Source of the DNA: Phoenix dactylifera
Taxonomy: Eukaryota; Streptophyta; Magnoliopsida; Arecales; Arecaceae
Length of the DNA stretch: 64,000 bases
Assembly (NCBI RefSeq): GCF_009389715.1
Contig: NC_052401.1
Location: 1,538,843 to 1,602,842, forward strand
Direction: 5' to 3'
The notes beneath the pieces were generated by a model. It saw only the letters and a list, made by a program, of their open reading frames with translations. It searched no databases and was not told where the DNA came from. The translations under genes and the position numbers were made by a program. Positions 1 to 64,000 of the stretch are shown piece after piece (within the stretch, counting starts at the first letter, position 1; each line of letters starts with the position of its first letter).

Positions 1-405
1 TTTTCAAAGGAGAGAGAAAAAAAAGTTATATTCTCATGGGAATGTGATTCCCACATTTCATGGGAAAGTCTTTCCCATGAGAAATATGGGAAAGTTACTT
101 TCCCATGAGGCGGGAATCACTACATTTTTACTTTTTTCCAAAAAGTCCTTTCAGCATTAAAGAAGCATTAAAGAGGCATTAAAAACCTAATTTTTATTAA
201 GGGCATAATAAGAATTATATATAACTTTTCTAGGAAAGTGGATGGCCAACCAAACATAAGCACCTTGGAAATTTGTCACTTTCCCATGGTCAACCAAACA
301 TGCCAAAAGTACTTTCCTAGGCATCCTCTTCCTAGGAATTTGTTTCCCAGGAATCATATTCCTAGGGAGGAAAATGCTTCCCGCGAACCAAACGAGCCTT
401 CGGTG
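1..405. repeat. Right part of a palindrome-rich MITE-like element, cut by the window edge
   Basis: The stretch repeats variants of TTCCCATGGGAA and CCTAGGAA in both orientations and ends near GCGAACCAAACGAGCC. Ends of the GAACCAAAC type are common in plant PIF/Harbinger- and hAT-like MITEs. The left end lies outside the window, so neither a TSD nor a full terminal inverted repeat can be tested. The open frame across it has no recognisable protein similarity and is best read as repeat. Confidence 0.4.
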
Positions 406-1632
406 TACTCAGAGGGAATCCGGTTCCCATTCTTTCCCTTTCCAAGACAAATACGGACTCCACGAAATATGTCGATTTGGTTTCCCGAGTCCTCTCCGAT
501 TCTGAGTGCTTGATTGCATCCTAGTTATCCTATATGGATGTGATTTCAAATAACTTCAACTTTTAAAATTACTGTCCAACCTCGGCCATAAAGATAGGTT
601 TCAAATATCATCCTAAAGCAATGATGTTGGACTAAAATTTGAGGATAAAAATATCTCTCAATTCAATAAAAAAAAAGTTTTTTCAAAAATATTGAACTTT
701 GGAAGAAAAAAAAAGATTCTTCTACTTAGAAGGATTTGATAATTCCATAAAATGTGAATGTTTGATAATTCTCTAGAGTTACTTTGATAGGTTTTGATTA
801 AGTTTTGGTTTTATTGAATTGGTTTGGAATGATAGATTTTGGTAATTTGATTTTTGTTCATGTTTTCTATAATTTATTTGAAAATTCTATTTAGTAGTTG
901 CAAAATATAGGGAACATATTGGAGCTAGTTTCGGTATTATAAAGTCAATGATCTTGAATTTTCATAGCATACCAAATAGGTTAACCATAGATACTCGAGA
1001 ATTATTAGAACATAACATACTAATATGGTGATCATAGATCATCGAAAATCAAATTATTCTGATATAAAGATCACCAATGATTTAAGATCGCCATAATGAT
1101 TCCATCCAGGTTACCAAATGCCACCATAATATTCTCTTCTTAACTCCAGAATCTTCTGTGCATGGTTACTACATTTTTTGAGATCACAATTCTAGTTAGC
1201 TATTGAAAGATACCCAGCTAAATTTTACTTGGTACAAAGTTTTATTAGAATATAATCCCTAACTCAGAACATGGCACCTCAAAAGACATTTATATGTGGT
1301 TCTCTGACTAATTTGCCAATTTTGACTTCAATTATTTTTTACTGTTAGAGTCTGCGTTTTTCTTGATGATAAGACGTAACTCGAGCTTGATTAGGGCAAG
1401 CCTCTCTTGTATGGGCATTGTATCATTTTCGTTTTTGCTTGAGTTTCATATTTCAAACACGTTGTCAAGGGGCCAAGTTAAGCTACTAACGTTTTTTTTA
1501 CCAAAAAAAAGCCACTAACGTTCATGGTTGTCGATGGCGTGCCTTCGGAGATCAATCATCCCGCAGGAAGAACAATGATAGCTCGAAGTTAGACATAGTT
1601 ACTAGTTTTAAAACAAACGAACCCTGCAACCT
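406..1632. other. AT-rich intergenic stretch, no gene seen
   Basis: No conserved coding frame, RNA gene or well-bounded repeat is visible. The sequence is AT-rich with poly-A and poly-T runs. It forms the upstream flank of the tRNA-Pro gene. Confidence 0.5.
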
Positions 1633-1704
1633 GGGCATTTGGTCTAGTGGTATGATTCTCGCTTAGGGTGCGAGAGGTCCCGAGTTCAATTCTCGGAATG
1701 CCCC
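1633..1704 (+). tRNA. tRNA-Pro (anticodon AGG)
   Basis: This is a complete 72-nt cloverleaf. Acceptor strands GGGCATT and AATGCCC pair, the D-arm contains GGTCTAGTGGTATGA, the anticodon loop is TTAGGGT with anticodon AGG, and the T-arm contains GGTTCAATTC-type B-box sequence (here GAGTTCAATTCTC). No intron and no encoded CCA are present, as expected for a nuclear eukaryotic tRNA gene. The A box and B box serve as the internal RNA polymerase III promoter. A T-rich tract soon after the 3' end (about 1710-1716) can terminate transcription. The gene sits about 260 bp upstream of the UMP kinase start codon, on the same strand. Confidence 0.95.
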
Positions 1705-1910
1705 AAAATTATTTTTTAATAAAGCGAAAAATATCAATATCTTGGGATTTTTTTAAAAAAAAAAAGGGAAAAGCGAAAAATATCTTGGGACTCCAATTCT
1801 CGGAATGCCCCAAAATTATTTTTTAATTATAAAGCAAAAAGCGCAAAAATATCAATATCTTGGGATTTTTTAAATAAAATAAAGGGAAAAGCGTAAATAT
1901 CTTGGGACTC
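1687..1910 (+). repeat. Tandem duplication of the tRNA-Pro 3' end and its downstream flank (about 107-bp unit)
   Basis: Unit one begins in the T-arm of the tRNA (about 1687) and unit two begins at about 1794. Both contain CAATTCTCGGAATGCCCC followed by an A/T-rich segment ending TATCTTGGGACTCCAA. The second unit carries only the 3' 18 nt of the tRNA, so it is not a second gene. The copies differ by small indels in the A/T runs, which suggests a fairly recent local duplication or slippage event. Confidence 0.8.
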
Positions 1911-1967
1911 CAAATTTCCTTCTTTTTATAGTCGTCTACTCGTCTCACTCCGGCTCTCCAATTTTCG

Positions 1968-9940
<7,973 letters not shown>

Positions 9941-12831
9941 GATTTTGTTTATTTATTTATCTAATTGTGAGCTGCATGTTTGTGCACGGGTGTAAGTGGG
10001 GAGGGGCTGGATATGCTTCACAAATTTATGAATTATCTAGCTGTATATGAATTTTGTAGAGTTGTTTTTAGTCTTTAAAAGATCTTTAAGCTTCAAAGAG
10101 AAGCTTTTTGGGGGAATCTTGCTATTTGCTTAATAATGATCTTTGTCTGCCTCATTATTGGAAGATGAAGATGTTGATGATGTATCTGATCGAAGGCAGT
10201 GAATATCCAACACATTCAGTAGTGCTGCCAAATTCTTAATTCGTTTGCTATATTAATCATTACTCTGCATTACCTTGTTCATATTCTTGGTTTGTAATTC
10301 TAAAACCACAATCCCGGTAAAACATATTATACAAGATGTTCGAGGAAAATCGATCAAAATTCATGTGGCAAGCATGTGATGAGTTGATGCCAAATGTGTG
10401 AATGCACCATGGTGTTCTTTGTTGAATTGCATACTCCATCGATGATATGGTTTTGTGATAGCTCCAAGGTTTGCAAGCCCATTGGCCTTTTGAGCTTCAG
10501 AAACCTGTCGACTGTTCTGATCTTTCTTTATTGCTGGACTTCTTTTGATACGCACATGGAATCTGATTGCCTTTTAGACTATATATTGCTAAGTTCCCAT
10601 CATTGCTTCATGATTCCTGCAGTCCTTGCCTCTTCTTTGTTCTTTATTCAAGAGAACGTCATTGTTGATTGGTATGCATGGTTTGATTAGAGAAATTTGA
10701 TCGCAATATTTTTCTTTATTGGATTTATTTTAGTTTTTAGGGAATCATGGTGTGATTCTTTCTAATTTCCATTTATTTTTGAACCTCTCACCTGACTGGA
10801 TGGACAAAGCTATAAACTCTTCTATGATCTGACCAATTTCAAGCTAAGTATTTCTTAGATAATGGTCTATATGGCCTTCATAGGTGTCAGGTCTATATAT
10901 GACCTGGTCGCTGAAATCTGTTTATTTTTCTTGAGTCAATGGCTACTATATTCAACTAGAGCATATGTTGATTCTATGAAAAATAGCTGCTTCTCTTCGA
11001 CCGGGTTGTGATAGAAACTTATAGCCGAAATTCTGTACTGCTTTAATCTGCCTGTGATCATTTCTCCTTACTCCTCATGAGACTAGTTTGTGATTTCCAA
11101 TCCAAGCAAACGAAATAGACCTGTCTGACATTGGGGTTTTCTCAGTTTGAATTGCATGCTTCCGGCCGCCAAATTTGGTTATTGACTCTATGAAGTTTCT
11201 CAGGTTGGTCAATTTTTGAGATTCAACTGCACATAGATTTAGCTACCCTGGATAATTCAAAGTATATTAGGTTATTTCTCAGAAAAATCAAAGTATATGA
11301 GATCATCAAACTTTTTTTTTTGTGGATTCAGTGATTGCTGGGCCCTAGCATTGAATAGCTTCTCATTGTTATGACTAGGCCTCAATCATCATGAGCTTTT
11401 GTTTGAATATCCACATCACCACGAAAATGTTCACAAACATTAATTGAATTATTGCTTAAAAATTGAATTATTTACTAATTAATTTCTCATTTGCATCAGT
11501 ACCGTGCCATAGATCCTTCCACATTTGTATTCACTTGCCTCATGTTGCTTAATCTTGCATGGCCGAGACATCACTACAACTATCTTGTATCTATATATGC
11601 TGTTTTTGTTTATATATTTCATTGACTGTTTCCATAATTCACCGACCATTTGGTGGAAATTGTTTATTTCCTTAGAATATTGATTTTTTTTTTTCAATAA
11701 TCGAATCTTCTTTAAGATACCATACTTTTAACCATAGATATGCATTTTCCCCATCTTAACCTTTTCATAATCTATTGCCTGGTCCTTGAAGTGGGAAATG
11801 TCTTCCAATTGCGTCTCAAGATTTCCATCTGGGTTTTTTTTTTTTGGCCGGCATCTATTTTAAAATTCTGAGCATGACATAACCAGAGAAAAGCCAAGTT
11901 GACTTGCCAATGCTTCACTATGTTTTTATTCTTTTATTTTGTTTTCAAATAAACTTATGTAAACAGTGGGGACAAGACTTGATGTCTGTGGTTTTGCTTG
12001 CATAATGAACATAAATAAAAAATGTCTCACCCTCTTTGTCCAACAGTTTTTCAACCATGAACCTAAAAGTGTCGATTGTCTTTATAAACCACCAACAGTT
12101 TCATGAATTCCTATAAAAAAATTTTCAGCTAAATTGAATCATTGCGTGCTCCCATTTCTTAGTACTCTTCGCTTCATGGCATCGACAGGCTCAGCTCATA
12201 CACAATTGCTTGCGGAGACATTTGAAGAACTGATTAGTCTCCTGTAATATAAAATACAGCGATGCTATAATTGCACTAAAATAATCCTAGAGCTATATTT
12301 GATCCCTTAAAATAACTCCAACCAACCTCATACAAATTATAAACAATATAATTGCGTTATAATTAAAATTATATCTTCTATTCTATCTCATTCTATCATT
12401 CAAACTCTCCTGCTTGCCAATTTAGACTTTTAGTACACAAGACGGCCATAATTATTTGATGGTAACGAGGATGATGTGAATATTTTTTTTCCTTTCATTT
12501 GCAAACAGGAAGACTTTGTTAAGAAGAAAGAATAAATAAATGGATACAAAGTCTTGGGCTACCCTATGGATGGTCCAAGGACTGACCACCATCCAACTCT
12601 CATCCAGCGGTGGTCAGGCAAATGAAATCAAATCCCCTATCGAGTCTAGACGCATCAAAGGCAACGACAATGCTTACCTATCGGTTTGGACCAAGAGATG
12701 CAAAGGCCGGCCTGGCCGCTATTGGAGGAGTAGCTATCACGTGGCCCACCACCATAATGGCCCATCAATGTCCTCTCAACTGCACCACCATCTTTGATTC
12801 CGGTCACAACTTTGTTTCCTGAAATCTTGAA
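9941..12831. other. Intergenic region between UMP kinase and the VQ gene
   Basis: The UMP kinase 3' UTR probably occupies the first few hundred bases, but no single poly(A) signal could be assigned confidently. Beyond that the sequence is AT-rich and without a supportable gene, RNA or well-bounded mobile element. Open frames here are short and lack recognisable motifs. The last 300 bp, immediately 3' of the VQ gene, are less AT-rich and probably include its 3' UTR. Confidence 0.45.
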
Positions 12832-13542
12832 CTAGAAATCTGGAAATTGGCTGAGGAGTTCCCAGAAAGAGCCTGGAGATGGGACGGTAGGAGTTGATAA
12901 GAAGTTGTTAGGACTCGGCAAGATGGTGGTTGCACCACCATCCACGAAGCTTCTGTTGGCTGAAAAAATTGGGCTCAATTCTTGCAAGAAGCTCAAAGAA
13001 GTCGTGTCGAATGACGTTATCGGCGAGAAGAAGCCGGGCGATATCGGCGGAAGGGACGCCGGCACCGGCGATAGTATCCCCGGGAAGGAACCGGCCCGGT
13101 CAACCACCGGGCCACCAACATCCATGTCAAACTGGGCCGCGACATCGAGGGCCGAGCTCCGAGTCCGATCGCCGTGGGGCGAGTGGGCCGACTTCTCGAA
13201 CGTGGCGAGCCGGGCGGCGGGGGAGAGCGCGCCGCTACCGTAGGATGGCGACGGGAGGGAGGCGTCGGCGGAGGAGTCCGGCCCGGTGAGGCGTTGGACC
13301 AGGTTCATGAAGTCGCTGGGCTTGGTGTGGATGATTTTCGGGGATACGGTGTAGATGATGACCGGTGGGCGGTGGTGGGGCGCCGCCGCCGCCGCCGCCG
13401 CTGCTGCCGTGTGGGAGGGGCCGGCGGGGGCCGGCGGTGGCTTCTTGATCTTGTAGGAGTCTTTGCGGACTTTGAGGGGAGTGGGCCGTGGGCCTTGGAG
13501 CTCGCGGCGTGGGGAGGGCCTCGGCATGCCGGAGGGATCCAT
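12832..13542 (-). CDS. VQ-motif protein, MKS1 (VQ21)-like, 236 aa, intronless
   Basis: The VQ core is FMNLVQRLTG at residues 78-87, matching FxxhVQxhTG. Two flanking blocks match MKS1-type proteins: GPRPTPLKVRKDSYKIKK (17-34) and RPPVIIYTVSPKIIHT (58-73). VQ proteins are small nuclear co-regulators that contact WRKY domains through this motif; Arabidopsis MKS1 is a substrate of MAP kinase 4 and binds WRKY25/33. Nine alanines (46-54) lie between the blocks, in a GCC-type run at about 13380-13410. Many Ser-Pro pairs, for example in SPGFFSPITS, are candidate MAPK sites. Plant VQ genes are commonly single-exon, as here. The frame is GC-rich against AT-rich surroundings, so the long antisense frames over it are composition artefacts. 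The choice of MKS1 over other VQ members rests on remembered similarity. Confidence 0.93.
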   Translation of the reverse strand: MDPSGMPRPSPRRELQGPRPTPLKVRKDSYKIKKPPPAPAGPSHTAAAAAAAAAPHHRPPVIIYTVSPKIIHTKPSDFMNLVQRLTGPDSSADASLPSPSYGSGALSPAARLATFEKSAHSPHGDRTRSSALDVAAQFDMDVGGPVVDRAGSFPGILSPVPASLPPISPGFFSPITSFDTTSLSFLQELSPIFSANRSFVDGGATTILPSPNNFLSTPTVPSPGSFWELLSQFPDF

Positions 13543-13920
13543 GGAAAGTGGAGTTCCGGGGTGGAGAAAAGGAAACTACGGAGTTAGGGGGAGGGAGGCC
13601 AAGTCCGCGGTACATAGAAAAGGAGTTGGAGACGAGGCAAGGCGGAGGGATTCTTCCAATGTGGAATATATATAAGAGTCCAGGAGAAATATCTTAACGA
13701 AAGGCCACGTCACTGCACAAGGAAACGTCGAAGAACGGGAAGGACGGAAAGGACAAGGTTGTGGGTTATTGAATTGGTCGAGGTGGGTTTTTTTTTTTTC
13801 TTTTTTTCGATAGATAGGTGGGGGAGGGAGGGGGTGGTTAAAAGCGCAAGTTGGGTTTGGATGGGTCCCGTCACCGGTGTGGGTCAAATGGTGATGCGGT
13901 CGGATGGTCGGTCAAGGACG
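13543..13920 (-). promoter_or_regulatory. Promoter region of the VQ gene with TATA box and two W-box cores
   Basis: Read on the minus strand, a TTATATATA box lies at 13667-13675, about 125-135 bp upstream of the ATG; this would place transcription initiation near 13640. TTGAC cores (W-box core bound by WRKY factors) occur at 13883-13887 and 13911-13915, 24 bp apart. WRKY control of a gene for a WRKY-binding protein would make a feedback loop. That is inference from motifs alone. Confidence 0.5.
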
Positions 13921-15424
13921 GGCGACAGGCGGCCGCAGGTCAGAAGTGATCCAAGGGAGGATTCTCAAGGGATTTATTCTTATCTATGGCTGTCGGATGC
14001 ATAGGTTCATCGAATGATTTTTGTGATTCTGAATCATTTTACATTTATTTCTATAATATATAACGCAGTATAATACAATACAATATGATATAATATATGC
14101 ATTATATAATGTAAAATATAATATAAAATATCTAATTTTCGTCTCCTTGGCTCATGACCCGTCTCTTTCCTCCAATCCATCCCTTTGACCACCACCAACG
14201 TCGGAACCACCAGAGCCGGTGACACCAATGGCCTTGGTGCAGCCACTAGCTTAGAGACGCCTCCCATCTGGCCATTTGTCTGTATCTCGGTAATTGGGAG
14301 GAGTTTACTAAAAAAGAGGGACAAGCAGTGACTCTACCCCAATACTAACAATACCACCCGAGATGAGGATGGATCGTGTACCTTGATCAACAATCTAGCG
14401 GTGAAGGATGAGAGGGCTGGGTAATGATGACCTAAGACACGGCTGGTGCTCATAGATGCGAGGACAAAGGGTGGCGGACGACGTCCTTGAGGTCGTTGCA
14501 GTCACTGCTGCAGATGCACTAGAGTCGCTTAGGATCAATGAGCACAGAATCTGCAAAAAGATGGATCGGCGACAATGGTTAAGCCACTAGCCCCTCCAGC
14601 TAGATCCTATCTCGTGCTCCTTGGAATCTGAAAGGAGGTCCAGAATTAGTCGCAACCTCTCTATCTAGGATTAGGGATCAGGATGATAGTCCACAATCTA
14701 GATTTTGCGAGGGTACGGTAGCCCTCCACTTTGATTGATGATGGTTCGCTGCAGAATCCCCCCGGAATCATTTTACGTTTATATATGACTCTGATTCAGT
14801 ACCTAGAGCTACCTCCAAGCAAAATAGATCATTTATAGGATCTATCATCATTCTCTCAAGAAGAATAAAATAAGAAGAAAAAAAAAAGACTGATAAGTAT
14901 TTAGTAAATGATCAAAGGACTTCTGTCTACTTGGAAATGCTTAGAGATCACTCCTCCATATTTGTCCCTTCTGGCTGTCCTAAGGACACTTCTCCATGTA
15001 TATTTTATCTACCTTCTATAAATTTGTAGCCTTGCATCCTTTTTGTTGTAATTCCTGAAGTTGGCCTAACAACTCTCGCCGGCTATATACGTCTTGGATT
15101 TGACTTGGCAACCAAGTGTTCCCTGGGGGCCCTACTCCAAAAACCATAGTGCACAGTGCACTGTAGAATTACGTGCAGCTGTTCCAGTTGCGTCCATCTT
15201 GCAGTTGTTCATGGAAGTATCTAAAACATCATCTAACCCTCACAGATAATAACTAGTGCTAATAATATATATATTTGGCTGTGGCATTCTAAGAGCAAAC
15301 CATAATACATGGAATAATGGAAGGTAAAAACGGGTAGGAATGGCATGGCAATCCTCTTAAGAGGCATTGCATTAGATTTTGGTTACTCCTTGAAGAAATT
15401 GTAATATTCTAAATCTGAATTATT
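13921..15424. other. Intergenic region upstream of the VQ gene
   Basis: No gene is visible. An AT-rich ATA/TATA run (14040-14130) is followed by mixed-composition sequence with many stops in all frames. The stretch 14150-14760 has a higher GC content and could be old transposon debris, but no diagnostic motif was found. Confidence 0.4.
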
Positions 15425-15429
15425 GGTAC

Positions 15430-17455
15430 CGTGAGGATCCGTGCAGGCGTGTGTTTAGTCTCACATCGGTCATTCGCTGGATAGATTTTGGATACTTATA
15501 CAGGATCAAGGAATCCAAATAATACCTTTTGGCTAGCCATTTTGGGTGAGGTCTTGGATTGTTAGAAATGGTATCAGAGCGAACCCGGCCCATAACCTAT
15601 GTGCAGAGCCGGCTCGAGCCTTAGGCGACTGAGGCGGTCGCCTAAGGCCCCTGGCTCAAGGAAGGCCCCTCTTTGCCGCCTGGCGTCTGCTTCATGCCTT
15701 CACATCCGAAAGCTAGCCAGCTAGGAGCCTAGGAGTAGGACTGTAGCCTGTAGGAGGAATGGAGCCATGGAGGATGTCTCATGTCTGTCCCGCCTGCCGT
15801 CTGGCTACGCCGCTAGGCCTGCTACAGTGGGTTCTCGTCGACAGACAGCGACTCAGCAAGAAGAGCTACGGCTATAGGTGACACCGTGACTGGTGACCTA
15901 CGAGCCTACGACAAGGACAACCAACGGCAACGGATATTTTCTGATTTCCTCCCTCCTTTTCTTCTCTGAGTTCTCTCCCTCCTCTTCTCTCCCAGTGCTT
16001 TTTTTTTTTGAACCTTTTGGGCCAGGCCCCAGACTCCAGTTCTTCTCCAGTTTCTCAACGACTCGACCGTCGACGGCTTCTTCAATTCTTGGGCCGCCGG
16101 CCGCCCCTGCTTCGGAGTCCGGAGACCGGAGTCCGGACCTCCTCTATCCTCTCTAGTTCTCCTCGGCTCCTCCGACCTCCGGCCTCCACAGCTCCGCTCT
16201 ACTCCTCCTCGGCTCCTCGCCTCCTCGACTCCTCCGGCCTCCGCTCCTCGCCGACTCGCCGACGTCGCCATCCTCGGCTCCTCCATCCTCTGCTTCTCGC
16301 CGTCCTCAGCTCCTCGGTTCCTTGCAGTCGCCGACTCCGCGGCTCCTCCGTCCTCTGCTTCTTGCCTTCCTCGGCTCCTCCATCCATGGTCCACCGACCA
16401 CCTGAGTCTTGAGGCACCGTCACCACCGTGGCACCATCCTCCGGCTCCAACTTTCGGGAGGCAAGAACTTAAGGTTCGTTTGCCAAATGCCAAAGGCCCC
16501 AAGTCCATCGTCCACACTCCAGGGCCTTAGAGTTAGAGTTTAGACATGTTAAATAGCTTTGGGGAGACATCAGACATGTTAGCATGATTATTTCTGAATT
16601 AGATGGTGCTCTGTAGACTGTAGTTATCTTTCATTATTTTTCATCAAATGTACTTCATCAAAAAAGAAAACCACGATTAATGTACTTCATCAAATGGTAT
16701 ATACTGATTAGTGATTACTGATTACTGAACAAAGGGATTTTTGGTCCAATTATAGGTTCGTTGTGACTTCGGCGGTTCGGCCTCTTTTTGTTGTTAAGTT
16801 CGGCACTATTTGGCCTCTTCTCGACATAATTAAGTTCGGCATTACTTGTTGGGACCTAAGTTTGTTTTTCTTGACATAATCAAATTTTATCATTTTTAAC
16901 TTTTTTATATTTTGATTTGTTTGTGGTGTTTTTTTAATTGCTTTGTTTGATAATATTATTATCAAATGAATAGGTGGTTTAATTTAGAAGTGAAAATAGT
17001 ATTTTAATGCATCTTGAGTATAAAAATTTGATTAGTAATTTTGCATCTCAAAAAGCTTGATGAATTATTTTTAAATAAAATTTTAAAGTATTTTATAATT
17101 ATTAAAAAAATTTCATTATTTGAAAAAAAATGCCTCACTTAGTGAGTTCGCCTTAGGCCCCCAAATATTTTGGGCTGCCCCTGCCTATGTGGACTAGGGG
17201 ACACTGTAGCACAGATCAATTGGGGCTGTTCACGGGCCGATCGTGATATTTGTGATTAGATTGGAATAGATTTGAACGCTTAGCTTGATAAGAACGTTAG
17301 GACTTAAACGGGGGAGCATGTGAGAATCCGTGCATGCGTGTGTTTAGTCCTACATCGGTTATTCGCTGGGTAGATCTTGGGTACTTATACAGGATCAAGG
17401 AACCCAAATAATACCTTTCGGTTAGCCATTTTGGGTGAGGTCCTGAGTTGTTATA
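15430..17455 (+). mobile_element. TRIM retrotransposon split by a nested hAT-like element
   Basis: The two LTRs are 137 bp each, at 15430-15566 and 17319-17455. They share AGT(C)CTCACATCGG-type sequence and TTATACAGGATCAAGGA. The primer-binding site TGGTATCAGAGC (15569-15580) is complementary to the 3' end of initiator tRNA-Met. The 3' internal end is purine-rich (CGGGGGAGCA). The TSD GGTAC is perfect at 15425-15429 and 17456-17460. Without the insertion and its duplicated target the element would be 438 bp with no coding capacity, which fits a terminal-repeat retrotransposon in miniature. The first base of the left LTR is mutated (C for T). Confidence 0.93.
15604..17183. mobile_element. Non-autonomous hAT-like DNA transposon, 1,580 bp
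   Basis: The element interrupts the TRIM internal region and is flanked by a perfect 8-bp TSD, CCTATGTG, at 15596-15603 and 17184-17191. Its ends are CAGAGCCGGC and, in inverted orientation, CAGGGGCAGC. The left subterminal region forms a hairpin (GCCTTAGGCGAC paired with GTCGCCTAAGGC), and a related GCCTTAGGCCCCC occurs near the right end. Eight-bp TSDs and CAG...CTG ends are typical of hAT elements. No transposase is present. The GC-rich interior (15890-16510) is low-complexity with repeats of CTCCTCGGCTCC, and the frames across it look spurious. Confidence 0.9.
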
Positions 17456-17619
17456 GGTACAAGGAAAGAAAATTGAATTGCTTATTCATAACATAGAAAT
17501 GAAGCAACTTGGATGTCTAAACGAGAGTCCTCGCATTTCCTAGTGACTTCGGTCTGTTCCTGTTCGCTAGATGTGTTCCTTTTTTATATTGTTTCTTGGT
17601 AGCTACTAATAAGAGATTG

Positions 17620-17749
17620 TTAGACAAAAGACCCTTATGATTTCCCCACCACGAAGAGGGGATATATATATATATAAGGTTCTTAGACAGAAGACCCTTA
17701 TGATTTCCCCACCACGAAGAGGGGATATATATATATATATATATATATA
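17620..17749 (+). repeat. Two 63-bp tandem units, each ending in a TA microsatellite
   Basis: Units start at 17620 and 17683. Both contain TTAGACA, AGACCCTTATGATTTCCC and ACCACGAAGAGGGGATATAT. The second TA run is longer (about 17725-17749). The short frames over it are composition artefacts. Confidence 0.85.
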
Positions 17750-18561
17750 CTTTAATACTCAAATAGCACCTAGAGATAACCTTGCAAATCCCTTCCATGA
17801 GAGCCCAACAGCCATAACCAGTAATTTCAATTTGTTTTTTTAGCTTTTGCAGTTATTCTTTTAAAAATAGAGGAGACCAAAGCCACCCCCACCTCTTAAG
17901 CTCCGATTATATAAACGGAGGCTGTAATGAGGGCTGATGTCGCTAAGAATCGACCCCCGAACTCTTCTCCAAGCTATTTGGATGAAAAGTTAATGGAGAT
18001 GATATTATCTAAGGTAATGCTCAGTGGCTACAAATTGTTGAGAAATAATAGTCGCACATCAGATAGGTTAAATGCTTGTCACAAAATGCTCACCATCCAT
18101 TTGGGCATAGAAAATGTGCTACTCATGGAGTCCTTGGGCTTCAACCTTTTTGTAGTTTGTTTTCTAGCCTAGGCATGGTAGATGTCGCACAGTATTGGAT
18201 CAGCAAAAGTACATATAAATTGCCATGGAATTTGACTTACATTCACTCTAGAAGGTAAATTATCTCATGACACTAATTCTGAACTTCTGCAGCCTGATCT
18301 AAACTTATTTGAAGCATAACTGATAAATTCAAGATGGTCTTAAATTATAATAAAAGTACTCCAATCTCAAAAGAGGAAGAAGATGATAATGATGATATTG
18401 CTAGAAAAACATTATGCTTATTTACCATCTTTCTCATTGTTTTGACTTCTTATTTCCTGATTTTTTGTACCATATATGGCTCTTTCTGAGTTTCACGGAG
18501 AGCAGACATTGGTTAGCAAGGTGAAATGCCAAATTAAATCAATTATTTTCTACTACAAATA

Positions 18562-19001
18562 TGTGAGGATCCGTGCGGGCGAGTATTTAGTCCCACATTA
18601 GTTATTCGCTGGATAAATCTTGGGTACTTATACAGGATCAAGGAACCCAAATAATACCTTCCGGCTAGCCATTTTGGATGAGGTTCTGAGCTGTTACAAA
18701 TGGTATCAGAGCGGACCCAGCCCATAACCTATGTAGACTAGGGGACACTGCAGCACGGATTCATTGGGGCTGAACACGGGCCAATCGTGGCATTTGTGAT
18801 TAGATTTGAATAGATTTGAACTCTTAGCCTGACGAGGACATCAGGGCTTGAACGGAGGGAGTATTGTGAGGACCCGTGCGGGCGTGTGTTTAGTCTCACA
18901 TCGGTTATTCGCTGGGTAGATTTTGGGTAGTTATACAGAATCAAGAAATCTAAATAATACCTTCCGGCTAACCATTTTAGGTGAGGTCCTGAGTTGTTAC
19001 A
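18562..19001 (+). mobile_element. Intact TRIM retrotransposon, 440 bp
   Basis: The LTRs are 137 bp each, at 18562-18698 and 18865-19001, beginning TGTGAGGA and ending GTTACA. The primer-binding site TGGTATCAGAGC is at 18701-18712, and a purine-rich tract (AACGGAGGGA) is at 18851-18860. The internal segment of about 166 bp carries no ORF and matches the internal part of the TRIM at 15430-17455. The TSD is imperfect: AAATA on the left and GAATA on the right. LTR divergence is low to moderate by eye. Confidence 0.93.
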
Positions 19002-20440
19002 GAATATGTTTAATATGAATACAAATAACTCTGAATTGCATACTCCTGGCTAGTTTAGACACTTGGATAGGTTCTCTCATCATCCACCAGTGGGATGTGC
19101 AGCTCTTGCCTCATCCAATTGTTGGAATTTATAATAAAACATTGTATAAGTTTATGATACAGGATCACATAGTGTATAGGCTCAAAAAGTTGGGGAAAAA
19201 AAATGCTCATATCAATAACATGAGGAATGGGTTACAAAGCTGAAGTCACTAATGACAAGATAAAGTTGCACATGTCTTGAATTATATGAGCAAGACTTTG
19301 AATTTAAAGAGGTCAATTGGCACGTTCTGCTGGACCACCAAGTGTTGAGATAGCGATGTTCACAAGAGGAAATTTCGTGCGGTATTGCAGTTACTTATTA
19401 GAATATTTAAGTAATTTATAGTATTAATTAAATTGCTTAATTTATAGAGTTACTTAAATTACATGGCGGCCCTGCATAAATTCTATAAATTACTTAGTAG
19501 AATATTAGATTTTTTTGTGTAGGTGTTTTATGTATTCTAAATTAAAGGAAAAAAGAAAACCAAGATATTTACAGTTTTCCTTCATCCAAGAGGAGCACGT
19601 TAAAAAAAAAAAATAAAAAAAAAGAAGTGGAAGATGTTCTATATGGCAATCTTGGTCCCACTATTTAAAGCCCGTAAATGCTGCTCACTTGTTTAAGGGA
19701 ATTTTACATAAAAGAATTCAGTTAATAATTAATACTACAAAAATGTCGACTTTTATTTTTGCAAAATAGTACATATTTTGGATTCTTAGACCAGTTTGCT
19801 AGTAGACATGAGTCCTCGAAACATTTATAAAATATCCAACACATATTTATAAATAATATGATGTACATACTTTAAGGATCTAATATATGGTAATTCAGAT
19901 TTGCTCGTCTCATATTTAAATCCATGGATAAAATTGTTTAGAGAGATAAAAAAAAAAAAACCAACCTTTTCTTGCCATATCAATTGATTGTGTATACAAA
20001 ATCTGCCTTTTTAAAATATTTGCAATCGGAAGACCACAAATAACTGTAAACTTATTTGGCACCCTTATTAGTTTCTTTCTGATTAAAAAATTCATGACTA
20101 AAAAAGAATTCTTTACTTCTTTCTTTCATTCAAATTTTGCTTGAGATTTTCATCTCGCACGGCTCCTAAATGATAAAAGGAAAAAAAAATTTATCTTTTT
20201 TTCATTTTTTATTACCTTGTGTATATATAAAATTGGATCCTTGAATAGGTGAAAGAGATGAGGAATCTTCTTTTCAATCTTATTGTACATGAAATTAGTA
20301 TAAGTTATTTGTCCAAGCGAGATCGATTTTATTTGATTAGTATATTCATGCTATTTATATTGTAGCCTAATAATCTGATTGGTTGAATTATTAAAGAAAA
20401 TAAATGATGAAATCAATTGGAGTTATAAATTGTTAATTGA
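19002..20440. other. AT-rich intergenic stretch
   Basis: No gene or bounded element is recognised. Around 19395-19500 a few short motifs such as TAAGTAATTTATAG recur in both orientations, possibly a decayed MITE. The remainder is AT-rich. Confidence 0.4.
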
Positions 20441-20540
20441 AGCCGTTACCTTAACTGCAAGAAGGGATGCCAAAGGCAAGACTAGTGATTGGAGTGAAGT
20501 CGTAAAGGTAGCCATATTGAAAGGTACGGCTGGATCACTT
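20441..20540 (+). pseudogene. Nuclear insertion of plastid DNA: 3' end of chloroplast 16S rRNA (decayed)
   Basis: The segment contains GGAGTGAAGTCGTAA, AGGTAGCCATATTG and GGTACGGCTGGATCAC. This follows the conserved 3' end of bacterial/plastid 16S rRNA but with several C-to-T and G-to-A changes, a missing CA after GTCGTAA, and loss of the anti-Shine-Dalgarno end. This is the expected decay of methylated organelle DNA in the nucleus. The match was made from memory of the plastid sequence, so the exact left limit is uncertain. Confidence 0.75.
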
Positions 20541-20684
20541 TTTTTTTTTTTTTTTGGAAAGAACTAATATTTATGCCTTTTCAATTAATTAAATAACTCA
20601 AACATGGCAACGGTACGGTGTTATGGTGAGAAATTAGGGATCGTCATTGATTATAGAATAACTATAGATATCTCCTTTGTCGTT

Positions 20685-20758
20685 GGCCTATTAGCTCAGT
20701 TGGTTAGAGCGTCGTGCTAATAACGCGAAGGTCACAGGTTCGAGACCTGTATGGGCCA
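20685..20758 (+). tRNA. tRNA-Ile (anticodon AAT)
   Basis: This is a 74-nt cloverleaf. Acceptor strands GGCCTAT and ATGGGCC pair with one G-T, the A-box region is TAGCTCAGTTGGTTAGAGC, the anticodon loop is CTAATAA (anticodon AAT), and the T-arm is ACAGGTTCGAGACCTGT with the B box intact. It matches the nuclear plant tRNA-Ile(AAU) rather than plastid tRNA-Ile(GAU), so it is not part of the nearby plastid insertion. A T-run follows at 20768. No intron and no CCA are encoded. Confidence 0.95.
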
Positions 20759-21157
20759 TATGAATAATTTTTTCGAGTGATTATAATATAGAATCCTTGA
20801 GGATTAGATCTAGTGTAATTTTGATCTATCCTTGATTAAGAACAGGATACGATGCACCTGCTACGGATTAGTAATTTCCAAAATATTTTTTTTTTGCTGG
20901 TGAATAAATCATTCACCATCCCGATACTGTAACATACTAAGTCAACATAGATTCTTTATAAGGAATAAAGAAATGATTCATATGTTAGAAAATAAGTCAT
21001 GATTTTTGCTGCCACAATGTAATAATCCATAAATGATTCATGTACGCGACCACTAAATGATAGCCTCTTAGTTATGTTCTCTTTTTTTTTTTTATATAAC
21101 AGCTGCACACACAACTCTTGCACAAGTACAACTAGCAATATCGAAAGAAAAGAGATG

Positions 21158-21568
21158 GCGTAGAGGTGGAGGGAGAGTTATATGATACGTTCAAAGAACC
21201 TTTTCTGAATGCTGAGCAGTAAAGAAGGTGATCAAGTTCGCATCTCTGTTCGCCTTTCGGTACACATGAACGATCTAAAAGGAGCTACAGTCTCTCACTA
21301 ACCTACGGATGTCACTAGCAGCATGTGTCCATCTTCACACCGGTCCTCGTCCTGTACAGATTAGAGAGGGCGTAGAGGTAGAGGGAGAGCTACATGATAC
21401 GTTCAAAGAACCTATTTTGGATGTTAAGCAGCAAAGAAGGCGATTGAGTCCGCGACTCTGTTCGTCTTTTGGTATACATGAACGACCTAAAAGAAGCTAC
21501 AATCTCTCACTAACCTACGGATGTCACTAGCAGCATGTGTCCATCTTCACAATGGTCCTAGTCCTGTA
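21158..21568 (+). repeat. Tandem duplication, about 212-bp unit
   Basis: Units begin at 21158 and 21370, each starting GCGTAGAGGT. Both contain GATACGTTCAAAGAACC, CTCTCACTAACCTACGGATG and TCACTAGCAGCATGTGTCC. Similarity is high with scattered transitions. No coding or structural motif was recognised. It lies about 0.9 kb upstream of the ATXR5/6-like start codon. Confidence 0.88.
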
Positions 21569-21979
21569 TCCACTTGGTCACCGTAACAGAATTTCCTTCA
21601 AGAAAAATACTATTAGTACTTAGAATATCTTCCCTAAATAATATCTTCCCTTGCTGCCCCTAAATTTCTATCTCTAAATTAATTCAATCTCTAAATTTCG
21701 CACAACCTGCATCTATCCCCAAAAATTTGTGGTTGTGTTGGGTGGCAAGATTCCTATTTCAACCACGGGAGCTAAAGAAAGGACAAAAACATTTTTTGAT
21801 GATCAAAAAAAGTTTTCGTTTCAAAAGTGGCCTTCCCCTAATTTGTCCTACGTTTCCATAAATGGAAACCTTCCAGCTCAACGGCCGCACGGCAATGCAC
21901 GCAGAAATGGAAACCAAACAGCTTAAGATTAACAAAAAATAACTGGAAAAAAAAGAGAGAAGTTACAAAATTCTGCATG

Positions 21980-22445
21980 CTCACACACGTGTCCGTCACT
22001 TATGTCACGTGACACGCTCCATAGGCACCCAGAATGACAAAATTACCCTTATCCGGTCCATTTGTCCTAATTACAAAACACCTCGATTCGCTCGTTATGC
22101 TCTATGATTTGGAGGACATCAACGCGTCTCTCTTTCCAACGGTCAGAATCTAGCCACAGTACAAGAGCATTTTCGTCTTTTCACAGTACATTACCAAGCG
22201 TACATTAGCGAAGCCAATGAAGCTGTGACACGTCATCCGCGTACCGTGCGCCGTCCCCCTTCTCGAGTTCCCGCGGACCAAAAAGCTCGCTCGCTCGCTC
22301 GCTCGCTCGCTCCCCGGCATTCGCCGAGCTCCGATCGGAAACCAATCGATTCCGTACGCCGGCGATCGAAATCGCGGTGGCTCCGCCGCCGGGAAACCCT
22401 TTCGATCGGCGACCCCACCTCCCTCCGTCTGCCCGCTTGCCAGCC
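21980..22445 (+). promoter_or_regulatory. Promoter and 5' UTR region of the ATXR5/6-like gene
   Basis: G-box cores CACGTG occur at 21986-21991 and 22006-22011. A GTTCCCGCGG segment at 22268-22277 resembles, but does not exactly match, the E2F consensus; Arabidopsis ATXR5/6 are reported as E2F-regulated S-phase genes. A (GCTC)7 microsatellite at 22285-22312 lies in the probable 5' UTR. GC content rises sharply from about 22200 towards the ATG. Confidence 0.45.
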
Positions 22446-25400
22446 ATGGCGCCCAAGCGGCCCGAGGCGGAGAGCCCCTCCCCCACCAACGGGTCCGTCC
22501 GTAAGCGGACGGCGGCGCCGCCCCCGCCTCCGCCGCGGAGGTACCGGTCCCTGGCGGAGATAATGCGCACGGCGAAGGCCGCGCCGCCCGTCACCGGCGA
22601 CTACTACTCCGACGTCCGGTGCGAGCAGTGCCGCTCCGGCGACTGCGACGATGAGTTGCTCCTCTGCGATCGCTGCGAAAAGGGTTACCACCTCTTCTGC
22701 CTCCGCCCCATCGTCGTCAGGGTTCCCACCGGCCCCTGGTTGTGCCCTAGCTGCGCCCGAGAGCGGCCGTTCCGAAGTACAGAAAAAAACTTACCTTTTT
22801 TTTTCTTTTTTCTGATTTTTTAATTATTTTTGATAAAATTTGAGTAACGGAAGAGAGGTGATTTGGTTGGTCGTTTGGGGATCGTTAGGGTTTCCATTGA
22901 TGCAGAAGAAGATCATAGACTTTTTCCGGATCCAGAGGTGCTCGATTGCTGCAGCGGAGGAGAAATGTGGGATCTCCCAAGGTGATGTTTCTCGAAAAAA
23001 AATCCGATTTTCCTCTGGTTTTCAGCATATTATATTATTGGTTTCTTGACTATGAGTTTTGTTGCATCCAAGATTTTATTATTATTTTATCAAGGAGTTT
23101 CCTGGGGCTGGATGATCAATATGTATGTCATTCGTCCGTTGCCTTTTTTTTTTCTTTGATTTTTCTCTTTCTTCTGATCAAAGATTAGATGTTACATTTT
23201 CATTTTTTTCATAATTTGAAATTTATTCTTCTTTCTTCATTATCCCCATTCAGCTATATTGCAGCAGCTATGTTTGTGAAAACTTTTTTAAGTTGGATGA
23301 CATCGAAGCCCGGTTAGGGCTGACATTCTTTTATCAGTTTCTGGAATATTTAGACTTCCAACAAGTTTGTGAAAAGCCTATTGAAAATGGTGAGTTACTA
23401 ATTGCAATAGGCATGCATTGTCGCTTGAAGGGGATCTCTAGGTCTCATAATGTATGTTACTTCTTGAAAGTAAATGTTAATTTATCAGATAAGAATGGAG
23501 AACAGGTGCTATACTTGAACATGACGTGAATGGGATATCTAGGCCTTATAATATCTATATTCGTAGATGATATGGTGCTGATTTACTAGAGGAGAATGAG
23601 GAATAACTGCTATATTGAAATGCCTCTGAAGAGTACCAAATTTCCCAATGGGTGCTCTAGAGTCTTCAAACAAGATATAACATGTTGCAGTGTAGATTCA
23701 TGTGCGGTAATTTACAAGGCAATGGCAATTACAGAAGCTCGGAATAACTACAAAGGTCTCGATCACTTGCAGACTTTAAATGTGCCTCCAGAAGGTTGAA
23801 AATTTACCTCGATTCTCTTTTTAAAGTAAACTTAAGTGGCAATGCATGGATGATTGGCATAAACTTGAAGCCTGGTCGTTCAGACTATATTGGATGAATG
23901 ATGAGGAGTACCATATATGACTGGTAAATTGTCTGGTATTGAGGTAAATAAAACATATGATAGGAACCTAAGAAAGGAATTTGGTTGGGTCCAAGGAAGC
24001 AAGGTGCTAAAAATGGATAAGTCATCTTGCCAATAGCTCACAAAACCAATTATAGAAAACGATATGAGATTTGGAAGGAAAAGGATCCTCTTGAAAAAAA
24101 ATTACAAGGTTTTTTACTTAAATGTTAAGAAATCATACATCAAAAAGGCGAAAAGTACACGAAAGGAAGACTTAAGGAAGAAAGCTAGATATTAATGATT
24201 GCATGGAAAAGAATAATTGTGATTCTGAAAATAAAAGATATCTTGCGCACAAATGTAGTCTACGCAACTGAAAGGGGATTCTAACTATTCACCTTTTGGT
24301 TGCACTATGCTTTACTAAGCACATTTTCTTGAAATGTTCTCTTTTCTCTGTGCCTCACCTCTCTTTGAGGTGTTTTGCTTGAAGGAAAAACCCAGCAATG
24401 CAAGAATTTGCTATGTTTTTGCCATGAGGCAACTACATGCCGGTCTTTCAAGATTCCTAGCTTGTAGAGGGTCACGAGAATGGGAAGACTCTCTGAGATT
24501 GATGGACAATTACATTTGTAGTATTAGAGAAGATTCTGTGTATTGCTCAATTATATCCGTACTAGTAATTATTATAGTAAAGTTTTGACATGTAAAGTAA
24601 TAATTTTCCCCTTAAAGGCAAAAGTGATAAACCTATCAGAATCATGCATTCTGATATGGTATGTCTATTAATACATTTTGTAGTGACACAATGCGACCTT
24701 TTCTTATATTGTAATTGTATTTGCTATTTCTTCATTAGAATGATAGTTTACTTCAATATGCTTTTTTTTCCCGATGAATTGTACTATTGTAACTGAAAAT
24801 TTCAATATCTTTAGTAAATAAGAGAAAATGTATGAAATGAATTACCAATATTTGCTCGTATAGCTTTGGTAGATGTCTTGCTTGTTAGCCATTTAAAGTA
24901 ACCGATGAGTTTAAAAGCCATTTATTATCTGGCAAGAGCGTTGGAAATGATGCACCTTATTTGATGCCTCTTATTGCTAGATAACATTGAACCAAAAGGA
25001 TCACCATGCTCGATGTGGACCACTTTGGCCACTACAGGTATCCAGGAGAATCACCAAACTTAATGTGAATCACTTTGGCCATTACAGGTATCTAGGAGGG
25101 TCATCAGACTCGATGTGAACTACTTTGACCACTACAGATAAAGTTGAACAGGATCCGGGGGCGAGATTTGTCATATCAAGAAGCTGAATTACACGCCAAA
25201 CTTTTGGAGATCATAATTTGGTCATATGATATTTTTTGCTAATTCGCTTTTTGATATCTATGATAGAGAGCTAACCCACTAGGGGGTTGAAACAGTTTGA
25301 AATTCTATCATTTAGGCTCTAAAATAAACTGGTCAAACTGAAATTTTTTTTTTTCAAGAAAGATTTTGACAGGATGTATATCTTTCAATCTGAGAAGAAT

Positions 25401-28400
25401 TAGGTAGAGCGACAGAAGAGAAAGTTAATATAGAAGTCAAGATCTAACTTCTGTAGAATTTTATTTTTTTCGTGATTATTTCTACGAGTCATTTAATTTA
25501 TTTTTGGAAAGTTCATCCTATTCGAACTAGAAGAGGAATACGGCCCAAATTATGCAAAAAAAGATTCCACTATAATTATAAATAGAGGCTATGTACCTCA
25601 GTTTATGATGTGGATTCTCAATAAATAAAGAGACACTCTACTTTCAAAATATTTTCATTTTTTCTAAATTTCTCTTAAGATTCGAGTTGAACAAGTTGAG
25701 AAAATTTTTCTATCCATTCGGATCACGTTGGTATTTGAGCCTCGGTTCTACATATATAGGATCAGGTAGGTATCAAAGCTTTGGTCCTTTACATCTATGG
25801 GAGTCTTAGTTTATGGTCTAGACATGCGAGCAATACAAGCATATGGAAAAAGAGCTATCCATGCTTGAAGCATATTAAAGGATAAAGACGAGTATGGTTG
25901 CTAGTTCTATCTCGATGGATGATGAGATGAAGAAATATCTCACACAACTAGAGAAGATTGCCCAACTTATAGAGATCGTGTCTTGATTGGTGACGCCTTC
26001 AGCATAAGCACTTGAAACTCCCGTAGCAAAGCTGTTTCCTATATCTGGAGACGAGGATCTACCATCTAGCAAAGAAGATCAAGGTTGAAGACCATCTTCA
26101 AAAAAAGCCAAGTGGTTCAGCCATGAGGTGGGGAAGCAGGTATTTTCTCATTTTTAGTTTTGATTTACTAGGAGTTAAATTTTTTTAAATAGGAAAAGCT
26201 CTGATTTAGGAGGATCATCAGACTTGATATAGATTTTTTAGCCATTATGGGTATCCAAAAGGATGACCAAGCTCTATGTGGATTACTCTGGCCACTATGG
26301 ATATTCAAGAGGATCATCAGACTCGATGTGAACTACTTTGACCACTACAGGTAGGGCTAAACAAAGTCCAGAAGGGAGATCCACTATACCAGAAAACCAA
26401 ATTGCACGCCAAACTTCCGAAGGTCCTAACTTGATTATACAACGTTCGATTGAGTTATTTTTTTTTTTAATTCATATAACTTTTTGAAATTTACGATAAA
26501 GAGCCAACTTTCTAGGTGGTTGAAACAGGCTGAAATTCTATCGTTTAGACCTTCAAACTAACCGGTTAAATGAAAGTTTACTTTTCGGGAAAGACTTTGA
26601 TCGGACATATTTCCAATCCGAGAAGAATTAGGCATAACAATGAAAGGTAAAGTTGATGTAAAAGTCGAGATCTATCTTCTGTATGATTTTAGTTTTTTCA
26701 TAATTATTTCTACTAGTTATATTTATTTTTGGAGAGCTAGTTTTATTCGAACTAGGAGAGGAATCCAACCCAAATTATGTAGGGAGGACCTCTATTATAA
26801 ATAAGGGTTATGTGCCTCAGTTTATGACGTGTGGATCATAAATAAAAGAAAAAAAAATGTAAATCCTACTTCCAAAATTCTTCCACCTTCAAATTTTTTT
26901 TTGACTAATTCGAGTTGAGCGAGTTAAGAAAATTCTTCTTTCTTTCCGATCGGATCAAACATAATGAAAATTATAGCCCTTGAAAGTTCCAAGGTGGGCA
27001 ACTGGCTTGACGAGTATCGAAAGGGGATGGTTGGTTTTGCAGCTGTGCTTGAAATTTGGTGAATTTCTTTTCCTATGTTGAGCAATCTTCTCTAGATGAG
27101 ATAATGATGGTGGATGCAGTGCGTGAGTAGTCAGATCTACCACTATCATGAGCAACATAGTTTGGTTTTGTTGAAGCAACTCTAACATGGAGATTCCAGC
27201 AAGTCATGGGAATGTTCTCATTTAGTATAGAATGGTTGCACCAGTCACCTCTCTGAACGCTACCTTCTGTGTCTTGACTTCCATCTCTACTTCCATAAAT
27301 AATATGATGACCTTTAACTTCAATGCTCTCTCCTACCTTTGCCTTCCACATCATAATTTTGCTATGTTCATGACTCTCATTATAAAGTCAACTCTATGGA
27401 GGTGCAAAATTTGTTGGATTTGCTCCTGCTGTGTGATGTTATTAGAGTTAGTCATCTCCCACATCTCTGTCATGTTGTCTCTGCGCCAACAAGGCTTTGT
27501 AATCCCATTATATGCTTTTGAATTTGGGACTGAAACCCCAAGATCACTCTGGCTCCTAGTTTAGCTCAGGTCACTATCATCATATGATGCAAATACAATT
27601 ACGAAGTATTTCAAGATGTACTCAGGAAATGGAACTTCTTTGCCAACATTTCCGTTGTTTTATTTTTCTTCTGAAAACTAGCTGTTCACTTGCTTATTTA
27701 TATATTGCTTGTGGTAAAAAACCACCTCTGTTCAAATGGCAAAACAGACCTTCTATAAACTTGTTTATCTTGCATAAAATGCTACTAGGCTAACTGTGTT
27801 TTCTGAAACTCTTTTGGTTCAGATACAAGGAAACGCAGGAGACGTTCCATGCCGTTAATTATGCATAAGAAGAGGAGGAGAATATTACCATTTACTCCAA
27901 ATGAAAATCCAGCGCAAAGGCTTCAACAAATGGGTTCTCTTGCTACTGCCTTAACAGCACTAAAGATGGAGTTCAGTAATGAGCTAACTTACATGCGGGG
28001 GATGGCCTCTAGATCTGCTAATCAGGCAATTTTAGAAAAAGGCGGCATGCAGGTTCAGGAATTCTCCTTAAATTTTAGAAAATTTTCTCTTACTTTCTCT
28101 ACCATGATCTGTGCTTATTTTATTTTGCACATTCTTCAAGGTCCTTCCAAGAGAAGATAAAGAAACACTAGAGCTCTGCAGGGCCATGTGCAAAAGAGGA
28201 GAATGTCCTCCGCTTGTAGTAGTTTATGATTCACTTGAAGGGTATTTTTCTTGATTTAATGCTGATCGAGTTTAGTGGCCATTCACCAATTATTTGGTGG
28301 ATGATAATTAGATAACAATTTGGTCAATGCAGATTCACTGTACAAGCTGATGGACATATAAAGGATATGACTTTTATCACTGAGTACACTGGAGATGTGG

Positions 28401-28946
28401 ATTACCTCGTAAACCGGGAACATGATGATTGTGACAGCATGATGACCCTTCTTTCTGCAACAAACCCATCAAATAGTCTAGTTATCTGTCCTGATAAACG
28501 TGGAAACATTGCTCGCTTCATCAATGGCATTAACAACCATAATCAGTAAGTTCATGTCTTGTCTCCTCCATCTTCGTCATAGTTTCTAGGTATTTGTTGG
28601 TATGGGTAACACTCTTAAATCAAGCCTATATGTAATGATATCCACTTCATTCCTAGCCGTGTATTTCTGCCTTGAGCCGTCGCTTAGGTGTCACTTCTCC
28701 ATGTGGATGCTTTTAGCTTCAACTGCAAATATAACTGATAAGAAATCTTGAAGTTTGTTATACTTGAACCTGCCTATTTGTTGCAGGGAGAGTAGGAAGA
28801 AACAGAACCTTAAATGTGTCAGGTATAATGTGGATGGTGAATGCCGGGTCCTATTGGTTGCTTGTCGCGATATAGCCAGTGGAGAAAGGCTTTATTACGA
28901 CTACAATGGTTATGAACAGGAATACCCAACTCAGCATTTTGTCTGA
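22446..28946 (+). CDS. ATXR5/ATXR6-like histone H3K27 monomethyltransferase (PHD + PIP box + SET), six exons
   Basis: Exons: 22446-22776, 22889-22981, 27823-28052, 28141-28241, 28333-28545 and 28787-28946. All junctions are GT-AG and in phase, giving 375 aa. The PHD finger has Cys59, Cys62, Cys74, Cys77, His82, Cys85, Cys100 and Cys103. A PCNA-interaction box QKKIIDFF spans 116-123. The SET domain fills the C-terminal part, with NGINNH (316-321), ERLYYDYNGYE (356-366) and an HFV terminus; no post-SET cysteines follow. In Arabidopsis this family deposits H3K27me1 on replication-dependent H3.1, with PCNA, to silence heterochromatin. A GTG 69 bp upstream continues the frame but is not a likely start; ATG 22446 is the first ATG. 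Intron 2 is 4.8 kb and houses a retrotransposon derivative. I cannot separate ATXR5 from ATXR6 orthology by eye. Confidence 0.94.
24988..26957 (+). mobile_element. Internally deleted Ty3/gypsy-family LTR retrotransposon in ATXR5/6-like intron 2
   Basis: The LTRs are at 24988-25725 and 26202-26957. The primer-binding site TGGTATTTGAGC (25729-25740) lies three bases after the left LTR. The internal region is only about 475 bp and aligns with the start of gag in the element at 57407-63461 (shared GACATGCGAGCAATACAAGC). The TSD AACAT is perfect at 24983-24987 and 26958-26962. Each LTR starts with about three copies of a 55-60 bp subrepeat (ACTTTGGCCACTACAGGTAT type); the 57-63 kb copy has one. 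With no pol it cannot move on its own. It is inserted in the same transcriptional orientation as the host gene. Confidence 0.93.
26963..27560 (-). pseudogene. Possible antisense remnant of a retrotransposon gag region
   Basis: On the minus strand the text reads as broken frames rich in Gln, Arg and hydrophilic helices with several stops. It resembles the leader and N-terminal gag of a plant LTR element and is unrelated to the adjacent insertion. No domain signature is clear. It lies within ATXR5/6-like intron 2. Confidence 0.25.
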
Positions 28947-31575
28947 ATTTCCCCAAAACCTCAGAACATAATTATCTGACCTGTTCTTGGAAACTGAAAA
29001 AATATTTGGGCCGGAAAGGATCATTTTTGGCATAGATAATTATGGATTCTTTCGTTAGCAAGCCCTCTAGTTTTGTTTCTTGCGGCTTCAAATTTTGTCT
29101 ACTGGAGCATTGGCCCATTTTTTAATTAATGGTTTTACAACATGAGTTCCAACATCCATTTGGTTATAAGGTGACCATAGTTTATAACCGAGAGATCTTG
29201 AATGACAGATTTTTGGATCTTGATGTCAATTTGTTATACAACTTTGTACAGTTCCATATGTTAACATTTATAATGAACTGCAACCCCCTTGTTTTCATTT
29301 TACATTTTGCTTGTGATCATCAGATTGATGTTTTATATCTCACATTGTGCTCTGATGGAGCTTTATTTAACTAATATCTCAAATTTTTTTCTGAATTTGC
29401 TGTGAAATTATGTTGGGAATTATCTCCGGTACAATCGTCAAGTCATTACCGGCAGGCCAGGTGGCATCTTCTTGTGGAATATTGATTTGTGACTTGGTAA
29501 GTGGAGGAACACAAATGATCGACTAATAGAACATATTTCATATCTCCATATTGATTTGACTGCCTGTAGGGTCATATTTTATCCATCAAGTTGGACCTTT
29601 GTAAGTTGTTGGAAGGGGCTGTTTGGTGTCATTTGGTAGTCCAGCATAAATGAGTTGTGTTCCTCTAATGCAGTTACCAGTTGTTACTCATGTTCCTATA
29701 ATACAGTAGTAAGCTGCAAAGTATGGCGTGATCTCAAGTGCTGCTGTTGACATGCAGCCTTACAAATTGTCACACTTAATGTGATAACAAAGGAAGGAGA
29801 TATGAGCTTGACCGGCATGGGAAACAACAAAAACTGAACAGGACCTTATGCCAACGAATTGAATGAGTACATGATCATCCTATGACTCGTAAGCATTCCA
29901 CTGGTTGTAAATTTGAGTACCAGTTTTATTATTATGATCAAAGGTCATTGTGTCCTATATGGAGGAGGAAGTTTCATGGATGGGGAAATACATGAGAGGA
30001 AAGTTGCATTGATGCATATGGGAACCTATTAGCCTTTTTGCTAGTCCCTCTGAAGTGTTTTTTGAAGCAAATTTCTAAAAGAGGAGAGTCATGCCCCCCT
30101 GTTTTTTTGAATAATTAGATGATTGATTATTAGGATAGGTAAGATACTTGTCTGGCCTTTCTTTTTTGAATATTCAGTTGAAATTTCAAATTCCCAGTGC
30201 ATGCTTGCTCACAAACATACATGTCCATGCATATGCATGCACTCAAACACACACACACACACACAGGTATCTGTCAATGTCCCACATTTAATCAAAGCTT
30301 GAGCTGGAGTAGTTTTGCTGTTGCAGAAAGTAAAACCTAAAATCTTTGATAGCAAGGCTGGCTCTTTATGCTTGTGATCCACAGCACTTGAATGATTTGT
30401 GGTCCTTTTAAAGCTTAGCTTGTTATTTCCATATGAATAATGGGAATGGAGGCAAAGTTCTTGGCGTCTTTCACTTGAACTGCAACTGGAAAATGGGCTA
30501 TGTCCAGCCAAATATTGTCTGCCCAGAGTTTTCTGAACTCATAAATTTTCCCTTCACTGTACTTTGCCATCCCTTGCCTAGCTTATATCATCCTCCTCTC
30601 CTCCTCTTGTGCATGTATTATGTTTTTGAGGATCAGTTATAATGCGCAGGGGGAAGTGAACTATGGATAAAATATTTGAACTTATCTGTGTTTTCATTTT
30701 GTTCATCACTGTCAAGTACAAATGATTTTTCTCGGCCAAAAGGTCATTTGCACCACTTTTCATCGCTTGTTGCTCGAATTCTAACTCTTTCTTATTTTTC
30801 TTGCAACCTAAAGCTTCAATTTCACTTCCTAAATGATGAATTCAGCAAGAGATCTATGTGTTCAAAATATTTGCGGCACCCTTTTTTTCTTGTAGATTTT
30901 CTTCTTTCATGTATTTACCATTTTGTGTATCATTATCTTCTTTCTCACCCTATTGTATGGCCTCCCATCCAACACAAATTTCTCTGCCCATCTTGCAATG
31001 CACATGACCATATGAATCATCCGAACCAACTCCTAATTGCACTGTGTTTCCAATGCTAAAATATTAGCTTGCACATCACAAACTAAGAGCAACTCATAGA
31101 CTTCATATATATCTTATGTTTACCAACTCTTTCATTGTAATTTATAAAAATTGATTTTAAATATTATTAAGCTGTCAGGTTGATTATGTTGATATTAGAT
31201 CGCATGGCTTGTCTTCTACTTGTTGCCACCTTAATCAGCACTTTTTTTTTTCTTTTTTATACCTTTTAAGCTTCCTGCTAGCTAAAAAAATTAGGATCTG
31301 TTTGCATGGTTGTTATTCTTTTTTTTTATTATTATTTCGATGCAAATTAATGAAGTACTATATGGAATGTAATATTAAAGATGGTGTTTGCATAAAAAAT
31401 TTTCTATGCTTTTGTTTTCATTTTTTTTAAAAGCATGAAATCTTTGCAAATCTTTGCTTCTAAATATAAACAATTTGAAAAATAAAAGGGTTTTATCAAT
31501 TATTCAATCTGATTTGTTTTTTTTTTTTTGTTTTGGATTTTTGAAAATAATGAGCCGCACCAAATGGATACAGAG
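28947..31575. other. 3' UTR and intergenic region downstream of the ATXR5/6-like gene
   Basis: The first 200-400 bp are probably the 3' UTR. Beyond it no supportable gene, tRNA or bounded mobile element is seen. A short CA microsatellite lies at about 30246-30264. T-rich runs dominate 30660-31550. Several short frames exist but have no motifs. Confidence 0.45.
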
Positions 31576-32460
31576 TAGAATTGAAAGCGGGTCGGATTAT
31601 ATCTGGTCATGTCCATTTCTATATCCAATTCGGATTAAATTCGGATACTATTTTTTTGGCCTGATCGAGTCCGAACACGAATTTAGATGGTCAGTTCAAA
31701 AATCTTCTAGATACGGATACCAATGCAGATATACCTGATTTTTCGGGATTCGGATTCGAATCCGAATATTCGTATAATAAAAGTAGGTGAAAAAAAGAAG
31801 TTTAAGTTAAGTTAAATTAGAGAATCAATTAAGTGATTAATCAAACTTAAACTAAAAAGAATTCAGATATCGGATGACTGTCACTTAAGGCAATAATCCG
31901 AATACAGAATATTCGATTCGAATAAAATTTTTTGAATCATTGTGCGCACTCGTTCGTTCATTTCGTCCCTCTTTCTTTTCATTGTCTTCAAGTAACTAGG
32001 GTTTTAAAGATTCCGTCGACGATTGCAACCGGCGACAACTGAAAGACATCTTGAAGGCGTCATAGATTTTGTCTACTCCGGTGACGAGCAATCTTGAGCA
32101 ACATATCTTTTATGAAATTATTAGTTTTTATTATTGATCGATACTTATTAAAATTAATTTTTTTTAACTGAATCTTTGTTTTATGATTATGTTTTTATTG
32201 ATAGTTTTTATTATTAAATTTTATTCAAATTTAATTAATATTCAAAAAATTATTCGATTTATATCTATATTTGGAAACAAAATATAAATATATATCTAAT
32301 GTATCCTTATCCGTTTATAATAAATATAAATATGCTTAATATCCAATTTGTATCCATATATATTGAGAATAAATATAAATATTGGTTTAATATACTTATA
32401 TCTATAATTATTAAAATATATGAATATAAATATAAATATAATAATATTTAATTGTTTTTT
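31576..32460 (+). mobile_element. Decayed relative of the TAGGGTTGAAAA hAT-like family
   Basis: The left end, TAGAATTGAAAGCGGGTCGG, aligns with TAGGGTTGAAAACGGGTTGG at 53300, and the interior repeats GGATTCGGATTCGAAT-type sequence found in the 53 and 55 kb copies. The right end is not clearly preserved and no TSD pair was found, so 32460 is an estimate from the end of the AT-rich body. Confidence 0.55.
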
Positions 32461-32597
32461 AATGGTAGCCGTTCATGGGAAGAGAGAGGATGACGTGGTG
32501 CCATGATATCCACACACGTGATTTCCGCTCTACTCGGGCTCGTACATGAGAGAGGGGTAACGCCGCAAGGATCCATACGACACCATCCCTCGGTGCC

Positions 32598-33460
32598 GGG
32601 TAGTTCTATATACACCCCCCCTATTGCTCAGGACACCCCCCAAAAACCAAAAAAAAAATACCCAAACTAACCTTTAGTGTAATTACCATATTGCCCTTGA
32701 AATTTTCTCAGTACACCCCCCTTTCTCCTTCCTCCTCCTCCCCATCCCCCACCTCCCCCCCTCCTCCCCTCCACCTCCCCGTCCTCCCCTCCACCTCCCC
32801 CTCCACCTCCCCGTCCTCCTCCTCCGCCTCCCCCCTCCTCCTCCGCCACCTCCTCCCACCCTCTTCCCCCACCTCCCCGTCCTCCTTCCTCCTCCTCCCC
32901 ATCCCCCACCTCCCCGTCCTCCTTCCTCCTCCTCCTCATCCCCCACCTCCCCCCCCCCCTCTCCCCTCCACCTCCCCGTCCTCCCCCTCCACCTCCCCCT
33001 CCACCTCCCCGTCCTCCTCCTCCGCCTCCCCCCTCCTCCTCCGCCACCTCCTCTCACCCTCTTCCCCCACCTCCCCGTCCTCCTTCCTCCTCCTCCCCAT
33101 CCCCCACCTCCCCCTCCGCCTCTCCCCGCCTCCCCGTCCTCCTCCTCCGCCTCCCCCCTCCTCCTCCGCCGGCGAGGTGCTCGTTGCTCGGGAGATGGCC
33201 GGAGAGGTGCTTGAGGCGAGGTTTTTTGGGCGGAAGGGAGAAGCCGGCGGGTGTTTTGGAGGGGAAGAGCGGGGTGGGGGGGGTTTGGGGGGTGTAGAGA
33301 GCAATTTAGGTGAGGGGGTGGGAAGGGTGGGGGGTAATTTAGGAATTTTTAATTTTTTAGGGGTGTCCTTAGCAAATGGGGGGGGTGTAGAGAGTATTTA
33401 ATTTTTTTTTAATTTTTGGGGGGTGTCCTGAGCAATAGGGGGGGTGTATATAGAACCACC
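32598..33460. mobile_element. MULE-like non-autonomous DNA transposon carrying a pyrimidine tract
   Basis: Terminal inverted repeats of about 48 bp are nearly identical; the left begins GGGTAGTTCTATATACACCC and the right, inverted, begins GGTGGTTCTATATACACCCC. Both continue through CTATTGCTCAGGACACC. The TSD CCTCGGTGCC (10 bp) is perfect at 32588-32597 and 33461-33470. Long inverted repeats with 8-11-bp TSDs are typical of Mutator-like elements. No transposase is encoded. The interior includes the C/T-rich tract at 32715-33167 and a G-rich segment at 33170-33440. Confidence 0.9.
32715..33167 (+). repeat. Homopyrimidine CTCC/CCACCTCC tract with higher-order repeats
   Basis: About 450 bp are almost wholly C and T on the plus strand, with interspersed CCACCTCCCCGTCCTCC-type units. 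A block near 32800-32920 recurs near 32990-33110. Open frames of 120-236 codons on both strands follow only from the absence of A/T and are not genes. Such tracts can form triplex DNA. Confidence 0.85.
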
Positions 33461-33827
33461 CCTCGGTGCCTGACACGCTATCCTTTTTCCGCTCTAATTT
33501 CCCAAAACCACCCCGACATTTTTCAAAATTATCCCTTTACCTCTCTCCCGTCGCTCTCATCCGTGCGATCAAAAGGCGAACATGTGCCCCGTTTCTACAA
33601 ATATCCGACCGTGCGACACGTCATAATACGGTCCATCGGTCTCCATCTCGCGTTAATCCTGGACCGCACAGCTCCCGCTGTACTTCGTATACAACGTGGC
33701 TTATCCAGTCGTAGGAAGGTATTTTGATCCTTAGTCCAAATTTTATGGCTCCAAAACAAATCAGGCGAGCCAAAAATTTTCATTTCGCAAAAAAAATTAA
33801 CCAAACACATCTTCTAATTTAGAATAA

Positions 33828-34158
33828 ATTTGATGTAGCAAAAAATACAAAGTTAATATAAAAGTCAAGATTTATCTCACATAGAATTTTAATTTTTTTC
33901 ATATTTATTTCTATTAGTTATTTCTATTTTTAAAATGTTATTTCTATTCGACTATAATAGAAATTTGATTTGAATTGTGTAAGAATGGACCATACCATTA
34001 TAAATATAGGATATGTACCTCAATATTTTATCATCAATTAAAAAAAAAGAGGACTTAATATCTTACTTTCGCCAACTCTTTTATCTTTTTCAACTTTTTT
34101 TTAAAACATTTAAGTTGAGCGGATTGAGAAAATTTTTTCTTCTTTCTGATCAAATCAC
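33828..34158 (+). mobile_element. Decayed LTR 3' fragment of the 57-63 kb gypsy family
   Basis: Similarity to the LTRs at 24988, 26202, 57407 and 62797 runs through AAAAGTCAAGAT, the TTTATTTCTATTAGT region, GGACC..ATTATAAATA and GTACCTC, to TTCTTCTTTCTGATCAAATCA at the right end. The LTR 5' half is missing and no internal sequence follows. It could be a truncated solo LTR. Boundaries are approximate on the left. Confidence 0.7.
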
Positions 34159-36300
34159 GGCATAGATGCAGTCGAGAAAAATGTTATGTTGTTTTCAAAT
34201 TTTCATATAATACTTAGGGGTCTAGCCACTCTTATTGGCAATTAACCTATTTTAAAATGTACTCGACAAATTCTATCCTATATTGGACCAGTTTAGATAA
34301 TATGTAAATTCATCTTGATTATAAATCTATATATGGCTAAATAATTATATACTATGGTTAAATAATGCAACAACAAATTTGTATTAGAGGATTTGTAGAT
34401 ATATATGTCATGGTGCGGTTGGAGTTGGTTGCCCTAGATATATAATATACAAACCGTTCTTGAGTTTGCTTAATCACTTCCATTTTTTATTTTTACCTCT
34501 TGTCACTCTTAATTCCTATGTTTCTTTGCTTCCTTGTTAGTTACATTATTTTAGATTTATTTTCATTAAGTATCAACATTTGATCTTTAATATATTCTTT
34601 GGTAAAATGTTCAAGTAAACTGTACAAAGAAAAAGAAAAAAAAGTGTGAAAACTTGGCAATATACGACCTCTAGGTTATGCCATTTGTATACTAAATGTA
34701 TTGTTTGGCAAGTCAATTCTTGAAAAGCTAAATTCAGAAACCGATCAATTGATTCACTTACGTATTGGATCAATCAGGCCAATCAATAGAATTAGGTTAA
34801 TCGACCAATAAGATTTGGTTTGCCTTAGTAAAAGGGCTTAGAATTTCTAACATAAAGGCAATATTACAAAATTAAAGTAAATAAAAGAGTGCTAGCTCAT
34901 ATATAAGGAAACTAGAAAAACGAAAGGTTTGATTATGTGAAAGATTAAACATAATTCAATGTAAGTATCCTCCAGAGTGAGATGGTCAACATGCCGGAGA
35001 ACTAGATTAGCCGACGAGTCAAAGATGTCGTGAACCATTTCAATGTTTAGTCGATCTCCTCCAAAATATGAAAAGATTCTACATTGAAGAACATTAGGCT
35101 TATCACAACACATAGTATACCACAATGCTTATCACAACACATAGTATATCAGTACTCACATAGAAGCCTTCTTCCTCTTCTTATGTGGTGGATTATTAAA
35201 TATTTCTAGTAATAGCTACTTTCTTTTAAATGATTATTTATCTTAACAACTAACTCTTGGTGGTTCCGACAATTTCTTGTACCGGTAACTTACTCTTACC
35301 TAAATAACTTCCACAAAGTAGTTAATTTCAGTAAGAAACTACTTTTATATGGCTATATCTCCTCCACTTATCAAGTCACATGTGAGCGATTAAATTTTGA
35401 TCGATCTAATATTATTAACTGCTTTATTGTATTAGTCAATAATTAATTGATCTCTAGGTGTAAATGTTTTCAAGGATACAATGAGTATAAAAGGTCCTTA
35501 GACTTCACAAAAATATCCAATTGGATATAAATCCTAATCCTCTGAGCACTAGAGAGCATTGCCAAGTATTAGATGTCAGTGATTTAGGATCAAATCCTGC
35601 CCTCATCTTAATGCCTTGAGATTCACATGCACGAATCACTATTCTCCAAAGAACTAGCAATCAATCATTACCCCTTGTTCCCACTAAGCTGGCTCCAAAT
35701 CATCATCATCGCAGCGGCCTAGCTGTCCTTCCCTTTTTCTAATCCGGTATCTCTTTGATCTGTCCAACAGAATCTAAATCATTCGCAACATGGGAACCCA
35801 AGTTCGACGGCCATGATGCTCTCCAAGGCGTCGATCCATCTTCACCGAATAGAAATACTCCACGTGTCACTACGCACGCCGACAGAACAACATGCCGTCG
35901 TTCCGTTTCGTTTCGTGCCGTTACGTGAAGGATCACGGCTCCAGGTGCATTTTCGTCGTCAGATGCGCGAAAAGACCGACCGGCTCTTCCCCCCATTCTT
36001 TCCCTCGCCTCCCAGCGCGGCGATAAAATGTGAGACTACTAGTCTCCCGGCGGTGACCGGAACCCATCCCCCCCCGGCCCTCGAATCATAATCTCATTTC
36101 TTGAGGTTTCAAGAAAAATTCTGAGCCCTCCTCCGATCTTTGGATTCCTTCTTCGTTCTTCTTCGCATCGATCAATCGTTCTGATTTCGGCGGAGAGGGA
36201 TTGGCCTTGGAGAACGCTGATCGTGGAGGGTCTTTCGCTTCATTTGGGTCGGGCGAAGAGGTGAAGGAGCGGAGAGAGGGATCTTGGAGGGGTCGACACC
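34159..36300. other. Intergenic region and promoter / 5' UTR of the sorting nexin gene
   Basis: 34159-35700 is AT-rich without a supportable gene or bounded element. From about 35740 GC and CpG content rise towards the ATG at 36301, consistent with a promoter and 5' UTR. No clear TATA box could be chosen among several candidates. Confidence 0.4.
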
Positions 36301-39300
36301 ATGAGGACGATGGAGACGTTACAAGATCTGATCGAGGAGGCCAAGGTTCGAACCGTGTTCTGGGCCATCTGCGTCTTTGCGATCTCTTACTTCTTGTCGC
36401 GTACGTGGTTCTTTTCTTCCCTTTGACTGCGTGAAATTTTGTTCTTTGATACCTTTTGGATCAAAAAATCTTGCGTTGGCTGGGACTGGACCTTGATTGT
36501 CTCTAGGTTTTGTATTCTTGGATTATAAAGCTAACCCTGGAATTTGAAGTGAAAAAGATTGAGCTGTTTGTTCTTTCTTTGTTTTTTTGCTCGCTTGACT
36601 ACTTTGCGAATAACATAAAGAAATCAATTTTATGCAAGAGTTCCTTCTTGAATTAAATTTGGAATTAAATGAGTGCAAAGAATTATACTATGAAATAGTG
36701 ATACAGAAAGGTCATAATCGAAGCTGCATAGTCACGACTTGGAAATATTACCAAGAATGCTTCTTTAGAAATTAGAGAATGCGTTTCTTGGGAATTTGAT
36801 ATGAATCTGCACTGTACTAGTCACAGGTAACTCAAATGCATCTCTCTCTCTCTCTAGAAAGAAAAGATTATCTTTAGGTGAAGTATGCGTTAGTGTTTTG
36901 TTGGGGAGGAGGGTAGAACCTCAAAAGGAATGGTAAAAGGTAGCAAGGTAGCACTATTCTTTATTTGCAGTTTTTTTCCTCTGCAAAGTAAGTTTGGTAA
37001 TAAAGGCGTGCAATATTTGCCAGTTACAAGGAAGGAGAAGGGGGGGGGGGAGGGAAGGAGGGGGGGGGAGAGAGACCTTCAACAATAAATTAAAATTTCG
37101 CACCAAACTTCCTTTACTATGTTTTATTCGGAATTCACAGCTCATACAAGGCACTCCATCATTTGGCCAAGTAGGTACTTGGTGTTATGGCTAACAAATA
37201 CTTCATCTTGTAGAATGAGGAAAATCTATCCAAAGATTGCTTAGTGATGACCTATGAGAATCTGTCCAGTATGCCATGTAAAATCAATTTTTGGAACATT
37301 TTGGTGGGTCCTTGCCCTAGGTACAATGGACCTTGTCTTGCCAAAGGAAAGGAAGAAAAGAAATTATAGCATACAAAAGCCATGGAACTTCCCCAATTCC
37401 ATAGTGTTGTGCCTCTCTGTCTGTCTATAAACACAGCACCCCCCACCTGGCATCTATATTCCTCGATAATTCAATAAATTTTGTAATCATGGAACCTACT
37501 CAAAGATATGCATAGAAGTTTCTATAAAAACAACTAATTTGAAGTACAATTTTAAGTAATTAAGAAGAAAGTATAATGCAAAACCTAGATTCTTTCTTTC
37601 CTCATTCATGATTCACCATTTGAGAGATCGTATGATCAGATGGACTTGGTCCTTTCATCTAAAATCTTTCATGTGGTGCGTCCTCAGTGTATATTTTCCT
37701 TACATCGTGTGGCATTATAATGACATTCAGGTTTAGTCCACTGTTATGCTAATTTGATCAGGTGAGTATGCCTACATGTATATGTATCCCAGAAAGCTCA
37801 TTTTGTATTTAAGATCAGATTAGTTCTTATGTGGGATAAAAGTATAATAGGAATGTACAAACACTAATAAATATAAGTGTACATGGGCACCATAGGTGAT
37901 ATGTATACATAAATATAAGTAGTATATACATAAAGTATGTGTTTATGTATGTTTTAGAAACTTTAGTAAATACTTAAAACATTGGCATGTGAAGTGTTTG
38001 TATATTGCTGCAAAACTCCATTGGTCTTTAAGGTACCTATTACCCTAAGCTTGTTTTCTCTAATGGACCGTGGCAAATTTACCAGACATATTCTAAAGGA
38101 GACATTGTCAACTTCACTAGAGGTATTTGTATGTGTGTGTATACTATGTCCATAAAGCAATAAAATAGTGATATGTGACCTCGTTTATTCTATTTGATTA
38201 CGTGCAATTGCTATTATCTAGGATAATTTCATAATTCCTCTTCTCTTTTTACTGCTGTTTCTTTATGGAAAATGCCACAGATAAGTTTTTTTAGTATCGT
38301 TTTTGTCATTGGCCATTGTCTTTTGTTTTTCACAGATACAAGTAAATCAATGTGGACAAATATACCAATATCAATTCTCATACTTTCAGTCTTCCGGTTT
38401 CTATCTTATGAGGTGGAGCTCCGCTGGAGGTTGCGTCCTGCCCATAAGCAAACATATTTATCTCACTTGGAAAAGAAGCAATTATCTCTAGACGATTTTC
38501 GTCTTTCTACTGTGCCACCTTTTTCAAAGTGGAGGAGGAAAATTGATTCACCCACTGTGGAGGCTGCCATGGAGGAATTCATTAACAGGATCTTGCAGGA
38601 TTTCATTGTAGATCTTTGGTATTCGTCTATTACTCCTGACAAGGATGCTCCAGAACTAATGCGCACTATCATACTTGATGCACTTGGTGAAATATCTGGA
38701 AGAGTTAAAAAGATCAACCTCCTCGACTTGCTAACAAGGTGCTTTTGAATTACTTTTGTTAGTCTCTAACAAGCTTTCTGTAACTTATTGACATAGCTGA
38801 GACCTCCTTTGGGAAACAAATTATTTTTATGTTCCAGGGACATGGTTGACTTGATAGGAAACCAATTAGACCTTTACAGAAAATATCAATCAGAGATAGG
38901 CGTCGATGTTATGGGAACTCTTTCTTTTGAGGAGAGAGATGAAAGGTTAAAATGCCATCTAATAGCTTCCAAGGAACTTCACCCTGCTCTGTTATCTCCG
39001 GAGTGTGAACATCAGGTGCGAAATTGAGTATAGCTAGCTCTTGTATACTTATATTGATGTCTTTATGACATTGTAGGTTTATGTGTTGTTAAATCCAGGT
39101 TCTTCAACGTATTGTTGGAGGAGTTCTGACAATAGTCTTGAGGCCACAAGAAGCTCAATGCCCATTAGTTCGCTGTTTGAGCAGAGAGCTGCTGACCTGC
39201 TTGGTTTTGCAACCTGTCATGAACTTGGCCAGCCCTGGGTAAGCTTTTTACTAACTTAACAACTCATTCATATTTAATAATTTTGTGCCGAGTCATGTTC

Positions 39301-42300
39301 TGAAAAATTTAATAAATATCTTGAACATGGTTCACAACACCGGTTTCAGTACTCATATCGGTATTATGTTGGTATAGTGTTGGTAGAAGTTGGTTTGCGG
39401 TACCAAAACTTAATATTGCTTTGCTACCAGAGCGGTGCAACTGGTTACAATGAACCATGCTCTTAAACATACTTATTGGTAATGTTCTCAATATTATCAA
39501 AATTTCAATGTTGTTTTTTCATTTTGGTCAGAGAAAGTGGAAATTGTAAGCAATAATAATAATTTTGGTCAGAGGAGCAGAAGTTTAGGAAAAAAGGTGT
39601 TAAAAACACAAGCAAACACAGATCCTGCTATGAACTGATGGCATGTTATTTATGCCTTTAAATTCTAAGCGATTGCCAAAAGAATAGTTGTTGAAAACTC
39701 TAAATAGATGATACAATCTCCATGATAGTGAAACTGGTAAGGAAAATTAAAAAAGATTTATTGTAGTTAGAATGGCCCAATGATAATTGTTAGATTTGGG
39801 AGTTGGTGTGGGTGCAAAGAAGTGGATATCTTAAGTAAGGATGTACTTAGAAAGTGAGTGCAGGATTGAGTTGCCAATGATTTGTCTGAAGCAGGTACAT
39901 TTCGCATATAGAAGTTTCTTGCTACTAGGGTCCAACAGTCCTATGACTTAATTGCACCTATTGAGGTCAAAATGTCGGCATGAACATGTTAAATGAAGAT
40001 CTGAGGAGGCTCTAGTAAGGCAAGGCGCTTCAATCCATATTAAATGGTTTAGACAGAGAGACCTAAGCTAGCATGTATGGCAGCTATGAAGACAGATTTG
40101 AAAATGCTCCCACTATAACTGTAGGTAGCTCATAAATGATATTCATGTAGCTAAACCCAACTAGTTGATCCAGGCTTGATGGAAGTTATGGTTATCTAGA
40201 AAGCTTTTGTCGTGGAGAGAGAACAAATGAAAACTACCCTCCTAGTCACTATTTAATAGTTTAAAATAGAGCATGTTAATACAATCACCCTGACAATTGA
40301 TGAAGGATTGACAGCACCAAAAATTTTCCAGAAAAGATATTGAAGCATGAAGGTGCTTGGTGATTCCCATGTCAGGCATTTGGTAAATCATGTGAGCATC
40401 TAGTAAGCTAAGTTCATTTCCACGAAAAAGACAATGTCTTGTGAGACAGGTTTGACAAAGCAACAGTCAAAACAAGGTAATACAATTGTGCTTAATGGAG
40501 ATGCTGGAAAGATGGGTATAATTCACATGGAGAGTCATTGAATTTGGTATCTACTGCCTAGGAAGATGATATCCAGCATAAATACCATGCCCACTGTTGG
40601 AAAGTTGTGATGTATGACAGTCTAGATATTGGGGCCTATTTAGGTTGAGGATACAAGGGCTGTTACAATTGTTTGTTGGAATGTTAGATTTAAACCTGAA
40701 TTTTCGATAAAACTAAACTAGAAAGTTAATGTCTTTGAAGGAAAAACATAATGGGTGATTATTCTCCAACCCAGAATTTAGATTCTAGGTCTAGACTGTT
40801 TTCTAACAAGGTTTGTGTGATTAAACAATCAAAATCAACTTTGCTGGAATTTTCTTGTGAAAATCTGACCATAGGAAAAGAATAAAATCAAGAAAACAGA
40901 ATGATACCTAATGGCCTAAACACTAGCATGCAACCTACATCTCACACTCAGGGTTTGAAGGTCTCACACCTTTGCAGGATCACATCACTGGAGAACAAGA
41001 AGACAATGTTTAAATCATCATTTGTCATTAGTCAACCGCCATATTTATAGACTTCTAGGGCCGTTGGTTACATAAGAAAATGAACTAGAAAAGGAATTAA
41101 AAAATATATTTAACCTATGCCTCTCATCACCTAAGGGGATGGGTGGCCAGGATTTATTAAAGCACTGGCTGGTTTACTTTGTTTTCTTTTATATTCTTCT
41201 CATGAAAATGAAGAGGCTTTAAAAGGGAGACATGGGCTGGAAATATATGTTTCTTTTTATTCTTAGGACTCCTAAAGAAGGAATCTTAAGTTCTGGTCAC
41301 AGTCTTCTTTGATATTTTTTTCTTTGACTCAATATAGAAGTACACTCAATGTTGGACTCTTTTCCAAATGATGATTCTCCAACATGACCAAGTTTCACCT
41401 TAGAGTTCACATTTGATTTTCAAACTGTGCAGAACTCCTAATGAGATCCAGTTCTGTAGTGACACCTTTTGATGCTAAGATGCTCTGAACAATAACTGGC
41501 CCTTTTATCTTTATTTTCTCCCTTAATTTGATCTTCCTTTATTCCTCTTTCTTCTATTATTTATCTTGGCTGCTTTGCACATTTTAATTGAGAGAAATTG
41601 CTCCTGCATCAGTTTGTAGTAGCTCAATTATATACTAGATGGGGTCAAAACCGAATATATGCAAGAACATATCATGTTCTTATCCAATTCAGGGATATGC
41701 ATTGTAGATACTTGCATTGATGGTGCTATATGCTACTGTATCTTTAGCAATAAAAGTCAAATGTCCTGATATATGACTGATCTTTTTCTATGAGTACCTT
41801 TACAAAACAATCTAACTTCCTTGCTATTTTTCCCCAGTTATATCAATGAATTGATTGAATATATATTCCTCACGAATAAAGATAACAGAATCGGAGAGGC
41901 AGACTCTGATAGATTAACCAATGAAGCTATTCTTGCCCATGATAATAATGTTTCTGGAGGAAATACTCGTACTGCTCAACCTGAGTCAAGAACTGCAGCT
42001 TCTAGCCAATCAGGTGACTTGATAATGGCTAAAAGTGGTGTGGAAAAATCACTCGCTAGTTCTGAGCATGGTCATCTGAAAACATTACAGGAAAGTTCTG
42101 AGCATCATATACAGCCTTATGCTGCAGAATGGGCAATGATACTGGATGCTGCTACAAAAAGAAGATCTCAAGTCCTTGCCCCTGAGAATCTTGAAAACAT
42201 GTGGACAAAAGGAAGAAACTACAAAAAGAAGGCTGCCACTCTTATGAAGGCAGGAACTTCATTGGAGTCTCCGAGTGCTGTGCCAGGAAATGTAGATAGT

Positions 42301-45300
42301 ACTGTTCATGCAGGAAACACAGGGAAGGGATTGTTGACCAATATGAACGAAAGTACTATAAGTATAGATGATAAATATATGGTTCACCTAATGCAAGGAT
42401 CCAATAATAATAGCCGATCAAGTGTAGCACCAAACCATGAGCAGCATGTTTCTCAAGATCTGGTTAGCATGCAATCTAAAGAGGGGGGTCATTTTGGTGA
42501 TGGAAGTGATGAAAATGCCAGGAAAATTTTTGAAAGTAATAAAGATCAGCTAAAGCGATCTAGTAGCACGCCTGATATTGAAACAACATTAATGGGCAGA
42601 AGTGGTGAAAGTGAAACTACTGGTTTCAAGGAGAACTATAGTCAAAACTTTAGCAAGCATAAGCAAAAGCAAAGCTCTGAATTAGTTTCCAAGAATGAAG
42701 GATCCTTCTATGCTCCAAAGATAAGGTGCCGGGTGAGTATTCCATTCATTGATCTGTGTCAATTGTGCAGCTTCTATGGCTTCTTGCAGATGTTTTTGTT
42801 AATCTGTACGGTTGGCAATTGATCCTATATAAAAAAGTTTAGGTTATTTTTGGATGTTTTATTTTGCTTACCATATGACACATATAGTCCTTCAAAATAT
42901 TCATACTGTGATGGGTCTGTCATCTCTGTGCTTTATTTTCCGGTTTTTCATATACTAGTTATCTGGTCCTCCTTAACTAACCCCCACAATTTGCTTCTTA
43001 TTTATGCTTCAAAGCTCATTAAATATATTGCTTCTAGAGAGGGCTGGAAAGTTCTCTACAATCTTGTTCTCTCTTCTGCTTTCTAAGAAGTATATGCTAG
43101 CTAACTTTGACATCATCCAAGGTAATAATTTTGCCTTCTTTGTAGTATCATCTTGAGATCATTTGATATTACCATTAGCTCCGAGGACCGCCGAACCAGT
43201 ACTAAGACCCGTACCAGTACTAAGACCCGTACCCGTCGGTGACCGGTACGGTTTGGTATTGGTTCAGTACCAAACCGAAGCTGGTATGTGTAGGGCGTGC
43301 CGTAACCAGCATGCCCAATTTTATTTTATTTTTAACTTTTCAAGAATATTTAATTAGTAATCACTTTTTTGAAGTTTTTCAATGTTTTTAAGTCTAATTT
43401 GATTTTTTTTGGTGTTTTTTTGATATTTTTTGATGTTTTTATGGTCCTGGTTTAAACTAAATGATGTATTTTATTGTTTTAAAATAATGCCACAGTCAAC
43501 CCGATTCAAAATTGGATTGACTCGGAACCGGCCAAATCCAATAGGATTTTCGACCGGTAGGGGCTAGAACCGAATTGCAATACCGAATCAGGTCGGCTCG
43601 TTACTGCCTGAATCGGGCGATTCGGCCGGTTCGACAGACCCTGATTAGCTCTATATCAACTCAAGGGGATTGATGCAGGGAGGAGCAAATGACTACGTTT
43701 GGCCTTCTTTTCAAGTAGTAGGATGGCTTGTGCTTAAAATCTTAAAGCTGAATTCTAAATTTTGGTCACCTTGCATTTGCATTCCACCCCCCCTTCCCCT
43801 TCTCTATATGAATGTGTTATCTATTATGTAGTCTTTTGTGTCATCCAAATTTCATATCCATAAGTCACCGCCATAACCCTCGAAATGTTTTCTTCATATG
43901 CTGCGCCAATCTCTGAGTTCCCAATAGAGTTGCATAGACAGTACAGCTTCAGAAACGAATAACCCCACCCCCTTTCCTTCTTTCTTTGGTAGCTTTATCT
44001 AGCCATTAAGGTTATACCTCTTTTTAGACATTTAAATCATCAACTCTTCTTCTAGTCCAACAGTCGTTTGCTTTTATATAGATATGATATTATGGTTCAA
44101 ATGTGTGTTTGTTATATATGTGTGCATATATATAAACACACAATATATACAAGATTTGTAATACCGGAGCTGGCGTCTATGCCGGTAGGCTGGTGGTATG
44201 GTATGGTATGATATGCCCCATGCTGTGTTGTTCCGACGTGAACTGATAGGAAACTGGAAAGAGAGGGGGAGAGGGAGAAGGAGAGAGAGGAAGAGAGAGA
44301 GGGAGGAAGAGAGGGAGGGAGAGGAAGGGAGGGAGAGAGCAACAGAGAGAGAGAGAGGTGGAGGGAGGGGGAGGGGGAGGGGGAGAGGGAGAAGGAAAGA
44401 GAGGAAGAGAGAGAGGAAGAGAGAGAGGGAGGGAGAGGAAGGAAGGGAGGGAGGCGATGCCAAAATAGGGCTGAGGGAGGGCTTTTGAAGTCCACTTTCC
44501 TGCATGCATCGAAATAGGGGCAAAGCCCATGTTTCGAAAGGAAATAAGGGTTTCGACCCCTTTTTACATATATATATTTTTGAATTTTCTAAAGTGAAGT
44601 CGGCATTGGTTGCCGACTTCACTTATTTTTTCTCTCTTTTTTTGAAATTTTTTAAGTAACGTTGGCAAATTAAGTGAAGTCGGCAGTGCCTGTCGACTTC
44701 ACTAATTTTTTTTTTAAAAAAGGGCCAAAGCACCTGTTTCCTTTCGAAATAGGGGCTCTGTTCCGATGCATGGAGGTGAGAGGGTTTTGAAAGCTCTCTC
44801 TCCCTTCTTCCTTGGCTGTCTCCCTCTCTCTCTCCCTCTGTCTCTTTCTTTTCCTCTCTTTCATTCTTCCTCTTCCCCTCCTTTGCCTGTTTCTCAATTT
44901 GATGGCCGGAACCATCCCGATCGGCTGCTGGTACGGCTCGGTACACTTCGAACTAGGTTATTTGGGATGGTTCCACCATCCTTGTATATATTTTTAATGA
45001 GGCTTTATTTTTTCTATTGAATTTTATCTTATGCACATTACAATATGTCAGATACTGCTGTGCTTATCTAGTTACATATTTTTGCAAATGCAACCATCCT
45101 ACCGTTTAGTAGTTTAATAATTTAATCTCTCAATGCCTCATGATTAAAAGTGCAGCAAGTAAATAGGTGTGGTGACATTTCACTGTGAAGAACACCTTTG
45201 TTCTCTGTAAAGTACTTGCTTAACCATGACATGCTTTCTATGATATTTGTTACCAATTTGTTCCTGCTTGCAAAAGGAAGCATGATATGCACTCATATGG

Positions 45301-48300
45301 TGGAAATGATGGTCAAACTAGAAAATATTTTCTATAATCTTTCTACTTTTGTTCTCTTTGCCAAATTTTAACTTACATGTTCATTGCATTTAAAATGTTT
45401 GTGCAGGTTGTTGGAGCATATTTTGAAAAGCTTGGATCTAAATCTTTTGCAGTTTATTCAATCGCTGTAACTGATGCTGAGAACAAGACCTGGTTTGTGA
45501 AAAGAAGGCATGCTTTTACCTAGACATCCCTAAAGTCTTTAGATATATTTACATCCATTACTTTCAAAAAGAGGCGCTCTTCATATATATTGATGTTTGT
45601 TTATGTATTCTCTATTGTCTTTGCTGGCTGAAGTCTGTTAATTGTATAGGTGTTTTGAGACCTTGCTTATATTAAATTTCTCTTTATATATATGGTCTAC
45701 CTGATACCAACTCTTCACCCTTTTCATTGGTTGTGTTCTATATAGATTCTGTAAAGTAAGAAGGAAGGTTATTTATAGTTTTTTCTTAGCATATTGCTCC
45801 AAAACCTTTCATGTCAATAATGAGATTTTTTTATTAACAAGGGCTTCTCTTTATGAAATTGCACCATTCATGTATGTGTACTCATAAATCTTGTTCATAA
45901 CATTTTTTGAGAAAATATGTCAGTAAGACATATATGAATTGAATGTCTTGTTAATTTAAAGAAAATTCTTATATGAGATCCATTAAAAGCAGAAACATTA
46001 GTTGTCATGTGTTATATGCATTGACTGATTTCTTGTATCTTTCTATATCGATAATATTGACTATTGGATTGCAGATACCGAAATTTTGAACGGCTGCATC
46101 GGCATCTAAAGGATATACCTAATTATACATTGCATTTGCCCCCAAAGAGGTTTCTTTCGTCCAGTATCGATGATTATTTTGTGCACCAGCGATGCATTCT
46201 TCTCGACAAATATTTGCAAGTATGGTTTGACTCTCTAGTTTGCAACTTTTTGCTTGGTATGATATGCCAGCTTGACATGTTTCTAGTTCATCTGGACAGG
46301 ATCTTCTGTCAATTGCTAATGTTGCAGAGCAACATGAAGTATGGGACTTTTTAAGTGATACTTCAAAGGTATAAATTTTCTCAATACACTTTTAGACACT
46401 TTCAGATTCTCTGGGAAGTTGATCCCTTTTTGGTTGTTTTTTTTGAAGAATTACTCTTTCGGAAAATCAACCTCAGTGATGAAAACATTAGCAGGTACAT
46501 AGATCTCAAACTCTCTTAGTTCTGACAGCTTACAAAAGAGTTTGATTTCGTCTTCATTTTATCCAACTGCGATCAACTTTATTAATTTCTTCACTTCAAT
46601 TTTTTCATATGTTATGATGGAAGAGAGTTGGCTCTAGCAACAAAATATGAATTTTTTTCTGTAGTTTCTTTATCTTGTTTTTGCCCAGATGTCTTGTTCT
46701 AGTATTCTGTACAAAACATTCTTTAATGTTGTAATTCTTTGATGCTTATTTTGAATTTTTGATACTAACTACACTGTTTGGAGAATGTTCTATTTATTAT
46801 ATGAAAAATAATGATGTGTCATTGTTTGTCATTTTCATGCATCATAGCTAGATACAATAGCTTTATCCTGATAAATTGAGGCCAATTTATTTCATAATCT
46901 GCTGTTAAGCTGAGCTGCACATTAGTTGGGCATGACTGGAAGTTGTCATTCATCGTTCAAAAATCAAAGCAGACATAACTAGTAAGTAAGAGATTGGCTA
47001 AGTTGAAAAGTGAGATGTAACATTTACTGGATCGATTAAATAACTGCTGGCACTGAACTGTCAGAAAATTAGGATAGTTGAGTGGGTTTAGCTCACTAGA
47101 ATATCACTATAACATGTCGATCTACTGCTATGTTCTTATATGATGAATCAGTCAAGCCACTTTAGCTCTGTTGAATTTGAGAGTCCACCTATGCTATTGA
47201 TATTTGCAAAGAGACTCTCTTCAAATATTTACTTATTTTGGCTAATTTTGTTTGGAAACATCAGAGATGGATCTAGCAAATGATCACAAGCAGCTTAATG
47301 TGATCCGCATAGATAGTCCTTCCTTGTAAAAGAGTTTTGAGTGACAGCAGAACTCCTTTCATCTACTAGCTCTTAAACTGATCCTAACAAATTTCTCCTT
47401 CCTACATATATCATAGTTTGAGTCCTCAGTATCTACATTCTACAATTTGTTTTAGAGAATGATTTCTTATACTATCCTGCTAAAGTGCTAATGCAAAAAG
47501 ATGGATCTTGGGAGTGCTGCACTCTTTTGTCAATCACAAGGGCATTATGATGGTGCAATATCAGAGGATTTATAAACAATTTTGGCTGGTAGATTTTCCA
47601 AGAAGCAATCAAATGATGTAATATAAGTGCTGTGATTATGGTTTTAAGCAAGATCCACAATCTTGATATATAGGTTCAGTATGGTATGGTTGATACTATA
47701 CAGTATGTACCCCGTACTGAGACAACTCTTGACCTTTTTTTCTCTTTTTTTTAAAATCATGGTACTAGCCAAAACCGGGCGATATAGGTCAGTACTGAGT
47801 GGAATTGAGCAATTCTGCTCGGTTCAGATTGATTGGCATCGGTACAAATTGGTTCTCATCTCGAACCAGCAAATTGATCCGGTTCTGCACCGGTTCGGTA
47901 CGATATGCTTGGACTAGGCGCTTCATGTCGGTTTTTCAGTCTTTGATTTTAAGTATATTGTTGTAACGTATCATGAAGTACTTTCCTACAATGTCTCGCT
48001 AGTATGATGCCCAACGTTATCTGGTGGGGCATTGTATAAGTCAGTATTAATTGATTACCACTTTGTCTAAGACTTCTATCGTACAACTCTCACGCAAGCC
48101 TAATATACCAAACATCTTACTAACTTCTTTGTAAAGATTCATATTACAACAATTTTTTTTATATTTGCCAACATGCCTTTCATCCGAGGTCTGCAAAACT
48201 GGTATCGAGAACTGTACCAATATATCACCAGTTCAGTATGGTATGGTATACATTTTGTACTGAGACAAGCTTCCAATATTTTTTTCAAGGACTGCAAAAT

Positions 48301-51300
48301 TGACTCGAACCTCTGGTTCGGGGTGTACCGTATTGAATTGGTGCAAAAGGTCGGTTGCTGGTTTAGTACGAGAACCAGTGTGTACCGGTTCGTACTAGTT
48401 TGAACTGAGCAAAATCGCCCGATTTTAGCTCGGTTACCGGCTTGTCCTTCCTAGTTTTGGATGGTACCTTTGATAAGAAATGAGAAAAAAAGGGGTCAGA
48501 GGCTGTCTCGATATGGAGTATGTATTGTATCGACCGTATTATAGTGTACCGGTAATACATCGGTATGGTACTCGGTGCTAAGATTGTAAATCTTGTTTTT
48601 TTCTCACTCCTAACCGTGGTACCACTCGAAATCAGGTGGTATTCGCTCCTGCTTGGTTCGGGCCGGTCCGGTTCATATACCGAATCGAACCTCGATACTA
48701 TGCTAGTACTTTATAAATGCGCTACAGTGTAGTCAATATGGGATGCTATGGTTCGGTATATTTGGCCTTGCCTTCATTGTTGATCCATTGTGAGTTTAAG
48801 AGGGGATGTTGTGTTGTCATATTACATAATCCTCTTTTTTTTCTTCTCTCAAAATACTATGCAGATGTATAATTGGTCATGCACTATTCACATGTTATAG
48901 GTGAAAACCAACTGCATGACCAATTGTATTTATTGGGCTAATTTCCTGAGCAGTAAATTTCTTTATTCCTACCTTCCTAATATTTGCTCCTCGAGTTTAT
49001 TAATGATTAGTTGGATAATCTTGAAGTCTTTTGCATTGTCTCTAACCTAGATGTGAAGCAAATGGACATTTGGCTTAAAAAATCAGTCATCTCGATCAAC
49101 ACTAAATTGCTTATTTGGATTTTATTACTTGCATTAGCGCAATAACCTCTTCTTATGTTGGGGTAAGGCTGCGTACATTTGACCTCCCCATATCACACAA
49201 TGGAGGGAGCCTCATGCACCGGGCTGCCCCTTTTTAGGATTTTATTACTTGCGTCCTAAAGCATTATTCTTGTTTGGTTTAACAACTTGATTGAATATCC
49301 ATCTTGTGAGCATCAGTTTGGACCTGCTTCAAGTAAAATTCTTTAGTAATATTGCAATGAATTCTATTAGGGACAATTGTGTTTCCAAAGAGCTATATTC
49401 TCTTGGTTAGTGCCCAGGTAGTAGAGTAGATCCATGGCTTATTTGATAGGTATCCATTCATGCACATTTATTTTGAGAAATAATCTTGAAAGACTACCCA
49501 CAACTGCTTTACTCCACCAGGAATCCAAGTGAGATTTAATATTTTGGCTTTTTTTCATTAAAAAAAATCTTTTGGCTTTTACAGTTGCCTAGTTTTTCTC
49601 TGGAGTGACGGCTTCCTGCTGTTGTTGACATGTATAGAGTTGCACATGAGCATGCTTGCATGTATTCATACTTTAGTGGTCAGCAGATGCTGGGATCAAG
49701 AAAGCCACCACTACAGGATGGTGTTGTAGCTTTCTTATTTGCATGTTAAAGTAGATAAGTCTGATAAGCATCTTCCATGGAGGAACCCAGTAAGCAAGAA
49801 ATGGTGGTCTCCGATCATATCTTATGTTTACTGTCATGCTTCTGAGCCAGAAATATTTCTAAGTTCATTTGCTTACGTTTATTCTAGGCAAAATTTCATA
49901 TTGTCTGCTGTATGTTTCAGAAGCTGCCTGTCATGTTCCTATTTCTTATTTGACGAAATTTGGCAGTTTTTGTCTTTAATTGGATGGCACATCCTGTCTA
50001 ATTGTCTTGGTTGTAGTTTACTTAACTGGTTGGTTTCGTTTTGACAGTCAATGTGGATGATGCTGTGGATGATATAGTTCGTCAATTTAAAGGGGTTTCT
50101 GATGGTCTGCGGCGTGTTGTTGGCTCATCACCATCTCATGCAACTTCTCCCCCAAGAGCTGAAAAGAACATGGCATTACCATGGAATGAAGAAGTGACAA
50201 ATAAACTCTATCCAGGCTATAGTAATGTAGACACTTCACAAAGTTTGTCTGATGATGAAGCCCATGATGAAGACCGATCTTCTGCAGTAAACAACGGATG
50301 GCACTCAGACAACGAATTAAATTCCAAAGTTTTTCCACCTCGTGTTGTCAAGCGCATTGAAGAATCTTCAAATTTGGATTCTCAGAGAAGCCAACGGTCT
50401 GATAAATTTGACAGGCTTGCATTAAATGCCTCAAAAACTTCAGTAGCATCTGAGCTTTTTGAAGATCCGGTTGGAATGCCACCTGAGGTACCAGTAGCTT
50501 GCAATCTCTATTTTTGACAATATTATTTCTTTATTACAGTTTCTGATTTGTGTCCCTTGGCTTCTTATATAGACAATATTAATAATCCTTAAAATTACTC
50601 TTGTAAACCTGCTAATGTAATAATTAAATATTTGCTACTTGACCATTCAAGTGAAGGATTTGCTTGTTTTTATGATTTCTTATTTTGCAAGTCATCGATC
50701 GAAAGCAAATTCATCATATGGAATATTTATGTTTAAATTCAAATGCTTGAGTGATTTATGACAATTTTAACCATCCTTCCACATCCTTTGTCCTGGATTT
50801 GTTGGTACTTGGCAGAATTATGTTTATCTTTGGATGTACTATGCTTTTAGATAGTTGGATTGATGTTTGTGCATGCTATTCAAGAATAGTTAAAATCTTT
50901 CTCATTTCGTCTACCTAATGATATATTCAATGGTTCACCACTGCTCCTCACAATTTTTTTTTTTTTTAAATCAAGTGTTATTTTAATGTGCTATTCAGGG
51001 TCCTGGTCTCTGATTATATTCTTGGATTCTGATCACTTTGAACTCTTCCTTAACTAATTTGTAATTATGGAAAAGACCATATTTATCTAGTCTTAAATGA
51101 TTTCTGAGCATCCCATGGACCAGTTGCATAAAACGAGATCCAACAACTTTACTGTTGACAGAAGAGAGTGGCTTTCTATAGGACGATTATAGCAATGCCA
51201 TTTGGATAGTCTCATCTTTCAGTCAGAATCTCAGGAAGATAGACTTGCAATAATTCCTGGTATGCCTTTCTTAGTGGCATAACAATGTTTTTTTAAGGAG

Positions 51301-54300
51301 CCTAGTTCTGCTTGCTCCATGATGGATGAAACGTCTTTCATTCATAAAACAGCCACAAAGATGAGAATCAACATAAGCAATGCTCTTTTACATGGTTGAA
51401 ATATGAATTTGGATATCCTCGGCAGATAGCAGATTTGGTATTAACATTATGCTGATTTCAGAAATTAGAGAGGTGGATGAACAAGCTAAAGATGCTATCA
51501 CTAAAAAAACATGTTGTTGGACAGTTGGAGATAACAACTTCCCAGCAATTGTGGAGGATAAACTATGTTGAGTGATTTTATAAGTTATTCTTTTTTAATT
51601 TCCATGTTTTACTTTTTAGCTTTCTTTCTATCTTTGCTTTGTATTATACTCTCTCTTCCTTCAAGCAAGATCATCTCTGCTGATGGTTAAAAGGAGATAG
51701 TTTATTTTAATAATCAATTTTAGATCAATTTTAAAACTTTCTAATATTTGAACTTGATAGTATGGAAACAGTACTGTTACTGGCTAACTTTGAAACAAAC
51801 TGGCAAGGTATTCATACATATCTTCGACTTGCTTTTGATGTTCTATGATGACAAATGCTAATTTGAGGATTGTTTGATATTAATGACCAAACAATAGAAC
51901 TTTTATAGAATTTTATCCACTTGGTGTCGGAACAAATTTCAATATTTCAATGATTTTATGGATTTACTTATTCTATTTATTTTTATACCATGAAGATTTA
52001 GTAATTTTGACATTTTTCTTTATGCCTTCCTATGGCTATTTTGTAGTGGACACCACCAAATGTTAGTGTGCCATTGTTGAATCTAGTTGATAAGATATTC
52101 CAACTGAAACGGAGAGGTTGGCTGAGGTGCGTTATACATTGCATTTCTCTGTTTCATTTCTTCTAGTGAATGTCCTTAAATAACTTTTTGCAATTTGTTC
52201 TTGCATTCTACACCTTGACCATCATTGTTGTATTTGTCGTACTCTCAACTACTATATTTTGTAAGGGCAGCAGTTCAGTTTTTCAATATTGTCAGCATTA
52301 TCTTTGAGCAGATAGGATAAATTTGAAGTTTTATCATTTCAAACTGCTACAAAATGATTCACTTGGAGTTTCATTTCCTATTTCCTGCAGAAGACAGGTC
52401 TTTTGGATTTCAAAACAGATTTTGCAGTTAATTATGGAAGATGCAATTGATGATTGGATTCTAAGGCAGATTTCTTTCCTACGAAGGGATGATGTTATTG
52501 CACAAGGGATTCGGTGGGTTCAAGATGTAAGTAGAGAATTATATGTTTCTTCACCATGTTTGTCAATAGAGTTCATTTCAAGTAGCAGCGTTATCATACT
52601 TTAACAACACCCTTATCCAAGATTTGCCCTCTTGGTACCGGACCCGTACCAGTGCCATATTAGCATAGTATTGGTATAGTATGATATGAAATTTTTTTAG
52701 CGTACCGAATGTTGGTATCGTACCGAGTACCAATACCGAACCAGTACGGTGCGGTACGCCCCGTACGGCCTGGTACGGGCCGGTATGGCGTACCTTGCCT
52801 TTATCTATCCTAAGGCATATCTAAGCCCTTTGTTCTTGTCTCAAAAATAAAAGTTTCTAAAAATTGTGTTCGGCTTGGCGGCTCTCTAAAACACATTTCT
52901 ATTTTTAAATTAGATAAAGCTTGTTTTTAGTGAAGTAGAACATGCTTATGTGATACGTAAATCTTTGATGTACTTGATTCCTATTTTTATATCTTATCTT
53001 TTTTTTTTAGTTTAAATGCAATTATCAAGGTTTCAAATACTGGTAGGATGGTGGGGGATATAGGATGAGCCTTGGCACAACAATAAAGATGCTCCATTCT
53101 GACTTGGAAGTCATGATTTGGAAACATGGAAACGGCCTCTCCGCACATGGGATTAAGGCTGTGTACATCGACCCTCTCTAGATTTTGCAATGGAAGGAGC
53201 CTCAAGTATTGAGCTGCCCTTTTTTTGGGATGGCAGAGCTTCCCACCATCCCGAGTTTTGTGATGGGATGAGTCGAAAAATGGGCTGGAAAGGGATGAGT
53301 AGGGTTGAAAACGGGTTGGATATTACCTGACTGAATCCATTTTTGGCCAAATCTATTTCTGCATCCAGTTCATATCAGATTTGGATAGAAATCCTTGTAA
53401 CTAATCAGACTCAGATATGGATTCGGATATATGCTTACAATTTTGCTAGATATCAGATATGGGTATGGATATTAAGGGGTTTTTTTTCCGAATTCGGATT
53501 CGGATATTTGGTTAGAAAAGTTCACAAGCATCTATAATAGGGAAAAAAAATTTATATACACCTATACAAGGGATTGACCTGGGACCTTTTATTTTGAACC
53601 ATGATGGCTTTAACTTCTAGTATATAATTATGGTCTAATATTCTTATTCAAAACTTGTTCGCATTATAAAATATGGTCATTTCAAATATATAATGGTATT
53701 TCATATTTTAATAATTAATTATTTCATAAAAATCCAGTCCTCTTCCTTTTGACAAAAAATAAAAAAATGAATAACTTCATTTCATTCTTTATAATATTTT
53801 GAAAATATTTTGTTTAAAATATTTAAAAATATCAATAATTTTGAGATATTCCTGTCTTCGTATATATTTTTTAAAGTTTTTTTAAAAAAGACAATTCGTG
53901 ATTCTTTTTATTCATGTTGCAATTAAAAAGTAATAATGGTATTTAATATTGAAAGCTTTTATTACTTTATATTATGTATCTTATTTAAATAGTATTGATA
54001 ATGATCCAACTTGGTGGTCAAATTGTTCTCTATGTATGTTTATTGATTATGTCTTAGACCAGCACATGGTGATGGTGCATTTCTTGCAAGCTTGATAGTG
54101 GATCTCAACATCTGGTTTATATTCAAATAATATCCAACTTATATACGTATCCGGATAGAGAAAACATAGATATAACTAATATCCAACTTGTGTCGATTTC
54201 TATTTAAAATAAATGTGGATATGCTTAACATCTGATTCGTATCCATAACTGTTTAGAAAAAAAATATGCATTCTAGTTTTGATATCTATTTAATAACCGT

Positions 54301-56454
54301 ATTTGTATCCGTGTTTATTAAAAAAATATGGATACAAATATGGATGTATTAATATCTGGTCTATATTTGATCCATTTTCAGCCCTAGAGATGGGACATCC
54401 ACTATCCTGAGTATAGGTATAGGGACATCCAATTTCATGGGAAAACAGGATAGCCCTGTTGCATAGTATTCAAAAGCCTGACAATTATATTTATGCATTA
54501 AGGGGTCTTGTTGCAATATACGTGAGGCTATGCTAAATAAGTTGCACATAACATTTTCCCCTTGATTTGTGTTCATGAAGGAATTGAATGCATCTAATCA
54601 TTCACCAATAGGGTGGCCATTGCTTGAAACAAGGGCACCACTTACGTAAAAACCTATTGGCTGACTATTGCTATTACTTCATTAACTTGTCACTAGTTGA
54701 GGATTTGTCTGACTTATGAACCAAGTGACTAAAAGTTAGCATGTTTTTGCTCATTATATTTCCCACTTCTCTAATTCTTGTAATAGGTGTGCTTAGTTTT
54801 AGTGATTTTACTAACACATGATTTTGAGTTAGTGCATGGCAAATCTTATGTATTAGTAGATACATTAGTTGTGTCATGTTAACATTTTTGTAATTTTTTA
54901 TGATTTGTGTTTCCGTAGATAAAAATAAAGAAAAAGTCATCCTTGTCAGCATTATTGTTGTTGATTTCCATTAGGGTTGAAAACAGTTTGGATAAAATCC
55001 TACCGCATCCGTTTTCCTATTCAATTTGTTTCGGATTCAGGTAAAAAGTCTGATATCTGATCATATCCGGATCTGAGCTCGGATATCTGCTTATAAATCT
55101 TGCTGGATCTGGATTCGGATTTTATGATTTTGGGGATTCGGATCTTGATTAAAAAACTCTAAAAAAAAACTGTAAATCCTAGGATTCGGACCAGTCTTCT
55201 TTCAATTAAATGACGGGCACTCAACTACCAAGCTGCAACGTCTATCTATTCTATAAAGTTGGTTTATTTTATTTATTCTATCTATTCTAAATATTTCATG
55301 TTTTAATTCTTATTTTTTATAAAACAAATTCTTTTCTCTTTGATAAAAAATAAAAAATATCATTTATGATATTTTCAATAATTTATTGCTAAAAAGATTT
55401 AAAAATGCTAATAACTTCTTTGTATTCTTGCATTTTTATATATTGTTTCTTACAAGCTCTCTAAAAATAGATAATTCATGATTATTTTTTATTTATGCTA
55501 TAATTAAAGAGTAATGATAGTATTTGATGCCAAAAATGTTTTTATATTATATGTTTAATTTTAAATAATTTTTGTTTTTAATATTTTAATACAAATCCGG
55601 CCAAATCAATGACCTGCACTCTCAACTAGGTTGGTCTCTGTGTAGGTGCAATAATTATTCCTTGAATATTTAGTTACCTATGTGTCATGTACAATCTGCA
55701 TAACAAATTACGTTCCTGTCCTTTATGATTATATAGTTAATATTAGTTTTCATTATTGAATTCTGCTAAAAATCAAATTTATATCCGAATAATATCCGAC
55801 TTGTATCCATATTTAGATAGAAAAATATTTTGATATAACTAATATAGGATTCATATCCATATGCGTTTAAAGCAAATATGGATATTAATTTTGTTATCCA
55901 TTTAATATCCATATCCATATTCGTATTTCCCCAAAAAATATGGATATGAATAATGATATACTAGTATCCTATCTGTTTCCAGCCATAATGTCCACTGATT
56001 TTTTTTTCTCTGCCTTTCTTTAATGTACTTTATCATATCATTTTGAGTAATTCAAATCAGTTTTATATAACTTTCTTTAGTTGTGCCTTCTTTCAGAATT
56101 AAAAAAGTCTGAAACTTGCATAAGTACTTATTGGTAAACCTTCAAGAGTGAATTATTGAAAGAAACATATAGGTTTTTATATCATCTACATATTTCATTA
56201 TATCTTTTGTAAATAATGAATTGTTCTAATTTTTAAATATAATTGCTTTTAATCTAAGCAGATTCTGTGGCCTAATGGTACATTCTTTTTAAAGTTGGAG
56301 AGAAGTCAAAGGAATATGGACGACAGTCATTTTAGTCAGCAACCAACTCAAAATACCAGTCAGATATATGGTAATAAGGTGACCAGACCAAGCTCTTTTG
56401 AGCTCCAGCTTGAGGCAGCTCGTAGAGCAAGTGATGTCAAGAAAATGATACTTG
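36301..56454 (+). CDS. Membrane-anchored sorting nexin (PXA-PX-Nexin_C), 13 exons in window, 3' end outside
   Basis: Exons: 36301-36400, 38336-38738, 38838-39015, 39099-39238, 41838-42732, 45407-45507, 46075-46219, 46300-46368, 46449-46494, 50048-50487, 52047-52126, 52391-52526, 56262-56454. They code for 975 aa in frame, and the last ends mid-codon at a GT donor. Two N-terminal hydrophobic segments (about 17-33 and 40-57) precede a PXA domain (about 95-280). A Ser/Asn-rich linker, mostly exon 5 (274-572), leads to the PX domain (about 573-690) with WFVKRRYRNFERLHRHL and LPPKRF. Nexin_C starts near residue 842 (PPNVSVPLLNLVDKIFQLKRRGWLR). PX domains bind phosphoinositides; animal SNX13/14 relatives tether endosomes, ER or lipid droplets. 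Plant function is inferred. Intron 6 is GC-AG. Most of Nexin_C lies beyond the window. Confidence 0.92.
37031..37072 (+). repeat. G-rich tract in sorting nexin intron 1
   Basis: Two runs of 8-10 G separated by AGGGAAGGA, with flanking GGAAGGAGAA and GAGAGAGA, lie on the coding strand of intron 1. The tract could fold as a G-quadruplex in DNA or pre-mRNA. It is low-complexity and may be assembly-sensitive. Confidence 0.75.
39326..39459. mobile_element. Short CAAGGTCC-family MITE in sorting nexin intron 4
   Basis: The ends are CATGGTTCACAACACC and, inverted, CATGGTTCATTGTAACC. The flanking 8-mers ATCTTGAA and CTCTTAAA agree at 6 of 8 positions. The interior contains GGTATTATGTTGGTATAG and GGTACC-like words decayed mainly by C-to-T and G-to-A changes. 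Confidence 0.65.
43182..43643. mobile_element. CAAGGTCC-family element in sorting nexin intron 5
   Basis: The TSD ATTAGCTC (8 bp) is perfect at 43174-43181 and 43644-43651. The ends are CGAGGACCGCCGAACC and, inverted, CAGGGTCTGTCGAACC. The body has repeated CCGTACCAGTACTAAGACC and GGTACGGTTTGGTATTGG words around a T-rich centre. No coding capacity. Confidence 0.85.
44150..44984. mobile_element. 835-bp foldback member of the CAAGGTCC family in sorting nexin intron 5
   Basis: The two halves are imperfect inverted copies: a GA-rich left arm (about 44256-44455) faces a CT-rich right arm (about 44790-44900). Words such as GCATCGAAATAGGGGC and TTTCGAAAGGAAA recur inverted. The ends are CAAGATTTGTAATACC and, inverted, CAAGGATGGTGGAACC; flanking 8-mers AATATATA and TATATATT agree at 6 of 8. 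Near the centre sit two hairpins: 44592-44624 with a perfect 14-bp stem (AAGTGAAGTCGGCA) and 44672-44703 with nearly the same stem. Frames over the GA/CT arms are artefacts. Confidence 0.85.
47649..47911. mobile_element. CAAGGTCC-family copy (decayed) in sorting nexin intron 9
   Basis: The left end resembles CAAGATCCACAATC and the inverted right end is CAAGCATATCGTACC. The interior contains GGTTCAGTATGGTATGG, GTACCCCGTACTGAGACA and CACCGGTTCGGTACG. No convincing TSD; limits are approximate. Confidence 0.6.
48185..48595. mobile_element. CAAGGTCC-family copy in sorting nexin intron 9, related material continuing to about 48780
   Basis: The left end is CGAGGTCTGCAAAACTGG and the inverted right end is CAAGATTTACAATC. 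The interior shares GTTCAGTATGGTATGGTA and GTACTGAGACAAGCTT with the 47.6-kb copy, plus GTACCGGTTCGTACTAG. Further GGTACC- and GGTTCGGGCCGG-type sequence follows at 48615-48780 and may be a second copy. TSD not convincing. Confidence 0.6.
49158..49235 (+). mobile_element. Truncated Au-SINE (3' part) in sorting nexin intron 9
   Basis: It matches the 3' region of the Au-SINE family: GGGTAAGGCTGCGTACA, GACCTCCCCA, GGGAGCCTCATGCACCGGGC, ending in CTGCCCCTTTTT. The tRNA-related 5' part is absent. Confidence 0.8.
52618..52797. mobile_element. CAAGGTCC-family MITE, 180 bp, in sorting nexin intron 12
   Basis: The ends are CAAGATTTGCC and, inverted, CAAGGTACGCCATACC. Flanking 8-mers CCCTTATC (52610-52617) and CCTTTATC (52798-52805) differ by one transition. 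The body alternates GTACCG and CGGTAC words and is strongly self-complementary. Confidence 0.8.
53061..53227 (+). mobile_element. Au-SINE, near full length, in sorting nexin intron 12
   Basis: The 5' tRNA-like part includes GAGCCTTGGCACAACAATAA (A box region) and GGAAGTCATGATTTGGAAAC (B box region). The body has AACGGCCTCT and the 3' part has AAGGCTGTGTACATCGACCC, GGAGCCTCAAGTATTGAGC and a T-rich end. This is the canonical Au-SINE order. Many CpG positions have decayed. Confidence 0.85.
53300..54386. mobile_element. hAT-like non-autonomous element, 1,087 bp, in sorting nexin intron 12
   Basis: The ends are TAGGGTTGAAAACGG and, inverted, TAGGGCTGAAAATGG. Flanking 8-mers GGGATGAG (53292-53299) and GAGATGGG (54387-54394) agree at 6 of 8, with both differences being transitions. 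The interior is AT-rich with GGATTCGGATAT repeats and no ORF. It shares its terminal sequence with the elements at 54972 and 31576. Confidence 0.82.
54972..55987. mobile_element. Second hAT-like element of the same family, 1,016 bp
   Basis: The ends are TAGGGTTGAAAACAG and, inverted, TATGGCTGGAAACAG. Flanking 8-mers ATTTCCAT (54964-54971) and ATGTCCAC (55988-55995) agree at 6 of 8. Internal GGATTCGG and CATATCCGGATC words match the copy 1.7 kb upstream. No transposase. Confidence 0.8.
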
Positions 56455-58209
56455 GTGAGACAGCTTTCATTTACGGATTCTGAATGTTGGTTAGTGTGCT
56501 TTCTCCATCAGTTTCAGTGTTTCTCTGTTAGCACATAATAAGCATCACATATTTTCTGATTTGACCTATCTGCATGACCCTAACAGTTTTTAGGCAATGA
56601 TCCTGTTCCTGTCATTGCATTCATTGTGTAAGCATATGGAACCTACTTTGCACATATAACTAATGAAAAGCTGAAAAAGCCAACAAAAAAAAAAAACTGT
56701 GATCTAGGCATTTATCTTGCAGTGATACTAGCCATGAGTTACTTGGTTTCCAATACCTACTGCCAAGTTAGTCTTTATTTCCATCCATGTTTTGAATGGA
56801 CAGAACCACAATATGAAACAGAGAAACTCTTGAAGATGCTATTGTAGGAATACAACATTAAGGATCTGTTTGTTTTCCTGCAATTCAATTACAGGTTGTA
56901 ATCCTTGCTTGCAATTGGAATTGCAGTTGCAGAAAGGGGCTTTGTTTGGTTATTTATAATTGAAATGCACCTGCGATGACAATTTAATTATAGTTGTTTA
57001 GTTGTTTGCTAATGAAAGAGATATGGGTACCCTATACTTGAGCTGGTAAGGTTACCCCTTGAAGCAGTAAACTGTTCATTTTTCTATTATAATTTATTTA
57101 TTATATTGTTTTCATAATTATAGTAGAAATATAACATTGTTATTATATTATTATTGGATTAGTCTAAGAATAATTACTGTATTAATTATATCAATAAAAA
57201 TTACTCTGATATTATAATAATTAGATATTTTGTAATCATACAAATATATATTTGTAATGTGCATTATTAATAACTAATAATTATTATATAATATTCATCA
57301 TCATCATTATTATAGCATTATGTATAGATTATAATAAGAATCATTATTATATAGTAATAAAAATAACAATAATACTTTAATTATAATAATAATAATAAAC
57401 TATGTATGATTCTGGAGGATCTCCAGACTCAATGTGGATTATTTTGGCTACTAATGGTAGTGCTAGATAGGGTCTAGGGGCAAGATCCGCTACATCGAAA
57501 AACCGAGTCACAAGCTAAACTTTCGGAGGCTATAATTAGGTTATATGATGCCCGATTGAGATTTTTTTTATAAATCGGGCAATTTTTTGAGATTTGTGAC
57601 GTGAGGCCCTGCCCTTTAGGGGACAAGGCTCCTATAGCGATCTTGCCCAAATTTTATTATTTGAGATCTGAAATAAAATTTTATTATTTTAGGATAAGAC
57701 TTCGACCGGGCATATCTTTCAATCCAAGAAGAATTAAACGAAGGGACAGAAGGTCGAGTTGATAGAAGTCAAGATCTACCTTCTGAAGAATTTTAGCTTT
57801 TTGAGTTTATTTTTACTAATATGTCTATTTTAGAAAAGAGAGTTCTATTAAAATTAGGAAAAAGAATCTGATCCGAATTGTGCAAAGTGGACCTTAGCAT
57901 TATAAATAGAAGTTATGTACCTTGGTTTTAAATTAATCAATAAAAGAAAAGGGGATTTAAGCTCTACTTTCACAATTTTTTCATCTTTTACTTTTTTTAA
58001 AAAGAAATTTGAGTTGAACGGGTTGAAGAAAATTTGTGGGGGTGTTAGTTTATGGACCAGACATGCGAGCAATACAAGCAATCAGAAAAAAAGCTATTCG
58101 TGCTTCAAATACATCAAGGGATAAAGGCGAGTATAACTACTAGTTCTTTCTTGATGGATGATGAGATGAAGGGACGTCTGACACAACTAGAGAAGAAGAT
58201 TGTCCAACT

Positions 58210-58549
58210 CATGGAATGCCGTACCGGCCCGTACCGGTCCGGCCGTGGACCGGTACCGGAACCGGAACGGATAAAAAATCGGTATTTTCCGGTTTTTTAT
58301 CCGAACCGGCCGGTACGGAGCCCGTACCGGCCGGTACCGGCCTCGTACCGGTGCGAATCGGCCGGTTCGCACCGGTACGATTTTTTTTTTTTTTTTTAGA
58401 ACCACAGCGCCACGCGCTGTGGTTTTTGAAACCACCGCGTACCGGCTGGTACGGGACCGGTACCAGCCGGTACGTACCGGACCGGACCGGTACCGTACCG
58501 GTCCGGCCGGCCACCGGTACGCCGACCGGTACCGGTACGGCGGACCTTG
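58210..58549. mobile_element. CAAGGTCC-family GTACCGG-palindrome element nested in gag
   Basis: The TSD GTCCAACT (8 bp) is at 58202-58209 and 58550-58557; the duplication can also be read as 11 bp, because CAT follows both copies. The ends are CATGGAATGCCGTACC and, inverted, CAAGGTCCGCCGTACC. The body is almost entirely overlapping GTACCGG, CCGGTACC and CGGTACGG words, with a T-run at 58382-58397. It is the least decayed copy in the window. Confidence 0.88.
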
Positions 58550-59377
58550 GTCCAACTCATTGAGATTGTCTCTAGATTGGCGATACCTTCGCTACAAACA
58601 GTAGCAACTCTTGTTGCAAAGCTGTCTTCTGTGTCTGGAGATGATGCACCATCTAGCGAGGAGGATGAGCACCCTACATGTATGCAAAATCTCTCTATTC
58701 AACCCTTTAAAGTTGAAGCTAAAATCGAGAACCCTATATACGACGGGACTATCTATGCAGAGAAGCTAGATAAATGGTTGGACCAGTTAGAGAGCGACTT
58801 TACTATCTATGGTAGTGGATACTCTAGTATCTAGAAGATAGCTTTTGCCCATCTCAAACTTTCTAGCCATGCTCTTATCTGGTGGAATTCATACATGAGG
58901 AACAACGATGTTACCAATCTGACATGGAGCAAATTCAAAGGCCTAATCAAGAAGCAGTTCTACCTAATTGGCCACAAGGAGGATCGATGGATCAAGTGAC
59001 AGTACCTATGGCAGAAGTATGATTAATCCGTCTAGGGCTACAACACTGAGTTTCACAAGCAAGCAATTCTACTTGAAATCTCCATAGACAATCATGCAGT
59101 TTTCATGAAGTACATCGGAGGTCTCCATGAAAATATTTGAAAGGAGTTGAAGCTCTTCAAAGTTGAAGACATTAGCGAAGTTAGCGTGAAGGACATGGGG
59201 ATCAAGGAGAAGAATCTAAGGCAAGAAGGGCGACAAATTCAAAAAGGTTAGTAGAAAATCAAGCCAAAAGGGGGAGCAAGGCAAGAAGAAAGCCAACAGA
59301 ACTCAGAAAAATTATTATGATCATTATAACCTCCACGAATACACCAAGGACAAGTGTTGGAAGCTTCACCCCGAATT

Positions 59378-59923
59378 GCAGTTGAAGAGGAAAAAGTTGA
59401 AGGATGATGATTCCAAGAAGAAAAGGAGGATAGTTCTCAATGCTGGAAAGGTTGAGTTGCCCGAATCAATCAAACAGACTTTAAACTAAGCTTGATGGCA
59501 AGTAAACTCGAGAGAGCAATTGAGACAGATCTAGAGGCATGAGAGAAACTCTTCTGCTTGAAGATCTAGATGAAGTAGAGCATCATCGATGCTATTGTAG
59601 ATCCTGAAAGCCAGAAAAACCTCATCTCTGAAAATCTGGTTCAGAAGCTCGGGCAGCTGAAGAGGAAGAAGTCGAAGGATGATGATTCCAAGAAGAAAAG
59701 GAAGGTAGTTCTCAATGCTGGAAAGGTTGAGCTGCCCGAGTTGATCAAGTAGACTTTAAACTAAGCTTGATGGCAAGTAAACTCGAGAGACAATTGAGAC
59801 AGACCTAGAGGCATGAAAGACTCTTCTGCTTGAAGATCTAGATGAAGTAGAGCATCATCGAGGCTATTGTAGATCCTGAAAGCCAGAAGAACCTCATCTC
59901 TAAAAATCTGGTTCAGAAGCTAG
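59378..59923 (+). repeat. Tandem duplication of about 275 bp inside gag-pol
   Basis: Units start at 59378 and 59653 with GCAG(T/C)TGAAGAGGAA. Both contain GATGATGATTCCAAGAAGAA, TCAATGCTGGAAAGGTTGAG, GCTTGATGGCAAGTAAACTC and CTATTGTAGATCCTGAAAGC. The copies are very similar. Confidence 0.9.
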
Positions 59924-60722
59924 GGTTGCAGACCAACCCTCATCCACATCTTTATCCTCTCGACTGGATTCAAAAAGATGTTGAGTTGAAGATTACCAAG
60001 CAGTGTACCTTCAAGTTCGTCATAACTGAGAGATATATTGATGTGGTAACTTGTGAAGTTGTTTCTTTGGATGTTTGTCAGGTTATTAGGAGCTCGTACC
60101 CTTAGGATTGAGATGTAGTCTTCTACCGGCAACTAAGGAAGTATCTGTTCGTGAAGGATGGAAAATAGTTCATGATCAACGCCTCCAAAACACAAGAAAA
60201 CGTCGACCTTGTGATTGCTGTCTAGGCAAAGCAACCTGTTAATGCTTGCAAGAGGTTTGTGTGGCTGATGACTCGAGAAGCTGATGCTGCACAAGGGAGG
60301 TTGAGCCCTTTGATACAAGACTTGAATCCAAGTCAAAAAACTGAGATTAGCCAATCGTTGAATAAGTTTCTAGACTTGTTCAAGGAGGTAAATGAGCTTC
60401 CACCCAAAAGAATAATTAAGCACGAGTTCAACTATTCATTATTGCACCTTTGCCCAACTTGGGGCTCTATTGTAACTCAATGATGGAGAATGAAGAGATC
60501 AATAAGCAGGTCACAGAGCTACTCGACTAAGGCGTGATCGAGTCTCCTCGACAAGATGGTGGACAAAGGATGTGCTTCAATTATTGTGCCTTAAACAAGA
60601 TCACCATCAAAAATAGGTACCCTCTACCCTAAATTGATGATCTATTAGACCATCTCAAGCCTGCATATTACTTCACCAAGTTGGATTTGAAATCTGGGTT
60701 CGTGAGGAAGACACGTGAAAGA

Positions 60723-60922
60723 TGACCTTCAAGATGAGGCAGGGTTTGTTCAAGTAGCTGGTCCAACTATTCAGTTTACGCAATGCCTCTGCCACCTTCA
60801 TGAGGTTGATGAATGAGACATTGTGACCTTCAAGATGAGGCAGGGTTTGTTCAAGTGGCTGGTCCAACTATTCAGTTTACGCAATGCCTCTGCCACCTTC
60901 ATGAGGTTGATTAAATTGGCCT
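60723..60922 (+). repeat. Tandem duplication of 101 bp inside the RT region
   Basis: Units start at 60723 and 60824 with TGACCTTCAAGATGAGGCAG and run through CAATGCCTCTGCCACCTTCA. They are almost identical; one carries TAG where the other has TGG. Confidence 0.92.
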
Positions 60923-63466
60923 AGACGCAAGATGGTGACCGAAGTCAGGAGCTTCATGTGTGCATGCCAGTACGTTAGGAAATTTATCATGCACTTCTCA
61001 GTAATTGCAGCACCCCTACACGGTTTGACGAAAGCCAACCAAAATTTGAATGGTCGAAGAAGCTTGAAGATACCTTTCAGCTTCTAAAGAAGATCTGCGA
61101 AATACCTATCCTAGCATTGCCTAATCTGCAAAGACCCTTCGAGATCGAGGCCGATGCATCAAGGTATGCACTGGGAGCAGTTCTCATGCAAGATGGAAAA
61201 TCAATAGCGTATCACTCGGAGATGTTTTAGGGATCATAGCTAAATTATTCGATACACGACAAAGAGCTGTATGCGCTACATCAAGCCGTGAAGCATTGGC
61301 GGTTATATTTGTTGGGCAAAGAAACAATTGTGCATACAAATACAAGCCACTTCAGTTTCTCCATACCCAGTCCAAGTTGCAACAAGCTCGACACATGAAG
61401 TGGATGTTTTATTTCCGGCAATTCAACTTGGTGATCAAATGTAAGAAGGGATACAAACAAATTAGCTGATCTATTGTTCCGGCCTCCAACAACAGTGGTC
61501 TCCAGTATATTGGTTGCAATATAGATTCGGCCACTCTGTTACAAAGATCTCGATGCAACGGATTCAGACTTTCAAGAAGAGTTAGAGAAATTGACAAAAG
61601 GCGTGCTAACAGAATTCACTTTGAAAGAGGGACTACTGTATGGGGAACAAGTTGTGCCCCTCAAGTCGCTGATAGAGTACATTGGATTTGAGAGACACAC
61701 TTCAAAGGTTGCTGGGCACTTCACAGTGAAGAATGTTGAACTTAAAAAGTTACATATATTGGTCGAAGATGCCGCAAGATGTGGCCCAATTTATTAAGAG
61801 TTGTGTACTATGCAGCACATCGAAGCTCTTTAATAGGAAGCTGGGACTTTATATGCCACTACCAGTACCTAGCAGACTTTGGAAGAGCATCTTGATGAAT
61901 TTCTCGGGAGGTTTACCAAGGGCAAGATGCAGCCATAACTACTTGTCTGTGGTGGTTGATCGGTTTAGTAAGATGGTATGCCTGATTTCTTGCATGAAAA
62001 TGGTGATTGGAGAAGAAGCCGTTCGTTTGTTCTTTCAGTGGCTATGGAAAAATTTTTAGTTAAACTTCCATAATTTCAAATCGAGATAGTCGTTGTTCGA
62101 GTAATTTTTGGAGATCTTCATGGGGGATGATGGATACTAAGTTGAAGTAGAGCACTTCCTTTTACTCATAGACAGATGGACAAACTGAGGTTGTAAATTA
62201 TACTATGTTGCATCTTTTTTGGGACTATAATTCTAAGCATCTAAAGACTTGCAAAGTGTATCAGAAGATTGAGGCGTAGTTGTAGAGATTTTAGCAACTT
62301 CACCAAGATCGGCATGATAATCATTGCACGAAGCGCAAATTCCACGAGGGGAAGCTAGTCTGGCTCCACCTTGGGAAAGACAAGCTAAAAGGTGAAGGGA
62401 TAAAACTAAAAACAATTCGATATGGTCCTGCAAAATTTTGAAGAAGATAGGGAAGAATGCCTTCCAGCTTGACTTACCACCATACATGGAGATGTACTCA
62501 GTAGTAGTCAGTGCTGAGAATTTGGAGTTGTTGGAACCTTCCATGTTAGAGGAAGACCAAGGCCAAGAACTAGTGCTGCCAATTGTGGGTGGCCTGTGGG
62601 TGTAGCAAGAAAAACCACTGGAAGAGGACTGTGTTGTTAAGAGGAACGTCACAAAAACTAGGTGTGAGAGCATCGAGTCTTTTCGCATGGTTGATAAGGT
62701 CAGTTTTCGAGAAAAGCTGGGTGGTTCAACCGCGAGATGGGGGAGCAAACATTTTTCTATCTTTAGTTCCCCCTAAATCTCCTATAGGGGGAGCTCTGAT
62801 CTAGGAGGATCCCTAGATTTGGTGTGGACCACTCTGGCCACTATGGGTAGGGTTGGACAATGTCCATGAGCAAGATCCGTCACAATAGAAAGTCGAGTCG
62901 TAAGCAAAACTTCTGGAAGTCATAACTTAGTTATACGAAGTTCGATTGAGATGATGTTTTTTTTAAAAAAATTGGGCAACTTTTCGAGATCTAGACAAAA
63001 AGCTACGCCCTTAAGGAGGTAGCTCCCTTAGGGGTTTGGCCAAAATTCCATTGTTTGGGGTCTGAAATAAGTTGGTCAAATCGAAAGTTTTCTTTTTGGA
63101 TAAGACTTTGATTGAGCATATCTCTTATTTTAAGAAGAATCAAATGGAGCGACAAAAGGCAGAGTTGATGTAGAAGTCGATATCTACCTTCTAAAGAATT
63201 TTAGCTGTTTCTAGTTTATTTCTACTAGTCATTTATTTTAGAAAAGAAAGTATTATTAGAACTAGGAAGAAGAATCTGATCTGAGTTATGCAAGGTTGGA
63301 CCTCAGCATTATAAATAGAAGATGTGTACCTCGATTTTAAATCAATCAATAAAAAAAGGGACTTGAGCCCTACTTTTACAATTTTTTCATCTTCTAATTT
63401 TCTCATGAGAGATTCGAGTTGAGCGGGTTGAAGAAAATCTTCTTTCTTCCTGATCAGAGCAATGTA

Positions 63467-64000
63467 CCTGGCTACTTTCCAGCTCCTAGTTTACTTTCCA
63501 ATTGCAAGAAATCTTGTAATTGGAAACCAATTTTGGCTGCAGATCTAATTACAAGTTCTGTGCATCTTTTGCAGTTAAACTGCAGCCTACAGTTACAATT
63601 GCAGGCATCCAAACACTTGTTTTGCGCGCTTGCAATTCAATTGTAGCTAACTGCAGCGTGTCAGTCGCAAGCAAACAGAGCCTCTGACATAATGAGTGCT
63701 AAAGCTATTTTTAGTCAGGCATTATCATGGTCCCTTTACTTTTGACTAATTCTGGACCTGTTATTGCAGTGCCTGCATTTCTTTCACACTATGGATGCTT
63801 GGAGCATTCAACATATACTGTGTAGGTTGCTGCATCAAATGCATAATATTTGTAGTCTTGGGGACATATTTAACCTCATGGCGCAAAATTAATTAGATTT
63901 GTTTAAAAATGTGAATGCTGAAATTTATTGTTTGGTGGTTTTTAACTTTTAAGCTGGGGCAATGAAAAGTACTACTTAATGCATCTTTTTAGAAAAATAT
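63467..64000 (+). other. Sorting nexin intron 13, right flank of the gypsy element
   Basis: This is a continuation of the last intron. No exon matching the expected continuation of Nexin_C was found up to the window edge. 63470-63683 may be the right arm of the interrupted MITE-like element. Confidence 0.5.

Follow-up and report, generated by a model that had tools for sequence, protein, structure and literature searches.

Eight very probable hAT-type, Ds-like MITEs within one plant sorting nexin gene

Eight pieces of DNA within one sorting nexin gene are very probably non-autonomous hAT-type DNA transposons that make up a Ds-like group of MITEs. They lie in a window of 64,000 nucleotides, the whole stretch of DNA that was analysed, which has a GC content of 0.378 and, judged by its genes and introns, is regarded as nuclear DNA of a plant. 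The elements have common ends and are flanked by 8-bp target-site duplications (TSDs); one is situated within another element and one within a retrotransposon. Because these are short inverted-repeat elements with 8-bp TSDs, a hAT-type mobiliser is suggested. The common ends, the 8-bp TSDs and a hAT-type mobiliser had been proposed in a preliminary description, and this part of its interpretation stands; its assignment of all copies to one family with a preference for introns is not borne out here. All seven copies that it listed are present, with paired ends and flanking 8-bp duplications, and the copy at 48185 contains a second element, giving a count of eight. The elements range from 134 to 835 bp (the outer element of the nested pair is 276 bp without the inner one), and in their inverted ends and TSDs they are MITEs. 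Among stop-to-stop frames of at least 60 aa, those overlapping the elements reach up to 182 aa and look like repeat read-through.

36301-56454, plus strand: host gene, sorting nexin; exons 1-13; PXA, PX and part of Nexin_C (64 of 110 positions) by Pfam
39326-39459, no strand assigned: e1, 134 bp, intron 4; TSD ATCTTGAA/CTCTTAAA, 6/8
43182-43643, no strand assigned: e2, 462 bp, intron 5; perfect TSD ATTAGCTC, 8/8
44150-44984, no strand assigned: e3, 835 bp, intron 5; TSD AATATATA/TATATATT, 6/8, low complexity
47649-47945, plus strand: e4, 297 bp, intron 9; TSD GTTTTAAG/ATTTTAAG, 7/8; homologue of e5b
48185-48770 (48185-48285 and 48596-48770), plus strand: e5a, outer element, intron 9; TSD CTTTCATC/CCTTCATT, 6/8
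48286-48595, minus strand: e5b, inner element, 310 bp, in the T-run of e5a; flanks ATTTTTTT/TTTTTTTC, 6/8, low complexity
52618-52797, no strand assigned: e6, 180 bp, intron 12; TSD CCCTTATC/CCTTTATC, 7/8
58210-58549, no strand assigned: e7, 340 bp, inside the retrotransposon; perfect TSD GTCCAACT, 8/8
57407-63438, plus strand: degenerate LTR retrotransposon, probably Gypsy-type, intron 13; LTRs 57407-58033 and 62797-63438; carries e7

The 18-bp ends common to the elements are CAAGGTCTGCnnTACCGG. When aligned, the 16 ends gave a common consensus, CAAGGTCTGCAATACCGG, as expected from the preliminary description, with little information beyond position 18. C1 is present in 16 of 16 ends, A2 in 14 and G5 in 12. 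Compared with an 18-mer consensus from which its own element was left out, each end matches at 8-15 positions (mean 11.6), and 12 of the 16 ends match at 10 or more; 18-mers of the window have on average 4.3 matches, and 0.38% of them reach 10 when set against the full consensus. The ends of hAT elements follow an A2/G5 pattern, with which the present ends agree.

The window was searched for paired inverted ends flanked by similar 8-mers, the end pairs being located with the consensus of the preliminary description itself. At a score of 13, the 103 real TSD-bearing pairs were not above the range of 10 simulations (86-120); weak pairs are therefore meaningless, and stricter thresholds were used. 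When a summed score of 18 or higher was required together with a TSD of 6/8 or better, the window yielded six pairs, whereas 100 simulated windows averaged 0.21 and never exceeded 2. At a score of at least 16 there were 11 real pairs (simulated mean 3.0, maximum 8), eight of them the described elements and the other three at 2173, 33866 and 37317. The elements e4 (16.8) and e5b (16.3) fall under the strict threshold of 18, and their support comes from their TSDs and their mutual alignment. That no copies occur elsewhere in the window, as previously noted, is borne out in that no further end pair scoring at least 16 also carries GTACCGG-type words, although a decayed copy like e3 could escape a check by word density: the highest word coverage of any 200-bp stretch outside the elements is 0.115, whereas seven elements have 0.13-0.51 and e3 has 0.05. 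Spots of GTACGG near 20.5 kb, beside a tRNA-Ile, and near 22.2 kb were rejected as copies because they have no end pair scoring at least 16; pairs with 6/8 flanks exist in both regions at the noise-level score of 13.

The TSDs had been graded as perfect or nearly so for three copies and partial for two; for the seven copies the identities are now 8/8 in two, 7/8 in two and 6/8 in three. Summed 8-mer identity over the eight elements is 54/64, against 16.8 ± 3.6 (maximum 31) in a control of 20,000 flank shifts, but this sum is partly selected, because the boundaries were initially picked with a TSD of at least 6/8. Without the two elements that have low-complexity flanks, e3 and e5b, the sum is 42/48 (control mean 12.6, maximum 26). 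In a fairer test of length, all 108 end pairs scoring at least 18 were taken with their flanks ignored, and flank identity of at least 75% was then counted: six pairs reached it at a length of 8 (two of them perfect), four, two and one at lengths of 4, 5 and 6, and none at 7, 9, 10, 11 or 12. The six 8-bp pairs are those at 39326, 43182, 44150, 48185, 52618 and 58210. Across the eight elements the paired TSDs differ at ten positions, by six transitions and four transversions. One transversion is an A/C in 39326; the other three are A/T and fall in the flanks of low complexity at 44150 and 48286.

In the host gene, exon 1 and the short exon 9 were read by eye and eleven exons were joined for the domain search, in which a frame break between two of the joined exons fits a missing short exon. 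The Pfam scan in the window covered eight sequences, two from the sorting nexin and six pieces of the retrotransposon, and no hAT transposase came to light. Intron 13 of the gene extends beyond the end of the window. The earlier placement of copies in introns 4, 5, 9, 12 and 13 fits this exon map, with the element at 58210 lying in the retrotransposon within intron 13. All seven non-nested insertions lie within the 27.7 kb of the gene; under even placement the chance of this is about 0.433^7 = 0.003, a pattern noticed post hoc in a single window. Gene flanks are favoured over introns according to an excerpt of a survey that covered Rosaceae, Brassicaceae and Poaceae (PMC12550479). Clustering in one gene thus holds for this window, but a preference for introns does not follow, as there is one gene noticed post hoc, one element is in a retrotransposon and one is nested. 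The exon 6 donor (45507-45508), AAG|GCATGC, makes a GC-AG intron, and the joined frame runs on into the PX domain.

The retrotransposon that carries e7 is of Gypsy type, as suggested by its domain order; two of its six pieces match Pfam, one RNase H and one an integrase zinc-binding domain. Its LTRs share 481 identical positions and differ by 104 transitions and 34 transversions (K2P 0.277). The retrotransposon is old, and e7 within it must have come later. When the flanks of e7 are joined with one TSD, 36 codons are open in one frame and stops occur in the two others. Support from this open junction for an empty site is modest: both flanks are open on their own, and the 348 bases of e7 plus its TSD are divisible by three, which leaves one chance in three that the flanks share a frame. 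The putative gag piece to the right of e7 (58550-58831), named from its position, matched no Pfam family. Duplicated stretches were seen by eye in the retrotransposon near 59.4-59.9 and 60.7-60.9 kb. Its GGATCTGTTTGTTT-like and inverse GCAAACAGAGCC flanks look alike by eye, and the possibility that it had split an older element with inverted repeats (56860-63690) was considered but rejected because only 16 bases aligned.

GTACCGG-type words are dense in e6 and e7 (coverage 0.51 and 0.46), moderate in five other elements (0.13-0.24) and sparse in e3 (0.05), against 0.013 in the window outside the elements. Coverage in the outer 100 bp and in the interior is 0.28 and 0.02 in e2, 0.20 and 0.00 in e3, 0.27 and 0.11 in e5a, 0.26 and 0.19 in e5b, 0.51 and 0.41 in e7, and 0.14 and 0.22 in e4. 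Confinement of the words to the outer parts, as transposase-binding repeats would show, is seen only in the two longest elements, e2 and e3. The bodies had been described as densely self-complementary; this density is found in e6 and e7 and strong self-complementarity in e7 and e3, but elsewhere the words are moderate or sparse and self-complementarity is weaker. The GC content of e7 is 0.62 and its CpG observed/expected ratio is 1.57. Single-change variants of the words in e1-e6 comprise 36 transitions and 46 transversions, where shuffles give 3.4 and 6.2. Of these changes, 34 are C>T or G>A and two are T>C or A>G, and the 26 C/G swaps show two alternative words, GTACGG and GTACCG. The proposed decay by transitions is therefore a mild excess only among the word variants, but is clear in the pair of elements at 47649 and 48286 (59:22).

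The bodies of this pair are homologous. When copy 48185 is read on its reverse strand, its local alignment with e4 scores 68 (shuffles 10.5, z 51.5) and spans base 25 of 47649 through its last base. In a global alignment, 47649 and 48286-48595 match with both ends included, 201 of 282 aligned bases being identical, with 43 gap columns, 59 transitions and 22 transversions. From this end-to-end alignment it is apparent that copy 48185 consists of an outer element and an inner one in its central T-run. With e5b excised, e5a aligns to e4 across the junction (score 25, in a pair without a shuffle control). No end-to-end body alignment was found beyond e4 and e5b; the others have their ends, words and some blocks in common, in the manner of Ds elements, and the idea of a single MITE family is not upheld. 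This may mean that several unrelated hAT MITE families share a transposase, with the words as binding sites kept in each, a refinement of the hAT reading to which we give a little less than an even chance. It would account for the restriction of end-to-end alignment to one pair and for several pairs at shuffle level (e.g., e1 with e7, 9 versus 8.9). Against it, scores exceed those of 40 shuffles for e1 with e6 (z 9.2) and e6 with e7 (z 7.2) on the same strand and for e2 with e6 on the opposite strand (z 9.1), although repeated words may inflate such scores, and e5a has a block in common with e4.

Two further alternatives depart from a hAT origin. The P and Merlin types also give 8-bp duplications, so that TSD length alone is non-discriminating, and Galileo is an element of foldback form. 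An excerpt of one source places Galileo in the P superfamily (PMC4168063). The A2/G5 pattern of the present ends nevertheless fits hAT, and an origin from one of these other superfamilies seems very unlikely. Even less credible is that the pieces are immobile, GC-rich palindromic or repeated words having expanded in place within introns. Autocorrelation of the words at lags of 5, 10, 11 and 21, as for repeated words, and the folding of e7 as a chain of hairpins are what such expansion would give; it is contradicted by the common ends, by the 8-bp TSDs, for which the flank-blind length test also speaks, by one copy lying in the T-run of another, and by the open junction at e7.

For hAT-type elements, the closest described parallel would be maize Ac/Ds, the type hAT system. 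An excerpt of one source describes Ac/Ds elements as having common ends and 8-bp TSDs but heterogeneous bodies, with a transposase that binds subterminal hexamers (PMC3260210). Maize Ds1 and the Ds-like element Ds-l4 appear there as likewise short, with 8-bp TSDs and divergent bodies, sharing little but the ends and some subterminal words (PMC3260210). The likeness drawn here is one of anatomy; the word type is TACCGG in the present elements and AAACGG in Ac/Ds as excerpted there (PMC3260210). The Ac/Ds group proper is marked by 11-bp ends together with the AAACGG hexamers. Other short non-autonomous hAT elements, likened here by their description in excerpts, are nDart1, dTok and nDaiZ of rice and BniHAT-1 and BniHAT-2 of Brassica nigra (PMC12550479, PMC12595863, PMC7385995). 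A search of the open-access literature with the element words gave nothing relevant by title among the matches listed, which cannot show that the family is unnamed. Musa hAT families of Menzel et al. 2014 reportedly have ends that possibly match those of the present elements.

By analogy with Ac/Ds, the words are candidate transposase binding sites. The 18-bp ends and nearby GTACCGG-type words would be recognised by a transposase supplied from another place in the genome, which would excise the element and insert it into staggered cuts, the fill-in of which would leave the 8-bp duplications. It is conceivable, though rather doubtful, that the GTACCGG vocabulary consists of amplified transposase-binding half-sites, TACCGG (the inner half of the end) having been copied inward at about half- and full-turn spacing, as in the lags of 5, 10-11 and 21, with e7 and e6 nearly all sites. 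If so, such short word-packed elements would be the strongest competitors for a shared transposase, and their CpG-rich words would be prime targets of methylation and decay fastest once silenced. If the word array is a transposase-binding array, the elements would allow the number of sites to be tested against the copy success of non-autonomous elements. At the scale of the window, the elements present a case of hAT-type hitch-hikers at differing states of decay in one gene, one of them nested. The find is otherwise an ordinary one, since one survey, in an excerpt, describes hAT MITEs as prevalent across nearly all the plants that it covered (PMC12550479).

Some minor observations concern single regions of the window. 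Element e3 (44150-44984) forms a long, imperfect foldback whose arms are GA-rich and whose inner hairpin recurs as AGTGAAGTCGGCA; its transcription along with the intron could yield a long hairpin RNA. Intron 12 contains, at 53300-56000, two mutually repeating blocks about 1.6 kb apart (repeat families D4, D6 and D10). By eye, the reading frames at 2000-9950 resemble those of a gene for a plastid UMP kinase, and 22300-22900 looks like the start of a gene for an ATXR5/6-like PHD protein.
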